This document shows, in pieces, positions 1 through 64,000 of a stretch of 64,000 bases of DNA. The stretch comes from Aquaspirillum serpens DSM 68 (GTDB lineage: Bacteria > Pseudomonadota > Gammaproteobacteria > Burkholderiales > Aquaspirillaceae). The translations under genes and the position numbers were made by a program. The notes beneath the pieces are model-generated. The model worked only from the letters and a program-made list of their open reading frames with translations, was not told the origin of the DNA and did no database searches. The stretch is taken from the NCBI RefSeq assembly GCF_000420525.1, contig NZ_ATVC01000006.1, positions 1 through 64,000 of the forward strand, written 5' to 3'. Within the stretch, counting starts at the first letter, position 1. Each line of letters opens with the position of its first letter.

Positions 1-108
1 GGCCATAGCGAGTTGGTACCACCCCTTCCCTTCCCGAACAGGACCGTGAAACGACTCAGCGCCGATGATAGTGCAGATCCCTGTGTGAAAGTAGGTCTCC
101 GCCAAGCC
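1..108 (+). rRNA. rrf: 5S ribosomal RNA, 5' end cut by window edge
   Basis: The sequence matches the bacterial 5S rRNA pattern: CCATAGCGAGTTGGTACCAC near the start, CCCGAACAG, a GCGCCGATGATAGT segment, and the closing GTAGGTCTCCGCCAAGC. Roughly the first eight bases, which pair with the 3' end, lie left of the window. It is followed directly by a strong terminator, so this is the end of an rRNA operon. The exact 3' base near 107-108 is inferred. Confidence 0.95.
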
Positions 109-120
109 CCCCATATCAAA

Positions 121-150
121 CCCCCTGCTACCAAGTAGCAGGGGGTTTTG
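121..150 (+). terminator. rRNA operon terminator
   Basis: A perfect 10-bp inverted repeat, CCCCCTGCTA and TAGCAGGGGG, with a 5-base loop is followed by a T-rich tract. It lies about 12 bases after the 5S end and is a classical intrinsic terminator. Confidence 0.93.
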
Positions 151-229
151 TTTTGTCTGAAAAACATTGTGATTTCGCTAAATTTCCCCATATCGTGTTT
201 TTATCGTCATTCTTGTTTAGGGGAGTTTC

Positions 230-619
230 ATGGGATTATTTGATCAAGTTCTTGGCATGGCAGGGCAATTGACCGGTGGCCAAGGCGATATCGTGCAATC
301 GGTGGCGCGTTTGATTGAAGAAAACGGTGGTTTGCCAGCCTTGGTAGAGCAATTTCAAGCTGCAGGTTTGGGTGAAGTGATTGCTTCGTGGATGGGTACT
401 GACGCGAATTTGCCAATTACACCTGAACAAATTGGACAAGTTTTCTCTGAAACGCAGTTAGGCGCATTTGCTGAACAGTTTGGGTTAGATGTTGCTCAAC
501 TGCCATCCCTGATGGCGCAATTCCTTCCCTCCATTATCAGCCAGTTGGCAGAAAATGGAGGTCAGGATATTGCCAGCCAAGGTTTAGGTTTACTGGGCAG
601 TTTGTTCAATAAGGGTTGA
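230..619 (+). CDS. YidB-like DUF937 family protein
   Basis: A 129-residue protein without a signal peptide, rich in Gly, Gln and Leu. It begins MGLFDQVLGMAGQLTGG and ends GLLGSLFNKG, as in the YidB/DUF937 family. The middle contains the family's helical region (EQIGQVFSETQLGAFAEQFG). Function in this family is not established. A good ribosome-binding site (GGGGAG) precedes the ATG. It stands alone after the rRNA terminator and converges with nnr, the two 3' ends overlapping by 14 bases. Identification rests on pattern recognition of the family. Confidence 0.8.
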   Translation: MGLFDQVLGMAGQLTGGQGDIVQSVARLIEENGGLPALVEQFQAAGLGEVIASWMGTDANLPITPEQIGQVFSETQLGAFAEQFGLDVAQLPSLMAQFLPSIISQLAENGGQDIASQGLGLLGSLFNKG

Positions 620-2096
620 GCAAGGTTTTAATCCAGCGATTTAACACCACTGGAATGTGCTGTGCAGTGCGGCTGGCTGTTAAACCAAGATAGCCTTCCG
701 CCTGCGCTGCCAGTTGGTCTGCGGCTGTGGCATGGACATGTGCTGCCAAAGTCGCCGCAGTAAACAGTGGCAATCCCTGCGCCACTAAACCACCTATAAC
801 CCCACTTAATACATCTCCCTGCCCTGCACTTGCCATACCCGGATTGCCGTTTGGATTCAGATAGTAATAGCCTGATTGCTGCATAATCAGACTACCCGCC
901 CCTTTCAACAGCACATGGCAATGGTAGCGTTGTCGCAGCGCATGACATGCTGCGATTCGATCCTGTTGAACCTCAGCAATACTCCACCCCAATAATCGTG
1001 CCGCTTCCCCTGGATGAGGTGTGAGCAAGGTCTCTGCTGGTCGTTGTGCTATTTGCCTCGTTGCCTCTGGATTTTGTGCCAGTAAATTTAATGCATCGGC
1101 ATCTAATACTAGCGGCACATCACTGGCAAGTGCCTGTGATAATAAGGTAGTAGCTTGTTGACTTTGTCCTAATCCCGGCCCAACTACATAACAATCAGCA
1201 CTGACTGGTTGATTCCCTTCGGCCTCTTGGATCATCAATTCTGGATATTCGGCATCGTATGTCAGCGTTGGTGCGACACAATAGAGTTGAACTTTACCGC
1301 TACCAGTGAGTAAAGCGGCTCGTCCTGCCAAAATGGCTGCGCCAGTCATGCCATGACTGCCGCCAATAATCGCTGTCGTGCCGTGGCGTCCTTTGTGTGA
1401 AGCGTGTACGCGCACCAGTTGTTGCAAACTACTCAGAGCAGGGCGGTTGATTTCCCCTTCTGCTAACGCTGGATTTTTATCCACCGACAGCACGAATACA
1501 TCAATCTTGCCACAATAATCACGTCCTTCGCCGGTCCACAACCCTGGTTTTGCTGCAAGGAAAGTGAGCGTATGTTGTACACGCAGGGTGGGCGTGTTGG
1601 CTATACCACGCCAAGCATCGAGGCCAGAGGGAACATCGATCGCTATTTTGGCGCTGGTTTGTTGATTGGCCCACGCAATCAGTTGTGCCCATTGTCCTGT
1701 TGGAGCACGTTGTAACCCAATCCCGAATAAACCATCCAAAATCAGTTCGTGATCGTAACAAGGAGGTTGCCATGTTTGGTGTAACACCACGCCAGCGAGT
1801 TGTGCCGAGATTAGGGCTTGTTTGGCTTCTTGGCTTTTCGGTGGTTGTGGCATCCAGGCGGTAACTTGATAACCATATTGGCGCAGTTCGGCTGCAGCAA
1901 TGAGCGCATCGCCACCGTTATTACCCGGCCCAACGAGGGCGAGAATTTTTGAAGGTTGGGGATAATGTTGTTGTATCCATTTCGCGATACAACTGCCCGC
2001 TTCCGCCATCAGTTGTAAGCCTTGTGCCGTCGCTTGTTCTTCCCACTGCCGTAAGGTGGCTGCTGAATATAGCAACAAACTTTCTTCTCTTTCCAT
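606..2096 (-). CDS. nnr: Bifunctional NAD(P)H-hydrate epimerase / ADP-dependent dehydratase
   Basis: Repairs damaged nicotinamide cofactors: the N-terminal domain epimerises NAD(P)HX and the C-terminal kinase-like domain dehydrates the S form back to NAD(P)H with ADP or ATP. The epimerase half shows VGPGNNGGDALIAA and IDVPSGLDA. The dehydratase half shows HKGRHGTTAIIGGS, VVGPGLGQ, LTPHPGEAARLLG and NPGMASAGQGDVLSG, the last being the nucleotide-binding and catalytic-Asp segment. At 496 residues it matches the usual fused YjeF/Nnr length. The ATG at 2096 was chosen because it overlaps the ubiX stop by one base (TGATG); an upstream in-frame alternative at 2111 would run into ubiX. Confidence 0.93.
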   Translation of the reverse strand: MEREESLLLYSAATLRQWEEQATAQGLQLMAEAGSCIAKWIQQHYPQPSKILALVGPGNNGGDALIAAAELRQYGYQVTAWMPQPPKSQEAKQALISAQLAGVVLHQTWQPPCYDHELILDGLFGIGLQRAPTGQWAQLIAWANQQTSAKIAIDVPSGLDAWRGIANTPTLRVQHTLTFLAAKPGLWTGEGRDYCGKIDVFVLSVDKNPALAEGEINRPALSSLQQLVRVHASHKGRHGTTAIIGGSHGMTGAAILAGRAALLTGSGKVQLYCVAPTLTYDAEYPELMIQEAEGNQPVSADCYVVGPGLGQSQQATTLLSQALASDVPLVLDADALNLLAQNPEATRQIAQRPAETLLTPHPGEAARLLGWSIAEVQQDRIAACHALRQRYHCHVLLKGAGSLIMQQSGYYYLNPNGNPGMASAGQGDVLSGVIGGLVAQGLPLFTAATLAAHVHATAADQLAAQAEGYLGLTASRTAQHIPVVLNRWIKTLLNPY

Positions 2097-2707
2097 CAAT
2101 TTTCCCCCCACCGTGCTTGTAATTGATGCGGTATGTCGAGCTGGTCCAGAATTCTTGCCACAACAAAATCAACCAAATCTTCAATCTGTTGTGGATGATG
2201 ATAAAAACCTGGGCTCGGCGGCAAGATCACCGCCCCAAGCTGAGATAATTTCAGCATGTTTTCTAAATGCAAAGTAGAAAACGGTGTTTCTCGCGGCACG
2301 ATAATCAGCTTTTTACGTTCTTTTAAGCAAACATCCGCCGCCCGTTCAATCAGATTGTCAGATAAACCATGTGCAATCGCCGCTAACGTGCCCATTGAGC
2401 AAGGGCATACCACCATCGCTTCTGGTGGATTCGAACCACTGGCAACCGGTGCAAACCATGCCTCTCGTCCAAATACCCGTAATTTCTCTGGCCCAACTTG
2501 ATAATGTTGTTGCCACTGTTGTTCAAGATCAGCCGCTCGGCTAGGCAGGGTCAATCCCATTTCTTGTTTGGCGACCACCTGTGCCGCTTGTGAATATAAA
2601 ACATAGACGGGGACACCGCTGGCAATTAAACATTCAAGCAAGCGGATGCCGTAGGGCATTCCAGATGCGCCGGTGAGGGCCAGCGTAACATTACGAGGTA
2701 GGGGCAT
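2096..2707 (-). CDS. ubiX: Flavin prenyltransferase UbiX
   Basis: Makes prenylated FMN, the cofactor of the UbiD decarboxylase in ubiquinone synthesis. The 203-residue protein begins [20 protein letters not shown], the FMN-binding Rossmann start typical of UbiX. Further on it has [37 protein letters not shown] and [12 protein letters not shown], all family hallmarks. The ATG at 2707 is preferred over the longer frame because family members start just before this motif; it overlaps the 3' end of the upstream transporter gene by 17 bases. It is coupled to nnr downstream. Confidence 0.95.
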
Positions 2708-3218
2708 GATGAGGGTCCAAAAATCGTTGGCACAGCCAGCCATTGATGATGGCGGTGCACCAAGCAGACAGGGCAAGAAAAGGCAGGAAATACAATAACC
2801 CTTGGCTGGGCAATAGCCATAGCCATGCCAGTAGGCATTGTGCTGCGAGATGACCTGCTGCAGAAAATAAACTCAGACTAATTAAACCAAACCAAGGTTT
2901 CGGTAAATATTGTGCAATACCAAGTAATAGTAAGCTGCCGCAGGCACCCGATAATGCCAAGAAAAAACCAGGGGTAAATAAACTGCCCAACCATAAGGCG
3001 CTGGCAATCACGCGAATTAAATTCACTGCGACTGCCGCCCGCCAGCCTAATTTTTCTAAGGCAAGTAAGGTAACTAAATTGGCTAACCCAGGTTTGACAC
3101 CCGGCAATGGCGAAGGAAAATAGGCCTCGACCACACTCAGCACAATCCCTAGACAGGCCAGACGAGCAATGTATTGATCTTGCTGGCTGGGGGCGAGATT
3201 AGAAACTGAGACTGTCAT
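2691..3218 (-). CDS. Gx transporter family membrane protein
   Basis: A 175-residue, very hydrophobic protein with about five predicted membrane segments. It carries the family signature [20 protein letters not shown] near residue 35, typical of the Gx transporter / 'heptaprenyl diphosphate synthase component I' family, which is ECF-like and of unknown substrate. The ATG at 3218 follows the preceding gene with a 20-base overlap. In other bacteria this family is often next to a NusG-domain-II protein, as here, so the two probably act together at the membrane. The older synthase annotation for the family is doubtful. Confidence 0.85.
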
Positions 3219-3567
3219 GGGAATGTGTCGCTGTTGGCAGTTCGATACTGACTTGATTCGGTAAACAAATCGCGGTTTGTCCAGCGCGATGCAACCACCC
3301 TTGCTGCACACAGTATTGGCGTGGGCTGGGGTCGCGGCTGATACGAATTTGACCGTGGCGGATTTCGATTTCTGTCGGGCCTAGAGCGCCGTTGACCGTC
3401 ACGGTTTGGTTTAAACGTAAAGACAGGCGGTGTTCGATTTTACCGCCAACGCGGACGATGGCTTCTTGTGCAGGGACGTGTTGCCAGCTCCAATTGAATA
3501 AGCCTAATACCACAGCACCAAATAACAGGATGCACAACACATCACCCAAACCGAGGGGGTGTTTCAT
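3199..3567 (-). CDS. NusG domain II-containing exported or anchored protein
   Basis: A 122-residue protein with one N-terminal hydrophobic segment (DVLCILLFGAVVLGLFNWSW, residues about 9-28) followed by a small beta domain. The domain includes IEIRHGQIRISRDPSPRQYC and GWLHRAGQTAICLPNQVSIEL, the pattern of stand-alone NusG domain II proteins. The domain should lie outside the cytoplasmic membrane. The start overlaps the rapZ stop by four bases and the end overlaps the Gx transporter gene. The pair's role is not known; a link to membrane redox or cofactor export is only an inference from family neighbourhoods. Confidence 0.8.
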   Translation of the reverse strand: MKHPLGLGDVLCILLFGAVVLGLFNWSWQHVPAQEAIVRVGGKIEHRLSLRLNQTVTVNGALGPTEIEIRHGQIRISRDPSPRQYCVQQGWLHRAGQTAICLPNQVSIELPTATHSHDSLSF

Positions 3568-4409
3568 TCTTGCGCAGGGGGTAATTGCCGATGGCGCAGT
3601 AAAACCTGTTCATTTGGAAAAGCGCGGCTTAGCCGTTCTGCTAAATACACAGAACGATGTTGTCCGCCAGTACAGCCAATCGAAATAGTAAGATAACTGC
3701 GATTGTCATGATTGAACTGTGGCAGCCAGCGGTGCACGAATTGGTGAATATCTTGGTACATCTGTTCAACCGTCGCTTGTTGGGCGAGGAAGGCTGCAAC
3801 AGGCTCATCTTGGCCGGTTAAAGGCCGCAGAGTGGGGTCATAATAGGGATTGGGTAAGCAACGCACATCAAACACAAAATCTGCATCAAGTGGTACGCCG
3901 TGTTTGAAGCCGAATGATTGAAATAAAACTGTCAGTGGTGCGGTGTCGGCATCGGCAAATTGCCGGACCCAACTTCGCAACTGATTGGCGCTTAAGGCGC
4001 TGGTATCAATGCGGTGCCCTAGCGAATGTAGATCGCCTAACATATCGCGTTCTTTGGCGATACATTCGGGGATGGTTAAGCCTTGTTGTGATAACGGATG
4101 GCGGCGACGGGTTTCCGAGTAGCGTCGGATCAGCGTGGCATCTTGCGCATCTAAAAATAATAAACGTACATCAAAACCATGCTTACGCAAACTGCTCATG
4201 GCGGCTGGTAACTGCGATAGCATCGGGGCGCTGCGGGTATCGACACTGATGGCAATGCGTTGGTAATTGTATTTTTGATAGAGCAGGATAATGCGTGCAA
4301 GAAAACCGGTGGGGAGGTTATCAACACAGTAATAACCGAGGTCTTCTAGCATGTGCAGGGCAACCGATTTGCCTGCACCCGATAAACCGCTAATCAGAAT
4401 CAGCTGCAT
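3564..4409 (-). CDS. rapZ: RNase adapter protein RapZ
   Basis: RapZ binds nucleotides and small RNAs and, in enterobacteria, targets GlmZ to RNase E to control glucosamine-6-phosphate synthesis. The 281-residue protein begins [18 protein letters not shown] with the Walker A motif. It then has [38 protein letters not shown], the [10 protein letters not shown] segment and the C-terminal [13 protein letters not shown]. The ATG at 4409 is preferred; a GTG at 4421 would add MNKT. Either start lies inside the end of hprK, indicating coupling. Whether the GlmZ pathway exists in this species is not shown by the sequence. Confidence 0.95.
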
Positions 4410-5346
4410 AGTCTTGTTCACGCATCATACGGGTTTGCCGATCAATAAAATCTCGGGTGCTATCGATGCCGCGCAACTGCAAAATATAGTTGCGTACCGC
4501 CGCTTCAACGAGCACAGCAAGGTTGCGTCCTGCTGCCACTGGGATGGTCACTCGTCGTACTTTCACCCCAAGAATATTTTGCGTCTCTGATTGAATATTT
4601 AAGCGGTCGAGACCTTGCATCACTTGGTCATTTGCCTTCACCAAATGAATAATCAGCTTAAGTGCTTTTTTCGGGCGTACGGCGGTTTCGCCAAACACAG
4701 AGCGAATATTTAAAATCCCCAAACCACGCACTTCCAAAAAGTCTTTTAGCATATCTGGACAACGTGCTTCGAGTGTTTCGGGGCCAATACGATAGAGCTC
4801 TACTGCATCATCAGCGACGAGACCATGTCCGCGTGAAATCAATTCAAGGGCCAGCTCACTTTTCCCCATCGCGCTATCGCCAGTAATCAACACCCCAATT
4901 TCCAGCACATCGAGGAAAACGCCATGCAAGGTGGTCGAGACGGCCAAAATGCGCGCCAGATAAATCCGCATCACATCCATCAGATAGGGCGAAGGCTGGG
5001 TTGAAGCCAATAGAGGCACGCGATAGCGTTCGCAATATTGCCGCAACTGCGAGGGTACTGGTTCGCCATTGGCAACAATGACGGCTGCCATGCTGAGCGA
5101 AAATAGCTGATCGAGCATTTGACGCCCAGCCTCGGGCGGTAATCGGTTGAGGTAATCGATTTCAGCCACCCCAAAGACTTGAATCCGGTTGGGGTGAATG
5201 AGGTTGATATGTCCAACTAAAGCGAGTGTTGGGCGTTGCTCATCATTGCTAATTCGATTATCCGTTCCCGATGCACCGGCAACCCACGCCAAATTCAATT
5301 TTTGACAGTTATCTTGGTACAGCTTGCGAACGGTAATACTGGGCAT
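4390..5346 (-). CDS. hprK: HPr kinase/phosphorylase
   Basis: Phosphorylates and dephosphorylates HPr on a serine. In proteobacteria with an incomplete PTS this regulates nitrogen-PTS signalling rather than sugar uptake. The 318-residue protein has the N-terminal domain with [20 protein letters not shown], Walker [40 protein letters not shown], and the signature [20 protein letters not shown]. The length is typical. It lies between ptsN (2 bases upstream) and rapZ (overlapping), the standard betaproteobacterial order. Confidence 0.96.
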
Positions 5347-5348
5347 GG

Positions 5349-5801
5349 TTAACGTCGTTCTGTGAGCAGCTGGTAAGCCGTGGTGGGGGAATCTGCCGCC
5401 AACAGGGCCTCGCGTAGCTGACGGCTGCTGAAAAGTTGAGCTAATTCGGAGAGGACTTGTAGATGTAAGTCAGTGGCTTGTTCTGGCACTAACAAAACAA
5501 ACAAGTTTTGTACTGGCTTGCCATCGGGGGCATCGAATGGGATGGGTGTTCTCAAACGCACGAAAGCACCAGCGGCCTCTTTCAATCCCTTAGCGCGGCC
5601 ATGTGGAATGGCGACACCCTGTCCTAAACCGGTCGAGCCGAGTTTTTCGCGAGCAAACAGGCTGTCAAAAACTTCGCTACGGGCAATGCCATGGCTGTTT
5701 TCAAACAGGATTCCCACTTGCTCAAAAACCCGCTTTTTGCTTGCCACATCAAGGTCAAGCACGATGTGGTCGCTTGGCAGAATCTTGGCGATAAGGCTCA
5801 T
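5349..5801 (-). CDS. ptsN: Nitrogen-regulatory PTS EIIA component
   Basis: EIIA-Ntr, the terminal phosphoryl acceptor of the nitrogen PTS, which controls potassium transport and sigma-54-linked functions in other proteobacteria. The 150-residue protein starts [19 protein letters not shown] and holds [14 protein letters not shown] with the phosphorylated histidine. It ends with the family helix [20 protein letters not shown]. The ATG at 5801 is preferred to 5810 (MFV extension). It precedes hprK by 2 bases and follows hpf after a 150-base gap that holds a hairpin. Confidence 0.95.
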
Positions 5802-5870
5802 TACGAACATCCGAATCAGAAAAACTGCTGGATTGTACGCCGGTTTTCAGGGATTGGCAGCGCATAGGCA

Positions 5871-5895
5871 AAGCGGGAACTCATAGTTCCCGCTT
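5871..5895. terminator. Perfect 11-bp hairpin between hpf and ptsN
   Basis: AAGCGGGAACT and AGTTCCCGCTT form a perfect inverted repeat around a 3-base loop. It lies 54 bases after the hpf stop and 70 bases before ptsN. No clear T-run follows in either direction, so it may be a weak or processing terminator, or an mRNA-stabilising stem after hpf, rather than a classical terminator. Confidence 0.55.
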
Positions 5896-5949
5896 GTCAT
5901 GGTGCGGCAGACTAGACCGGCACCTAAGAATTCACCGTGAAATCAGGGC

Positions 5950-6270
5950 TTACACAGAAGAATCCATCACTGGCCGCTCGGCATGGTGTTCAGTGATTTT
6001 TTCTTTGTGTTTCAACACTTGGCGATCGAGTTTGTCTGCCATCGCATCGATAGCAGCATACATATCGCTGTGGGTGGCTTCGACATGGATATCTTTCCCT
6101 TTCAGGTGCAAGCTTGCACCGACTTTCTGATCCAATTTCTCCACCGACAAGATCACGTTCACCGCAATCACGTTATCAACGTGGCGAGTGATACGGTCGA
6201 GTTTGGACACGATGTAGTCGCGCAGGGCGGGAGTGACCTCAAGATGGTTGCCGCTGATGTTAAGATTCAT
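5950..6270 (-). CDS. hpf: Ribosome hibernation promoting factor, short form
   Basis: Binds the 30S subunit and inactivates ribosomes in stationary phase. The 106-residue protein starts MNLNISGNHLEVTPALRDYI and contains KDIHVEATHSDMYAAIDAMADKL cut at the usual conserved positions, followed by a short charged tail. The length corresponds to the short HPF/RaiA class, lacking the dimerisation domain of long HPF. A ribosome-binding site (AAAGGAC) stands before the ATG. It lies downstream of rpoN as in most proteobacteria, but after an unusually long 421-base gap. Confidence 0.94.
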   Translation of the reverse strand: MNLNISGNHLEVTPALRDYIVSKLDRITRHVDNVIAVNVILSVEKLDQKVGASLHLKGKDIHVEATHSDMYAAIDAMADKLDRQVLKHKEKITEHHAERPVMDSSV

Positions 6271-6374
6271 GTCCTTTTGCTTTCCAAAAAATGCGCTGTT
6301 GTTCGCACTGTTTTGTTCCTGTCGTAAGTGCCGAGAGGCAAAGGGTAATTGACAGGCTTAACTTTCCCGACTGC

Positions 6375-6495
6375 ATGAGGAACCCTTCCAAATACAGCGC
6401 CGTCGTTACCGAGCGGACTTGCCACGGGTAGCGCAGTTAAGGTTGCGAGCCTAGGAAGGGATAACCTTAACGGTAACACGGTGAGGTGGGGTTCA
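6375..6495. other. Possible structured RNA in the rpoN-hpf gap
   Basis: The gap 6271-6691 has no recognised gene. It contains three nested complementary pairs: GAACCC (about 6380) with GGGTTC (about 6488), GTTACCG (6405-6411) with CGGTAAC (6471-6477), and GTTAAGGTT (6436-6444) with AACCTTAAC (6463-6471). Nested order is what a single folded RNA would give. The orientation is undetermined: on the minus strand it would be part of the hpf leader, on the plus strand a separate transcript. It does not match the landmarks of RNase P RNA, tmRNA or 6S RNA. A 38-codon plus-strand frame at 6579-6695 with a hydrophobic N-terminus also lies in the gap but is unproven. Confidence 0.35.
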
Positions 6496-6691
6496 TCGTT
6501 TTGAACAGACCACACACAGGTCGTGAGTGCTTCAGTTGTCTCTTCCGCTACAAGTTGAACATAGGTGGCGGGGTTCAGATGCGCAAGTTGCGCGCTGCGG
6601 CCTACCTTGTGTTCATCATGTTGCTGGTTGCCAAACCATGCCCAAAAATCTGTATCAGACTTGGTATTGGCGGTTGTGATGCATTATCTGG

Positions 6692-8152
6692 CTAGAGTGC
6701 TTTACGCTGATTGGCCGGCGGCAGGTGCAGTGCTTCGCGGTATTTTGCGACAGTGCGCCGTGCTACTTGGATGCCTTCACGAGACAGTAACTCAGCCAGT
6801 GTATTGTCTGACAGCGGCTTTTTTGGATCTTCAGCCTGTATCAGTTTCTTTAATCTTGCCTTGATCGCGGTGGCAGAGCAACTCTCCCCACTGTCTGTTT
6901 CAAGGCCACTGCCAAAAAAGTATTTCAATTCAAAGAGTCCACGTGGACACAATAAAAACTTTTGTGAGGTGACGCGGGAAATTGTCGATTCGTGCAAGCC
7001 GAGTTCTTCGGCAATTTCGCGTAACACCAGTGGCAACATCGCTTCTTCGCCATATTCAAAAAAAGCTTGTTGCCGGATCACAATGGCTTCTGCAACGCGG
7101 AGGATGGTGTCAAAACGTTGGCGGATATTACGCACCAACCAGCGAGCTTCTTGTAGCTGGCCATTGAGGGCGTTTCCGCTTTCGCGTTGTTGTTTGAGTA
7201 GATTGGCGTAGAGGCTGTTGACGCGGAGGCGTGGCATCGCAGCTGAATTGAGACGAGCAACCCACGTTGCGCCGTGTTTTTGGACCACGATATCAGCAGC
7301 CACATAGCGCGTTTCTTCTCCACCAAAACCTGCGGCAGGGTAAGGATTCAAACTGGCAATGAGCTGCTGCGCGGCTTTAAGGGCGTTATCGTCTTGTCCT
7401 GTTAGCTTACGCAGGCGGGAAAAATCCCTGTTAGCTAAGAGATTGAGATGCTGTTGGCTGATTTCAAGAGCTAAATTACGAATCGATGAAGGAGGCTGTG
7501 CTTGCAACTGTAAACGCATTGATTCATGCAAATTGCGTGCGCCAACGCCTGCTGGTTCAAATTGTTGCAATAGTGAGAGCCCAACTTGTAACTCACCTAG
7601 TAATTCATCTGCCTCGGTGGCGAGTTCTCCTGATAGCTCGGCTGCAAGACTATCTAAACCATCTTCTAAATAACCTTGTTCATTCAACGCTTCAATCAAC
7701 AACGTCACGATGGCGCGATCACGTGCGCTGAGCACATGCTCGGCTAATTGGCTTAACAGATGTTCGCGTAAAGTGGGCTCGTGATAAAGCCGACCATGAG
7801 GGTCGAAATCTTCATCCTCATCACGGTTTCCCCCTCCACCATTCCCCCATTCCCCACTGTAATCAAATTCGAGCGGGGTATCGGTGTGTTCGTCTTTGTG
7901 ATGATCGTTGCTGTGCTCGAGTGGCTCGGTCGGTTGATCGTGTTGTGAATGGGGCGGTTCGATGTTGCTCGATGTTGCTGGGCGTTTCGTTTCATACTCG
8001 TCAGCTCGTTCCAACATCGGGTTTTGTAACAAGAACTGCTCGATTTCTTGTTGTAGCTCGACCGTTGACAGCTGTAACAGACGAATGGATTGTTGTAGCT
8101 GTGGGGTAAGCGTCAGTTGTTGGCTGAGTTTGAGTTGTAAGCTTTGCTTCAT
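6692..8152 (-). CDS. rpoN: RNA polymerase sigma-54 factor
   Basis: Sigma-54 directs RNA polymerase to -24/-12 promoters that need enhancer-binding activators. The 486-residue protein begins with region I, MKQSLQLKLSQQLTLTPQLQ, then the acidic region II rich in Asp, Glu and His (residues about 55-125). Further on are the core-binding region and helix-turn-helix (ELGLHESTISRVTSQKF), and it ends with the RpoN box ARRTVAKYREALHLP. Length and order are normal. It lies 14 bases after lptB and is followed by a 421-base gap before hpf. Confidence 0.97.
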   Translation of the reverse strand: MKQSLQLKLSQQLTLTPQLQQSIRLLQLSTVELQQEIEQFLLQNPMLERADEYETKRPATSSNIEPPHSQHDQPTEPLEHSNDHHKDEHTDTPLEFDYSGEWGNGGGGNRDEDEDFDPHGRLYHEPTLREHLLSQLAEHVLSARDRAIVTLLIEALNEQGYLEDGLDSLAAELSGELATEADELLGELQVGLSLLQQFEPAGVGARNLHESMRLQLQAQPPSSIRNLALEISQQHLNLLANRDFSRLRKLTGQDDNALKAAQQLIASLNPYPAAGFGGEETRYVAADIVVQKHGATWVARLNSAAMPRLRVNSLYANLLKQQRESGNALNGQLQEARWLVRNIRQRFDTILRVAEAIVIRQQAFFEYGEEAMLPLVLREIAEELGLHESTISRVTSQKFLLCPRGLFELKYFFGSGLETDSGESCSATAIKARLKKLIQAEDPKKPLSDNTLAELLSREGIQVARRTVAKYREALHLPPANQRKAL

Positions 8153-8166
8153 CGAGGGCCAGATTC

Positions 8167-8898
8167 CTAGAGGTGGAAATGCTCGCCTAGATAGACACGG
8201 CGGACTTCTTCGTTATCAACTAACTGTTGTGGTAAGCCAGCGGCCAAAACGCTGCCATTGCTGATGATGTAGGCGTGATCACAGATGCGTAGTGTCTCGC
8301 GTACATTGTGATCGGTGATAAGTACGCCAATGCCACGGCTTTTCAGATAACTGATGATTTTTTGAATATCAATCACTGCAATCGGATCGACCCCAGCAAA
8401 GGGTTCATCCAACAAAATAAAACGTGGTCGTGTGGCAAGTACTCGCGCAATCTCAACCCGTCGCCGTTCACCGCCAGACAAAGACAGCGCACTGTGTTCT
8501 CGCAAATGGCTGATGTTGAGGTCTTCCATCAGCAATTCGAGCTGGGCATGATTGTCTTTTTGGTTGCCGCCAGCGATTTGTAAAATCGCCAAAATATTTT
8601 CTTCAACGGTCATTTTGCGAAAAATCGAGGCTTCTTGCGGCAAATAACCGAGCCCAAGACGGGCGCGTTGGTGCATGGCTAGGGTGCTGATATCGCGCTC
8701 ATCTAAAAAAATATGGCCAGCATCCGCTGCCACTAAGCCGACGACCATATAAAAACTGGTGGTTTTACCGGCACCATTGGGGCCCAGCAAGCCGACAACC
8801 TCACCACTTTTGATGTCTAAAGACACATCCTGCACCACAGTTCGCTTTTTATACGTTTTGCGTAGGTGGCGTATGGAAAGTACGCTCTGTGGGGTCAT
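8167..8898 (-). CDS. lptB: LPS export ABC transporter ATPase LptB
   Basis: Cytoplasmic ATPase that, with LptFG, extracts LPS from the inner membrane and drives it across the LptC-LptA bridge. The 243-residue protein has Walker A GPNGAGKT, the Q-loop region [20 protein letters not shown], signature LSGGERRR, Walker [14 protein letters not shown] and the H-loop [10 protein letters not shown]. The ATG overlaps the lptA stop by four bases. It is followed by rpoN, the order usual in proteobacteria. Confidence 0.97.
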
Positions 8899-9416
8899 GG
8901 TTTACTCTTTGGCTGCAAAATCACCGTGACGCGGCCATTTTTGCCCCCGCCATTGACCTGAAACACTTCAGTTTTGCCGTGATAGCTGATGCTATGGCCC
9001 ACGGCGCTATCTTGACCGCGCTTAATCCGCGCTTGTTCGACCAGCCGCACTTCTTCGCTGCTGCTATCGTAATCAATCCGTTTGGCTTGGCCCTCAACCC
9101 ATTCTGCCGCCTGCCCGTCTTTGGCATCTAAGAGTTGTTTAAAATACGCGGGACTGCCGACGGCGGTGGCTTGTTGTTGGCCGTTACCTTTATCTGTCGC
9201 TACGATTTTGCTGGCTTTGAGCAAAAGACTGCCCTGCGTCAAAATCACATTGCCTTCGTACACCATTTGACCTTTTTGTTGATCTAAATTGGCACTATCG
9301 GCTTCGATCGTAATCGGTTGTGTGCGGTCAGCCTTTTCTGCCCATGTTGCTGCACTGCTGAAACAGGCTGCCAGACAAAGCAGTTGGCCAAACTTAAGGG
9401 GAAGGTTTCGGTTCAT
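8895..9416 (-). CDS. lptA: LPS transport periplasmic protein LptA
   Basis: Periplasmic bridge protein that carries LPS between LptC and the outer-membrane LptDE. The 173-residue protein has a signal peptide (residues 1-26, cut near ATWAEK) and the OstA-like beta-jellyroll pattern: [34 protein letters not shown] and [19 protein letters not shown]. Length is typical. The start lies inside the end of lptC (23-base overlap), so the two are translationally coupled. Confidence 0.94.
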
Positions 9417-9984
9417 GGATAATCTTTACCCGCGATTGGGGACGTGAAGAAAGGCTGACTTGTCCTGTGGCATCATGGTAGATGAAACCAGCAGATTCGA
9501 CGGTGGAGCCGGCCTGACGGAATACCGACTGCTGTTTAGAACGGGCGACCCGTTTTTCAACATCCACTTCTAAAGCTTGGGTTTCTAAGATTGCCTCGGG
9601 ACGGCCAGCATGGGCATGACGCACTAAGCGTGTTGCGCCGTTAAATTCAGCCGTTTTTTGTTCCGTGTGATAGCGCGCTTGTTCGGCTGTTAATTCACCG
9701 ACCAATTTACCTTGTTCAAAGCGGCGATAGTGTGGTGCGGCAAAATAAATCACCTCTTGTTGTGGAAATTGCCAAATTGCCTTGCCATCTAAGCGTTGGA
9801 TGAGCTGGCCATCGAGTCCAAATTCACTGGCGCGAAAGTCTTCAATGCGATAGGCCTCGGTATTGGGGCTGTTTGGCGGTGGGCTGATCGCTAACCATCC
9901 AATCAGGCTTTCTAGGCCAAACGTGATGGCTGCCAACAATGCAACCAACAGCAACGGAAAAAGACGCGGCGAGGCTTGCAACAT
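9394..9984 (-). CDS. lptC: LPS export system protein LptC
   Basis: Bitopic inner-membrane protein joining the LptBFG transporter to LptA. The 196-residue protein has one N-terminal membrane segment (about residues 8-29, LFPLLLVALLAAITFGLESL) and the LptC beta domain with NTEAYRIEDFRASEFGLDGQ, LVGELTAEQARYHTEQKTAE and HDATGQVSLSSRPQSRVKI. It lies three bases after kdsC and overlaps lptA. Assignment is supported by context as well as sequence. Confidence 0.92.
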   Translation of the reverse strand: MLQASPRLFPLLLVALLAAITFGLESLIGWLAISPPPNSPNTEAYRIEDFRASEFGLDGQLIQRLDGKAIWQFPQQEVIYFAAPHYRRFEQGKLVGELTAEQARYHTEQKTAEFNGATRLVRHAHAGRPEAILETQALEVDVEKRVARSKQQSVFRQAGSTVESAGFIYHDATGQVSLSSRPQSRVKIIHEPKPSP

Positions 9985-9987
9985 AAT

Positions 9988-10512
9988 TTAAGCCAAGTAG
10001 GGGGCCAGCGCGTGGTCGAGCGTGCCCTGTGCTTGCATGATCAATTCGCATAGTTCGCGCACCGCGCCACGGCCACCGGCGGCGCCCGTTACATAGTGAG
10101 CATGGCTGCGGACGATGTTTGGGGAATGTGGCACGGCAACCGCCAATTTCACCTGCCGCATTACCGGTAGATCAATCACATCATCGCCGATATACGCACA
10201 TTGTTCTGCATTCAGCCCTGTCTGTGCCAGCAAATCGGCAAAAGCACTGCGTTTACTCTCATAACCAAGATAGAGATGGGTAATGCCAAGATTACGGGCG
10301 CGATGTTCAACACAGGGGGCGCTGCGGCCACTGATAATGGCTAGCTCGACCCCGCTGTCTTTCAACATTTTCAAGCCGTGCCCATCCAAAGTATTAAAAG
10401 CTTTGATTTCTTCGCCTTGTGGCGTGAAATAAATCGAACCATCGGTTAGCACGCCATCGACATCAAGAATGAGCAATTTAATATCGCGAGCCAAGGTATA
10501 TACAGATTGCAT
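9988..10512 (-). CDS. kdsC: 3-deoxy-D-manno-octulosonate 8-phosphate phosphatase KdsC
   Basis: Hydrolyses Kdo-8-phosphate to Kdo in the LPS inner-core pathway. The 174-residue HAD-superfamily protein has motif I LDVDGVLTDGSIYF with both catalytic aspartates, motif II AIISGRSAP, and the late motif AYIGDDVIDLPVMRQVKLAVA. Tetrameric KdsC proteins of this length lack a cap domain. It sits between kdsD (32 bases upstream) and lptC, joining sugar synthesis to LPS export. Confidence 0.96.
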   Translation of the reverse strand: MQSVYTLARDIKLLILDVDGVLTDGSIYFTPQGEEIKAFNTLDGHGLKMLKDSGVELAIISGRSAPCVEHRARNLGITHLYLGYESKRSAFADLLAQTGLNAEQCAYIGDDVIDLPVMRQVKLAVAVPHSPNIVRSHAHYVTGAAGGRGAVRELCELIMQAQGTLDHALAPYLA

Positions 10513-10544
10513 TGCTTATCCAATCACAACAAAAAATGTCTTTA

Positions 10545-11531
10545 TTACACAATGCCGGCACGCAATAAATCGTGCATGGTGAGTGCGCCCAATAAACGCT
10601 GTTGTTCGTCACACACCAAGAGGCTGAATATTTTATGGGTTTGCATCAGTTGAACTGCTTCGGCTGCGAGACGATGCGGGGCGATGGTGCGTGGGCGGGT
10701 AGTCATCAATTCACCGACCAAAGTGGCGTGTACATCCGCATGATGATCGAGGGCGCGGCGTAAATCACCATCGGTGAACACCCCCAATAGCGTACCGTGC
10801 TGATCGGCCACTGCCGTCATGCCCAGCCCTTTACGGCTGATTTCCATTAACGCATCGCGTAACAGGGTGTCTGGTGCCACGACAGGCAGTGCATCACCTT
10901 GATGCATGATGTCTGAAACATGTACCAATAAACGCCGTCCCAAGCTACCGCCGGGGTGCGATAGCGCAAAATCTTCTGGCTGAAAGCCGCGTGCATCGAG
11001 CAACACCATCGCCAAGGCATCGCCGAAGGCTAAAGCGGCGGTGGTGCTGGTAGTGGGGGCAAGGTTGTGTGGGCAGGCTTCGCGGTCAACCGCTGCGTTC
11101 AGATGATAGTCGGCTTCTTTGGCGAGCGTGGATTGTGGCCGGCCAGTCATCGCTAATAAGGTGATGTTTTTACGGCATAGACTGGGGAGAAGGGCGACGA
11201 TTTCTTCTGATTCACCCGAGTTCGACAGGGCCAATACCACATCTCCATCGGTAATCATCCCCAAATCGCCATGTGCAGCTTCAGCCGGATGAATAAAAAA
11301 GGCTGGTGTGCCGGTTGAGGCAAGCGTGGCAGCAATTTTGCGTGCAATATGACCCGATTTCCCCATTCCCGTCACAATCACGCGACCTTGACACTGCAAG
11401 ATGGCTTCGATTGCGGCTAAAAAAGTGTGATCTAGGCGTTGTGCCAGCACGCGAATAGCGTCGGCTTCGGTATGTAATACCTCTTGTGCAAGATGGAGTC
11501 GGTGTTGGGCCAAAGAATCGAAGTCAGTCAT
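10545..11531 (-). CDS. kdsD: D-arabinose-5-phosphate isomerase KdsD/KpsF
   Basis: Converts ribulose 5-phosphate to arabinose 5-phosphate, the first step to Kdo. The 328-residue protein has an N-terminal SIS domain (VTGMGKSGHIARKIAATLAS, HPAEAAHGDLGMI, LALSNSGESEEIVALLP) and two C-terminal CBS domains (about residues 210-325). It includes the family's HPGGSLGRRLL linker. Length is normal. It is the first gene of the kdsD-kdsC-lptCAB run and diverges from the antiporter gene. Confidence 0.96.
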   Translation of the reverse strand: MTDFDSLAQHRLHLAQEVLHTEADAIRVLAQRLDHTFLAAIEAILQCQGRVIVTGMGKSGHIARKIAATLASTGTPAFFIHPAEAAHGDLGMITDGDVVLALSNSGESEEIVALLPSLCRKNITLLAMTGRPQSTLAKEADYHLNAAVDREACPHNLAPTTSTTAALAFGDALAMVLLDARGFQPEDFALSHPGGSLGRRLLVHVSDIMHQGDALPVVAPDTLLRDALMEISRKGLGMTAVADQHGTLLGVFTDGDLRRALDHHADVHATLVGELMTTRPRTIAPHRLAAEAVQLMQTHKIFSLLVCDEQQRLLGALTMHDLLRAGIV

Positions 11532-11683
11532 GCAAAAGTCGCTGTCTATAAAAGGAATATGCTGTCACGCGGCCTATTATACCAATTTTAATTCGGTCGC
11601 CGTGTTTGGCACTGGCATCGTTTCTGTGCATTGCCAGTATAATTTGCGCCATTCTTCTTCTTTTCTCTATTGGTTGTTACTTC

Positions 11684-13651
11684 ATGCATTCTCTTGCTCC
11701 CGTTGTCGTCACGCTTTTAGCTGCAGTATTGGTGATTACAGTCTGCCGTGCCATACGGATCCCTGCGATGTTGGGTTATCTGTTGGTTGGTTTGATTGTT
11801 GGCCCCGGTGGCTTGCGGCTGATTGACGAGGGGGCAGACACCGAGTTTCTGGGTGAAATTGGTATTGTTTTTTTGATGTTTACCATCGGGCTAGAATTTA
11901 GTTTGCCCAAGCTGCGTGCAATGCGGCATCTGGTATTTGGTTTGGGGATTGCCCAAGTTGGGGTGACGTTATTTGCCACCTTGGCCCTGGCATGGTTATT
12001 AGGATTTTCTCCGCTGACAGGTTTTGCCTTAGGTGCGGTTGCGGCCTTGTCGTCAACGGCGATTGTGTCGAAATTACTTACCGAACGGCTGGAGTTAAAT
12101 GCACCACATGGTCAGATGTCGATTGGGGTGTTGTTATTTCAAGATTTAGCAGTGGTACCGCTGTTGATTTTGCTGCCTGCTTTTGCTGGTAATAGTGAAA
12201 CCCTGTGGATGGATTTGGGGCTGGCGCTGTTAAAAGTGATGGTAGTGATGGCGCTGTTATTTGCCGTGGGGCAGCGAGTGGTACGGCCTTGGTTTCACAT
12301 GGTGGCACGACAACGCTCTAGTGAATTGTTCATGATCAACGTGTTGTTAGTGACGTTGGGTGTGGCGTGGTTGACCGAGCTGTCTGGGTTATCGCTGGCC
12401 TTAGGTGCGTTTGTGGCGGGGATGTTAATTGCTGAAACAGAATACCGTTATCAGGTTGAAGAAGACATCAAACCCTTTCGCGACATCTTGCTAGGCTTCT
12501 TTTTTATCACCATCGGTATGCGGCTTGAGCTGTCGGTGTTGTTAGATCAATTTTGGTGGGTGGCGGCTTTGTTGTTGTGGCTGATTCCCGGTAAGGCCTT
12601 GTTGGTTTACATCATTGGACGGATAGCGCGTTATAAAGCGGGCGATACCCTGCGCACCGCCTTGGCCTTGGCACAAGGTGGAGAGTTTGGTTTTGTATTG
12701 TTGGCTTTGGCTGGCAACCTCAGTTTATTACCTCGCGAAATTGAACAAGCGGCGATTGCTGCGGTGACGTTGTCGATGTTGGCGTCTCCATTCTTAATTC
12801 AACAATCTGACCGGATTGTGCGCCGTTTAATCCGTAGTGATTGGGTGATGCAAGCCGCCGATCTACACCATATTTTGGTGTCGAGCATGATGCGTGATGA
12901 GCATGTGATTATCTGCGGCTATGGTCGCAGCGGCCAAGCCTTGGCCCGTTTTTTAGAGCGTGAGGACATTCCTTTTTTTGCATTGGATTTAGACCCTAGT
13001 CGGGTGAAAGAAGCTGCCGCAGCTGGTGATGCGGTGGTGTTTGGTGATGCCGCGAAAAAAGAAGTGTTGTTGGCGGCAGGTTTGATGCGTGCCAAGGTGT
13101 TGGTGATTACGTATGCCGATACCCATTCCAGTATCCGGATTTTGAATGTGGTGCAAGCCGTACGGCCTGATTTGCCGGTGGTGGTGAGGACGATTGACGA
13201 TAGTGATATGGATGTCTTGCGCCAAGCGGGGGCCGATGAGGTGGTGGCGGAGGTGATGGAGGGCAGCTTGATGCTGGGCTCTCAGGCATTGATGGCAATG
13301 GGGGTGCCATTAAATCGGGTATTGCGGCGGATTCGCAGTGTGCGCGAAGAGCGTTATAACTTGTTCCGTGGCTTTTTCCGTGGTGTGACCGATGACAGTT
13401 TAGCGTTAGACGACAATAAGCAACCTCGTTTAGGGGCAATTTTGTTAACCCCTGCTGCCTCTGCGGTCGGGAAGACATTACAGACCTTATATCAATCTGG
13501 TCTTGATGTTGAAATCAGAACGGTGAAACGGCGACAACAGCGTTATAACCACCCTCCAGCTGATTTTGAGCTGCAAGCCGATGATGTCGTCGTCCTCCTC
13601 GGCCCCCCCGACCAACTCGCCGCCGCTGAGGCGTTGTTGTTGGAGGGGTGA
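11684..13651 (+). CDS. CPA2-family monovalent cation:proton antiporter with TrkA domains (KefB-like)
   Basis: Inner-membrane potassium or cation efflux antiporter. The 655-residue protein has an N-terminal Na/H-exchanger domain of about a dozen membrane segments, including AMLGYLLVGLIVGPGGLRL, TIGLEFSLPKLRAM and ALSSTAIVSKLL. A TrkA-N Rossmann domain follows (HVIICGYGRSGQALARFLER, with the dinucleotide acid in FALDLDPSRV), then a TrkA-C domain ending VVVLLGPPDQL. The ATG at 11684 starts directly before the first membrane helix; a GTG/TTG extension to 11606 adds an unlikely hydrophobic leader. A TATAAT at 11638-11643 could be its -10, but no good -35 is visible. BREX genes converge on it 22 bases after its stop. 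Confidence 0.9.
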   Translation: MHSLAPVVVTLLAAVLVITVCRAIRIPAMLGYLLVGLIVGPGGLRLIDEGADTEFLGEIGIVFLMFTIGLEFSLPKLRAMRHLVFGLGIAQVGVTLFATLALAWLLGFSPLTGFALGAVAALSSTAIVSKLLTERLELNAPHGQMSIGVLLFQDLAVVPLLILLPAFAGNSETLWMDLGLALLKVMVVMALLFAVGQRVVRPWFHMVARQRSSELFMINVLLVTLGVAWLTELSGLSLALGAFVAGMLIAETEYRYQVEEDIKPFRDILLGFFFITIGMRLELSVLLDQFWWVAALLLWLIPGKALLVYIIGRIARYKAGDTLRTALALAQGGEFGFVLLALAGNLSLLPREIEQAAIAAVTLSMLASPFLIQQSDRIVRRLIRSDWVMQAADLHHILVSSMMRDEHVIICGYGRSGQALARFLEREDIPFFALDLDPSRVKEAAAAGDAVVFGDAAKKEVLLAAGLMRAKVLVITYADTHSSIRILNVVQAVRPDLPVVVRTIDDSDMDVLRQAGADEVVAEVMEGSLMLGSQALMAMGVPLNRVLRRIRSVREERYNLFRGFFRGVTDDSLALDDNKQPRLGAILLTPAASAVGKTLQTLYQSGLDVEIRTVKRRQQRYNHPPADFELQADDVVVLLGPPDQLAAAEALLLEG

Positions 13652-13673
13652 AATAATAGGGATTTTTTCAAAT

Positions 13674-14390
13674 CTACTCACGTAGGGAAACGAACTGGTT
13701 ATTCGGTCCATCTGACCGCAAGATCAGGTTTGCGCTGTTCGATACTAGGTAGGCCAGTGACTGTGTCAGCGTAAATGGGTACAGCACTGGTAGCGATTGC
13801 AGGCTCGGTACGGAAATGGGCTTGCCAGCGTAGCGCACCGCCGCTTCGATCAACCATGTGGTGAGTTCGTTGTTGTCGATGGACGTTGTTGCCAATCTGA
13901 TGATGCGTTTGCCTTTCTCGATGCGTTCGATCGCACCCCAGTTAGTCTGACTCTGGATGATCATATTGGTCATGCGTCGGGTGCCTTCGCGTTCCCCGTA
14001 GGTCTCGCTCATTCGGCGATGCACTTCGGCAGAAGTGCAATCCCCCTGAATCGCGGATAGCCGGCCCACCAGCTCGGTTACCTTGCCAAAAAATGGGTAT
14101 GTCGCCACGGACATGCCCCAGCACAGCGCGGCGACCGGCACGTTCGGATGCGTCTTGTGGATGGCCATGCCACGATCCGCGTAGTCGACCAGCTCGGCGC
14201 GGGGCTCCAGCCACAGCCGGTTCAGTACGGTGCGTGTTTTCTTCTTGGCTTCCGCGCCAAGTCCGGCTGCATCGAGCAGTGCATTCAGATCATCTAGTCC
14301 AGCCGCGCCAGCGCGAACATTCAGCGCCGCAGCCGCCCAATCAAGCTGAATGAACCGATCAAAGCCTATCTTTGGGGCTGATGAATTCAT
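13674..14390 (-). CDS. brxA: BREX-3 protein BrxA
   Basis: The last gene of the BREX operon. The 238-residue protein resembles the BrxA (DUF1819) family: an all-helical protein that in type 1 BREX binds DNA and has a NusB-like fold. Visible family-like stretches are TRTVLNRLWLEPRAELVDYA and VAALCWGMSVATYPFFGKV, and a C-terminal segment beginning YAGKPISVPSLQSLP. The start overlaps the pglZ stop (ATGA), so it is coupled. Its stop lies 22 bases from the convergent antiporter stop with no evident terminator between. Identification depends partly on position in the operon. Confidence 0.85.
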   Translation of the reverse strand: MNSSAPKIGFDRFIQLDWAAAALNVRAGAAGLDDLNALLDAAGLGAEAKKKTRTVLNRLWLEPRAELVDYADRGMAIHKTHPNVPVAALCWGMSVATYPFFGKVTELVGRLSAIQGDCTSAEVHRRMSETYGEREGTRRMTNMIIQSQTNWGAIERIEKGKRIIRLATTSIDNNELTTWLIEAAVRYAGKPISVPSLQSLPVLYPFTLTQSLAYLVSNSANLILRSDGPNNQFVSLRE

Positions 14391-16414
14391 TCGGTACCAA
14401 TCACATAACTGACTTTCACAAAGGGCACGATCAACTCTTCGATCGACACCCCGCCGTGGACTACCACCTGCTCGCCCTCAGGTACAAAGGCGGTTCGTCC
14501 GCCTGCGAATAGAGGCATGAAGTTCGCGGGTAGTCCAGCGATGTCCAACCTGACTGTGTTGGGATAGGTCGCAGTGGAATCGGCGAGCAATGGCTCGCTC
14601 CGATAGACCCGGACGCGTTCGCCGCGAGTCTCTGCAATGACGCCCTGATTGGGTCTGCCGACACCGGTGGATTCCACGTTGCCGTGGTCCGCCGTCAGGT
14701 AGATGTGGTATCCCTTGTCCAGCAATAACGAGAACAGCCGGTCGACGAAACCGGTCGTCAACCAGTTTCCGATCCACATCGCCACGTCCTTCTTCGATCG
14801 CTCCTTGTGGAGCCGGTCATCCACCTCATCGATGACCAAGCCCACCACCTTCGGGCGGCGGTCGATCAAATCTGCCTCCAGCGCGTCGAGCTGATGGGTA
14901 TGACGCAGCGCACGTCGATACATCACCTCATTCGCGTTGACGCCTTCGTTCTGCCAGTACGTTTTCCACAAGGATTCCTCCTTGTCCGTCCTGTCGATCG
15001 AGTCGTCGAACTCACGTGGCTTCAGGCTGGAAAACAGTGCCTGTCGCGATACTGATGTCACTGTCGGCAACCAGGCGAATACAGTGCCCTCATCAAATGC
15101 GAATCGCTTTGTGGTTGCAACAAGTCGTTCGCGGATCTGCACCCATTGATCAAACGCTAACCCGTCGAATACCAGTAGAGCGACCTTGTTTTCCCCTGCG
15201 GATCGTCGATGGCGCAAGAAGCGTGGCACGTGATGCACCATCACCGGTCCTTTGGTCACCGGCTGGAGGATCAGGTCAGCGTAATGCTTGGCCGCGACCC
15301 ATGCTTGCAGGCGCTCGTCTGACAGCACTTGTAAAACTTGGATGCGCTCTCGAATCAACTGTAAGTGTTCGCTGTCTTCCGTTCCTGGCAAAACATGCGT
15401 GCGGGCCAGGATCTCTCCGTAGCGCTTGGCGAATTCGCTCCATTCCTTGTGCGACGAGGCTGCCGTTGGGGTTGTCTCGATCAGGCCGTCGATGCCTTTG
15501 AGCACCAGGGTCTGCATTGCAGCGGGGTCCTGGACAATGCCGGCCTTGATCCAACTCGGTATCCCGGTCGCAACGCTGTGTACTGCCAGCGGATGCAAGC
15601 TACCATCGAGGAACATGGAGTCGACCAGTAGCTGCACATCAGAATGATCGAATGGTATCTCCACCTTGGCGATACCATCTGTTTCAAAATAGGCCTGTGG
15701 TGGCTCCGCTGTACGGGTACCATCCAGTCCCAATTTCGATAAATATCGGTACCACGCGTCCTGTACCACCCGTAGCAGCGCGCTCTTGGATGCCAGCCAG
15801 GTGGCGACGGGCAGATCCGTGAGCAGTCCCTTGCCTTGTATGACGCCTGCCGCATACTGAGCGAATGGGAGTGGCAAGGAACGGTTGGCAAAGTGCATCC
15901 GAAGCAGCTCACGCCAGAAGTCGATTGGGCTGCGAATCGACCTCGGCATCAATTGGTAGACATGTTCGAGGATGAAGTCCCTCGACTCGTTTTCTCCCCT
16001 GGCCGACTGCAGCTCGGTCTGATGGGCAAAAAACAACCCGGCTAAATGCTCTGGTTCTACTTGCTGTACTGCGCTATAGGTCAGCTTCGGGAATAGATCC
16101 GCAAGACTCAATCGAACCACACGTCCGTGGTACACGATGTCCCAAGGTAGCTCATTTGCATCGGCATTGCGCAGATGCAGAATCAGTGAGGGCGCTGGCC
16201 CGTGCTTACCGCGATCCCATGCAGCGCGGTAACGCTCCTCGTATTCCGCGCGGAAGGCAAACGGGTCCTCGTACAGCATCACCTCGAAGCCGCGACTGCG
16301 CAGCTCGGTCAACAGCCTCTCATCGAGCAACACATCATCAGGGTCGCACGCCACCCACAGCCGGGTGAGATCGGCCGTGAAGTCGCTGAGAATGCGTTCT
16401 GACCACTGGCTCAT
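14387..16414 (-). CDS. pglZ: BREX-3 alkaline-phosphatase-like protein PglZ
   Basis: Core component of every BREX type, a member of the alkaline phosphatase superfamily with probable metal-dependent hydrolase activity. In the 675-residue protein the metal-site motif KVALLVFDGLAFDQW is near residue 415, TSVSRQALFSSLKP is shortly after, and YHIYLTADHGNVESTGVG is near residue 575. It ends with HGGVSIEELIVPFVKV, typical of PglZ C-termini. Both ends overlap neighbours by four bases (brxHII upstream, brxA downstream). No truncation or loss of visible metal ligands is apparent. Confidence 0.93.
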   Translation of the reverse strand: MSQWSERILSDFTADLTRLWVACDPDDVLLDERLLTELRSRGFEVMLYEDPFAFRAEYEERYRAAWDRGKHGPAPSLILHLRNADANELPWDIVYHGRVVRLSLADLFPKLTYSAVQQVEPEHLAGLFFAHQTELQSARGENESRDFILEHVYQLMPRSIRSPIDFWRELLRMHFANRSLPLPFAQYAAGVIQGKGLLTDLPVATWLASKSALLRVVQDAWYRYLSKLGLDGTRTAEPPQAYFETDGIAKVEIPFDHSDVQLLVDSMFLDGSLHPLAVHSVATGIPSWIKAGIVQDPAAMQTLVLKGIDGLIETTPTAASSHKEWSEFAKRYGEILARTHVLPGTEDSEHLQLIRERIQVLQVLSDERLQAWVAAKHYADLILQPVTKGPVMVHHVPRFLRHRRSAGENKVALLVFDGLAFDQWVQIRERLVATTKRFAFDEGTVFAWLPTVTSVSRQALFSSLKPREFDDSIDRTDKEESLWKTYWQNEGVNANEVMYRRALRHTHQLDALEADLIDRRPKVVGLVIDEVDDRLHKERSKKDVAMWIGNWLTTGFVDRLFSLLLDKGYHIYLTADHGNVESTGVGRPNQGVIAETRGERVRVYRSEPLLADSTATYPNTVRLDIAGLPANFMPLFAGGRTAFVPEGEQVVVHGGVSIEELIVPFVKVSYVIGTE

Positions 16415-19239
16415 CCCACCTGTCCTCCGGGCATCATGCTGCCTCCGACGCGCACCATCATCACGGCATTTAAATCCGGCACACTGGCCTCCATGTCGTC
16501 CAAGGCGACCATGCGTGCATCGTGTTCCTGTTGCAGCCGCTTGCGCCGGTGCTCGCGCACGGCGGGCAGGCCGATTCGTCCAATCGCCTGACCTCGGGCT
16601 TCGAACGCATACAGCGCACGTTCGCGTTCTTCTTTCAGCCGGGCGCGGTGTTCGGTCAGCAGTTCGGTGAAGATCTGTTCACCTTGGGTGCTGGCAGCAG
16701 AATGCGATGCCTCAAACCACTTCACCGATTCCCCTGCGCCCGTCACGGCGTGCACGTCTACGGTCTCAGTAAGCAACAGATCCCAGACGCGCTTGGCGGT
16801 CGGCATGAAGGATCGACCTTCCTCGTTGATGAACACCGGCAGGAAGCGCTTCCGGCTCAAGCCTTCAGCAGCCAGACTGATCTCCCACAACGACCAGATA
16901 CCGCGCACCGAATCCGGTAGACCAGAAACACGGATCACCGGTAGCGGCTGGCCGGCCACAAAGCGTGGCAGCTCGCTGATCACAGCTCGGGCGCGTGGGT
17001 CTTCCATCGTGACCCATTCCAACTCTGGATTCTCATCCGCTGTGCGGGCGTCGAAACAGGCCTGTGGCGATTCGCTACCGTCGGCCCACTTCACCCGCCA
17101 CGCCTTCCCAACCTTGGTAGCCGAGCCGCCGCGCGCAGCCAATCCGCTGGTGATAGCGCGCTCCAGCCAGAACTGCGCCGGGTGGTCACGCCACTTACGG
17201 GCGTCGTCGGTATCAAGATTGTGTTCGGTGGTGAGCAGATCGCTGTTCTTCTTCGACTCCGCCAGCGTGGATCGAAGCTGCGACACCACCGCATCGCACT
17301 CCTGTTCAATGGCGTCTGGATTTTGTAGACCATGTACGAATAGTTCGTCGAAGATTGGATCGGCCTCAACTGAATCCATTACGTCCGCAGCCTTGTCGAC
17401 GCCGAACTCTTGCGCAATGACCTCGAGCTTTTCTTCCAACACCTGGCGCACGCGATGCTCGACGGTGTCCTCAAGCACGAAGTTGATCGCACGCACCACA
17501 TGCTTCTGTCCGATACGATCCACCCGACCAATGCGCTGTTCGATCCGCATCGGGTTCCACGGCATGTCGAAGTTGACGATGATGTGGCAGAACTGCAGGT
17601 TCAGACCTTCACCACCGGCATCTGTCGAAATCAGTACGCGCACATTTTTGGAGAATACTTGCTGCGCACGCGTCCGGGCTTCGAGATCCATACGGCCATT
17701 CAGCACCGTCACCGAGAAGCCACGGCTCTCCAAGAAATCGGCCAGCATAGCTTGCGTAGGTACGAATTCGGTGAAGATCAGCACCTTCAGCGTCGGGTCG
17801 CCTTCCTCCTGCTGCAGCTTGTAGATCAGCTCCAGCAGCGCCTCGGCTTTGGTATCGGTGCCTGCGGCTTCGGTTTCCCTCGCAAGCTCCAGCAGCATCT
17901 GGACTTCAGACTTTTCCAGCTCCAAACCGCTGGACTGTATGACTAGATCTACCTGGGACTGGCCGTCCAGCTCTGCCCACTCATCTGCGTTGGTGTTTTC
18001 AAACAGATTAGCCTGAGGCTGCGGTGCATCGAGCAAAGCTTGGCGCTTCTCCAGCGTGGTGCGGATGGCTGCTGTGCTTGATGTCACCAGCCGTTGCATT
18101 AGGATCATCAGGAAGCCGATGTGGCGCTGCTTGGCCGCCATGGCCTGGTTGTAGCCGTGGCGCACATAGTCGGTTACCGCCTCATACAGGCGCCGTTGTG
18201 CGCCATGCCGTGCCTGCCAGGCCACCGCCTGCAGCCGGGTAATACGCGGCTTGAACAGCGGTTGGCCCTCGGCATCGATGGACACACGCTTTTCGGTGCG
18301 AATGACGAAGGGCCGTACCCGGTCGCAGCTGACGCTGCTCTCATCCGGGAAAGATTCACGGTCCAGCAGTTGCATCAGCCGCATGAATTGGTCGGTCTTG
18401 CCTTGGTGTGGTGTGGCGGAAAGCAGCAACAGATAGGGCGAGGCCTCCGCCAGCGCAGCGCCCAGCTTGTAGCGGGCCACCTGTTCAGTGCTACCGCCCA
18501 TGCGGTGGGCCTCGTCGATGATGACCAGATCCCACGACGCCGAGACCAGGTCCTCGAAGCGCTCGCGGTTGTAGGTATTCAGTTGCGCCAGACTCCAGCC
18601 ACGACGACTTTCCATTGGCTTCACCGAATCCAGCGAGCAGATTACCTGGTCATGCATGCGCCACAGGTTTTCTTCTTCACCGGCGCCACCGCTGCGCCAC
18701 TGCCGGAAGGCTGCCAACTCAGATGGTTCGATGAACTGGAACTTCTCGCCGAAGTGCAGGCGCATTTCCGTTTGCCACTGGCGCACCAGTCCCTTGGGCG
18801 CCACCACCAGGATACGCTTTACCCTGCCACGCAATTTCAACTCGCGCAGCACCAAGCCCGCCTCGATGGTCTTGCCGAGGCCCACCTCATCAGCCAGCAG
18901 GTAGCGAATGCGGTCGCGGCTCACCGCGCGGTTCAGCGCATAGAGCTGGTGCGGCAGCGGTACCACGCTGGACTGGATCGGTGCTAGCAACAGATTGTCT
19001 TCCAGCGCGTCGAGCAGCTTGGCCGCCGCCGTGGTGTGCAGAATCTGCTCCACGCTCGGGCGCACGCTTTCCAGTACAGCAAGATCTGCTGCTCGGGCAC
19101 GTAAAACGGTGTCCTTGGCCGGCAACCAGACGCGATAGGTAACTTCGCCCCACACGTCCTGCCGCTCGATTACGCGGCACGGCGATGCCTGCCGGGTGAA
19201 CCAGCACCATTCACCGATGGTGAAACCGCTCTCGGACAC
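16411..19239 (-). CDS. brxHII: BREX-3 SNF2-type helicase BrxHII
   Basis: A 942-residue superfamily 2 helicase/translocase characteristic of type 3 BREX. Motif I is LADEVGLGKTIEAGLVL (near residue 116), motif II VIIDEAHRMGG (near 245) and motif III LLLSATPHQGKTD. The C-terminal helicase domain has STDAGGEGLNLQFC and RIEQRIGRVDRIGQ (near 573). A helical C-terminal region follows. The start is GTG, abutting the stop of the TOPRIM-like cargo gene with a 2-base space; the end overlaps pglZ. The gene is G+C rich (68% on one counted line), unlike the cargo genes just upstream of it. Confidence 0.93.
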   Translation of the reverse strand: MSESGFTIGEWCWFTRQASPCRVIERQDVWGEVTYRVWLPAKDTVLRARAADLAVLESVRPSVEQILHTTAAAKLLDALEDNLLLAPIQSSVVPLPHQLYALNRAVSRDRIRYLLADEVGLGKTIEAGLVLRELKLRGRVKRILVVAPKGLVRQWQTEMRLHFGEKFQFIEPSELAAFRQWRSGGAGEEENLWRMHDQVICSLDSVKPMESRRGWSLAQLNTYNRERFEDLVSASWDLVIIDEAHRMGGSTEQVARYKLGAALAEASPYLLLLSATPHQGKTDQFMRLMQLLDRESFPDESSVSCDRVRPFVIRTEKRVSIDAEGQPLFKPRITRLQAVAWQARHGAQRRLYEAVTDYVRHGYNQAMAAKQRHIGFLMILMQRLVTSSTAAIRTTLEKRQALLDAPQPQANLFENTNADEWAELDGQSQVDLVIQSSGLELEKSEVQMLLELARETEAAGTDTKAEALLELIYKLQQEEGDPTLKVLIFTEFVPTQAMLADFLESRGFSVTVLNGRMDLEARTRAQQVFSKNVRVLISTDAGGEGLNLQFCHIIVNFDMPWNPMRIEQRIGRVDRIGQKHVVRAINFVLEDTVEHRVRQVLEEKLEVIAQEFGVDKAADVMDSVEADPIFDELFVHGLQNPDAIEQECDAVVSQLRSTLAESKKNSDLLTTEHNLDTDDARKWRDHPAQFWLERAITSGLAARGGSATKVGKAWRVKWADGSESPQACFDARTADENPELEWVTMEDPRARAVISELPRFVAGQPLPVIRVSGLPDSVRGIWSLWEISLAAEGLSRKRFLPVFINEEGRSFMPTAKRVWDLLLTETVDVHAVTGAGESVKWFEASHSAASTQGEQIFTELLTEHRARLKEERERALYAFEARGQAIGRIGLPAVREHRRKRLQQEHDARMVALDDMEASVPDLNAVMMVRVGGSMMPGGQVG

Positions 19240-19241
19240 GC

Positions 19242-19895
19242 CTAAATAGCCTCCGCAACCAAGCGCCGTAGTCCATCGCGCAGCTTGCCAAAGCTGGGGG
19301 AAATGTTGCGATCAGGCTCCAAAAGCGGCCCGATCTTCTCCGCCCATTCGTGTTTTACCTGCCCCGGCAAAGGCCAGCCCGCTTTCTTGATCGCGGCTGA
19401 TCCACCGGGGTAAATCGCATCAGCCAGCATCTCCCAAGTACCGCAAACACTGTCCTGGATATAGCGTTGCAGCACATCGACCTTGGCTTTCGGGTAGGCT
19501 GCTGTGAGTGCTTGTTGGTCACCAAAATACCAAGCCTCCATTTCCTCGATAGCGATACGAAACAAGGTATTCGGTTTTCGATTGCAGCTTGCTGCCAATG
19601 CTTTCAGTTCTGCTAAAAAATCGACACAATTTTTCCGGTCGGAGTCAAGCACGACCACCACGGCATCGATACCCGGCGTTTTGCCATAGCCACTTAGCAG
19701 CTTGGGCAACTGATTCAGAAGAATTCGTTTGGCGGGGTCACCTCCTGCGTTCAGGTTTTTTGGGATACGCCCTATTCCTTTATAACCATGAATCCGCCAG
19801 GTATGCGGATTGCTATACGCGCCGAATAATTTAGGCAACAAAGCCTCTAGCAGCTTCTCACCAGAAGCATCCTCTACAAGTATCTCAATGTGCAT
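19242..19895 (-). CDS. Putative TOPRIM-like nuclease (DUF4276-like), partner of AAA ATPase
   Basis: A 217-residue protein with the acidic pattern of a TOPRIM domain: an N-terminal glutamate in ILVEDASGEKLLEALLP (E8), a hydrophobic strand ending in the D-x-D pair VVVVLDSDRKNC (D84, D86), and further acids in AIEEMEAWYFGD (E117-E120). DUF4276 proteins look like this and are often next to AAA ATPases. The arrangement recalls OLD and PARIS systems, where an ABC-like ATPase controls a TOPRIM nuclease, here as separate chains. It starts 2 bases after the ATPase stop and ends 2 bases before brxHII. One counted line has 40% G+C, far below brxHII. Nuclease activity is an inference. Confidence 0.7.
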   Translation of the reverse strand: MHIEILVEDASGEKLLEALLPKLFGAYSNPHTWRIHGYKGIGRIPKNLNAGGDPAKRILLNQLPKLLSGYGKTPGIDAVVVVLDSDRKNCVDFLAELKALAASCNRKPNTLFRIAIEEMEAWYFGDQQALTAAYPKAKVDVLQRYIQDSVCGTWEMLADAIYPGGSAAIKKAGWPLPGQVKHEWAEKIGPLLEPDRNISPSFGKLRDGLRRLVAEAI

Positions 19896-19897
19896 GC

Positions 19898-21127
19898 TTA
19901 CCTCGTTTCGAGATAGTCGCTGTACCAGAGCCCACCAAGCGGGAGTCCTTCGGCGACAAGGTTTTTGACGATCTCCAGCTCAGAAACCCGGCGAATGGTC
20001 GAGTAGCCATCCTGCCCCTTTTCCAGAATCCATACCTCTTCTGGCGACAGCGCATCCACAAAATATGGCTGATGTGTCGTTACAAAAATCTGTGGCGCAT
20101 TCTTCTTGCCTGTTGCGTGGCTACGAAATTCCTGTGCCAGCGACTCCAGCAGCTTGTGGTATAGGCCGTTTTCAGGCTCCTCGATGCAAACGAATGGGGG
20201 CGGCTCTGGGTCCTCCAGCAGCAACAGATACGCAAATACTTTCAGTGTTCCATCCGACATTTGCTGTGCAAAAAACGGGTCGTTGAAAGCGCCATCGTTG
20301 AACCGCAGCAACACACGTTTGTCAGCAGTCACCTCGGTATCAATTTTGGCAATACCCGGAATTTTGCTGGCAATGCGCGCCAGGATACTTTTGAAGCGAT
20401 CCTTGTGCTCACGCTCCATGAACTGCACCACATTGCCGATGTTGTCACCATGCACATTCAAGTGACGCTGCGGCCCTGCGCTGGGCAGGCTGCGTGCTGC
20501 ATCAGGATAAAAATAGGAGAGGTACCAGCCCTTCAGAAAATCCCGAAACCGCTTGATACGCGGATGTTCCTTCAGTGTGCCCAGCGTAGCAATGCCAAGC
20601 TGGCGCGGATCTGTCAGTTCGACTACCGCCTGTGTGCGATCTTCCTCACCTTCAATCTCCACAGCTTCTTCGCCCGCCCAGACTGAACCCTTGCCATTGA
20701 TTAAGCGCAGGAACGGAAAAGGCTGCCCGTGCTTGGCGCCCTTGCGGCGTTGCTTAAGCACCTCGGATTCAACATAAGGGCGACCCGATTTATCCAGTCC
20801 AATTGAAAGCTGATAAGTGATGGGACGTTCTTTTGATGCCTCACGGTAATAAATTTCGAAGCGAATCGGCTCCTGCACGCCTTTCGACCTTAAGCGTTCA
20901 AAACCGCCACGCTGTTTCATGTCGCAAGCAGTTTCGACATCTGTTGCCAAGCAATCCGCGACAAAGCCAAAAGCATCGAACAGCGAGCTTTTTCCCACGC
21001 CGTTCTTGCCGATGACTACTGTGAAAGGAGTCAATGGTTCCCCGTGTGTTTGCCCCGATAGTTTGCCTATTGAAACGTCCCGCAAGGCTCGAAAATTTTG
21101 TACTCGGAATCCTTCTATGATGGCCAT
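19898..21127 (-). CDS. AAA/ABC-like ATPase (OLD/AAA_21 type) of the second cargo module
   Basis: A 409-residue ATPase of the SMC/RecF-like AAA_21 group. It opens MAIIEGFRVQNFRALRDVSI, has Walker A GKNGVGKS at residues 40-47, and the combined signature/Walker B region PFVCIEEPENGLYHKLLES near residue 325, followed by the H-loop IFVTTHQPYFVDAL. There is no fused nuclease domain; the partner TOPRIM-like gene follows after 2 bases. It abuts the stop of the upstream PD-(D/E)XK-like gene directly. By analogy with OLD and PARIS it probably senses a phage signal and releases or activates the nuclease. The counted line has 52% G+C, between the BREX core and the TOPRIM-like gene. Confidence 0.85.
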   Translation of the reverse strand: MAIIEGFRVQNFRALRDVSIGKLSGQTHGEPLTPFTVVIGKNGVGKSSLFDAFGFVADCLATDVETACDMKQRGGFERLRSKGVQEPIRFEIYYREASKERPITYQLSIGLDKSGRPYVESEVLKQRRKGAKHGQPFPFLRLINGKGSVWAGEEAVEIEGEEDRTQAVVELTDPRQLGIATLGTLKEHPRIKRFRDFLKGWYLSYFYPDAARSLPSAGPQRHLNVHGDNIGNVVQFMEREHKDRFKSILARIASKIPGIAKIDTEVTADKRVLLRFNDGAFNDPFFAQQMSDGTLKVFAYLLLLEDPEPPPFVCIEEPENGLYHKLLESLAQEFRSHATGKKNAPQIFVTTHQPYFVDALSPEEVWILEKGQDGYSTIRRVSELEIVKNLVAEGLPLGGLWYSDYLETR

Positions 21128-21649
21128 TTAGTTCTCCTTTTCTCGGCTGACTCTACTGGCAGGTATATCTGTCAGGGTTCTATTCCAGGCCGCAAAATTC
21201 ATCACTGCACAACCAGCCACAAATGGCTTTTTCCATGGCCGATTATTGGGGCCCTCTACAGGTAGCTGGCGCTTCAAGGCTTCAGTGCGGGTCAACAAGT
21301 CCGCGTCAGATAACGAACTGGCTCCAATCAACACCAGATAGTAAATGGGCTTCTTCGCCCGCCCTTCGGCGTACTCGTATAGCCACGAATCCCGATATTT
21401 GGTCTTGAGGTCGCTATCAATGGCTCCACTCATGAATTTCTTGAGGAAGGCTGCTCTGTCCTTGGGATTGGCGTTTGGATTGTCTGGGTCCTTGAACTCA
21501 ACAAAGAGTGTCCTGTCTGCCAGCTCAATAATAAAGTCCACCGCTTTCATACAATGACTCAGGCCGTGGCTCGTTTCATCATCAAACTTACGGCCCGTTA
21601 TGCCTGTGGGCAGAGATATTTGCAGATCATCTTCGGCGAGCACAGTCAC
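21128..21649 (-). CDS. Putative PD-(D/E)XK-like nuclease, partner of AAA ATPase
   Basis: A 173-residue protein not recognised as a named family. It shows a nuclease-like core: a strand with D38 in KAVDFIIEL, then E51 and K53 in TLFVEFKD, spaced as in PD-(D/E)XK folds. A later hydrophobic strand is KPIYYLVLIGASSL. It is read from a GTG that overlaps the upstream ATPase stop (GTGA), so it is almost certainly translated with that ATPase and acts with it. Cleavage of DNA or RNA is an inference from the motif alone; a non-catalytic role cannot be excluded. No signal peptide or membrane segment is visible. Confidence 0.6.
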   Translation of the reverse strand: MTVLAEDDLQISLPTGITGRKFDDETSHGLSHCMKAVDFIIELADRTLFVEFKDPDNPNANPKDRAAFLKKFMSGAIDSDLKTKYRDSWLYEYAEGRAKKPIYYLVLIGASSLSDADLLTRTEALKRQLPVEGPNNRPWKKPFVAGCAVMNFAAWNRTLTDIPASRVSREKEN

Positions 21650-22680
21650 AGCTTGATTCCTCCGAGACTGCGCTTGAGTTCGCGGTCATAGAGATTACTG
21701 AATGTTGCCGCAATTGCATTAGGATCAACGCCCAGATAACTATCACTGGCTTTGGAAAAAACAGCTCCCGACTCATCACGGAATAGTGATAGGTAGCGAA
21801 TTTGGTCATCTTTCTGCTTGCGTAAGTCAAACTCTTTAAGCAAGACATAGTTATGAGTTGTCAGGAATACCTGCACGCCCATGCGCTGCAACTCTAGGAT
21901 CACCTCGACCACTTCGCCCATCAAAGCGGGATTCAGGTTGGCTTCAGGTTCATCCCAGAACAGCACCGAGCCCGATAGCAAGGTGCCGTTCTGGATCAGC
22001 AACCAGATCAAGGCCAGCTTACGCATGCCTTCGGCCAACAGGGTGAACTCGAGATCACCCTGCTTGTTCTTGAGGAAAAAGTGTTCGCCTTTTGCAACCA
22101 CCTTGCCATCAATAGCTTTCTGTAGCGCCATCAGTAAGCGTTGACGATCTTTGTCCGCAGGTCCCATCAATTTGGGCAGGAAGGCTCGCTTGATGATGTC
22201 CACGTAGACCTCTTCAAAGGCGATTTCCCGCTTGGCTGCCGTTGCCAGGAATCCTGGCGCATGAGCGAGCATCTCCTTGACTGGGATGTAGGCGCTGCCT
22301 AGCTCGTCCTTGGTCCAGGCAGTTACGCCTGTGACTTTCACATCGTCCGGCTTGTTAGTGTGATTGGAGAACTCAGCAGATATTTTTGCGCCACCTTCAC
22401 GGGTTACCACCGCCTTGGTTTTGACGCTAGTTGATTGCCGGCGCGCCAGACGACCCATCCGGCCCTCATAAGGGTTAAATACGTTGCGCAGCTTGAGCGC
22501 AAAGCCCTTTTCTTTGTCTTCACCCACGGTCACGGCGCACGCCGCGTACAGCACCTTGAGCAAGTGAGTCTTGCCCGTGCCATTCTCTCCAATAATGATG
22601 TTTACGCCTTGCGAAAACGCTTGATCCAGCCCAGCAAAGGATGTGAAGTTATCCAGCTTGATGTGCGTGATCTTGCTCAT
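21646..22680 (-). CDS. AAA/ABC-like ATPase of the first cargo module
   Basis: A 344-residue RecF/SMC-like ATPase. It begins MSKITHIKLDNFTSFAGLDQ with Walker A GENGTGKT at residues 31-38. The middle holds an insertion with basic residues (GRMGRLARRQSTSVKTKA). Then come the signature-like LLAEGMRKLALIWLL, Walker B SVLFWDEPEANLNPALM and the H-loop VFLTTHNYVLLKEF. It overlaps the pglXI stop by four bases (ATGA) and the PD-(D/E)XK-like gene by four (GTGA), so it bridges BREX and cargo. It is not closely similar to the second ATPase of the island: different length and different insertion. A regulator of the adjacent putative nuclease is the simplest reading. Confidence 0.83.
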   Translation of the reverse strand: MSKITHIKLDNFTSFAGLDQAFSQGVNIIIGENGTGKTHLLKVLYAACAVTVGEDKEKGFALKLRNVFNPYEGRMGRLARRQSTSVKTKAVVTREGGAKISAEFSNHTNKPDDVKVTGVTAWTKDELGSAYIPVKEMLAHAPGFLATAAKREIAFEEVYVDIIKRAFLPKLMGPADKDRQRLLMALQKAIDGKVVAKGEHFFLKNKQGDLEFTLLAEGMRKLALIWLLIQNGTLLSGSVLFWDEPEANLNPALMGEVVEVILELQRMGVQVFLTTHNYVLLKEFDLRKQKDDQIRYLSLFRDESGAVFSKASDSYLGVDPNAIAATFSNLYDRELKRSLGGIKL

Positions 22681-25454
22681 AGTCCATCCTCGGTCCGGGT
22701 CAGGGCCATGTCATAGAGGGTGAGCAGTTTTTCGTCTTCTTGCAGTGTTTCGTCTGGCAGCTTGTTGGCGATGTTGATGATCGTTGCGTAGTCTTTGGCT
22801 GCCCACGCAGCGCGGAAACCGGCGCGCAGCACTTCAAGTCGCGACTCTTTGATCTTTCGTCCAGTGAAAGCCTTGTAGGTCTCGAACTCCTTGAGCAGCG
22901 CCTTCTCGCGCTTTTTCTCCAGGTCCTGCGCCTTGTTTGGATCAGGCACGTACCAACGGTCCTTGGCCTTGGCGACTAGCGCTGGGTCACTCTTGTCGAG
23001 ACCGCGCTGGTCTTTATGGTTCGAGGAGAGATAGCTGTGGATCTGGCTGGGCACTTCACCAGTGCCGTCGTAACGCAAGAAGTTGTCCTCAAGCAGCTGG
23101 TCCAACTCCGGAATGATCTCGCCCTTGCGCTTGGCCGACCCGATCTGCGGGATGTACTCGGGGTGAATCTCCGACCGAGTCGATGGGCGCTTGAGCAGGA
23201 AGTTGGTCAGCCAGTCGATGGCACTGCGTTCGTCGGAAACGAACAACTCTGCCTGCTTCACCTGCGGGATACGCGACCTTGCCTTTTCGTACTCGACCAG
23301 TTGATCGGGCAAGAACACCATGCCATCCATCTCGCGGAAACGAACGGGCAGCTCAGCCAGAAACTCCGGCGTCGAGACCGGCACCATCGTGCCGTGGCGG
23401 ATGAACCAAGACGCCATGCGGTCGTAGATGCGACGTGGATCACGTTCGACGATATTCAGAAGCTCCTGCGGGTAGCCGGACGTGACTTTCACAGCAGGCA
23501 GTTGCTTCAAGTGCGTCTGTACGAAGTCCCAAGCCGAATCCACGGTCGGGCCATCGCGATTGAATCTGTCTTCGAGGCCGCCGTTTGGCTTGTACGCAGA
23601 GATCACCAAATCCTGCTTCACAGCCGTCGCAGACGTGACTTGGCGGTAGCTGCCTTGCACCTTATCGAGTGCCGTTACCTCAGCCACCACAAATCCCGCT
23701 TGCTGCAATGCGACTTGGATAGCGTTCCAAACGGCAGCTTTGCTGTTAGAGAACACAACTGTCATCCAACGCCCTGGCTTCAAAACGCGGTGGTATTCGT
23801 TAAAGCATTGTTGCATTAGCTGTTGATAATCAGGCAATGCCTTTTTCTTGCACCTATCAATAATTGCTTCTGGCTTTGCGTCTGTTGTTACTCGATGCCA
23901 CGCCTCAGTCATGAAATTTAGGTCCGCATAGTAAATATTTTCGCCAAAAGGAGGGTCTGTGAAAACATAATCAATGGACGCAGATGGCAGTCCTGTGTTT
24001 GCTGCAGTGCCAGTTGTGACAATGGCGTTATGTTCTTTGCGAAACTCTTGAAACGTCGAAACCAGTCGCTTTAGCTTTCCAGAGAGTACGTACCATGGAC
24101 TCAATTCTGAGTGCTGAGATGGCACGTAATAAATGCCCTTCATGTATTGTGATACTTGAGAAAAGCCAGACGGCCGATATGAGTTGCAAACAGACATAGT
24201 CCAAATTGACTGCTCAACGAGGAACAGAAGCATTTCACGGATTCGGACATCTGCATTTGCCCGCGCCTTCTCCCACAAAGAACCAATTGCGTGCAAAGCC
24301 CGGGGCAAGAAAAAATGATGGACTCGGGTGATGCCCGAATAGTCCATTCTTGCGCGTTCATGCGTCATGTGCATCATCGGCAACTCCATTGATGGAATTG
24401 ACGAAGGAGGAGTAAGTTTCTCAATACGTGCCAGTATTTCTCCGTCGCTCTGGTCTGGGGATTTTTGATACTTCTCTTTGCCAATCGCGTAAACAATGAG
24501 TGCCGCTTCCCGCTTTGGACTTTGTATCGTTTCGCCTGTTACAACATCCTTTTCAGAAACAAACAATCTCTCCATCCGTTGCTTGTTGAGCTCAACTCCA
24601 CAATGAGGGCACGGAAAGGAATCTCGCACGCGCTGACTATCGACATCGTATGCTTCTTGGACAAAATTTACGTTCCCTGCGCAATCTGGGCAGCTGTATA
24701 TCTGACTCCAAACGGTGTATTCGATACGCCCCTTTGTCTTGCCGTCCGTGTGAAGCGTCTCGTACATCCATCCAATTTCACGTTCGACTTCTTTGAGAAG
24801 GTCTTGCCCCGTTTTAGCGAAAGCTTCGATGTCAAACGGCAGGTTGTAGTTGGCTGCGATGAAGGTGGCTGCTGGCGATAGGTCGTTGAGGATGACGCGC
24901 CGGGCTCCCCACTTGGGCGCGGTTTTGCCTTGCTTCTTCCATTCGGTTTCCAGCTCATGCCGATAGGCTGAAGGCGCCGATCCGCACCACTGAGCCGCAA
25001 CGCCGGTCATGCCGGACCCGCAAAAACCGTCCAGCACGATGTCGCCCGGCTCGGTGTAATGCAGGATCGACGGCACGATCGCGAGGTGCGGAACCTTGGT
25101 GTGGTACGAGTGCGCCTTGTAGATCGGATCGGTCTTGCCGACCGAGACGTCGATCGTCTGCGGCTCGCGGCTGTACTTCACGCTCGGGTCGTATGGCTTG
25201 CCGTAGTGACGCACGAAGTCTTCGAGGAAGGGATTCGGGCACGCGGTGTAGTACGGTGGGTCCGACATCGCCAAGATGGCCTCGTCCGTACCCTGCGGAA
25301 ATCCTTCGATCTTGCGAAACGCCGGATCTTTCAGCTTCTCGGCCAGCAGCTTGGTGAAGTGCTCGCGCCGTGCTTGTTCGCTGGGGAATGTCTGGCCAAG
25401 GCATTCGACCGGGCCGGTCGAGCCAGTTTTTTGGCCGTGCAGTAAATCGTTCAT
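22677..25454 (-). CDS. pglXI: BREX-3 adenine-specific DNA methyltransferase PglXI
   Basis: Marks host DNA so BREX does not attack it and is also needed for defence. The 925-residue protein has a DPPY motif near residue 65, the S-adenosylmethionine site DIVLDGFCGSGMTGVAA near 140-150, a zinc-ribbon-like pair (CPDC near 255 and CPHC later), and a DPPFGENIYYADLNF motif near 500. The ATG at 25454 is chosen for its GAGGAA ribosome-binding site; a TTG at 25469 would add five residues. Base composition shifts sharply inside the gene: about 23750-24790 has lines of 40-47% G+C, while both ends have lines of 62-70%, suggesting recombination of the central third. Confidence 0.92.
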   Translation of the reverse strand: MNDLLHGQKTGSTGPVECLGQTFPSEQARREHFTKLLAEKLKDPAFRKIEGFPQGTDEAILAMSDPPYYTACPNPFLEDFVRHYGKPYDPSVKYSREPQTIDVSVGKTDPIYKAHSYHTKVPHLAIVPSILHYTEPGDIVLDGFCGSGMTGVAAQWCGSAPSAYRHELETEWKKQGKTAPKWGARRVILNDLSPAATFIAANYNLPFDIEAFAKTGQDLLKEVEREIGWMYETLHTDGKTKGRIEYTVWSQIYSCPDCAGNVNFVQEAYDVDSQRVRDSFPCPHCGVELNKQRMERLFVSEKDVVTGETIQSPKREAALIVYAIGKEKYQKSPDQSDGEILARIEKLTPPSSIPSMELPMMHMTHERARMDYSGITRVHHFFLPRALHAIGSLWEKARANADVRIREMLLFLVEQSIWTMSVCNSYRPSGFSQVSQYMKGIYYVPSQHSELSPWYVLSGKLKRLVSTFQEFRKEHNAIVTTGTAANTGLPSASIDYVFTDPPFGENIYYADLNFMTEAWHRVTTDAKPEAIIDRCKKKALPDYQQLMQQCFNEYHRVLKPGRWMTVVFSNSKAAVWNAIQVALQQAGFVVAEVTALDKVQGSYRQVTSATAVKQDLVISAYKPNGGLEDRFNRDGPTVDSAWDFVQTHLKQLPAVKVTSGYPQELLNIVERDPRRIYDRMASWFIRHGTMVPVSTPEFLAELPVRFREMDGMVFLPDQLVEYEKARSRIPQVKQAELFVSDERSAIDWLTNFLLKRPSTRSEIHPEYIPQIGSAKRKGEIIPELDQLLEDNFLRYDGTGEVPSQIHSYLSSNHKDQRGLDKSDPALVAKAKDRWYVPDPNKAQDLEKKREKALLKEFETYKAFTGRKIKESRLEVLRAGFRAAWAAKDYATIINIANKLPDETLQEDEKLLTLYDMALTRTEDGL

Positions 25455-25501
25455 CCGTTCGTTCCTCAAATTCTTGTTGTCATGGTCGAGCGTTCACCGT
25501 G

Positions 25502-28500
25502 TCACTCGATCACGAAGCGCAGCTTGGTGGCATCCTTGCCCTTGCAGCGCTCGTTCATGAAGGTGTCGAAGCGCTTGCGCAGGTCGTCCGGTGTGGCCGG
25601 CGAGCCGCCTTGCAGCAGTGCCTGCTTGATCTCGTCGCCCTTGACCGCGATCTTCTCCAGCCCCGACAGCGCCTCTTGCACGGCATTGGCAAACTCGGTC
25701 GTCATCGGGTCCGGTAGCTTACGTGAGGTTAGGAAGGCATCGATCAACTGCTTGGACGCGGGCGCCAACAAGCCCAGGCTGTCCTGCGTGAACGGGTCTT
25801 CCAGGTTTTCCAGCAGGGTCTGCTGCCAGTTTGCCAGCAGTTCGTCCAGATCATCATCCAGCTTGTGCAGGCGATTGGCCGCCGGGATCAGCTCCAACTG
25901 CTCGGCGGACGGACGGAACTGGCAGTGCGGGCAGACGGCGGTCGTGACCAGCGTCGGCTCATCTAGCGAGGAACAGCTCTTCAAGCCGTTGAGCGACTCC
26001 TCGAAGGCGGTGAGCTGGCTGGTGGGCATCAGCGATACGCCGGCCAGCACGCGCAGCGCCAGCAGACGATTGTCCTTGCGCAGGGCGTTGCGGGTTTTGT
26101 CCTCTGCCACGCCCAGCCGCGCCTTACTGTGGCTAGCGATGTAGGCGGTGATGTAGTCCTTCTTGAGCTGGTTGAGCGTCTGCCGGTATTCAGAAGCATT
26201 GGCACCTGTGCGGTCCTGGCTCAGTTTGTCCTGCAGTGCTTTGCGTGCCGCCTCGGCCTGCTTCACCCACGGGTGCTCGGTAGGCAGCACCATCTCGGCC
26301 TGTGAGAGATAAGACGCAGTGCTGCCCAGTTCCACTACCAGTTCGAGCAGACGCTCGACGGCAGCCAGGATCTCCAGATTCTTTTTCTGGCCATCGAGGT
26401 CTTCCTGTGTAACGCGCAGGTTCTTGAGCTTGCCGACGGTGTTGTACGGTGCCAGCGATTCGGTGAACTTCTTCAGCGAGTCAAGCCGCGCGTACCAGTC
26501 TCTGGCTTCTTCTTCCCGCAGCAGGCTCTGCCCCCAGAAGCTGAGTTTTCCTTGTTGCAGATTGGAAGCAGCCTTGAGCACACGCGGCACCAGCGCGCTG
26601 ACTTTCTCCTGCAACTTGATCACCGGCTCGGTATCGCCCTGGCTGGCCTTTTGGGCCAGGCCAGACGGCAGGTCGAACAACTCGAACAAAGCGCGTAGCA
26701 CCGCAAGGTTGATTTCCTTGGGTGACTCGATGTGCTTGAACTGCTTGAGTTCCTCCAGCGAGCGTTCTGCCAGTTGCGCCAGCTTGCCGGAGTCGATCTT
26801 GTCGCCAGTGATCGACAGCACGATGTCGCCGGAATAGACCAAGCTACCCAAAACCACGACCAGCAGATCGGGTTCTAGCCGGTACTTGATTGGGGCGAAA
26901 TACTCAATGTCTAACGTGCCCGACAGCAGTTCGCTGCGGTTGAGTACTTGGCCATGACCCTTGGCTTTGAGGCGGCTAAGCACCTCCTGCGCGTAGCGGG
27001 AGTTGGCTGGGTCGATGCGGTCACCGTCGAGCAACTCCAAGGCATCGAGGATAGCTAACGCATCCTTGGTGCGCGTGCCGCCCGCCAGTGTCCGCAGCGC
27101 GTTGCCTATCAGTTGTTTACGGTTGGCTTCAGTCACCAGCACCGAGAAGGTGGGGTATTCCGGCGAAAGATCGACGAAGCGCTGGCCGAGTGCCAGGCCG
27201 GAGACGATGTTCACCACGTCGCGGAAGTTGATGCGTTCGTCGGCACCGAGCCGCGCGCGGTCGCGCAGGGACACGCCTTTGGCCCACTCCTGCAGATTCT
27301 TCTTCTTGCCCTGATAAGTGACCTCGAAGGCGGTCATCTGCTTTTCCTGCAGCCACTTGCTCATGGCGCGTAGCGAGTCCTGGGCCTTGGACAGGTAGAT
27401 GGCCTTCGCCCCACCGCTAGCGGTGGACGCCAGATCCAGCGCCGCCGCGTATTGCGACAGGTAGCGCTTGTAGTCCTCGTCCGGTGACTTCAGGCGGAAG
27501 AACACTTCGTCGGCCAGGTTGTTGTCGCTGAACTTCGGCTTGTCGAAGGGCTGGATGAAGTAGATGTAAAAATCGCGCTCCGGCTGGGCCGTGGGACGGT
27601 CATTCGGTGCGCCAAAGAACAGGTAGCCCATGCGCTCGACGCGGCGCTCCTGCCACTCGATCTGGTACTGCCAAATTTGGAAGCCGGGGTAACGCAGATC
27701 GTCGCTGCACTCCATCAGTGCCTTGATTGCACTGTAATAGGCGCGGTCGAGCGCGTCGTCAGATAGGACTTCAGCGCGCTTATCGATCTGCGCGTCGTAG
27801 TCGATGTCTTTCTTGAGGTCGAGGTAGTATTGCTCGGTGTCCGGTGCCTTGGAAATGAATTGGCCGTTGACGGTTTTCAGCACTTCCCGCAGCACGGTCT
27901 GTACCATCGACAACAGGTTCTCCGCCGGATCGCCCGGCATGTCCTCCACGCCTGGCTGGAATAGACACAAGGTATCCCGTAGCTCGGCAGCTGTAGGGCC
28001 AATCGGTACATGGATGTCACCGCCTGTGGTCAGCCGGTGCACGGCCAGCGCATTGATGACCCGCAGTGCCATGGCTTTATAAGCCGGGCGTGTAAAGGCC
28101 TGCTGCACGCGGGATTCCAGCACTTCAGATACGCGCATGACTTCCTTGATATTGGGGTCCGCGCGCAGAACCGAGTTTGCCTTGAGGTTGTTCCAGAAGC
28201 TCTCGTAGCTGATGAACAGCGGCTTGTCTGCGGGCACTTCCTGGTCGAGGATGGCCAGCATGGCCGCCTCAATGGTCTTGAGCGCACCGCGCTTCTCGGT
28301 GAAGTGGATCTGCTCGAATGTCTTCAGGTAGTCCGGATGCACCGGGAACAGCCGCACGTACTCGTCCATGCGCTCGTTCATGGAGCCATAGAACTTGGCG
28401 AACGGCGTAAGGTATTCGCGGATTTTGTTCTGCTGGTCGGCTGACTTCTTGAGCAGGCGCGCGGAGACGACAAAGCTGACGTCCTGGCGGTCGATCAGGA

Positions 28501-29242
28501 TTTGCGTGAAGCGTTCGTGTACGCGGCGCATGCTGTCGGCGACGTGCTGGAAGCGCACACTATCGAAGATGGCTTCCTGCACACCGGCCACGAAGCGGAA
28601 CTTCAGGTGCTTGGTGACTTCACCGATCTGACGCAGGATGGCCAGATCCTGCACAAGTTCGTGATCGCGACGGGACTGCAGGTACTCCAGGAACTCATCA
28701 ACAACGAGTAGCAGCCCCTGATCCGGGTAGCCTTCATTGAAGGCTGCCATCATCTCCTCGAAGGAGTCCTTGTTGTTGAGCTCTTTGTCGGCGGTCGGGA
28801 ATGTGTAGTTGACGCCCAGCTTTTCGAGGAAACGCTCAAGCTGCAGGGTAATGATCTGGCGCAGCGGCATTTGCAACCCGCCGACCTCGATGCGTAGTAC
28901 CTTGAAGCGACCAGCGATTGGGGCAACCGCCTCGGCAACCTTGGGGTGGCGGATTATCGGCGCATAGGCGGTGTCTTCAGCTACCAACGACAGTACCGAC
29001 ATCAAGTGCGACTTACCGGTGCCGTAGTTGCCGACGATGAGCACGCCCTTGTGATCGACCGATTCGTCGAAACTGAGTTGGGGAACCATGAGCTTTGAGA
29101 TCCGCTCGGCCATGTCGTCGGAAATGACGTAGGTCGCGACGAGCTTCTTGGCCTCGTCTGGACGTCCGGCATCGAGCAACTGAATCACTGATTCGATTTG
29201 CTCGAACTGGATCAGATCTCCGTATTTCATGTTCTTGGCCAT
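25502..29242 (-). CDS. brxC: BREX-3 P-loop ATPase BrxC
   Basis: The large AAA+ ATPase found in all BREX systems, 1246 residues here. Walker A GNYGTGKSHLMSVLS is near residue 75 and Walker B GLLLVVDEFLEYLQSRRD near residue 178. A long C-terminal region with probable coiled coils follows, and a CPHC pair lies near the end (TAVCPHCQFRPSAEQLE). The start at 29242 (MAKNMKYGDLIQFEQIESV) is preferred because a GGGAGAGAG ribosome-binding site precedes it; the longer frame to 29317 overlaps brxF. It precedes pglXI by 47 bases, the only sizeable gap in the operon apart from the 34 bases after brxF. Confidence 0.93.
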   Translation of the reverse strand: MAKNMKYGDLIQFEQIESVIQLLDAGRPDEAKKLVATYVISDDMAERISKLMVPQLSFDESVDHKGVLIVGNYGTGKSHLMSVLSLVAEDTAYAPIIRHPKVAEAVAPIAGRFKVLRIEVGGLQMPLRQIITLQLERFLEKLGVNYTFPTADKELNNKDSFEEMMAAFNEGYPDQGLLLVVDEFLEYLQSRRDHELVQDLAILRQIGEVTKHLKFRFVAGVQEAIFDSVRFQHVADSMRRVHERFTQILIDRQDVSFVVSARLLKKSADQQNKIREYLTPFAKFYGSMNERMDEYVRLFPVHPDYLKTFEQIHFTEKRGALKTIEAAMLAILDQEVPADKPLFISYESFWNNLKANSVLRADPNIKEVMRVSEVLESRVQQAFTRPAYKAMALRVINALAVHRLTTGGDIHVPIGPTAAELRDTLCLFQPGVEDMPGDPAENLLSMVQTVLREVLKTVNGQFISKAPDTEQYYLDLKKDIDYDAQIDKRAEVLSDDALDRAYYSAIKALMECSDDLRYPGFQIWQYQIEWQERRVERMGYLFFGAPNDRPTAQPERDFYIYFIQPFDKPKFSDNNLADEVFFRLKSPDEDYKRYLSQYAAALDLASTASGGAKAIYLSKAQDSLRAMSKWLQEKQMTAFEVTYQGKKKNLQEWAKGVSLRDRARLGADERINFRDVVNIVSGLALGQRFVDLSPEYPTFSVLVTEANRKQLIGNALRTLAGGTRTKDALAILDALELLDGDRIDPANSRYAQEVLSRLKAKGHGQVLNRSELLSGTLDIEYFAPIKYRLEPDLLVVVLGSLVYSGDIVLSITGDKIDSGKLAQLAERSLEELKQFKHIESPKEINLAVLRALFELFDLPSGLAQKASQGDTEPVIKLQEKVSALVPRVLKAASNLQQGKLSFWGQSLLREEEARDWYARLDSLKKFTESLAPYNTVGKLKNLRVTQEDLDGQKKNLEILAAVERLLELVVELGSTASYLSQAEMVLPTEHPWVKQAEAARKALQDKLSQDRTGANASEYRQTLNQLKKDYITAYIASHSKARLGVAEDKTRNALRKDNRLLALRVLAGVSLMPTSQLTAFEESLNGLKSCSSLDEPTLVTTAVCPHCQFRPSAEQLELIPAANRLHKLDDDLDELLANWQQTLLENLEDPFTQDSLGLLAPASKQLIDAFLTSRKLPDPMTTEFANAVQEALSGLEKIAVKGDEIKQALLQGGSPATPDDLRKRFDTFMNERCKGKDATKLRFVIE

Positions 29243-29276
29243 ATGGTTCTCTCTCCCACGCAGTTTCTTAATTCGG

Positions 29277-29750
29277 TCAAATTTCGAGTACGACCACGCC
29301 GTCACGGCTGTAGTCACGATGTTCTGGATGGCTCATGTCCGCGTACACCAAGCGGTCGCCGCGCAGCTCGCCAGGCCAGACGGCCACGACAGGTTTGGCA
29401 TGAGCCAACCGCCTGACGAGGTCAAGCGGGTTAATCTGTAGGCTGGGCTCGAACAACAACTCGAGGTTGTCGAGCAGCAGCAGGTTTTCAGTGCGTTCCC
29501 TGTCTGCCATCTCCCGCAGGAGCTCACCGGCAGAAAAACCACGCTTGCTGTTCGGGGTGGCTGCGAGCCGTCGTCCCAAATCCAAACCGACGTTGAGCGG
29601 CTCGATGTTGAGCTTGGTGCCCAGTTGACGTAGCAGTTGGGTCTTACCGCTGCGGCTGGGACCGACCAGCATGACCAGTTTGCTGTTGAGGTCGCCGATT
29701 TCTCCAATGAGTTGTTCAAGCTTTGCTAGTGATTGGTCGTCGGCCATCAT
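29277..29750 (-). CDS. brxF: BREX-3 P-loop protein BrxF
   Basis: A small P-loop NTPase specific to type 3 BREX and the first gene of the operon. The protein of about 157 residues has Walker A MLVGPSRSGKTQLLRQLG near residues 26-40, a hydrophobic strand and acid in LLLLDNLELLFEP, and ends HRDYSRDGVVVLEI. The start is set at the ATGATG at 29747-29750 because the upstream extension to 29816 (rich in Thr, Pro and Arg) does not resemble the family. The ribosome-binding site is weak. Role in defence is not known in detail. Confidence 0.88.
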   Translation of the reverse strand: MMADDQSLAKLEQLIGEIGDLNSKLVMLVGPSRSGKTQLLRQLGTKLNIEPLNVGLDLGRRLAATPNSKRGFSAGELLREMADRERTENLLLLDNLELLFEPSLQINPLDLVRRLAHAKPVVAVWPGELRGDRLVYADMSHPEHRDYSRDGVVVLEI

Positions 29751-29827
29751 GGGAGTTGTGGTTGATGTTGTCTGGGGACAGCGCCTTGTAGATGGCCTGT
29801 ACAGGAAGCATTCCAAGATCGCATTTT

Positions 29828-29857
29828 AATCTATGTGTTAGTTTTATTTAATAGCAA
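29828..29857 (-). promoter_or_regulatory. Possible promoter of the BREX operon
   Basis: On the minus strand TTGCTA (29852-29857) and TAGATT (29828-29833) are separated by 18 bases, in a conspicuously A+T-rich stretch (about 29817-29880) directly upstream of brxF. No regulator gene of the WYL/BrxR kind is present in the island. The boxes are imperfect, and other registers in this A+T-rich DNA are possible. Confidence 0.4.
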
Positions 29858-29880
29858 TTTTTATCTAAAATGACATTTTA

Positions 29881-29930
29881 AAAAACCCGCGAAACACCGT
29901 TACCTACGGCTTTTCGCGGGTTTTTGTTTT
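29881..29930. terminator. Bidirectional terminator between brxF promoter region and asmA
   Basis: A 14-bp perfect inverted repeat, AAAAACCCGCGAAA (29881-29894) and TTTCGCGGGTTTTT (29912-29925), encloses an inner CCGT/ACGG pair. T-runs follow in both directions. It ends the minus-strand asmA gene and would also stop plus-strand transcription, such as that from the antiporter gene if the island were absent. Confidence 0.88.
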
Positions 29931-29946
29931 TTTGTGCGGAGAGGTT

Positions 29947-32112
29947 TTAGCGACCTAATGCCCGTAGTGGTTGGGTGAGTTGTTCTTTGAGCGCTTCTTG
30001 TTTTTCGGTTTCGGTTTTCTTTTCTTTCACCAAGCGGTTGAAATCCAAGGCATAGGTCGGGGTTGCGATGGCGCCGGTAATTTTTAACGGCACTGAGAGC
30101 GTTTTGACCGAGGCAATCGCAGTGGGGTTGACGCTGGCTTCGAGGGCGTAGTCGATAATGTTATCGACCAAATCAAACTTACCACTGCCCGATAAATTCA
30201 ATAAGCTTGAATTTAAGCGCAGGTCTTGATTACGGGCGATGCCATTATCAAAGCGGAAGCTGGCATTTAAACGCTGGAACTCGGTTTTTTTACTGCCGTC
30301 TGGGGTCATCGGGCGTAATGACCAACTTTCCAATTCTGCTGGCAAATTACGCAAGGCAGCAACCAAATCAATGCCAGTGAGGGCCCCTTTATTCAGACTC
30401 AGTGCCAACGAACCATTCAATGTTTTACGCAACTCATCAAAACTTCTGCCCTGGGCACGAATTTGTACCCGTCCATCCCCAAAACCTTCTAAGCGACCAA
30501 AATCGAAGACATCTTTTAACAAGGGATGGAGATTCATTCGGCTGAGCCGTTGGTCAATCCGAATAATCGGTTGTTCTGGATTTTCCATTTGGAACGAGCC
30601 AGACAATTGCCCCTCGTAGATATCGGCTTTGAGACCTTCGAGCGCGAGGCGGTCTGGTTTAGCACTGAGATGGAAACCGACGTTGTGCATGGCAAAACGA
30701 CCTGCCGACAATTCGCCAATTTCAAAATCGCCTTCTACTGCCAACGGGCCAAGCCAATCTAAACCAAGTTTTTGCTTTGAATCCAATAAGGCTTTTGCCT
30801 GTTGAGCTTGGGCGCGGGGGAGGTAGCGGTTGAGGTCGAGGCGAGCGAGGGAAAGCGAGAGATTATGTTTCGGTTCGCTAAACCCTTGTTGTTTGCCTTG
30901 AATCCGTAATTTCTCGCCGTCTAATGTCCCGTCAAAAGTACCACTGAGCAGGTGATTTTTAAGATCAACGCGCATTTCACCAATCAACGCCGAGCGCATT
31001 TCACGCCGTGGCAAATGGGGTGAGTTAAGGCGGGTAGATAAACGAAGTGGGGCGAGGTGAATATCGTCGATGGCGTTAAAATGTAGCGGGGTATCAATCG
31101 CCGCATTTAAGCGATGTTGACCAAAACGCCATTCCAAACGGCCTTCAATGCGCCGCGCGCGCCCATCATCACTGCCGACCGACACTGCTTGAATTTCACC
31201 ATCAAAGGCATAGCGCGAACCGGGTAGATTCAGTTGCCCTTCTACCATCATGCGTGGCGCTTCTAGCCGCTGAGCCATGCTGGTTAAACTAGGAATATCG
31301 GCGGTGAAATTGATTAAAGGCTCGGTAGCGCGCAGATCAACATGCAGCATTTGGGCTTCGAGGCGACTGCTGGCGACATTAAAACGCGCTGCGCCACTGG
31401 CTTCAAAGTGCAGACCGCGCAGACCTGCGGCTTCGCCATTTAATAGCAAGGTCATGCCGGAGGTAGTGAGTTGTTCTCCCTCGACCACCACGGGGCCTCT
31501 TAATTGCAAGCTCAGCGCCCGTTCACCTTCGTGGACGATGGCTTCAACATTGAGTTGTGCTTGTTGATGTAGGCCGTTCAGGCTAAAGCGAGTTTGTTCG
31601 AGGCGGAGACGGTAGGGTTGGTTAGCATCGCTGATATGTAAGGTCATATCGCGCAGCTCAACATCATCTAGGTCAATTTTGACATCGCTTTGGCTGGCGG
31701 TTTGCAGCAAGTCGGCAATATTTAAACGACCTGTATCGTTGCGGTGGAGGTTAGCCTCGATATCGCGTGCGGCAAGATGGGTGACGACTTTTTCGCCATT
31801 TAGTAATAGTGCCCACCAATCAAATCCCAGTTCGATATCGGCCAAACTGGCAAAACGGTCGGGGCTGTTGGCTTCGCTGATAAAAACCTTCTCGATATAC
31901 ACCCCTGGCCGTGGCCAAGCTTGGGCGCTGATTTTACCTTGTACGCTAATACTGCGTTCGCGGTCGGTGAGGGCAGATTCGATGTCGTGGCGCACTTGCT
32001 CGGCATTAAATTGCCAATGCACCATGGCAGTCAGGCCTAGCCAAACAGAGAAGAAGGCGATGAGAGAAAAAACGATGGCTTTTAGCCATAAGCGGCCTGA
32101 GTTAAGCTTCAT
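29947..32112 (-). CDS. AsmA family protein
   Basis: Inner-membrane-anchored protein with a large periplasmic repeating-beta-groove region; AsmA-like proteins are implicated in phospholipid transport to the outer membrane. The 721-residue protein has one N-terminal membrane segment (about residues 12-32, IVFSLIAFFSVWLGLTAMV), the AsmA N-terminal pattern ISAQAWPRPGVYIEKVFISE, and the C-terminal AsmA-2 domain with GRVQIRAQGRSFDELRKTLN, RNLPAELESWSL and DLVDNIIDYALEASVNPTAI. It is followed by a strong terminator and preceded by tRNA-Gly on the same strand. Confidence 0.92.
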   Translation of the reverse strand: MKLNSGRLWLKAIVFSLIAFFSVWLGLTAMVHWQFNAEQVRHDIESALTDRERSISVQGKISAQAWPRPGVYIEKVFISEANSPDRFASLADIELGFDWWALLLNGEKVVTHLAARDIEANLHRNDTGRLNIADLLQTASQSDVKIDLDDVELRDMTLHISDANQPYRLRLEQTRFSLNGLHQQAQLNVEAIVHEGERALSLQLRGPVVVEGEQLTTSGMTLLLNGEAAGLRGLHFEASGAARFNVASSRLEAQMLHVDLRATEPLINFTADIPSLTSMAQRLEAPRMMVEGQLNLPGSRYAFDGEIQAVSVGSDDGRARRIEGRLEWRFGQHRLNAAIDTPLHFNAIDDIHLAPLRLSTRLNSPHLPRREMRSALIGEMRVDLKNHLLSGTFDGTLDGEKLRIQGKQQGFSEPKHNLSLSLARLDLNRYLPRAQAQQAKALLDSKQKLGLDWLGPLAVEGDFEIGELSAGRFAMHNVGFHLSAKPDRLALEGLKADIYEGQLSGSFQMENPEQPIIRIDQRLSRMNLHPLLKDVFDFGRLEGFGDGRVQIRAQGRSFDELRKTLNGSLALSLNKGALTGIDLVAALRNLPAELESWSLRPMTPDGSKKTEFQRLNASFRFDNGIARNQDLRLNSSLLNLSGSGKFDLVDNIIDYALEASVNPTAIASVKTLSVPLKITGAIATPTYALDFNRLVKEKKTETEKQEALKEQLTQPLRALGR

Positions 32113-32156
32113 CAGATTGGCCGTGAACAGGGGAGTTGAGACGGACGGTGCTGTTG

Positions 32157-32230
32157 TGGAGCGGGTGAAGGGAATCGAACCCTCGTCGTAAGCTTGGGAA
32201 GCTTCTGCTCTACCATTGAGCTACACCCGC
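32157..32230 (-). tRNA. tRNA-Gly (anticodon CCC)
   Basis: A 74-base gene on the minus strand including an encoded CCA end. The acceptor stem GCGGGTG/CACCCGC is perfect, the D arm has AGCTCAATGGTAGAGC, and the T arm GAGGGTTCGATTCCCTTC is canonical. The seven-base anticodon loop is TTCCCAA, giving anticodon CCC and glycine, closely like the glyU type. The outermost anticodon-stem pair is a G/A mismatch. Confidence 0.95.
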
Positions 32231-32252
32231 AAAGCAAATCCAACGGGCTGTG

Positions 32253-32281
32253 ATTAAAACAGCTTCTGTGCATTTTGGCAA
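32253..32281 (-). promoter_or_regulatory. Promoter of tRNA-Gly
   Basis: On the minus strand, TTGCCA (32276-32281), a 17-base spacer and TTTAAT (32253-32258) lie 22 bases upstream of the mature tRNA end. Spacing and position fit a sigma-70 promoter. Confidence 0.6.
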
Positions 32282-32423
32282 TCTTCTTTTGTCGCTTGCC
32301 GCAGGCTGCGACATACTTGCCATTGTACTTTCTGCTATCGTGCCCCTGCACAATTGTGTTTAGGCCATGCACAATGATGGCCTTGCTGTCATACAGCTTG
32401 CTTTTAAGAAAAGAGGAAATTGC

Positions 32424-33437
32424 ATGCGCCGAATTGCCGTGTTTTATACTGGTGGGACGTTAGGCATGCGCGCCAGCTCAAATGGCTTGGTGCCTGCATT
32501 AGACGGGATTGCTGAACGTGTGGCACGTTTAGCCCCACCGAATGTCGAATGTGCTTTTGAAGCCTTCTCTCCCTTAATTGACTCTGCGGCAGCGACCCCA
32601 GCTCATTGGGAACGCATCGCCTGTCGGTTGGCAGCATTGCGTGATGAGTTTGATGGTTTTGTGGTGTTACATGGTACCGATACCTTGGCATGGACGGCGG
32701 CGGCTCTATCGTTTTTATTGCCTGGTTTTGGTAAGCCGATTGTTCTGACGGGTGCACAAAAACCCTTTTCTATCGTTGGCAGCGATGCCCCAGATAATGT
32801 GGCGGATGCGCTGGCGGCAGCGTGTTTTATGCACCTCACTGAAGTCACTGTGGCGTTTGGTCGTCGTCTGTGGCGTGGTTGTCGCGTGCGGAAACATGAA
32901 AGCCTTGCGCTAGATGCTTTTGCCACACCGGGTTTAACTCCCTTAGCAGAGTTCGATCCCGAGGTGTTGTGGCATGCCGCTTTGTGGCGGGTGGATACTG
33001 TGCCTTTTAGCTTGCGTCCTTTTAACCCGAATTTGCGCGTTGCCATGATGATGATGAGCCCAGGGGCGACGGTAGCGTGTCTGGCGGACATGGTAGAGCG
33101 CAATAAATTAGATGGCTTGGTATTGCTATCGTATGGCAGTGGTAATACTCCAGACGATCCCCGTTTGTTGGCAGCATTGGCGCGGGCGATTGAACGCGGC
33201 ACGGTGGTGGTGAATGTGTCTCAGGTATGGAATGGTGCCGTGGATATGAATGCCTATGCCACTGGGAGTGCTTTGGCGGCGATTGGTGTGTGGTCTGGTG
33301 GTGAATTGACACCTGAAGCCGCACAAACCAAGTTGCAAATTTTGCTGTCAGCGGATTACACCCCCGAACAACGGCGGGTGCATTGGATTAGCGATTGGGC
33401 CGGCGAAGGCGCGCCCGGTTTGGCCCTACTCAATTAA
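32424..33437 (+). CDS. L-asparaginase
   Basis: Hydrolyses L-asparagine to aspartate and ammonia. The 337-residue protein has both active-site segments: RRIAVFYTGGTLGMRAS with the nucleophilic threonine, and VVLHGTDTLAWTAAALSF with the TDT catalytic group. It also has KPIVLTGAQKPF and a GNTPDD segment in the C-terminal domain. No signal peptide is visible, so it is probably a cytoplasmic (type I-like) enzyme. The ATG at 32424 follows an AGAGGAAA ribosome-binding site; the longer frame from 32367 adds residues unlike the family. Confidence 0.92.
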   Translation: MRRIAVFYTGGTLGMRASSNGLVPALDGIAERVARLAPPNVECAFEAFSPLIDSAAATPAHWERIACRLAALRDEFDGFVVLHGTDTLAWTAAALSFLLPGFGKPIVLTGAQKPFSIVGSDAPDNVADALAAACFMHLTEVTVAFGRRLWRGCRVRKHESLALDAFATPGLTPLAEFDPEVLWHAALWRVDTVPFSLRPFNPNLRVAMMMMSPGATVACLADMVERNKLDGLVLLSYGSGNTPDDPRLLAALARAIERGTVVVNVSQVWNGAVDMNAYATGSALAAIGVWSGGELTPEAAQTKLQILLSADYTPEQRRVHWISDWAGEGAPGLALLN

Positions 33438-33451
33438 AAAGATGACATAAG

Positions 33452-33673
33452 ATGACAGAAATTGTTGAAATTCATAATGAATATATTGCGCTGTGCGATT
33501 TGCTCAAAGTTGCTGGTGTGGTCGATAGCGGTGGTGCCGGTAAAGCGTTGGTTGCTTCCGGTGTGGTGGCAGTGAATGGGGTGCAGGAATTGCGTAAAAC
33601 TTGCAAAATTCGCCCCGATCAACAAGTGACTGGCCCTGGTTTTACGGTGGTGGTCAAAGGGCGGGCGGCATGA
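33452..33673 (+). CDS. Small S4-domain RNA-binding protein (YbcJ/RlbA-like)
   Basis: A 73-residue protein made almost wholly of an S4 RNA-binding domain: YIALCDLLKVAGVVDSGGAG, KALVASGVVAVNGVQELRK and ending VVVKGRAA. YbcJ-like proteins of this size bind RNA; the precise target is not established. Its stop overlaps the start of the next small gene (ATGA), so the two are coupled. It lies 14 bases after the asparaginase stop. Confidence 0.88.
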   Translation: MTEIVEIHNEYIALCDLLKVAGVVDSGGAGKALVASGVVAVNGVQELRKTCKIRPDQQVTGPGFTVVVKGRAA

Positions 33674-33864
33674 TGTCAACGCCGTTACCGCTTGTCGATG
33701 ATCCCGAACCGATTGCCCCCGACATGCCGCCAGATGGCGCATGCTGTCAAAGCGGTTGTGATCCTTGCATCATGGATATGTACTACGTCGAGCTGGCGCA
33801 ATGGCGACAGCTACACGCCGCATGGCAACAACGCCAGCAGACAACGCAGGAATCTCAATCATGA
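33670..33864 (+). CDS. Small oxidoreductase-like domain protein
   Basis: A 64-residue protein starting at ATGATG with a four-base overlap of the S4 gene. It matches the small 'oxidoreductase-like' (PF09791-type) pattern: PIAPDMPPDGACCQSGCDPC followed by IMDMYYVELAQW. The four cysteines in a tight cluster suggest metal or iron-sulfur binding, but no activity has been shown for the family to my knowledge. Its stop overlaps the PHP-domain gene start. It is often missed because of its size. Confidence 0.8.
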   Translation: MMSTPLPLVDDPEPIAPDMPPDGACCQSGCDPCIMDMYYVELAQWRQLHAAWQQRQQTTQESQS

Positions 33865-34721
33865 TGGCCTTGGATTTGCATTGCCATTCCACCGCTTCGG
33901 ATGGGGCTTTGGCCCCCGAGGTGTTGATGGTGCGGGCGGCAGAACGCGGCTGTCGTGTCTTGGCGCTAACCGATCACGATTGCACGCAAGGGATTGCCGT
34001 GGCGCGGCAGGTGGCACAACAACATGGCTTATATTTTCTTGCTGGTGTGGAAATATCGGTGACATGGCGCAAACGGACACTGCATATTGTCGGCTTGGGG
34101 ATTGATGAAACGCATCCCGAGTTACAAGCGGGTTTGTTGTCGATTCGCCAAGGGCGGATTGAACGGGCGCGGCAGATGGCGGCGGACTTGGAACGAGTGG
34201 GAATTGTGGGGGCTTTTGACGGTGCAAAAACCCACTGCGCGAATTTAGACATGATTGGCCGTACACATATTGCTCGTCATCTGGTGGCAACTGGGGTGTG
34301 TAAAGATGTAGCGGCGGTATTTCGCAAGTATCTGGTCGAAGGTAAACCCGGTTACGTCAAACATGAATGGGCACAACTGGCCGATGCCGTGGCATGGATT
34401 CGTGCTGCCGGTGGTGTGGCGGTGTTAGCCCATCCGGGGCGTTATCCGATTGGTAAACAGTTAATGACTGAGCTGTTGCAAGAGTTTATCTCGTATGGTG
34501 GCGAGGCGCTTGAAGTGGTAAGCGGTAGTCATAGCGAGGACGATAACCGGTTGTTTGCGCGTTATGCCCGTCAGTATGAACTGTTAGCCAGCGCTGGCAG
34601 TGATTTTCATGGTCCGGGCGAAGGGGGACGTGATATTGGTTGGACCCAACCTTTGCCTGCCGATGTGGTGTCGGTGTGTTCGCGGTTTGCTGGCGCACAG
34701 GCGGCGCTAGAGGCGGTATAG
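33861..34721 (+). CDS. PHP-domain phosphatase/exonuclease (RNase AM / YciV type)
   Basis: A 286-residue metal-dependent phosphoesterase of the PHP family. It begins MMALDLHCHSTASDGALAPE (metal-binding His pair), then VLALTDHDCTQGIAVAR, FLAGVEISV, RTHIARHLV and AVLAHPGRYP, and ends with SAGSDFHGPGEGGRDIGW. Homologues hydrolyse 3',5'-nucleoside bisphosphates and trim RNA 5' ends, including 5S rRNA maturation. The ATGATG start overlaps the upstream stop; the longer frame from 33765 is the shadow of the small gene. It precedes the YciO gene, its usual neighbour in proteobacteria. Confidence 0.92.
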   Translation: MMALDLHCHSTASDGALAPEVLMVRAAERGCRVLALTDHDCTQGIAVARQVAQQHGLYFLAGVEISVTWRKRTLHIVGLGIDETHPELQAGLLSIRQGRIERARQMAADLERVGIVGAFDGAKTHCANLDMIGRTHIARHLVATGVCKDVAAVFRKYLVEGKPGYVKHEWAQLADAVAWIRAAGGVAVLAHPGRYPIGKQLMTELLQEFISYGGEALEVVSGSHSEDDNRLFARYARQYELLASAGSDFHGPGEGGRDIGWTQPLPADVVSVCSRFAGAQAALEAV

Positions 34722-34760
34722 ATCTTTTATGGTGGTTTTTGATAGGTTTTTTAGCACATT

Positions 34761-35387
34761 ATGGCGCAATTTTTCTCGATTCATCCTGATAATCCACAAC
34801 AACGCTTACTCCGTGAAGCGGTCAAAATCGTGCAACAAGGCGGGGTCATCGTCTATCCTACTGACTCGTGTTATGCCCTTGGTTGTCATTTAGGCGATAA
34901 ACAGGCGATGGAACGTATTATGGCCATTCGCCAGCTCGACCTTCGCCATCACTTCACCTTAGTCTGCCGCGATTTATCCGAACTGGGCAGTTATGCCAAA
35001 GTTGACAATGTGCAATTCCGTCAGCTCAAAGCTGCCCTACCCGGCCCCTATACCTTTATTTTACAAGCCAGTAAGGAAGTGCCACGCCGCACCTTACACC
35101 CTAAACGTGCCACGATTGGCCTGCGGGTGCCGGAACACACGGTGGCGCAAGCCTTGTTGGCCGAATTAGGCGAGCCGTTGTTGTCATGTACCTTATTGCT
35201 GCCCGGCGAAACCATGCCGATGGCGGATGCGTGGGAAATTCGTGAACAGCTGGAACATCAAGTTGATGCCATTATCGAAGGGGGATATTGCGGTATCGAT
35301 CCGACCACGGTGATTGACTTAACCGACGATGTGCCAGTGTTGATACGGCAGGGGGCTGGGGATACCAGCTTATTTGGCTTTGCCTAA
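34761..35387 (+). CDS. Threonylcarbamoyl-AMP synthase-like protein, YciO/Sua5 family
   Basis: A 208-residue YrdC-fold protein of the YciO branch. Visible are GGVIVYPTDSCYALGCHLGD, MERIMAIRQLDLRHHFTLVC, LPGPYTFILQASKEVPRR, ATIGLRVPEH and the C-terminal DPTTVIDLTDDVPVLIRQGA. The family includes the enzyme making threonylcarbamoyl-adenylate for tRNA t6A, but YciO proteins may have a related or different role, so the activity is uncertain. It follows the PHP gene after 39 bases. Confidence 0.9.
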   Translation: MAQFFSIHPDNPQQRLLREAVKIVQQGGVIVYPTDSCYALGCHLGDKQAMERIMAIRQLDLRHHFTLVCRDLSELGSYAKVDNVQFRQLKAALPGPYTFILQASKEVPRRTLHPKRATIGLRVPEHTVAQALLAELGEPLLSCTLLLPGETMPMADAWEIREQLEHQVDAIIEGGYCGIDPTTVIDLTDDVPVLIRQGAGDTSLFGFA

Positions 35388-35411
35388 ATTGCAACCATAA
35401 AGAGTCCCTCT

Positions 35412-36050
35412 ATGGAAGAATTAAACCTGATTCAAAAAATCAGCGTCTATGCTCTGCCGGTGTTATTGGCGATCACCGTACACGAAGCCGCCCATGCTTA
35501 TGCTGCTCGGCATTTTGGTGATAACACGGCGTTTATGTTGGGCCGGATGACCCTCAATCCGTTAAAACACATTGAAATGATTGGGACGATTGTTGTCCCG
35601 TTGTTGGCGGTGATGTTGGGTGGTTTTATTTTTGGCTGGGCCAAACCGGTGCCGGTGGATTTCGGCAAACTACGTCAACCCAAAAAAGATATGTTGTGGG
35701 TGGCTGCCGCCGGCCCTGCCGCTAACTTTTTGATGGCGATTGGTTGGTTAATCGTCTTAAAGTTGGGCTTGGCGATGGACGGCATGTATAGCCAGCCTAT
35801 GGTGTTGATGGGGCAGGCTGGTATGATGATTAACTTGTCGCTGATGGTGCTCAACTTGTTGCCGTTGCCACCGCTGGATGGTGGTCGGATTGTGATGAGT
35901 CTGTTGCCGAATCGACAAGCGTGGCAGTTTTCTCGCCTTGAACCCTACGGCATGTGGATTTTGCTTGGCTTGCTGGCGACCGGCTTGTTGAGCGTGATTA
36001 TGCGTCCGTTTATGGCGGCTTTGTATGGTTTGTTCCGCTTCTTTATTTAA
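35412..36050 (+). CDS. Site-2 protease family (M50) integral membrane metalloprotease
   Basis: A 212-residue membrane protein with the zinc motif HEAAHAYAARHFGD near residue 24 and the second metal-ligand region NLLPLPPLDGGRIVMSLLP near residue 148. It has about five membrane segments and a GRMTLNPLKHIEMIGTIVVP loop. It lacks the PDZ domains of RseP and matches the short rhomboid-independent S2P-like proteins commonly found before trpS in betaproteobacteria. Substrate unknown. Confidence 0.92.
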   Translation: MEELNLIQKISVYALPVLLAITVHEAAHAYAARHFGDNTAFMLGRMTLNPLKHIEMIGTIVVPLLAVMLGGFIFGWAKPVPVDFGKLRQPKKDMLWVAAAGPAANFLMAIGWLIVLKLGLAMDGMYSQPMVLMGQAGMMINLSLMVLNLLPLPPLDGGRIVMSLLPNRQAWQFSRLEPYGMWILLGLLATGLLSVIMRPFMAALYGLFRFFI

Positions 36051-36091
36051 TCTGTTTCAACTTGTGTGTTTTTAACTGAAAGACGATTTCC

Positions 36092-37291
36092 ATGTATCTC
36101 AATCGCGTTCTCTCTGGTATGCGCCCTACGGGTAGCCTGCATCTTGGCCACTATCACGGCGCTTTGAAAAACTGGGTGAAATTGCAAAGCGAACACGAGT
36201 GCTTTTTCTTTGTGGCTGACTGGCATGCGTTAACCACCAGCTATGACGACCCTTCCATCATTGAAAAAAGCACATGGGACATGGTGATCGACTGGTTGGC
36301 AGCAGGGGTAGACCCGTCTCAATCGACATTATTTATCCAAAGCCGTGTGCCTGAACATGCGGAGTTGCATCTGCTGTTGTCGATGATTACGCCTTTATCG
36401 TGGTTAGAGCGGGTGCCAACCTATAAAGACCAAATTGAAAAGTTGGCGCATAAAGACCTCGGCACCTACGGTTTCCTTGGCTATCCCCTGATGCAATCAG
36501 CGGATATTTTGATCTATCGCGCCTTGTATGTGCCGGTGGGCGAAGACCAAATTCCTCATATTGAAATCACCCGTGAAGTGGCGCGCCGTTTTAATCATAT
36601 GTATGGCCGTGAGGCGGGGTTTGAGGATAAAGCCTGTGCCGCGATCAAAAAAATGGGCAATAAAAAGGGCCGTCTCTATCAAGAATTGCGCACACGCTAT
36701 CTGCAAGAAGGTGATGACGAGGCGTTAGAAGCAGCGCGGGCGTTGTTGGCCGATGCACAAAATATCAGTCATGGCGACCGTGAACGCTTGTTTGGTTATT
36801 TGGAAAATAAAGGCAAAGTGATTTTGGTTGAACCACAAGCCTTGTTAACTGAAGCCAGTCGGATGCCGGGTTTAGATGGTCAAAAGATGTCGAAAAGCTA
36901 CGGTAACGGCATTTTCTTGCGCGAAGAACCGGATTCGGTGTCGCGTAAAATTCGTGGTATGCCAACCGACCCAGCACGAGTCCGCCGCACCGATCCGGGT
37001 AACCCCGAGAAATGTCCGGTTTGGCAATTACATCAGGTCTATACCGACCGCGATACCCATGAATGGGCCGAAGCCGGCTGTAAGAGCGCTGGCATTGGCT
37101 GTTTGGAATGTAAACAGCCGCTGATTGATGCAGTGTTGGAAGAACAAAAACCGATGTTTGAACGGGCGCAGCGTTATTTAGATGACCCAACCTTGGTCAA
37201 AGCGATTGTCGCTGATGGTTGTGAGCGGGCGCGTAGAATTGCACAAGACACCATGCGTGATGTGCGCGAAGCCATGGGTTTAGGCTATTGA
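36092..37291 (+). CDS. trpS: Tryptophan--tRNA ligase
   Basis: Charges tRNA-Trp. The 399-residue protein has the HIGH-like PTGSLHLGHYHGALKNW, FFFVADWHAL, GYPLMQSADILIYRA, VGEDQIPHIEITREVARRFN and the KMSKS motif in PGLDGQKMSKSYGNGI. It is longer than the about 330-residue E. coli type because of a basic, helical insertion before KMSKS and a Cys-containing segment (AGIGCLECKQPLIDAV), features shared with other betaproteobacterial TrpRS. Its stop overlaps the TTG start of scpA. Confidence 0.96.
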   Translation: MYLNRVLSGMRPTGSLHLGHYHGALKNWVKLQSEHECFFFVADWHALTTSYDDPSIIEKSTWDMVIDWLAAGVDPSQSTLFIQSRVPEHAELHLLLSMITPLSWLERVPTYKDQIEKLAHKDLGTYGFLGYPLMQSADILIYRALYVPVGEDQIPHIEITREVARRFNHMYGREAGFEDKACAAIKKMGNKKGRLYQELRTRYLQEGDDEALEAARALLADAQNISHGDRERLFGYLENKGKVILVEPQALLTEASRMPGLDGQKMSKSYGNGIFLREEPDSVSRKIRGMPTDPARVRRTDPGNPEKCPVWQLHQVYTDRDTHEWAEAGCKSAGIGCLECKQPLIDAVLEEQKPMFERAQRYLDDPTLVKAIVADGCERARRIAQDTMRDVREAMGLGY

Positions 37292-38103
37292 GCGCAATTC
37301 CTCTCGCCCATGTATTTGGTGAGCCAGTTTTTGAAGCCCCGCAGGATTTGTTTATTCCGCCTGATGCCCTGCGGGTGTTTTTAGAACGGTTTGAAGGGCC
37401 GCTGGATTTGTTGCTGTATTTAATTCGGCGACAAAACTTGAATGTGTTAGATATTCCGATGACTGCGGTAACCACGCAGTACCTTAATTACATCAACACC
37501 ATGCAGGCGGCACGGTTAGAATTGGCGGCGGAATATCTGTTGATGGCGGCGACGCTGATTGAAATTAAATCGCGCCTGTTGTTGCCACGGCCCATTCATG
37601 CCACTGAAGACGATCCAACGGAAGACCCGCGTGCCGAATTGGTGCGGCGGTTGTTGGAATATGAACAGATGAAATTGGCCGCCCAAGCCCTCGACCGTCG
37701 GCCACAAGCCGAGCGTGATTTCACGTGGTTATCGGTATGGGTTGAGCCAAATACGGCACACATTCTTCCTGATGTTTCAGCGATTGATTTGCAGCAGGCG
37801 TGGTTAGCGTTATTATCGCGCGCCCGCCATCACCGTCATCATCAAGTGCAACAAGATGAATTGTCGGTACGTGAACAAATGAGCGATATCTTGCGCCGAC
37901 TGCAACAACAGCCTTTTCTTGAGTGGACGGCTGTTTTTCCACCGTTGGCTGGGGTGGCGCATATCGTGGTGTGTTTTATCGCCATTTTAGAATTGGCAAA
38001 AGAAGGTTTGTTACGGATTGCCCAAGAAGCGCCGTTTGCACCCATTTGGTTGCAACTAAGTGCCTCTTTTTGTCAGGGCGAATTAGAGATTGATGGACAG
38101 TGA
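37288..38103 (+). CDS. scpA: Segregation and condensation protein A
   Basis: Kleisin-like partner of SMC that closes the condensin ring. The 271-residue protein shows LERFEGPLDLLLYLIRRQNL, DIPMTAVTTQYLNYI and LEIKSRLLLPRP-like text (IEIKSRLLLP), and ends in a winged-helix region (FIAILELAKEGLLRIAQEAP). The start is a TTG overlapping the trpS stop by four bases; no better ATG is present upstream of the conserved domain. scpB follows with a four-base overlap. Confidence 0.94.
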   Translation: MSAIPLAHVFGEPVFEAPQDLFIPPDALRVFLERFEGPLDLLLYLIRRQNLNVLDIPMTAVTTQYLNYINTMQAARLELAAEYLLMAATLIEIKSRLLLPRPIHATEDDPTEDPRAELVRRLLEYEQMKLAAQALDRRPQAERDFTWLSVWVEPNTAHILPDVSAIDLQQAWLALLSRARHHRHHQVQQDELSVREQMSDILRRLQQQPFLEWTAVFPPLAGVAHIVVCFIAILELAKEGLLRIAQEAPFAPIWLQLSASFCQGELEIDGQ

Positions 38104-38699
38104 GACCGATGGAAAACACGGATTTGAACCACTTAAAAACCGTGGTGGAAACGGCCTTATTGGTCAGTACCGAACCGATTTCGGTGGGTGATTTAAAAAA
38201 ATTATTTAGTGAACCGATTTCGACCGCGCTGTTAAATGAACTGTTGTACGACATCCAAGCCGATTGGCAGGGGCGCGGGGTGGAATTGGTGAAACTGGCA
38301 TCGGGTTGGCGTTTTCGGGCCCGTGCCGAATTTAAGCCCTATCTTGATCGCCTTCACCCAAGCCGTCCGCCGCGTTATTCGCGTGCGGTGATGGAAACCT
38401 TGGCTATTATCGCCTATCGTCAACCGGTGACCCGTGGTGATATCGAAGCGATTCGCGGGGTGAGTGTGTCAACTCATGTCATCCAAACCCTCAGCGAACG
38501 CGGCTGGATTGAAGTCATTGGCCACAAAGAGGTACCGGGGCGCCCCGGCTTGTATGCCACCACCCGCAAATTTTTAGATGATTTAAGTCTCGCCAGTTTG
38601 CGCGACTTACCACCTCTTACCGATTTGGGTCACTTAATTGTGCCCGATTTGCCTGATCTGGATTCTGCGGTTGCAACCGTAGAATCTTCCACCAACTAA
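38100..38699 (+). CDS. scpB: Segregation and condensation protein B
   Basis: Dimeric winged-helix partner of ScpA in the condensin complex. The 199-residue protein has DLKKLFSEPISTALLNELLY, GVELVKLASGWRFRARAEF, the signature SRAVMETLAIIAYRQPVTRG and GWIEVIGHKEVPGRPGLYAT. A GTG at 38100 overlaps the scpA stop; an ATG at 38109 is an equally possible start. rluB follows after about 50 bases, the standard order. Confidence 0.94.
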   Translation: MRPMENTDLNHLKTVVETALLVSTEPISVGDLKKLFSEPISTALLNELLYDIQADWQGRGVELVKLASGWRFRARAEFKPYLDRLHPSRPPRYSRAVMETLAIIAYRQPVTRGDIEAIRGVSVSTHVIQTLSERGWIEVIGHKEVPGRPGLYATTRKFLDDLSLASLRDLPPLTDLGHLIVPDLPDLDSAVATVESSTN

Positions 38700-38749
38700 A
38701 AGCAGTGCTGTGCGTCCGCACAGTACGAATCACAATAAAGTGTTTGTCT

Positions 38750-40153
38750 ATGTCTAAAACTCCACGCCATCGGGCGCGTGATGCCGCCCAATCGCCGCGT
38801 CAAGGCAACAACGCCTTCCGCCAACAAAATACCCCTCAAGGTCGCCGTATTGCCTCCGCTGCGCCGGACGCAGAAGGTGCCGGTTACCGTGATCGCAAAC
38901 CAAGCGAACCCCGTCGTCAAGCCAATCGCGATGGCCAAGAAGCACCGTTTGCCAGCACGGGTTACCGTGATCGCAAACCAAACGAACAACGCCGTCAAGC
39001 CAATCGTGATGGTCAAGAAGCACCATTTGCCAGCACCGGCTTCCGTGATCGTAATGCCACCGGCAATAAACCACCACAAAACGGCGGCAGCAAACCATTT
39101 GCTGGTGGTCGTGGCCGTCCGTATCCTGCTAAAACCCGTTCGGCGGATGGTGAAACACGGCCACGTCCCGCCCCAGATTATCAAGAACGGCAAGAACGCA
39201 ACGCAGCACCGGCTAAGCCTGCTTTCTCGCGTCATCCTGAAGCTGGCCCCCGTCCAAACCAAGCGAGCAGCCGACCTGCCGAAGGGTCGTATGTCGCGGT
39301 ACAACGGGCGAAAAAACTGGCATTGCGTGCGCCTTCGCACAAAGAGCAGTTACGCATTGAACGCTTAAAAGATCTGCGGGTAAAACCAGAGGATTTGCCA
39401 GCGATGCGTTTGCAAAAAGCGATGGCTTTGGCTGGTTTGGGTTCACGCCGTGCGATGGAAGAATTGATTCAGGCTGGCCGTGTCACCATTAACCATCGTC
39501 CTGCACAGCTGGGTGACCGTGTTTCACCAGATGATAAAGTGCGTTTAGACGGTAAACCTGTGTTTATCCGTTGGCCTGATCGTTTGCCACGGATTGTGAT
39601 TTATCACAAACAAGAAGGTGAGTTGGTAACCCGCGATGATCCAGAAGGTCGAGTCACTGTGTTTGACCGTCTGCCGCAAGCCCATTCCAGCCGTTGGGTG
39701 GCGGTGGGGCGTTTGGATTTGAATACCAGTGGTTTGTTGGTGATGACTACCAGCGGCGAATTGGCCAATCGGATGATGCACCCAAGTTTTGAGGTCGAGC
39801 GCGAGTACGCTGTGCGAGTGTTGGGCGAGTTGACCGATGAGTTAAAAAAATCGTTACTGGCTGGGATTGAGTTGGAAGATGGGACGGCAAAATTTGACCG
39901 TTTGATTGACCAAGGCGGCGAAGGTGCCAATCACTGGTATCGAGTGATTATTCGTGAAGGTCGGAATCGCGAAGTGCGGCGCTTGTTTGAGGCTGTTGGT
40001 TTGACGGTGAGCCGCTTGATTCGGGTGCGCTTTGGTGCGTTGACTTTGCCACCCCGCTTAAAACGCGGCCAGTTTTATGAGCTGAACGCCAGCGAAGCGG
40101 CACAGGTGATGAAATGGGCTGGCTTGGATGTGAACGGTTTAGCACGTGAGTGA
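38750..40153 (+). CDS. rluB: 23S rRNA pseudouridine(2605) synthase RluB with long basic N-terminal extension
   Basis: Isomerises a uridine in helix 93 of 23S rRNA. The conserved part starts near residue 215 with an S4 domain (MRLQKAMALAGLGSRRAMEE) followed by the pseudouridine synthase core, including VAVGRLDLNTSGLLVMTTSG with the catalytic aspartate and EGRNREVRRLFEAVGLTVSR. The first about 190 residues are low-complexity, rich in Arg, Pro, Gln and Ala, with a 26-residue tandem repeat. Such disordered tails occur in betaproteobacterial RluB and probably bind RNA. The ATG at 38750 is used. Its stop overlaps the GTG alternative start of greB. Confidence 0.94.
   Translation: MSKTPRHRARDAAQSPRQGNNAFRQQNTPQGRRIASAAPDAEGAGYRDRKPSEPRRQANRDGQEAPFASTGYRDRKPNEQRRQANRDGQEAPFASTGFRDRNATGNKPPQNGGSKPFAGGRGRPYPAKTRSADGETRPRPAPDYQERQERNAAPAKPAFSRHPEAGPRPNQASSRPAEGSYVAVQRAKKLALRAPSHKEQLRIERLKDLRVKPEDLPAMRLQKAMALAGLGSRRAMEELIQAGRVTINHRPAQLGDRVSPDDKVRLDGKPVFIRWPDRLPRIVIYHKQEGELVTRDDPEGRVTVFDRLPQAHSSRWVAVGRLDLNTSGLLVMTTSGELANRMMHPSFEVEREYAVRVLGELTDELKKSLLAGIELEDGTAKFDRLIDQGGEGANHWYRVIIREGRNREVRRLFEAVGLTVSRLIRVRFGALTLPPRLKRGQFYELNASEAAQVMKWAGLDVNGLARE
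38882..39055 (+). repeat. 78-bp tandem repeat inside rluB
   Basis: Two full 78-bp units (38882-38959 and 38960-39037) and a partial third to about 39055 encode GYRDRKPSEPRRQANRDGQE followed by APFAST, with few differences between units. Because 78 is a multiple of three, copy-number change keeps the frame. Most base differences between units are at synonymous positions. Confidence 0.9.
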
Positions 40154-40155
40154 GT

Positions 40156-40701
40156 ATGTCAGGTCATGATTTTGCTGCCGATGATGAGGCAGATGAACAA
40201 GAACTGAAGCAATTGCCAACCGGCCGTAACTATATGACGCCAGCTGGTTGGCAGCGCATGAAAGATGAGCTGTACCAGCTGGTGCATAAAGAACGGCCCG
40301 AAGTGGTGAATGTGGTGAGTTGGGCCGCAGGAAACGGTGATCGCTCAGAAAATGGCGACTATCTGTATGGTAAGCGGCGATTGCGTGAAATTGATCGCCG
40401 CATTCGGTTTTTGACCAAGCGGTTGGAAATCGCCGAAGTGGTGGATCCAGAAACCCGCGAAGCCACCGATCAGGTGTTTTTCGGCGCGACGGTAACGGTA
40501 TGGCGGCAAAGTGGTGAAGAACAAACGCTGTCGATTGTTGGGATTGATGAAGTGGATCTCAGCCAAGGGCGGGTGAGTTGGATTTCACCGATTGCGCGCA
40601 CCTTACTCAAGGCGCGAGAAGGCGATGTGGTGCGTTTGCGTACCCCTGCTGGGTTTGAGGACATCGAAATCCTCGATGTGCAGTACCGGAAATTACCGTG
40701 A
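40156..40701 (+). CDS. greB: Transcription elongation factor GreB
   Basis: Rescues backtracked RNA polymerase by stimulating transcript cleavage through the secondary channel. The 181-residue protein has the coiled-coil tip acids in AAGNGDRSENGDYLYGKRRL, characteristic of GreB (GDRSENADY type), and the FKBP-like C-terminal domain ending EDIEILDVQYRKLP. The ATG at 40156 is used; a GTG at 40150 overlapping rluB would add two residues. A second Gre factor, GreA, is encoded at 62223. The stop overlaps the tamA start. Confidence 0.93.
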   Translation: MSGHDFAADDEADEQELKQLPTGRNYMTPAGWQRMKDELYQLVHKERPEVVNVVSWAAGNGDRSENGDYLYGKRRLREIDRRIRFLTKRLEIAEVVDPETREATDQVFFGATVTVWRQSGEEQTLSIVGIDEVDLSQGRVSWISPIARTLLKAREGDVVRLRTPAGFEDIEILDVQYRKLP

Positions 40702-42431
40702 TGCGCTGGCGTGGGGTGCTCGGTGTGCTGGGTGGATGGCTGCTGTGTGCGTCAGCATTGGCGGCGCCGCAGCTGGTTATCCAACTTGCCGATGATTCAT
40801 TGCGTAGCCTGTTAGAAAAACATCTGGAAGTGATGCGCTGGCGCGGTGATGACCGCGTCAGTGAGGCGCAGTGGCAGCGCTTGTTACAACAGACACCGCA
40901 ACATATCCATGATCTATTAGCCAGCGAAGGCTATTTTTCCTCTGTTGTCCGTTTGGACGATACCAGCCACCCACCCCGTTTTATCGTTGAATTAGGCCCA
41001 CAAACGACCATCGGCGAAGTGCAATTTCAGCTCGAGGGCGAGATTGCACAACGCGATGATTATGCGGCACGGCGGCGGCAAATGCGGCTGGCGATGGGGT
41101 TAGAACGGGGCTTGCCTTTTACCAGTGCGTTGTGGGCCGAGGCGAAAAAAAAGGGGCTGCAACAGCTGTTAATTGATCGCTATCCGGCGGCAACACTGAC
41201 GTTTAGCCAAGCAGAGGTTGACCCTGAAACCGCGCAAGCCAAATTAGTCTTACGCTATGACAGCGGTGTCCCCTACCGTCTAGGTGAAATCAGCATTGAG
41301 GGGTTGCAACGCTATCCCGACACCGTGATTCGCCACCTCGCCCCGTTTCAGACTGGCGACGATTACCGACAAGACAGCCTGTTAGATTTTCAAACCGCTT
41401 TGCAAAGCACGCCCTATTTTGCTCGGGTGTTTGTGGATAGTGATGTCAGTTTGGCACAGGCCCAACAAATTCCGGTTCGGGTGGCAGTTGAAGAAGGGCC
41501 ACAACAGCGTTTTGCTTTGGGGGCCGGCTATAGCAGCAACACCGGCTACCGTAGCGAAATCAACTATCGCCATCATAATCTGTTCGGTTGGGGCTGGATG
41601 GCCGAAGCGGGGTTGAAATGGGAACAGAAGCAACAGCAGCTTGAATTGGGTGTACGGCTACCTGTTGATGAAAAAGGCTATCGTCACCGCTTTGCCTTTG
41701 TGGAAGAACGACAAGATTTAGAAAACCTGCCATTACAACGCGACAAAATTTCACTCAGCCGCAGCCGACAACGTCAGCAAATCGATACCACGCTGGCGTT
41801 GCAATACCAACGCGAACGGGCCGAACCGATTGCGGCACCGGTTCGGCGAACACAAGTGTTATGGGCCAACTATGTGTGGAGTCAACGGCAACTGACGCCA
41901 GCCCTCAACCCACAGCGCGGTTACGCGTGGCAATTCGAGCTGGGCGGCGCGGTGCGTGGCGCTTTGTCTGATACGTCAATGGTGCGCGGTTATGCACGCG
42001 GTGTGCGTTATCTCCCTCTGCCGGAACGGCGTTGGGGCTATCTGTTATTGCGTGCCGAGGCGGGGCAAGTGTGGGCAGAGCAAGGGGCGGAAGTTCCCAC
42101 CGATTTGTTATTTCGTATCGGTGGTAGCCAAACCGTTCGCGGCTATGATTTTGAAAGTCTTGGCGTACGACAAGGACAAAGTGTGTTGGGCGGGCGGGTG
42201 ATGATGGCGGCCAGTGCGGAATATGTCTATCCGATGACCCCACAGTGGGGCAGCGCCGTTTTTATTGATGTCGGTGATGCCACTAGCCATTGGCCGGCTT
42301 TAAATTTAAAACGCGGTTATGGCGTGGGGGCACGTTGGGCCAGTCCCGTTGGCCCTTTGGCTTTGGACGTTGCCTATGGCGAAGCGACCCAACGCTGGCG
42401 CTTGCATTTTGCTTTGAATATGGGGTGGTAA
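40701..42431 (+). CDS. tamA: Outer-membrane translocation and assembly module protein TamA
   Basis: Omp85-family barrel that, with TamB, helps insert outer-membrane proteins and connects the two membranes. The 576-residue protein has a signal peptide (residues 1-23, GGWLLCASALAAPQ), about three POTRA domains (including LGEISIEGLQRYPDTVIRHL) and a C-terminal 16-strand barrel. Barrel hallmarks are FRIGGSQTVRGYDFESLG (the conserved VRGY) and the last strand WRLHFALNMGW ending in an aromatic residue. tamB follows without a gap, the normal pairing. Confidence 0.92.
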   Translation: MRWRGVLGVLGGWLLCASALAAPQLVIQLADDSLRSLLEKHLEVMRWRGDDRVSEAQWQRLLQQTPQHIHDLLASEGYFSSVVRLDDTSHPPRFIVELGPQTTIGEVQFQLEGEIAQRDDYAARRRQMRLAMGLERGLPFTSALWAEAKKKGLQQLLIDRYPAATLTFSQAEVDPETAQAKLVLRYDSGVPYRLGEISIEGLQRYPDTVIRHLAPFQTGDDYRQDSLLDFQTALQSTPYFARVFVDSDVSLAQAQQIPVRVAVEEGPQQRFALGAGYSSNTGYRSEINYRHHNLFGWGWMAEAGLKWEQKQQQLELGVRLPVDEKGYRHRFAFVEERQDLENLPLQRDKISLSRSRQRQQIDTTLALQYQRERAEPIAAPVRRTQVLWANYVWSQRQLTPALNPQRGYAWQFELGGAVRGALSDTSMVRGYARGVRYLPLPERRWGYLLLRAEAGQVWAEQGAEVPTDLLFRIGGSQTVRGYDFESLGVRQGQSVLGGRVMMAASAEYVYPMTPQWGSAVFIDVGDATSHWPALNLKRGYGVGARWASPVGPLALDVAYGEATQRWRLHFALNMGW

Positions 42432-45400
42432 GTGCGACGCTTGCTGCGATGGGGAAGTGCTGCTTTCTTGCTTGGGCTGGCCGGCTTGTTGTTGATCTTG
42501 GGGCTACTCAGCAGCGAGGGCGGTAGCCGGTGGGTAGTCGATCAGCTCAATCGTTGGGGACAAGGCGTGGTTTCTATCGCCGATAGCCAAGGAATTGTGA
42601 CCCAACAATGGCAGGCGCAGGGCATTGTTCTGACCTTACCGACCATACAAGTGCGCCTTTCCCAATTGCGTTGGGATTGGGATTTTGCGGCCTTGAGGCA
42701 AGGTCAACTGCATTGGCGGCAATTACAACTTGGGCAGCTACATATTACCAGCCAAGCGGATGATACCCCGCCACAGGCTCCGACCGATTTACAACTGCCG
42801 TTGGCGGTGGCCGTCGATCGCTTTGAACTGGCCGCGTTGTTATGGGGGCCAGAACAGACGCTGTTGATGCAACAAGTGGCGTTGCGTTTTGGCAGCGATG
42901 GCCGACAACATCAATTACAACTGCAACAACTCGATAGCCCACTTCTTCTGACACAAGCACAAGGCCGTCTCCGCCTCGATGGCAAAGCCCCCTTCCCACT
43001 GCAAGCCGATATTGATTTTCAAGCAGGACAAGCCACCGCCCACGGTACCCTCGCCTTGCGCGGTCAATTAGCACGCATCGGTGTTGCCTTACAGGCTCGC
43101 CATGCCAGCGATTTCAATAGCCATCTGCAACTGACTGCTTTTCCCTTTGCCGCTGCGCCGTGGCAAAAAATCGCTTGGTTACAAGGCCATGTGCGGCAGT
43201 TTAATCCGCAACAGTGGTTACCGACTTTACCCGCTGGGCAATGGCAAGCCGAGTTTCGGGCACAGGGCGATCAACAGGCGATGCAAGGCGAATTTTGGTT
43301 AGACAATCAACAGCCGGCCAAGTGGGGGAAGGGTGTGCCGGTGCGGCGCATTGAGGCGAGATGGCAATGGCGCGAACCGAAGCTGATGTTTGACCACTTC
43401 ACAATCGATACCCTCGGCGGGCCATTACAGGCGGCAATGACGGTCAGTGCTGAGCAGCTGCAAGCCCAATTACACACCACACAGCCATTACAACTGGCTC
43501 AGTTGGCCCCTGATTTACCGCCGCTACAACCGGCGTTGGATTTACAACTGGCTGGCCCGTGGCAAGCACTGGTATTACAGGCGAAGGTAACCGAACAGCA
43601 ACGTCGTTTGACGCTTGCCGCTGATTTGGTCGGTGATACTCGGGGCAAATTTGCTTTACAAGCGGTGAAACTGTCACAACTGCGGTTGCAAGATGGGGCA
43701 GGTTCACTACAGGCCACAGGGGCATGGCAAGCTGCAACCAGACAGCAGTCGGCACAGCTTGCACTGACCGGCGAATTACAAGGCTTAAATCCAGCGCACT
43801 ATCATCCAGACTGGCCGCAGGGCAAGCTTGGCTTATCTTTTACCGCCGAAGGGCAATTCAAAGATCAATGGTTAGGAAAACTGCAATTTGCCCTGTTGCC
43901 TAGCCAACTGCAACAACAGCCCTTGCAAGGTGAAGGGGTGTTGCAGTGGCAAGCCGAACGCTTACAGGTACCACAGTTATCACTGCGTCTGGGCAGCAAT
44001 CAACTGTCGCTAGCCGGTGCCTTTGGACAGGTTGGTGACCGATTGACGGCACAGATTAACGCGTCTAACTTGGCTCAGCTGGGTAGTGATTTTAGCGGTC
44101 AGGTACAGGCCAAAGCACACGTTGCTGGCCGTTTTACTGCGCCAGAGGTGCAGTTTGAACTACAAGCCAAACAAGTAGTATGGCCGCAATGGTTGAGTGT
44201 GGCAGAGGCCGAAGGTCGTGGTGAGCTGCAATTAGCGGCTACCAGTCCATTCAAAATCAATGTGGCATTGCGCCAACTGCGTCTGCCACGGCAAAAAATT
44301 GCGGTGTCCCAGCTGTTGTTGCAAGGACAGGGTCAACGCCAGCACCATCAGCTGCAACTGCAAATGACGGCTGATGTCGCAGGGCAAGCGGTACAAAATC
44401 AACTGCGGTGGCAGGGGGGATTTCAAGAGCATGATATGACGTGGCGTGGCACATGGCAGCAATGGCAACAACAAGCTGGTGCCTATTCCGTGACCTTAAT
44501 GGCTCCAACTGCACTGATGATGTCTCCCTCGGCAATCTCGCTAGAAAATGCACGTTTTAAGCTGGCACAAGGTGAACTTAGCCTACAACAGCTGCAATGG
44601 CGGCCACAAGGCTGGCAAAGCCGAGGCTGGGCTAAAGGGATAGTGCCGACTTTGTGGCTACCGGCGGTGTGGCTACAACAACCGGATTGGCACTTAGAAA
44701 GTCAGTTACAACTGGCCGCAGAATGGAATGTGCAAAACCAAGCAGGGGAATGGCAGGGGCAGGTTAATCTACAGCGTGAACAAGGCGATATCACCGTCGT
44801 TCCCCAACACACCGCCAGTCAGCCTTTACCATTACAACTGCGGCAAGCGACATTGCAAGCGGTTTTTGCCCAACAACAACTGACATTGCGGACGCAATGG
44901 CAAAGTGTTGCTGGACAACTGACCGCCTCGGCCCAACTGCCACTACGGCAAGGACAGCTCCACCCAGACAGCCCATTACAAGGCCAAGTGCAATGGCAGT
45001 TAGCAGATTTAACCCCGATTAGCCATGCACTATGGCCGCAGGGAAAAGCCAGTGGTCAATTATCCGCTGCCTTGACCCTTGGTGGCAGTTGGCAACGTCC
45101 TCTGTGGCAAGGTCAACTGTCTGGTGATCGTTTGACGATACAGGCTGAGCAATATGGTATTGCGTGGCAACAGGGCCAACTCCGCGCCCAAATGCGTGAT
45201 AACCGCTTGCAAATTGAAACGCTGAGCTTTCAAGGGCAGCAAGGCAGTCTGCGTTTACAAAATGGTCAATTTGATTTGCTGGCCGCTCCCGTCCGTGGCA
45301 GTGCTGAATTGGTGTTAGATCAACTCTTACTCCGTCAAACCCCATCGCGTGAATTGGTGGTGTCTGGGCAAACTCAAGCGACAGTCGATGCCTCGGGGAT

Positions 45401-46277
45401 ACAGCTGTTGGGTAAGTTGGTGGTGGTGCGGGGGATGATGGATGTGCCCGAGGGCGATGCACCACAACTGGCTGCCGATGTGGTGGTGAAAGGTCGGGCT
45501 CGTCCGTTGCCTGCGCCGCCGGCCACGTTGCCGTTACAGGTGCAGTTAAATATTAGTCTGCCGGAAGAAGCGTTGCATGTGCGGGGACGGGGGTTGGATG
45601 CGTGGTTATCCGGTGAGCTGTTATTAAAAGCCCTTCCCAAACAAGCGCCACAATTAAGTGGTGTGATTCGCGTCGATCGTGGCAAATTCACCGCTTATGG
45701 GCAGGAATTAGCGATTGAGCGCGGCGAAGTGACGTTCCAAGGATTGGCGGAGAATCCGGCGCTGGATATTGTCGCCATGCGCCGTGGTTTGGCTGTGGAG
45801 GCAGGGGTGGCGATCACCGGCTCAGCTTTACAACCAAAAGCGCGTTTGGTGTCAGAACCTACGGTGCCGGATGCCCAAAAATTGTCATGGTTGATTTTGG
45901 GACGGGATAGTTTTGCCGGTGGCAGTAGCGGCGATGTTGGGCTATTGCTAGCCGCTGGCAGTGCTTTGCTATCAGATCGTGATGCTGTGTCGGTGCAACA
46001 GCGTATCGCCGATACGTTTGGTTTAGATGAGCTGTCCATCCGCCAAGTCAAAGGCAGCCAAGCACAAAGCCCACAACAACAACTGCTTTCGGTGGGTAAG
46101 CGTTTATCCGATGCCCTGTCGATTAGCTATCAACAAAGTTTGTCTGGCACGACACAACTGATGTTGATTAGCTACCGATTGTCAAAACATTGGTCGTTGA
46201 TTGGGCGGACTGGCTCGGAAAACGCCATCGATGTTTTTTATACCCTACCGTTTGATCGCCCACCTAAGCGGCCCTAA
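42432..46277 (+). CDS. tamB: Translocation and assembly module protein TamB
   Basis: Large inner-membrane-anchored periplasmic protein spanning the envelope; involved with TamA in outer-membrane assembly and in lipid transport. The 1281-residue protein starts at GTG with an N-terminal membrane helix (AAFLLGLAGLLLILGLL), continues as a repetitive beta-rich AsmA-like groove that is strikingly glutamine-rich, and ends with the TamB (DUF490) domain. The latter includes RGLDAWLSGELLLK, LSWLILGRDS and TFGLDELSIRQVKG. It abuts tamA upstream and its 3' end overlaps the convergent amiC stop by four bases. Confidence 0.93.
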   Translation: MRRLLRWGSAAFLLGLAGLLLILGLLSSEGGSRWVVDQLNRWGQGVVSIADSQGIVTQQWQAQGIVLTLPTIQVRLSQLRWDWDFAALRQGQLHWRQLQLGQLHITSQADDTPPQAPTDLQLPLAVAVDRFELAALLWGPEQTLLMQQVALRFGSDGRQHQLQLQQLDSPLLLTQAQGRLRLDGKAPFPLQADIDFQAGQATAHGTLALRGQLARIGVALQARHASDFNSHLQLTAFPFAAAPWQKIAWLQGHVRQFNPQQWLPTLPAGQWQAEFRAQGDQQAMQGEFWLDNQQPAKWGKGVPVRRIEARWQWREPKLMFDHFTIDTLGGPLQAAMTVSAEQLQAQLHTTQPLQLAQLAPDLPPLQPALDLQLAGPWQALVLQAKVTEQQRRLTLAADLVGDTRGKFALQAVKLSQLRLQDGAGSLQATGAWQAATRQQSAQLALTGELQGLNPAHYHPDWPQGKLGLSFTAEGQFKDQWLGKLQFALLPSQLQQQPLQGEGVLQWQAERLQVPQLSLRLGSNQLSLAGAFGQVGDRLTAQINASNLAQLGSDFSGQVQAKAHVAGRFTAPEVQFELQAKQVVWPQWLSVAEAEGRGELQLAATSPFKINVALRQLRLPRQKIAVSQLLLQGQGQRQHHQLQLQMTADVAGQAVQNQLRWQGGFQEHDMTWRGTWQQWQQQAGAYSVTLMAPTALMMSPSAISLENARFKLAQGELSLQQLQWRPQGWQSRGWAKGIVPTLWLPAVWLQQPDWHLESQLQLAAEWNVQNQAGEWQGQVNLQREQGDITVVPQHTASQPLPLQLRQATLQAVFAQQQLTLRTQWQSVAGQLTASAQLPLRQGQLHPDSPLQGQVQWQLADLTPISHALWPQGKASGQLSAALTLGGSWQRPLWQGQLSGDRLTIQAEQYGIAWQQGQLRAQMRDNRLQIETLSFQGQQGSLRLQNGQFDLLAAPVRGSAELVLDQLLLRQTPSRELVVSGQTQATVDASGIQLLGKLVVVRGMMDVPEGDAPQLAADVVVKGRARPLPAPPATLPLQVQLNISLPEEALHVRGRGLDAWLSGELLLKALPKQAPQLSGVIRVDRGKFTAYGQELAIERGEVTFQGLAENPALDIVAMRRGLAVEAGVAITGSALQPKARLVSEPTVPDAQKLSWLILGRDSFAGGSSGDVGLLLAAGSALLSDRDAVSVQQRIADTFGLDELSIRQVKGSQAQSPQQQLLSVGKRLSDALSISYQQSLSGTTQLMLISYRLSKHWSLIGRTGSENAIDVFYTLPFDRPPKRP

Positions 46278-47659
46278 CTGCGAGCGACGATTGGGCCGCG
46301 ATTGGTATAGGACTTAATGCCTTGCAACATGGCATCGGCAATGCGCTCTTGATGGGCGCGATTGACCAGTTTGGCTTCTTCATCGGGATTACTGATAAAC
46401 GCCGTTTCGACCAAAATCGAAGGAATATCAGGCGCTTTCAGTACCGCGAATCCTGCTTGTTCAACCTGATTTTTGTGCAAGCGGTTAATGCCACCGAGTT
46501 GTTTTAACACCGAGTTGGCTAAACGCACGCTGTCGTTGATGGTGGCGGTTTGGGTCAGATCCAGCAGGGTGTGGGCCAGATATTTATCTTTGGTGTTGAT
46601 TTTCACTCCACCGACCAAATCGGCATCGTTTTGTGTTTGAGCCAACCATTTGGCGGCGGTGCTGGTGGCGCCCTTCTCAGATAAGGTAAAGACTGACGAG
46701 CCGCGTGCACTCGATTGAATAAAAGCATCGGCATGAACCGAGATAAATAAATCGGCGCGCACCTGTCGTGCTTTGGCGACGCGAACCCCAAGCGGAATAA
46801 AAATATCGGCATCGCGGGTGAGATAGGCACGCATACCAGGCATGGCATCAATACGTTTTTTCAATAAGCGCGAAATCGCCAATACCACATCTTTTTCTCG
46901 CGTCCCCGATGGCCCAATGGCGCCTGGGTCTTCCCCGCCGTGGCCTGGGTCGATCATGACTGTAAACGGGCGTGTCCCACGGCTGTTATTTTTACTCGGC
47001 TTGTCATCATCGTCTTGATCGCGTTTGCTTTCTCGACGTGGTTTATCGTTTTTATCTGCCTTGGCTGTCTTTTCTGGTTCTGTTGAGTCCGGCTTATCGC
47101 CTTTGTTATCGCGTTCTGCTTTTTTCTGATTTTTTTCTGGCTGACTTTGTGCGCTCTTGTCGTCTTTGTCTAAGTCGCCTTTGTTGAATTCATTGAGCAG
47201 TGCTAACAGTGGGTCATCGCTGTGGGTTGGGTAGAGATCGATCACCAGCCGATGCCGATATTCCGCCACCGGCGGCAGGGTAAAGACCTGTGGACTGACT
47301 TCGTTTTTGAGGTCGAGCACGATGCGTACGGTGGTTGGTGTAAATTGACCCGCCCGTGCTGCACGGATAAAGGGATCGTCAACCACTTGTCCATTGAGCG
47401 CTCGCAGCATGGCATTGAGCTGCACCCCTTCCACATCCACTACCAATCGTTCAGGGTCTTTAATGGTGAAATATTTGAACTTCAGAGAATTGGAAGCTTC
47501 GAGCGTGACGCGGGTATAGGTGTCCGAAGGCCATGTCCGCACAGCAATAATCTCACTGGCAGCCGCTGCCATACCCACTCGCGACACGGTGAGCAGTAAA
47601 CCAGCTGCACCCGCTTGTAACAAACGGCGGCGGTTTAGATTGATAGCGTGTTCAGACAT
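46274..47659 (-). CDS. amiC: N-acetylmuramoyl-L-alanine amidase AmiC, Tat-exported
   Basis: Zinc amidase that splits septal peptidoglycan during cell separation. The 461-residue protein begins with a twin-arginine signal (NLNRRRLLQAGAAGLLLTVS), followed by an AMIN domain (residues about 35-145), a long Lys/Asp-rich linker (about 150-230), and the amidase_3 domain. The amidase shows FTVMIDPGHGGEDPGAIGP, ISVHADAFIQSSARGSSVFT and PSILVETAFISNPDEEAKLV. The ATG at 47659 is chosen to place the Tat motif at the N-terminus. The start lies within the end of tsaE. Confidence 0.94.
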   Translation of the reverse strand: MSEHAINLNRRRLLQAGAAGLLLTVSRVGMAAAASEIIAVRTWPSDTYTRVTLEASNSLKFKYFTIKDPERLVVDVEGVQLNAMLRALNGQVVDDPFIRAARAGQFTPTTVRIVLDLKNEVSPQVFTLPPVAEYRHRLVIDLYPTHSDDPLLALLNEFNKGDLDKDDKSAQSQPEKNQKKAERDNKGDKPDSTEPEKTAKADKNDKPRRESKRDQDDDDKPSKNNSRGTRPFTVMIDPGHGGEDPGAIGPSGTREKDVVLAISRLLKKRIDAMPGMRAYLTRDADIFIPLGVRVAKARQVRADLFISVHADAFIQSSARGSSVFTLSEKGATSTAAKWLAQTQNDADLVGGVKINTKDKYLAHTLLDLTQTATINDSVRLANSVLKQLGGINRLHKNQVEQAGFAVLKAPDIPSILVETAFISNPDEEAKLVNRAHQERIADAMLQGIKSYTNRGPIVARS

Positions 47660-48108
47660 GTGCGTCCCGTATCTGTATGAGAAAAAAGCTGCAACACCCG
47701 ACCCGTATTTTGCACCGCAAGCGAAAGCGTGAGGTCGGGCGGTGGGGTTAAACCGGCGGCCTTGTCGGGCCATTCAATCAAGACCAACGATTGTGGATGA
47801 AAATATTCATCAAATCCCGCTTCAAACCACTCATCGGGGTCGGCAAAACGATAGAGGTCGAAATGATACACTTCTGCTTTTGCCAAAGAATAGGGCTCAA
47901 CGAGGGTATAAGTCGGGCTTTTGACTCGGCCTTGATGACCCAATCCTCGCAGCAAACCACGGCTGAGGGTGGTCTTCCCTGCCCCTAAGTCACCTTGTAA
48001 ATAGACGGTCATGCCGGCCTGCAAACACTGTGCCAGTGCGTGGCCTGCGGCCAAAGTGGCCTCTTCATCAGGCAAATCAATCGTCAGGCTGTCAAAAGAA
48101 TAGGTCAT
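47635..48108 (-). CDS. tsaE: tRNA t6A biosynthesis ATPase TsaE
   Basis: ATPase that cycles the TsaBD complex making threonylcarbamoyl-adenosine in tRNA. The 157-residue protein has Walker A LQGDLGAGKTTLSRGLLRGL, VKSPTYTLVEPY with the switch threonine, FDLYRFADPDEWFEAGFDEY, and VLIEWPDKA. The ATG at 48108 is preferred over the extension to 48174, which overlaps queG. It overlaps amiC by 25 bases, the usual pairing, and diverges from queG. Confidence 0.95.
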   Translation of the reverse strand: MTYSFDSLTIDLPDEEATLAAGHALAQCLQAGMTVYLQGDLGAGKTTLSRGLLRGLGHQGRVKSPTYTLVEPYSLAKAEVYHFDLYRFADPDEWFEAGFDEYFHPQSLVLIEWPDKAAGLTPPPDLTLSLAVQNTGRVLQLFSHTDTGRTCLNTLSI

Positions 48109-48135
48109 AAATGGTAAACAATTTATCAAATAGCG

Positions 48136-49200
48136 GTGCCGCAAGTGGTTGATTATCGCGGATTTCTTGAGCAAATCAAAGTCTGGGCCGATGAGTTAGG
48201 CTTTTCTGGATTATCGATCAGTGCGGCTCGTATTTCACCGGATGCCGTGGCACGTTTGCAAGCATGGTTGGCCGAAGGCTGTCATGGTGAGATGGGCTAT
48301 TTACAACATCATGCCCATTTACGCGCCGATCCGACGCAACTGGTTGAGGGTGCGGTCAGTATTTTATCGCTGCGGATGCCTTATTTACCGCATTCCCCTG
48401 CCGAGGCACAACAGGCGCTTGCTCAACCGCAGCAAGGGTATATTTCTCGTTATGCCTTAGGGCGCGATTATCACAAAGTATTGCGACAACGCTTACAAAA
48501 ATTGGCAACCCAGATGACAGAATATCTTGGGCCATTTGGTTATCGTGTTTTCACTGATAGTGCGCCGTTAATGGAAGTGGAATTAGCGCAGGCGGGGGGG
48601 CTGGGCTGGCGCGGTAAACACACTTTATTGCTCGATGGCCGTGAAGGATCGTTTTTCTTTTTGGGTGAAATTGTGACCGATTTGCCGTTGCCGACAACGG
48701 AACCTGTGCCGGCCCATTGTGGGCGCTGCCGTCGTTGTTTAGATGCCTGCCCCACTGGTGCAATTGTGGCGCCGTACAAGGTTGATGCGCGGCTGTGTGT
48801 GTCTTACCTGACGATTGAACATCGTGGCCCAATTCCACACCCTCTGCGCCCTTTATTGGGTAATCGCATTTATGGTTGTGATGATTGTCAGTTGGTGTGC
48901 CCGTGGAATCGGTTTGCCCAACTGAGTCCCCTGACCGATTTTGCAACTCGTCATCAGCTCGATCAATTAACGCTGGTTGAACTGTTTAGTTGGACTGAGG
49001 CCGAATTTGCCCAAAGAATGGCCGGCAGTGCGATCTATCGGATTGGTTTTGAGCAATGGTCGCGTAATATTGCTGTGGCTTTAGGTAATGCGCCTACACA
49101 GCCAGAGGTGATTCAGGTTTTACAACAACGGGCGGCAGATACTTCGGATTTAGTGCGGGAACATGTCGGGTGGGCGTTGGCACAACATGGCGTGGTATGA
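48136..49200 (+). CDS. queG: Epoxyqueuosine reductase QueG
   Basis: Performs the last step of queuosine synthesis on tRNA using cobalamin and two [4Fe-4S] clusters. The 354-residue protein has YALGRDYHKVLRQRLQ, DSAPLMEVELAQAGGLGWRG, and the cluster motifs CGRCRRCLDACPTGAI and GCDDCQLVCPWN. The C-terminal HEAT-like helices end REHVGWALAQHGV. The start is a GTG 27 bases from the divergent tsaE start; a TTG a few codons later is possible. It is normally next to tsaE/amiC in proteobacteria. Confidence 0.95.
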   Translation: MPQVVDYRGFLEQIKVWADELGFSGLSISAARISPDAVARLQAWLAEGCHGEMGYLQHHAHLRADPTQLVEGAVSILSLRMPYLPHSPAEAQQALAQPQQGYISRYALGRDYHKVLRQRLQKLATQMTEYLGPFGYRVFTDSAPLMEVELAQAGGLGWRGKHTLLLDGREGSFFFLGEIVTDLPLPTTEPVPAHCGRCRRCLDACPTGAIVAPYKVDARLCVSYLTIEHRGPIPHPLRPLLGNRIYGCDDCQLVCPWNRFAQLSPLTDFATRHQLDQLTLVELFSWTEAEFAQRMAGSAIYRIGFEQWSRNIAVALGNAPTQPEVIQVLQQRAADTSDLVREHVGWALAQHGVV

Positions 49201-49251
49201 TGCCGCAGCCCCTCAAACAGCCATTTGTTTTTTGAAAGTGAGTAAGACGGA

Positions 49252-50067
49252 ATGAGCACAGCCGACCGGCGGCCAATAGGCGTTTTTGATTCTGGGATTG
49301 GCGGATTGACAGTGGTTCGCGCATTGATGGACCGATTGCCGTTTGAAGATATTGTCTATTTTGGTGACAGTGCTCGGGTGCCGTATGGGGTGAAATCTGT
49401 CGCTACGATTGAAGACTTTACCCGTCAAATTGCCGAGTTTTTGCTACAGCGTGAAGTCAAAGCCTTGATTATTGCGTGTAATACGATGGCGGCGGTGGCG
49501 GTTGAGGTGGTGAAACAGGTGGCGGGTGCGGTGCCGGTGCTGGATGTGATTGATGCTGGGGCGCGTGCCGCAGCACGGGTCACGCGTTCTGGGGCGATTG
49601 GTGTGATTGCCACGCCGACCACGGTGAATAGCAATGCCTATGCGCGGGCGATTCATCATCTTCATCCTGATGTGCGGGTGTATTCGCAAGCCTGTCCGTT
49701 GTTTGTGCCGTTGGTGGAAGAGGGATGGCTAGATCATCCGGTAACGCGGTTGACGGCGGAAGAATATCTGAAGTCTGTGTTAGTCGAGGATGTGGATACG
49801 CTGGTGTTGGGCTGTACCCACTATCCTTTGATTAAGCCGTTGTTGCAGCAGGTGTGTGGTGATGAGATGACGATTGTGGATTCTGCTGTTACCACTGCTG
49901 AGGCCACCGCCCGCCGCTTGAGTGAGCTTGGTTTGTTGAATCCCCAGCGAGAGATGCCAAACTATCACTATTATGTGACAGACATTCCTTTACGCTTTCA
50001 AAGCATCGGCGAGCGTTTTCTAGGCCGCTCAATTCGACAACTTGAAATGGTGCGGCTGGGGAGTTAA
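49252..50067 (+). CDS. murI: Glutamate racemase
   Basis: Supplies D-glutamate for peptidoglycan. The 271-residue protein contains PIGVFDSGIGGLTVVRAL, VYFGDSARVPYG, the first catalytic cysteine in IIACNTMAAVAVE and the second in LVLGCTHYPLIKPLL, with conserved spacing. Length is typical. It lies 51 bases after queG and converges with the acetyltransferase gene. Confidence 0.96.
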   Translation: MSTADRRPIGVFDSGIGGLTVVRALMDRLPFEDIVYFGDSARVPYGVKSVATIEDFTRQIAEFLLQREVKALIIACNTMAAVAVEVVKQVAGAVPVLDVIDAGARAAARVTRSGAIGVIATPTTVNSNAYARAIHHLHPDVRVYSQACPLFVPLVEEGWLDHPVTRLTAEEYLKSVLVEDVDTLVLGCTHYPLIKPLLQQVCGDEMTIVDSAVTTAEATARRLSELGLLNPQREMPNYHYYVTDIPLRFQSIGERFLGRSIRQLEMVRLGS

Positions 50068-50072
50068 GAGGA

Positions 50073-50525
50073 TTAAGACAGCTTGCGCGTGAAGTGAAAC
50101 GAGCTGATGATAAAGCCGTGACGGAAGTAGAGGCGGTGGGCATCGGTGCGCCAAGTGCCAGAGTCGAGTACCGACCATTCTGCACCTTGTGCTTTCGCGT
50201 GAGTTTCACACCAATTTAATAACAGACTGCCAATTCCCTGCGCCCGGGCGGCCTCGTCGGTGACCAGATCATCGACATACAGCCGTAAATTCTCGTAGGT
50301 ATTCTCGTATAAACGGTACAAAGCCAAGCCTACGACCACTTCATCTTGTACCGCCACCACCATTCTTGCCCCACCAGCAAACACCCTTTGCATTTTTTCG
50401 GCATAGGCTTCTGGCAACATCGGGCGCAGTTGGCGATGGACCGCTGCAGCACGTTCTAGCCACAGCGGTTCGAGAATCTGCCCTTGTCCATCGGTAATCG
50501 CGATGATGTGTGCAGAACTCGCCAT
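50073..50525 (-). CDS. GNAT family N-acetyltransferase
   Basis: A 150-residue acetyltransferase of unknown substrate. The acetyl-CoA binding motif A is visible in VDDLVTDEAARAQGIGSLLL (Q/R-x-x-G-x-G/A type), followed by a motif B region GTWRTDAHRLYFRHGFIISS. No membrane or signal segment. It lies 5 bases downstream of the MaoC gene in the same direction, so the two may be cotranscribed. Confidence 0.88.
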   Translation of the reverse strand: MASSAHIIAITDGQGQILEPLWLERAAAVHRQLRPMLPEAYAEKMQRVFAGGARMVVAVQDEVVVGLALYRLYENTYENLRLYVDDLVTDEAARAQGIGSLLLNWCETHAKAQGAEWSVLDSGTWRTDAHRLYFRHGFIISSFHFTRKLS

Positions 50526-50530
50526 CGTGA

Positions 50531-50947
50531 TTAACCTTTGCTTGGTGCCATCACAACCGCTTCACCGTCGATAACCACATTGCCTTTGACGGTGCACACG
50601 GTAGAGAGGGTGACACGTTTTTTCGCAGGATCCAGTGCCGTCACGGTCACTTTTGCTGTCACGGTATCACCGATACGAACAGGGGCTTTGAATTTCAGGT
50701 TTTGACCGAGGTAGATGGTGCCGGGGCCGGGCAGACGGGTGCCTAACACGGTGGAGATAAAACCTGCCGACAACATGCCGTGAGCGATACGACCTTTGAA
50801 CATGGTGGTTTCTGCGTATTCGGCATTGATGTGAACAGGGTTGTCATCACCCGACACTGCAACGAACAACAGCACATCGGCTTCGGTAATGGTTTTTGCG
50901 TATTCTGCGCTTTGGCCAATGCTGAGATCTTCAAAGTAACAAGTCAT
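50531..50947 (-). CDS. MaoC-family (R)-specific enoyl-CoA hydratase
   Basis: Hot-dog-fold hydratase of about 138 residues. It has the hydratase-2 motif AVSGDDNPVHINAEYAETTM, where Asp and His are catalytic, followed by FKGRIAHGMLSAGFISTVLG. PhaJ-like enzymes of this type link beta-oxidation to polyhydroxyalkanoate or other acyl-CoA pathways. The ATG at 50947 is set before MTCYFEDLSIGQSAEY; a ten-residue extension is unlikely. It lies near the etf/acyl-CoA dehydrogenase genes but is separated from them by tnpB and on the other strand. Confidence 0.9.
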   Translation of the reverse strand: MTCYFEDLSIGQSAEYAKTITEADVLLFVAVSGDDNPVHINAEYAETTMFKGRIAHGMLSAGFISTVLGTRLPGPGTIYLGQNLKFKAPVRIGDTVTAKVTVTALDPAKKRVTLSTVCTVKGNVVIDGEAVVMAPSKG

Positions 50948-51032
50948 TTTGTATCCTGTGCAAAACATGTTAATCAAATTGGTGCAGTGCTAGATTCTGT
51001 GCCAGTTATTGCAGAAAGGCAATTTAAGATTC

Positions 51033-51100
51033 TTTGACTTCCTCCCTGCCCTAAAGAGCGGGGATTCCTGCTGCCAGACGGCGAAGTCCCGCCGCGAGAA
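51033..51100 (-). ncRNA. Putative right end / omega-RNA 3' scaffold of the TnpB element
   Basis: At the 3' end of tnpB a stem CCCTGC (51044-51049) / GCGGGG (51058-51063) with an 8-base loop contains the tnpB stop codon. On the minus strand it reads CTTTAGGGCAGGGAGGAAGT, the pattern common at IS200/IS605 right ends. The omega-RNA would end near 51033-51036 and its guide would be the flanking sequence beyond. The 5' limit of the RNA is not defined. Confidence 0.55.
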
Positions 51101-52145
51101 TGTTTTTGGCAGCGTTGGTATCGCGGTCGTGTGTTGCGCCGCATTCGCTGCAAATCCATGCTCTTATTCGCAAACTTGCTCTACCTTTCGGACTGCTAGC
51201 GGGAATTTTCCCGCAGCACGAGCAGGTTTGGGTTGAAAACGCTTCGTTGATTTCCTCGAACACCACACATTGCCTCATGGCCTTGTACTTGAGTTGTGTT
51301 CTGAACGTTGTCCATGCCGCATCGTGCACCGATTTTGCCATCGGTGTTTTTGCTAAGGCTTTGGCGTTCACGTTACCAACGAAGATGATGGCGTGAGCTT
51401 TGACCAGCCGTGTCGTTTCTTTGTGGATGGCATCTTTGCGCTGGTTGGCGATTTTGGCGTGTATCGCTCTCACACGGGCTTTTTTTCGTGCGCGTTGCGC
51501 AATACCAAGCGCTGCCTCTGATTCGCGATACCACTGTTTTGGCTCAAATTTGCCGCCGTTGCTGTCTGTTGCAAGGGTTTTTAAACCCAGATCAATCCCG
51601 ATGGCTGACGCGCCATATTGAACCGGCTTGGCTTCGGTTTGACACTTGACCACCACGTTGAGATACCAACGACCACGAGAATCTTCGTTAAAACTGCCTG
51701 CTCGGAATTCGTATTTTGACAAGCCGTAGGAATCCCACAAACTCATGTGGATACCCTTAAAGCGAACTTGGCCATTTTTGTAGGTTAACGCACCTTTTTT
51801 AAAGGGGATCCAGCCGAGTGAGTATTTGGGGGATGTCTTGTTGCTGACACGCCAATTCAGACGCTGTTTTTTGAACTGTCTCAGTCGCGTTGCAAATTCT
51901 TCACAAACCGCTTGTTGGGTGCTTGAGCCAATATAAACACCATCGCATTTGCTGAAACCGTTGGTGAGTTTTTGCAGATCAAACCCCGATAACCAACGCT
52001 GCGGCTTATTCGTATAACGTCGCAAGCTTCGATACTGCGTTTCGTTGCAAAAATTCCAAACCGTATTCACATCACGCGCCATCGCCAGCAACGCTTTCGC
52101 GTGCTTGTCTTTGATGCGTAGTTTCAGGGTTTTGACGGTTTCCAT
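51051..52145 (-). CDS. tnpB: TnpB-type RNA-guided endonuclease homologue of IS200/IS605 (OrfB)
   Basis: A 364-residue IS605 OrfB/TnpB protein. RuvC-I is SAIGIDLGLKTLATD with D185, the zinc finger uses TCSCCG (C308, C311) and CSEC (C332, C335), and RuvC-III is HDRDTNAAKNIL with D342. The usual RuvC-II glutamate is not at its place: the segment reads AIIFVGNVNAKALAKT. Candidate replacements lie in VVFEEINEAFST (E297, E298, E301). Active TnpB proteins cut DNA next to the transposon excision site using an omega-RNA; activity here is uncertain. No tnpA is present, so the element moves only in trans, if at all. An extended -10 promoter sits immediately before the ATG. Confidence 0.92.
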   Translation of the reverse strand: METVKTLKLRIKDKHAKALLAMARDVNTVWNFCNETQYRSLRRYTNKPQRWLSGFDLQKLTNGFSKCDGVYIGSSTQQAVCEEFATRLRQFKKQRLNWRVSNKTSPKYSLGWIPFKKGALTYKNGQVRFKGIHMSLWDSYGLSKYEFRAGSFNEDSRGRWYLNVVVKCQTEAKPVQYGASAIGIDLGLKTLATDSNGGKFEPKQWYRESEAALGIAQRARKKARVRAIHAKIANQRKDAIHKETTRLVKAHAIIFVGNVNAKALAKTPMAKSVHDAAWTTFRTQLKYKAMRQCVVFEEINEAFSTQTCSCCGKIPASSPKGRASLRIRAWICSECGATHDRDTNAAKNILAAGLRRLAAGIPAL

Positions 52146-52151
52146 GACAGA

Positions 52152-52160
52152 ATTATAGCA
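52152..52160 (-). promoter_or_regulatory. Extended -10 promoter of tnpB, probably leaderless
   Basis: On the minus strand TGCTATAAT is an extended -10 element. Only six bases separate it from the tnpB ATG, so transcription should start at or next to the A of the start codon. No ribosome-binding site can be present in such a transcript. Confidence 0.55.
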
Positions 52161-52199
52161 AGCTGTTGTGATGAGCTGATTGATATTCAGAGATTAACA

Positions 52200-52431
52200 A
52201 ATCATCCCGCTAGGCCGCTTGCAGCGTCCGCACTCTTGACCTTGGGCTGAACCCCGAGGCTTTCCGCGCATTGGGTAACCATTTCTTGCTGTGCGGAATA
52301 GATGATGGCCCAGATCAGAAAATCTGTTTCGCAAAACTTAACGAGTTGTGGCCAATTGTTGCAAGAAGGGGTTCTGCTCTTGCCAAGCATAGACCAGCCG
52401 AATAACAATCGGGGCTATCGTTAAGCAGCCG
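52200..52431. other. Stretch without a confident gene between tnpB and etfB
   Basis: No family is recognisable here. A 68-codon minus-strand frame (52202-52408) starts at TTG or an internal ATG and lacks a clear ribosome-binding site; it contains IWAIIYSAQQEMVTQCAESL, but I cannot assign it. It could be the remnant of a gene interrupted by the TnpB element. The DNA from 52432 on belongs to the etfB promoter. Confidence 0.4.
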
Positions 52432-52460
52432 TTTACACCGGCTTGTTTTCACGGTATAAG
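52432..52460 (+). promoter_or_regulatory. Promoter of the etfBA operon
   Basis: TTTACA (52432-52437), a 17-base spacer and TATAAG (52455-52460) form a good sigma-70 promoter. It lies about 113 bases before the etfB ATG and directly adjoins a palindromic operator. Confidence 0.7.
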
Positions 52461-52476
52461 TTAAACGCTCGTTTAA
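52461..52476. promoter_or_regulatory. Palindromic operator at the etfBA promoter
   Basis: TTAAACG-CT-CGTTTAA is a perfect 16-base palindrome placed immediately after the -10 box, covering the expected transcription start. The AAACG-N2-CGTTT core resembles sites of TetR-family regulators of fatty-acid degradation (PsrA/FadR-like). Binding there would block transcription until acyl-CoA or fatty acid releases the repressor. The regulator gene is not in the window. Confidence 0.6.
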
Positions 52477-52573
52477 GTGGGTGCGATGGGAACCTTTGCT
52501 TCCGTCGATCGCTCACAAACAAGAGCGCTGGGCTGTGGGCGCAGCCAAACAATCAGAATCGTCTTGGAGGCAT

Positions 52574-53323
52574 ATGAAAGTTCTCGTCGCTGTAAAACGC
52601 GTTGTCGATTACAACGTAAAAGTTCGGGTCAAAGCTGACGGCTCGGATGTGGATATTGCTAACGTCAAAATGTCGATGAATCCATTTGACGAAATCGCCG
52701 TTGAAGAAGCTGTGCGCTTAAAAGAAGCCGGCAAAGCAGGCGAAATCGTTGTGGTGTCGATGGGACCCAAGCAATGTGAAGAAACTTTGCGTACCGCGTT
52801 GGCGATGGGTGCTGACCGTGCTGTTCACGTTGAAACCGATGCGGTGTTGGAGCCTTTAGCTGTAGCCAAGCTGTTGAAAGCGGTTGCAGAAGAAGAGCAA
52901 GCACAGCTGATCGTATTGGGTAAACAAGCGATTGACGACGATTGCAACCAAACCGGCCAAATGCTGGCAGCACTGATGAATATCGGCCAAGGCACTTTTG
53001 CCTCGAAAGTCGATCTGGCTGATGGCAGCGTCAACGTCACCCGCGAAATTGATGGTGGTTTAGAAACCGTGTCGTTGAAGTTGCCTGCTGTGGTGACGAC
53101 CGACTTGCGTTTGAATGAACCACGCTATGTCAAACTGCCAAACATCATGGCAGCGAAGAAAAAACCACTGGCGAAAAAAGCCCCTGCCGATTTCGGTGTG
53201 GATATCACCCCTCGTTTAACGACTTTGAAAGTGGCCGAGCCTGCTAAACGCTCCGCTGGAATTAAAGTTGCCTCCGCTGCCGAATTGGTCGCGAAACTGA
53301 AAAACGAAGCAAAGGTGCTGTAA
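52574..53323 (+). CDS. etfB: Electron transfer flavoprotein beta subunit
   Basis: With EtfA it accepts electrons from acyl-CoA dehydrogenases and passes them to ETF-quinone oxidoreductase. The 249-residue protein starts [20 protein letters not shown] and has [20 protein letters not shown], the AMP-binding [19 protein letters not shown] and the C-terminal docking arm. The ATG at 52574 has a TTGGAGG ribosome-binding site 6 bases upstream. etfA follows after 3 bases. Confidence 0.97.
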
Positions 53324-53326
53324 GCC

Positions 53327-54268
53327 ATGGCTATTCTTGTTATTGCTGAACACGACAATGCCTCGATCAAGTCGGGCACTCTGAATACTGTGACCGCTGC
53401 CAAAAAAATCGGCGGTGACATCCACGTTTTAGTCGCAGGTGCAAATGCTGCCGCTGCTGCCGCTGCTGCCGCCAAAATTGATGGTGTGAGCAAAGTGTTG
53501 TTGGCCGATGGCGCTAACTTGGCTCATCCTTTGGCTGAAAACGTAGCGCCTGTTGTGGTTGAAGTGAGCAAGGCCGGTGGCTACAGCCATGTGCTGGCAC
53601 CTGCAACCACCACAGGTAAAAACGTGTTGCCACGCGTGGCAGCACTGTTAGATGTGGCACAAATCTCTGACATTATCGCTGTCGAGGCTGCCGATACTTT
53701 CGTGCGTCCTATCTACGCCGGTAACGTCTTGGCCACAGTGAAATCTGCTGATGCCGTTAAAGTGATTACTGTCCGTACCACTGCTTTCGAAGCGGCTGGC
53801 GAGGGCGGTAACGCTGCGGTTGAAAACACAGCCGCTGGCGCTGAAGCAGGTTTGTCTAGATTTGTTGGTGCTGAACTGACCAAGTCGGATCGTCCAGAAC
53901 TGACCGCAGCAAAAGTGATTGTATCCGGTGGTCGTGCTTTAGGTTCTGCTGAACAATTCAGCGCAGTGATCGAACCTTTGGCTGATAAGTTGGGTGCTGC
54001 TGTTGGTGCGTCTCGTGCTGCTGTTGATGCGGGTTATGCACCAAACGATTACCAAGTCGGTCAAACCGGTAAAGTGGTGGCACCTCAGCTCTACTTGGCG
54101 GTGGGTATCTCTGGTGCGATTCAGCACTTGGCAGGGATGAAAGATTCCAAAATTATTGTTGCTGTCAACAAAGACGAAGAAGCCCCGATTTTCCAAGTGG
54201 CTGACTACGGCATTGTGGGCGACCTGTTCTCGGTTGTCCCTGAGTTGATGAGCGAATTGTCGAAGTAA
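53327..54268 (+). CDS. etfA: Electron transfer flavoprotein alpha subunit
   Basis: FAD-carrying partner of EtfB. The 313-residue protein begins MAILVIAEHDNASIKSGTLN, contains a low-complexity alanine run AAAAAAAAKIDGVSK near residue 42, and the FAD-binding C-terminal domain: ELTAAKVIVSGGRALGSAEQ, GASRAAVDAGYAPNDYQVGQ, TGKVVAPQLYLAVGISGAIQ and VAVNKDEEAPIFQVADYGIV. A terminator follows 40 bases after the stop. Confidence 0.97.
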   Translation: MAILVIAEHDNASIKSGTLNTVTAAKKIGGDIHVLVAGANAAAAAAAAAKIDGVSKVLLADGANLAHPLAENVAPVVVEVSKAGGYSHVLAPATTTGKNVLPRVAALLDVAQISDIIAVEAADTFVRPIYAGNVLATVKSADAVKVITVRTTAFEAAGEGGNAAVENTAAGAEAGLSRFVGAELTKSDRPELTAAKVIVSGGRALGSAEQFSAVIEPLADKLGAAVGASRAAVDAGYAPNDYQVGQTGKVVAPQLYLAVGISGAIQHLAGMKDSKIIVAVNKDEEAPIFQVADYGIVGDLFSVVPELMSELSK

Positions 54269-54307
54269 TTGTAGTCCGACTCGTCCACGACTAAGCGGTC
54301 TATCAAG

Positions 54308-54347
54308 CGGCCATCTGTTCCTGTTATCGGGGTGGTGGCCGTTTTTT
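54308..54347 (+). terminator. Terminator after etfBA
   Basis: CGGCCATC (54308-54315) pairs with GGTGGCCG (54334-54341) with one wobble, followed by six T. It separates etfA from the acyl-CoA dehydrogenase gene, which starts 31 bases later and so probably needs read-through or its own promoter. Confidence 0.7.
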
Positions 54348-54378
54348 GTATCCGGAATAAATTGAGGAGCATAAAAAA

Positions 54379-56172
54379 ATGAGCTATCAAGTCCCTTTGA
54401 AAGAGATTCGCTTTGTAATGAATGAGCTGGCTGATCTGCCAGCCGTATGTACTTTACCCGGTTATGAAGACTGCAACGTCGAGTTGGTGGATGCCATCAC
54501 CGAAGAAGCAGCGAAATTTGCCGAAGGCGTGTTGGCACCCATCAACTGGGCGGGTGACAAAGGTAATAAGTGGGAAAACTATACCGTTACCACCGCCGAA
54601 GGGTTTAAAGAAGCCTATCAACAGTTCCAAGAATCTGGCTGGGTGGGGTTGCGTGCACCGGCTGAATTTGGTGGCCAAGGTCTGCCAGCATTGGTGGCGA
54701 TGGCAACTGAAGAAATGTGGTGTGCTTCCAACTTATCGTTCTCGTTGGCACCTCTGCTGACTTTGGGCGCAATCGAGGCGTTGAATCATCATGCTTCTGA
54801 AGAATTAAAAGCTGTCTATCTGCCTAAAATGTGTGAAGGCGTATGGACTGGCACCATGAACTTAACCGAACCACAAGCGGGTTCGGATTTAGCACAAATC
54901 CGCTCAAAAGCCGTGCCTCATCCTAGTGGTGATGGTTCGTATCTGGTTACCGGCCAAAAAATCTTTATCACTTGGGGTGAGCATGATATGGCCGAGAACA
55001 TCATTCACTTGGTGTTAGCGCGTCTGCCAGATGCACCGGCTGGGGTGAAAGGGATTTCCCTATTTGTGGTACCAAAATACTTGGTCAATGCCGATGGTAG
55101 CTTAGGGGCGCGTAACGATGCCCGCTGTGTGTCGATTGAACACAAATTAGGCATCCACGGTAGCCCAACTGCGGTGATGAGTTTTGGCGATGAAGGCGGT
55201 GCCGTGGGTTATCTGGTGGGCGAAGCCAATAAAGGCTTGGGCTATATGTTCACCATGATGAACCATGCGCGCTTGGGTGTGGGTGTAGAAGGGATGGCGA
55301 TTTCCGACCGTGCTTATCAAAAAGCGGTTGAGTATGCGCGTGACCGTGTGCAGTCGCGTGAATTAGGTTCAAGCGATCCAAACGGTGTTGCCATCATCCG
55401 TCATCCTGATGTGCGTCGGATGTTGATGACCATGCGTTCACAAATCGAGGCGCAACGTGCGTTGTCGTATTACACCGCCACTGCCCTCGACCGCGCAGCA
55501 ACCCATCCTAATCCAGAAGAGAAAGCCCGTAATCAAGCCTTGGTCAACTTCTTGATTCCAATTGTGAAAGGTTGGAACACCGAGCAAGCCAACGAAATCA
55601 CCTCCCTCGGGGTGCAAGTGCATGGTGGTATGGGCTTTATCGAAGAAACCGGTGCAGCACAATACTATCGTGATGCACGGATTACTGCGATTTACGAAGG
55701 CACCACCGGTATTCAAGCCCTCGACTTGATTGGCCGTAAAACCTTTAGCGAAAACGGTGCGACAGCGCGTGCTGTGTTGGCTGAAGTGCAAGCGGTGGCG
55801 GATAAATTGGCTGACTTGGGCGAGGCCTTCGCACAAACTCGTCGTAACCTTGAAGCAGGTATTCAAGCTGCCGGTGAGTGTGTGGAATTTATCTTGGCAA
55901 AATTTGGCAACGAACCTCGCTTGCCTGCGGCCGGTGCCGTGCCCTTCTTGAAGCTGATGGGGATTTTGTTAGGCGGCTGGCAAATGGGCCGTGCAGCGTT
56001 GATTGCACAGGCGAAGTTGGCAGAAGACGGTGCGGATGCTGAATTCTTGTCGGCTAAGTTGGTGACTGCACGTTTCTACGGTGAACATCTGTTGCCACAA
56101 ATCGCTGGTTTGGCTCCTGCCATCCTGCAAGGTGCAGAATCGGTGATGGCTTTGGATGAAGCATTGTTCTAA
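54379..56172 (+). CDS. Acyl-CoA dehydrogenase (FadE-like, with C-terminal extension)
   Basis: Flavoenzyme catalysing the first step of beta-oxidation and delivering electrons to ETF. The 597-residue protein has the acyl-CoA dehydrogenase N-terminal and middle domains (GTMNLTEPQAGSDLAQIRSK, YLVTGQKIFITWGEHDMAEN), the C-terminal domain with LGVQVHGGMGFIEETGAAQY, and the catalytic-base region ARITAIYEGTTGIQALDLIG. A further helical C-terminal domain extends the usual about 380-residue core. It begins after a GAGGAG ribosome-binding site. Its place next to etfBA supports a fatty-acid oxidation role. Confidence 0.95.
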   Translation: MSYQVPLKEIRFVMNELADLPAVCTLPGYEDCNVELVDAITEEAAKFAEGVLAPINWAGDKGNKWENYTVTTAEGFKEAYQQFQESGWVGLRAPAEFGGQGLPALVAMATEEMWCASNLSFSLAPLLTLGAIEALNHHASEELKAVYLPKMCEGVWTGTMNLTEPQAGSDLAQIRSKAVPHPSGDGSYLVTGQKIFITWGEHDMAENIIHLVLARLPDAPAGVKGISLFVVPKYLVNADGSLGARNDARCVSIEHKLGIHGSPTAVMSFGDEGGAVGYLVGEANKGLGYMFTMMNHARLGVGVEGMAISDRAYQKAVEYARDRVQSRELGSSDPNGVAIIRHPDVRRMLMTMRSQIEAQRALSYYTATALDRAATHPNPEEKARNQALVNFLIPIVKGWNTEQANEITSLGVQVHGGMGFIEETGAAQYYRDARITAIYEGTTGIQALDLIGRKTFSENGATARAVLAEVQAVADKLADLGEAFAQTRRNLEAGIQAAGECVEFILAKFGNEPRLPAAGAVPFLKLMGILLGGWQMGRAALIAQAKLAEDGADAEFLSAKLVTARFYGEHLLPQIAGLAPAILQGAESVMALDEALF

Positions 56173-56199
56173 GCCGATGTGAGTATTACCGTAACACCT

Positions 56200-56229
56200 A
56201 AGGGGACTCGCGTAGTCCCCTTTTCTTTT
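56200..56229 (+). terminator. Terminator after the acyl-CoA dehydrogenase gene
   Basis: AAGGGGAC (56200-56207) and GTCCCCTT (56215-56222) enclose a 7-base loop and are followed by a T-rich tract. The thioesterase gene starts 28 bases later. Confidence 0.85.
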
Positions 56230-56256
56230 AAAAAAATTACAGCGAGGAAATGAGAC

Positions 56257-56694
56257 ATGGATAAGCATTATCCGGAGATTGGCCGCGAAACAATCACCAT
56301 GCGTTGGGGTGATATGGATGCGGTTGGGCATTTAAATAACACCTATTATTTTCGCTATTTAGAGCAGGTGCGGATTAACTGGTTAGATCGCATGGGGTTG
56401 TCGATTAACCCTGAATCCACTGGCCCAGTGATTGCTCATACTGGTTGCACGTTCAAACGTGAATTGACCTATCCTGCAACAGTGGAGGTCACCATTGAGG
56501 TAGAAAAACTGGGCCGTTCTAGCTTAAAACTGCGCCATCACTTTTACCGCCAAGGCGATCCTGAGACGGTCTATGCGATTGGTGAAGCCACTTTGGTGTG
56601 GGTAAACTATCAAACAGGGCAATCTATCCCGTTGCCCGAGGTGATCCGAACACAGGTTGCAGCGGCATTGGCCGCAGCAGAAAACCAATCCTAA
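56257..56694 (+). CDS. Acyl-CoA thioesterase, hot-dog fold
   Basis: A 145-residue thioesterase of the 4-hydroxybenzoyl-CoA thioesterase/YbgC type. The signature RWGDMDAVGHLNNTYYFRYL holds the catalytic aspartate; VEVTIEVEKLGRSSLKLRHH follows. It probably hydrolyses acyl-CoA and belongs functionally with the acyl-CoA dehydrogenase upstream. A ribosome-binding site (GCGAGGAAA) precedes the ATG. Confidence 0.9.
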   Translation: MDKHYPEIGRETITMRWGDMDAVGHLNNTYYFRYLEQVRINWLDRMGLSINPESTGPVIAHTGCTFKRELTYPATVEVTIEVEKLGRSSLKLRHHFYRQGDPETVYAIGEATLVWVNYQTGQSIPLPEVIRTQVAAALAAAENQS

Positions 56695-56873
56695 ATGTTA
56701 AACAACTGCCGCAGGGTGTTGATAAAAATTGGCAAAACCCGCTAAAAGCCGATGGCAACGCCTTTTAGCCGGTTAGATGATGGGATTGATTTTTTTCGAT
56801 CAACCGTGTGTTGACTGCACTTGGCGAGATTCTCCGCAAAACATTGCGTCGGCAAACCGCCATCGTGCCTAAT

Positions 56874-56903
56874 TTGCGCAACACCCCGCCTAGCGGCTAT
56901 AAT
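56874..56903 (+). promoter_or_regulatory. Promoter of carA
   Basis: TTGCGC (56874-56879), an 18-base spacer and a perfect TATAAT (56898-56903) stand about 100 bases before the carA start. The remainder of the 310-base gap before it (56695-56873) shows a short stem around AAAACCCGCTAAAAG/CTTTTAGCCGGTT but no gene. Confidence 0.75.
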
Positions 56904-56918
56904 TAAAGGGTTTAAGAA

Positions 56919-56949
56919 AACGGGACGGGCGAATGCGCCTTGTCCCGTT
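56919..56949 (+). promoter_or_regulatory. Strong hairpin in the carA leader
   Basis: AACGGGAC (56919-56926) pairs with GTCCCGTT (56942-56949), and inside it GGCG (56928-56931) pairs with CGCC (56936-56939) around an AATG loop. It starts about 16 bases after the -10 box, so it lies at the 5' end of the transcript. Only a weak C/T-rich tract follows, so attenuation is possible but not demonstrated; mRNA protection is an alternative. Confidence 0.55.
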
Positions 56950-57004
56950 CTTCATATCTATCGCTTGTATTTTCCGCTTTCGCCATACCTACCAGGAGCA
57001 ACTC

Positions 57005-58135
57005 GTGACCCAGACTCCCGCCCTTCTTGCGCTCGCCGACGGAACCCTTTTCCGTGGCGTGTCGATCGGCGCGACCGGCCACACTGTCGGTGAAGTGGTG
57101 TTTAACACTGCTATCACCGGTTATCAGGAAATCCTGACCGATCCGTCCTATACCCGACAACTCGTGACTTTGACCTACCCACATATTGGTAATGTGGGTG
57201 CTAATGCTGAAGATGCGGAATCCAACGGTGTGTTTGCCGCTGGTTTGATTATCCGCAATCTGCCCTTGCTGCATTCGAATTTCCGCGCTGAAGAATCGCT
57301 CTCTGCCTACCTCGTTCGCAATCAAACTGTCGCCATCGCTGATATCGACACCCGTAAACTCACCCGCTTATTGCGTGAAAAAGGCGCTCAAGCCGGTTGT
57401 ATCATGGCAGGTGAGATTGACGAAGCAAAAGCCGTTGAACTGGCTCGTGGCTTTGGTTCGATGGCAGGGCAAGATTTGGCGCAAGTGGTGAGCTGTACCG
57501 AACCTTATCCTTGGAACACTACCGAATGGAAACTGGGTCAAGGTTATGGCCAAACCACCGACGCCCCTTTCCATGTAGTTGCCTACGATTTTGGTGTCAA
57601 ACACAATATCTTGCGTATGTTGGCAGAACGCGGTTGTCGTCTCACTGTCGTGCCAGCTAAAACCTCGGCGCAAGAGGTGCTCGCCTTAAACCCTGATGGT
57701 GTGTTCTTGTCTAACGGCCCGGGCGATCCCGAACCGTGTGACTACGCGATTACTGCTATCCAACAACTGTTAGCAACCAATCTGCCGATCTTCGGTATTT
57801 GTTTGGGGCATCAACTGTTGGGCTTGGCCAGCGGTGGCAAAACCAGCAAGATGAAATTTGGTCATCACGGCGCCAACCACCCTGTGCAAGATTTAGACAG
57901 TGGTCGGGTGATGATTACCAGCCAAAACCACGGCTTCCAAGTGGACGAAACCAGCTTGCCGGCGAATGTCCGTGTCACCCATCGCAGTTTGTTTGACCAC
58001 ACTGTGCAAGGGATTGCTTTAACTGATAAGCCTGCGTTTAGCTTCCAAGGCCATCCTGAGGCCAGCCCTGGCCCCCATGATGTTGCCTACCTGTTTGACC
58101 GTTTCATCAATAACATGAAACAGGCGCGTGGCTAA
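57005..58135 (+). CDS. carA: Carbamoyl-phosphate synthase small (glutaminase) chain
   Basis: Hydrolyses glutamine and channels ammonia to CarB for carbamoyl phosphate, used for arginine and pyrimidines. The 376-residue protein has the N-terminal [20 protein letters not shown] and the class I amidotransferase triad: nucleophile in [18 protein letters not shown] and His/Glu in [18 protein letters not shown]. The start is GTG at 57005 with an AGGAG ribosome-binding site; the frame upstream is not family-like. An exporter gene separates it from carB. Confidence 0.96.
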
Positions 58136-58164
58136 AGCGCAGCCATTTTGCAGGAACAGGAACC

Positions 58165-58815
58165 ATGTTTGGCATTACTGATTTGACCACTTACGTTCTC
58201 GGCACGCTCTTTATTGTGTTGTTGCCGGGGCCCAATTCGATTTATGTGCTGTCTGTCGCAGCACGACGTGGTGTGCGCCCTGCTTATGCTGGGGCGTGTG
58301 GCGTATTTACAGGTGATGCCATTCTGATGTTGTTATCCGCGACGGGGGTGGCGGCGGTATTGAAGACCGTGCCGGGGCTGTTCTTTGTGCTCAAATATAT
58401 CGGCGCGGCCTACCTCGCATGGATTGGGCTCAATATGCTCTACTCGGCTTGGAAAAACTGGCGCACACCTGCTGCCGACAAGCCCGCTGTGGCCGAGCCC
58501 AAACTGGATGCGAGCCATCCTTTCCGGCGCGCATTAGTCATCAGCCTGTTAAATCCAAAAGCGATTTTGTTTTTTGTGTCTTTCTTTATTCAGTTTGTTG
58601 ACCCAACGTATCCCTACCCTGCGCTGACTTTTTTGATGTTGGGTAGCATTGTGCAGCTGTGTAGCTTCACCTACTTAAGCATCATTATTTTTGTGGGCGC
58701 CCGTTTGGCCGCGAGTTTCCGCCGTCATCGCAAATTGGCGGTATCCATGGCAGGGGGTGTTGGGGCAATGTTTATTGGCTTTGGTGCCAAACTGGCGACG
58801 GCTAGCCTAAATTAA
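58165..58815 (+). CDS. LysE/RhtB-family amino-acid exporter (LeuE-like)
   Basis: A 216-residue inner-membrane exporter with about six membrane segments. The family pattern is [20 protein letters not shown] near the N-terminus and [20 protein letters not shown] in the middle, with a short polar linker between helices 3 and 4. Substrate is unknown; family members export leucine, homoserine or lysine. It lies between carA and carB, 29 bases after carA, an arrangement seen in other betaproteobacteria. Confidence 0.9.
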
Positions 58816-58822
58816 GACACAC

Positions 58823-58848
58823 ACCGACACGGCGTCGCCGTTGTCGGT
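58823..58848 (+). other. Imperfect hairpin before carB
   Basis: ACCGACA-CGGC and GCCG-TTGTCGGT pair with one bulged T. It lies in the 74-base gap between the exporter gene and carB. No T-run follows, so it is more likely a processing or stabilising stem than a terminator. Confidence 0.4.
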
Positions 58849-58889
58849 TCCACTTTCAAAGATTCTGTCATTCTACGAGAACTGAGTCC

Positions 58890-61800
58890 ATGCCAAAACG
58901 CACCGACCTCAAGAGTATCCTGATTATCGGCGCCGGCCCCATTGTGATTGGGCAGGCGTGTGAGTTCGATTATTCCGGCGCCCAAGCTTGCAAGGCCTTG
59001 CGAGAAGAAGGCTATCGCGTCATTTTGGTCAACTCAAATCCAGCCACGATCATGACCGATCCTGATATGGCTGACGTGACCTATATCGAACCGATTACTT
59101 GGCAGATGGTAGAAAAAATCATCGCCAAAGAACGCCCAGATGCCATCTTGCCGACGATGGGTGGGCAAACTGCATTGAACTGTGCCCTCGATTTAAGCCG
59201 TCATGGTGTATTGGAAAAATACAAAGTTGAGTTGATTGGCGCGACAGAAGACGCCATCGATAAAGCAGAAGATCGCGGTCGCTTTAAAGAAGCGATGGAA
59301 AAAATTGGGTTGTCTTGCCCTAAATCGTTTGTGTGCCACACGATGGAACAAGCCCTCGATGCACAAGTGCAAGTGGGTTTCCCAACCTTAATTCGTCCTT
59401 CGTTCACCATGGGCGGTTCTGGTGGTGGTATCGCGTATAACAAAGAAGAATTCTTGGCGATTTGTGAGCGTGGTTTCGAAGCCTCGCCGACTCATGAGCT
59501 GTTGATTGAACAATCGGTACTCGGTTGGAAAGAGTACGAAATGGAAGTGGTGCGTGATCGTAACGATAACTGCATCATTATCTGTTCAATTGAAAACTTC
59601 GACCCAATGGGTGTGCATACCGGTGATTCGATCACTGTCGCACCAGCACAAACGCTGACCGATAAAGAATACCAAATCATGCGGAATGCCAGCTTGGCGG
59701 TGTTGCGTGAAATTGGTGTCGATACCGGTGGTTCAAATGTGCAATTTGCGGTGAATCCTGATAACGGTGAAATGATCGTGATCGAGATGAACCCACGGGT
59801 CTCGCGTTCTTCGGCGTTGGCGTCGAAAGCTACTGGTTTCCCGATTGCTAAAGTGGCGGCAAAATTGGCCGTGGGGTATACCCTCGATGAGCTGAAAAAC
59901 GATATTACTGGTGGTGCCACACCCGCGTCGTTTGAGCCTTCCATCGATTATGTTGTAACCAAAATTCCACGTTTTGCATTCGAAAAATTCCCACAAGCGG
60001 ATGACCGTTTGACTACCCAAATGAAATCGGTTGGTGAAGTGATGGCGATGGGCCGTACTTTGCAAGAATCGATGCAAAAAGCGTTGCGTGGTTTGGAAAC
60101 CGGTTTATGTGGATTTGATGAGCGGACACAAGATCTCGATGTGATCCGTCACGAAGTCGGCTCTGCTGGCCCTGAGCGGATTTTGTATGTAGCAGATGCG
60201 TTCCGTGCCGGTTTGTCGCGTGATGAAGTGTTCGATATTTCCAAAATCGACCCTTGGTTCTTGGCACAAATTGAAGACATCGTTGCCGAAGAGCAAACCT
60301 TAAAAGGTCGCACGGTGGAATCGCTGGCCGCAGACGAATTGCGCCGTTTGAAGCGTAAGGGTTTCTCCGACCGCCGTTTGGCCGCCTTATTGGGTACCGA
60401 TCAAGGTGCCGTGCGTGCTCACCGTTGGGCATTGAATGTACGCCCAGTGTATAAGCGCGTTGATACCTGCGCCGCTGAATTTGCAACCAACACCGCCTAT
60501 ATGTATTCCACTTATGAAGAAGAGTGTGAATCACAGCCAAGCGATCGACAAAAAGTGATTGTCTTGGGTGGCGGGCCTAACCGCATTGGCCAAGGGATTG
60601 AGTTTGACTATTGCTGCGTTCATGCGGCATTGGCGCTGCGTGAGTCGGGTTTTGAAACCATCATGGTTAACTGCAACCCTGAAACGGTGTCAACCGACTA
60701 CGATACCTCCGACCGTCTCTACTTCGAACCACTGACGCTAGAAGATGTGTTGGAAATTGTGAACGTGGAAAAGCCGTTCGGCGTGATCGTGCAATACGGT
60801 GGTCAAACCCCGTTGAAACTGGCCCGTGCCTTGGAGGCGAACGGGGTGCCAATCATCGGTACCACGCCAGACATGATTGATTGTGCAGAAGACCGCGAGC
60901 GTTTCCAAAAATTACTGGCCGAGTTGAATCTGAAACAGCCACCTAATCGGACGGCCCGTACGCCAGCAGAAGCCATCCAATTGGCTGCTGAAATTGGCTA
61001 TCCGTTGGTGGTGCGTCCTTCGTATGTGTTGGGTGGTCGGGCAATGGAAATTGTCCACGAACAGGCCGACCTCGAACGCTATATGCGTGAAGCGGTGAAA
61101 GTATCGAATGACAGCCCTGTGTTGCTCGATCGCTTCTTAAATGATGCGATTGAAGTGGATGTCGATGCTATCAGTGATGGTCAGCGTGTCATCATCGGCG
61201 GCATTATGCAACACATCGAACAAGCCGGTGTGCACTCTGGCGACTCGGCATGTTCGCTGCCGCCATACAGCTTACCAATGGAAATTCAAGATGAGATTCG
61301 CCGCCAAACGGTAGCGATGGCCAAAGCCTTGAATGTGGTTGGTTTGATGAATGTGCAGTTTGCGGTACAAGGTTCGACTATCTATGTGTTGGAGGTGAAT
61401 CCTCGTGCTTCGCGGACGGTGCCGTTTGTGTCGAAAGTGACCACGCAGCCATTGGCTAAAATTGCTGCCCGTTGCATGGCTGGTCTGTCCTTGGATCAGC
61501 AAAATGTTGCTGGTGAGGTGATTCCACCTTATTACGCTGTTAAAGAAGCGGTTTTCCCTTTCATTAAATTCCCCGGCGTTGATACCATTCTGGGGCCAGA
61601 AATGAAATCGACCGGTGAAGTGATGGGCGTGGGCAAAACCTTTGCTGAAGCTTATGTCAAAGCGCAAATGGGAGCCGGTGAGCGTTTGCCAAAACAGGGT
61701 ACTGTGTTCTTGTCGGTGCGGGATTCTGACAAGGCAGGGGTGGCGGATGTGGCACGCGAGCTGTTGGCGCTGGGTTTTGATTTGGCGGCAACGCGTGGTA

Positions 61801-62090
61801 CAGCACAAGCCATTACCCAAGCTGGTTTAGCGGTGAAACAAGTCAATAAAGTGGCCGAAGGCCGCCCACATATCGTGGATATGATTAAAAACGGTGATAT
61901 CCGTTTGGTCATCAATACCGTTGACGAAAAACGCCAAGCCATCCACGACAGCCACTCAATCCGTCGTTCTGCCCTGCAAATGCGCTTGCCGATGTATACC
62001 ACTTTGGCGGGTGCCAAAGCGGTGTGTATTGGGATGCAGCACTTGGATGAGTTGGACGTGTATAGCTTACAAGACCTTGCCCGTCTCTAA
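58890..62090 (+). CDS. carB: Carbamoyl-phosphate synthase large chain
   Basis: Makes carbamoyl phosphate from bicarbonate, ammonia and two ATP. The 1066-residue protein contains the duplicated ATP-grasp halves: [20 protein letters not shown] and [20 protein letters not shown] start each half, and [20 protein letters not shown] and [20 protein letters not shown] are the matching metal-site segments. An allosteric MGS-like domain forms the end ([15 protein letters not shown]). Full length and intact. A terminator follows. Confidence 0.97.
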
Positions 62091-62147
62091 ACACTTTGCC
62101 ATTCGGCATTTTCCGGCTACAATCGCCGGCAATGTCTAAAACCCGTC

Positions 62148-62184
62148 GAGCCGCCGTGACTTTCACGGCGGCTCACGTTTTTAT
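62148..62184 (+). terminator. Terminator after carB
   Basis: GAGCCGCCGTGA (62148-62159) and TCACGGCGGCTC (62163-62174) form a perfect 12-bp stem with a 3-base loop, followed by ACG and five T. greA begins 39 bases after it. Confidence 0.88.
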
Positions 62185-62222
62185 TAAAGCAGTTGAACAA
62201 GCTGCTGTTGGAGAATGACACC

Positions 62223-62699
62223 ATGATCAAAGTCCCCCTGACCGTGGTCGGTGCCGAGATGCTCAAAGCCGAATTGCAGCGATTGAAAAGCGTCGAGCGC
62301 CCCAGTGTAATTGCTGCGATTGCTGAAGCACGCAGTCACGGTGATTTGTCTGAAAATGCGGAATATGACGCAGCAAAAGAGCGTCAAGGATTTGTTGAAG
62401 GCCGGATTGCGGAAATTGAAGCAAAACTGTCCAATGCACAAATTATCGATCCCAAAACCATCGAGGCTGAGGGGCGTATCGTATTTGGTGCGACGGTTGA
62501 GCTGATGGATTTAGAAACCGAGGAAACGGTGCGTTATCAAATCGTCGGTGATGATGAAGCGGATATCAAAGTTCGCAAAGTCTCGGTGAATTCACCGATT
62601 GCACGTGCGTTGATCGGTAAAGAATCTGGCGATATTGCCGAGGTGCAGGCCCCCGGTGGTGTGCGCGAATATGAAGTGCTCGACGTGCAATATCTGTGA
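62223..62699 (+). CDS. greA: Transcription elongation factor GreA
   Basis: Stimulates cleavage of backtracked transcripts. The 158-residue protein has [15 protein letters not shown], the coiled-coil tip acids in [20 protein letters not shown] and the C-terminal FKBP-like domain [20 protein letters not shown]. It starts at ATG 62223 after a GGAGAA ribosome-binding site; a ten-residue extension is not family-like. It is the second Gre factor in the window, beside greB at 40156. Confidence 0.96.
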
Positions 62700-62733
62700 T
62701 GGATGCGGTGTGAGTTGGACTGAGCAGAAAAAT

Positions 62734-62764
62734 AAGGCGAGCTAGATTGAGCTCGCCTTTTGTC
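62734..62764. terminator. Bidirectional terminator between greA and yhbY
   Basis: AAGGCGAGCT (62734-62743) and AGCTCGCCTT (62750-62759) form a perfect 10-bp stem. T-runs follow on the plus strand (TTTT) and, reading the minus strand, after the stem (ATTTTT). It serves the convergent greA and yhbY genes. Confidence 0.9.
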
Positions 62765-62776
62765 TGTCCGAAAAAA

Positions 62777-63088
62777 TTAGGCTTTTTTCACTTTCGGCAG
62801 GGTGACTTTTTCTTTGTCCGAAGGCCGCCAGATGACCAACAACTTACCAATGTGTTGTACGGGCGCGGCATCAAGCTCATCGCAAATTTGTTCCATCATT
62901 GCCGTGCGTTGTTCGCGATCATCACCTTGCACCCGAATTTTAATCAACTCATGTGCATCAAGGCTGATGGAAATTTCGCGCATCACAGGATCGCTTAAGC
63001 CTTGGTTGCCTATCATTACGACAGGGTTGAGGCTGTGGGCAAGGCCTTTGAGATATTGCCGTTCGGCAGGGGTTAATTCGATTTTCAT
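62777..63088 (-). CDS. yhbY: Ribosome assembly RNA-binding protein YhbY
   Basis: A 103-residue CRS1/YhbY-domain protein that binds pre-50S ribosomes. It begins MKIELTPAERQYLKGLAHSL and has NPVVMIGNQGLSDPVMREIS and HELIKIRVQGDDREQRTAMM, the typical CRM-domain pattern with the GxxG-like loop. It diverges from rlmE, 61 bases away, the standard gene pair in proteobacteria. Confidence 0.94.
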   Translation of the reverse strand: MKIELTPAERQYLKGLAHSLNPVVMIGNQGLSDPVMREISISLDAHELIKIRVQGDDREQRTAMMEQICDELDAAPVQHIGKLLVIWRPSDKEKVTLPKVKKA

Positions 63089-63149
63089 GGTGTAAGTCTG
63101 GCAAAAACCTTGATTTTACCCGACTTTTTGCCGTCTAAAGAGGAAAGAT

Positions 63150-63767
63150 ATGGCGCGCAGTAAAAGCAGTGCCGCGTGGTTAAACGAGCATGTGCATGAT
63201 CATTGGGTGCAACAAGCACAAAAAGACGGTTACCGTGCACGTGCTGCCTATAAATTGCTGGAAATTAACGAAAAAGATCATTTGATTCGGCCTGGGATGA
63301 TGGTTGCCGATTTGGGCAGTGCTCCCGGCAGTTGGTCACAAGTGGCGGCGCGAATTTTGGATGGTCGAGGGCAAGTGTTTGCTTTGGACATTTTGCCGAT
63401 GGATCCTGTGCCGGGGGTCGAGTTTATTCAAGGCGACTTTCGTGAAGATGTCGTTTTAAATCAATTCCTCACGCTTTTAGCAGATCGTCCGCTAGACCTT
63501 GTGCTTTGCGATATTGCCCCCAACATGTCAGGCAACCGCACGGCTGACCAAGCACGTTCCGCCCATTTAGTTGAGTTGGCGCTTGATTTCGCGCAAACCC
63601 AACTGAAACCCGGTGGAAATTTCTTGGTCAAAGTGTTTCAAGGTAGTGAGTTCGCCAGTTTTTTAGCTGCGATGCGTCAAAGCTTCACCGAGGTAATTTC
63701 GCGTAAACCGAAGGCATCTCGTGATCGTTCAAGCGAAGTCTATTTGCTTGGGCGTGGGCGGCGCTGA
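63150..63767 (+). CDS. rlmE: 23S rRNA 2'-O-ribose U2552 methyltransferase RlmE
   Basis: Methylates U2552 in the A loop late in 50S assembly. The 205-residue protein has RARAAYKLLEINEKDHLIRP with the catalytic lysine, the SAM motif VADLGSAPGSWSQVAARIL, VEFIQGDFRED, LVLCDIAPNMSGNRTADQAR with the catalytic aspartate, and GGNFLVKVFQGSEF with the second lysine. ftsH follows, as in most proteobacteria. Confidence 0.96.
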   Translation: MARSKSSAAWLNEHVHDHWVQQAQKDGYRARAAYKLLEINEKDHLIRPGMMVADLGSAPGSWSQVAARILDGRGQVFALDILPMDPVPGVEFIQGDFREDVVLNQFLTLLADRPLDLVLCDIAPNMSGNRTADQARSAHLVELALDFAQTQLKPGGNFLVKVFQGSEFASFLAAMRQSFTEVISRKPKASRDRSSEVYLLGRGRR

Positions 63768-63850
63768 CACTTGCTGGTCAGCAAAGAGTACAATAGACCC
63801 GAGCGTGAATGTTTCACGTGGTGGGAGTGAGCAGGGGAAGGAGTCCGCTC

Positions 63851-64000
63851 TTGAACAATATTGGTAAAAATATCGCTATCTGGGTGATTATCGGTCTGAT
63901 TTTAATGACTGTATTCAACCAGTTTAATCGCCGCCAAGAAACCCAAAATCTGGTGGACTACTCACAATTTATCACTGAACTGCAATCAGGACGTGTGCAG
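63851..64000 (+). CDS. ftsH: ATP-dependent zinc metalloprotease FtsH, N-terminal fragment
   Basis: Only the first 50 codons lie in the window. The frame from the TTG at 63851 reads NNIGKNIAIWVIIGLILMTV and continues NQFNRRQETQNLVDYSQFIT, the typical FtsH start with one membrane helix and the beginning of the periplasmic domain. A GGGAAGGAG ribosome-binding site precedes the TTG. The AAA and protease domains are beyond the window edge. Confidence 0.9.
   Translation, partial: MNNIGKNIAIWVIIGLILMTVFNQFNRRQETQNLVDYSQFITELQSGRVQ

Follow-up and report, generated by a model that had tools for sequence, protein, structure and literature searches.

PtuA is an ABC ATPase that is paired with a nuclease in Septu and in retrons, and in the two-gene PtuAB module of Septu, which is also the effector of retron Eco7/Ec78, this separate nuclease is the HNH protein PtuB. 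Lamassu likewise combines a Rad50-like ATPase with a separate effector, which can be a PD-(D/E)XK protein, and control of the effector by the ATPase has been proposed (PMC10586767). The Lamassu ATPase LmuB is a coiled-coil protein of about 650 residues in which the Walker B Glu is usually replaced by Gln, and the effector LmuA has an extra C-terminal domain (PMC10586767). In OLD and in GajA of Gabija a TOPRIM nuclease is fused to the ATPase, while PARIS (AriA-AriB) and HEC-01 consist of an ABC ATPase and a small partner, which is a DUF4435 protein in the case of AriB and a DUF4276 protein in the case of HEC-01B. The label HEC, for Hma-embedded candidate, comes from a guilt-by-embedding study that PMC12988326 and PMC10855318 cite as Payne et al. 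2024 (bioRxiv 10.1101/2024.01.29.577857); according to PMC12988326, antiviral activity was seen for several HECs, HEC-06 among them. No statement on the function of HEC-02 or HEC-01 was found in our literature search, which left out the HEC preprint; as far as the searched literature shows, the mechanism of HEC-02 is undescribed and the pair is catalogued as a candidate.

The window analyzed here is a 64,000-nucleotide stretch of the Aquaspirillum serpens DSM 68 genome (contig NZ_ATVC01000006.1). Positions 13674-29816 form a single co-directional array of ten genes in the order BrxF-BrxC-PglXI-HEC-02A-HEC-02B-HEC-01A-HEC-01B-BrxHII-PglZ-BrxA (Table 1). Pfam, PADLOC and NCBIfam together identify the complete set of type III BREX genes, BrxF, BrxC (DUF6079), PglXI, BrxHII, PglZ-3 and BrxA, and two further gene pairs are embedded in this host operon. 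Housekeeping genes flank the array, namely those for a Na/H exchanger, a SIS-CBS protein, LptC, an LptA/D-like protein and sigma-54 on one side, and an AsmA-like gene with a tRNA-Gly on the other. The BREX_3_BrxF match begins only at residue 31 of its open reading frame, and the true start of BrxF probably lies downstream of the listed TTG.

Table 1. Positions of the BREX genes and of the embedded gene pairs in the window.
Feature	Position	Strand	Product and start	Assignment or evidence
HEC-02A	21646..22680	(-)	344 aa, ATG start	ABC-type (Rad50/SMC/PtuA-like) ATPase
HEC-02B	21128..21649	(-)	173 aa, GTG start	predicted PD-(D/E)XK nuclease
GTGA 4-nt overlap, HEC-02A stop/HEC-02B start	21646..21649	(-)		from sequence
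HEC-01A, second ABC ATPase	19898..21127	(-)		PADLOC HEC-01A E=8e-194
HEC-01B, DUF4276 partner of HEC-01A	19242..19895	(-)		PADLOC HEC-01B E=2e-97; Pfam DUF4276
BrxF, type III BREX	29277..29816	(-)		NCBIfam BREX_3_BrxF E=1.6e-50
BrxC, type III BREX (DUF6079)	25502..29317	(-)		PADLOC BrxC E=0; Pfam DUF6079 E=0
PglXI, BREX methyltransferase	22677..25469	(-)		PADLOC PglXI E=0
BrxHII helicase, type III BREX	16411..19239	(-)		PADLOC BrxHI/BrxHII E=0
PglZ, BREX-3 type	14387..16414	(-)		NCBIfam BREX_PglZ_3 E=8.5e-217
BrxA	13674..14390	(-)		PADLOC BrxA E=6e-71

The first-pass annotation had described the ATPase and its 173-aa partner as a possible new two-gene system, with no mention of the type III BREX operon around them or of the second ATPase-partner pair beside them. 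This part of it has to be withdrawn, because both proteins match an existing candidate of PADLOC-DB v2: the HEC-02A model covers residues 3-340 of the 344-aa protein (E=4e-128) and the HEC-02B model residues 1-168 of the 173-aa protein (E=6e-64). The pair is thus a member of HEC-02, inside a type III BREX operon. As in the PADLOC description, both genes are present, with HEC-02B adjoining HEC-02A; the overlap of the GTG start with the ATPase stop that had been noted before is exact, the two codons sharing the GTGA that is read on the minus strand from 21649 to 21646. A further 4-nt overlap joins the start of HEC-02A to the stop of PglXI, and HEC-01A starts directly after HEC-02B. HEC-02 was named for its embedding in Hma, whereas its host operon is type III BREX here and type I BREX or neither elsewhere. 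We treat the embedding in Hma as a matter of how HEC-02 was discovered rather than of its definition, PADLOC calling HEC-02 from the two proteins. What is new here is the fold assignment of HEC-02B and the recognition that type III BREX operons have slots for exchangeable ATPase–nuclease cargo.

HEC-02A matches Pfam AAA_21, with Walker A at residues 31-38, an invariant Walker B (W242-D-E-P245) and the switch at T275-H276. Its alignment has 29 invariant columns, among them Walker A, the intact DE of Walker B and the switch histidine. The AlphaFold2 model (pLDDT 88.7) superimposes on the heads of SMC, Rad50 and PtuA with Z values of 17.7-20.8, and Foldseek ranks PtuA, from the PtuAB complex of E. 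coli Septu, first (E=4e-14), in agreement with the RecF/SMC-like ATPase expected earlier. At 344 aa, HEC-02A leaves no space for a long coiled coil, a TOPRIM domain or an HNH domain.

For the 173-aa partner, no family match was obtained in Pfam, PHROGs or NCBIfam, and the sole match among PDB sequences was a ferritin (E=0.45). The AlphaFold2 model, built from an alignment of 74 sequences, is nevertheless confident (pLDDT 92, pTM 0.88). Foldseek alone gave no match at E<=0.001 to this model in the PDB or BFVD, and the fold family became clear only when the 1000 best PDB chains of Foldseek were re-aligned. Restriction-endonuclease-like folds then came out on top, with middling Z values of 5-6.6 over 110-130 residues: BstEII 6.6, N.BspD6I 6.5, Cdn1 6.2, EcoO109I 6.2, Can2 5.8, McrC 5.8 and FokI 5.6. 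Judged by their titles, the first 23 rows are all what we take to be restriction-endonuclease-like folds; since the Z values are middling, the argument rests on the consistency of this list.

The first-pass annotation had placed D38 and E51-x-K53 in strand-like contexts and had anticipated that they would cluster in a model of the protein. DSSP assigns strands 39-42 and 47-53 of the model to one hairpin with its turn at 43-46, and D38 should therefore lie opposite E51, with K53 at the end of the second strand. Read in this inferred register, the three residues cluster on a single β-hairpin in the PD-(D/E)XK layout. Three D..(D/E)xK combinations occur in HEC-02B, but D38/E51/K53 is conserved to 99%, compared with 35% and 23% for the others.

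How much of this conservation is due to the way in which the homologues were collected? The 80-locus set had been seeded on peptides that include HCMKAVDF, and ascertainment accounts for part of the perfect conservation seen there for H32-F39. The invariance of HCMKAVDF (74/74) was discounted as seeding bias once a set based on HMM searches had been collected.

This unseeded set was gathered by searching 398 genomes of the phylum with an HMM, one further locus being added, and contains 17 full-length homologues with 29-73% identity to HEC-02B of the window. In these, E51 is kept in all 17, D38 in 16 (one Asn) and K53 in 16 (one Arg), while H32, C33, M34 and A36 vary, which argues that the motif is more than chance. 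K84 and W155 are likewise present in 17 of 17; both belong to the further conserved residues of HEC-02B, together with E6, D23 and E42. At the level of prediction, the conserved residues and a confident model that resembles PD-(D/E)XK nucleases support HEC-02B as a small PD-(D/E)XK nuclease, as the earlier reading of a PD-(D/E)XK-like partner had proposed. The HEC-02 candidate thereby gains a predicted effector activity and three putative catalytic residues that are open to testing.

A comparison with the named systems sets the pair apart from each of them. HEC-02 shares with Septu the two-gene arrangement of ABC ATPase and separate nuclease, but PtuB is an HNH nuclease, whereas HEC-02B is PD-(D/E)XK-like in motif and predicted fold and matches no PtuB model. 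LmuA is among the fold neighbours of HEC-02B (Z 4.8 on re-alignment), yet HEC-02A is only 344 aa long and keeps an invariant E244, and HEC-02B is a single-domain protein, unlike their Lamassu counterparts. In contrast to OLD and GajA, HEC-02A ends at residue 344 and has ATPase matches only. HEC-02B has no AriB or DUF4435 match (Pfam, PADLOC) and belongs to another family than HEC-01B. The impression that the small protein is not a named effector of OLD, Gabija, PARIS or Septu was thus well founded: in PADLOC it matches HEC-02B models only.

The pairing of the two genes is conserved. Of the 24 loci found by HMM search, a few of which come from the same genome, 23 have an HEC-02A homologue next to HEC-02B on the same strand, as do almost all loci of the pattern-found set of 80; most homologous loci have the -4 overlap, usually with an ATG start of HEC-02B. 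The hosts differ. By tblastn, type III BREX genes are present in 18 of the 80 pattern-found loci and type I BREX genes in 6, the type I membership being confirmed by PADLOC, while neither type is found in 30 loci that extend for at least 8 kb to each side; the neighbours of several stand-alone copies are mostly without a known defence gene (PADLOC). On the Methylomonas koyamae plasmid pLM6, HEC-02 lies between brxC and pglX of an operon annotated as BREX-1, and the Sphingobium plasmid pTomMM15c has the pair in the matching position of a BREX-like operon. Occurrence is patchy (2 of 274 genomes of the class, 20 of 398 of the phylum), and no relatives were found in phage records. Because the genes stay together both within the two types of BREX and outside them, HEC-02 is a portable cargo module that is probably autonomous.

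Two loci have a restriction gene next to the pair: in L009 (2965-5796) HEC-02 directly adjoins a type IIG restriction-methyltransferase gene, and in L026 (10462-13593) it overlaps a type I restriction-enzyme-like gene. BREX is therefore not the sole neighbour of HEC-02.

The tie between an ABC ATPase and a small nuclease without a recognition domain suggests that HEC-02A controls HEC-02B, by analogy with PtuA and PtuB of Septu and with the control proposed for Lamassu. We consider the following account of the whole the likely one: HEC-02 is a defence cargo in which a PD-(D/E)XK nuclease is held by an ATPase and released upon a phage cue. With ATP bound, HEC-02A probably acts as a dimer or a larger assembly. 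In the uninfected cell it would bind HEC-02B and hold the nuclease inactive. A phage cue, perhaps DNA ends, structures of replication or repair, or the depletion of ATP, would alter the state of HEC-02A, upon which HEC-02B would be freed or assembled. The active nuclease would then cut DNA and bring the infection to an end, perhaps with loss of the cell.

Could HEC-02 instead be an accessory of BREX, for which we know of no established nuclease? It would then not be autonomous and would supply the missing cut on DNA that PglX has left unmethylated. Such a role would fit the place of the pair, which in the window follows PglXI and precedes BrxHII, with start and stop codons that overlap, and which in type I BREX has BrxC on one side and PglX on the other. 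However, the 30 loci in which no type I or type III BREX gene is found within the flanks, and the type III BREX operons that lack HEC-02 and have other genes in the same slots, speak against it, and we regard this reading as unlikely; since copies without BREX exist, a BREX-dependent role is unlikely as a general rule. Similarly unlikely is a version in which HEC-02 is wired to BREX where the two occur together: HEC-02A would be triggered by the state of PglX methylation or by the machinery of BrxC and PglZ, HEC-02B would be the missing nuclease of these particular operons, and stand-alone copies would use another cue.

The resemblance of HEC-02A to Rad50 and SMC heads would also be consistent with a device for DNA repair or plasmid exclusion, of the SbcCD/Rad50-Mre11-like or Wadjet-like type, rather than for anti-phage defence. 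We give this little weight: HEC-02A is without the long coiled coil, its partner is PD-(D/E)XK-like and not of the Mre11 type, and the patchy occurrence of the pair and its place inside BREX are more in keeping with defence, although patchiness is also compatible with plasmid exclusion. As for HEC-02B itself, likeness of fold does not establish the substrate, and the strictly conserved K84, W155 and D23 could serve another activity, such that the protein might be an RNase or an inactive, structural subunit. That is improbable in our view, as the three putative catalytic residues are retained across deep divergence and the nearest folds are mostly DNA nucleases.

The defence cargo that we favour is not the only module carried by type III BREX. 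HEC-02 and HEC-01 of the window both lie between PglXI and BrxHII, and in locus L001 HEC-01 comes before HEC-02, opposite to the order in the window (HEC-01 at 19242-21127), which argues that the two modules are interchangeable. In L006 and L007, HEC-01 sits between BrxC and PglXI, and the same place is taken by Septu PtuA-PtuB (13501-15419) in L114, a type III BREX operon without HEC-02. Given these placements, pairs of an ATPase and a partner can be accommodated in at least two slots of type III BREX. In L112, also without HEC-02, another gene (9685-11184) fills the PglXI-BrxHII slot. BREX operons are thus suggested to be carriers of ATPase-plus-partner modules that can stand in for one another, namely HEC-01, HEC-02 and Septu. 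This has a bearing on the way in which defences become layered and on whether cargo supplies the DNA cutting that is seemingly absent from BREX.

Other genes were seen in or near these positions. The product of the L112 gene (9685-11184) has 499 aa, no assigned family and a weak PD-T7-3 match (E=6e-7). By eye, a small PIN-like ORF lies between PglXI and BrxHII of L114 (9927-10337), and VapBC-like toxin-antitoxin ORFs lie between BrxC and PglXI of L115 (14128-14975), an HEC-02-bearing type III BREX operon. Large genes of 620, 634 and 820 aa are inserted between BrxC and PglXI in L004 (2432-6188) and L022 (2550-5012); they have no PADLOC match and are unclassified cargo of BREX III. In L060 (8310-10258), BrxC breaks off near residue 565 and continues as HEC-02B from residue 88, PglXI and HEC-02A are gone and HEC-01 is present; the junction is either a deletion in the BREX operon or an assembly join. 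Finally, a gene for a 574-aa protein with a weak match to an Argonaute model (E=1e-7) lies between BrxC and HEC-02A in L041 (6205-7929).
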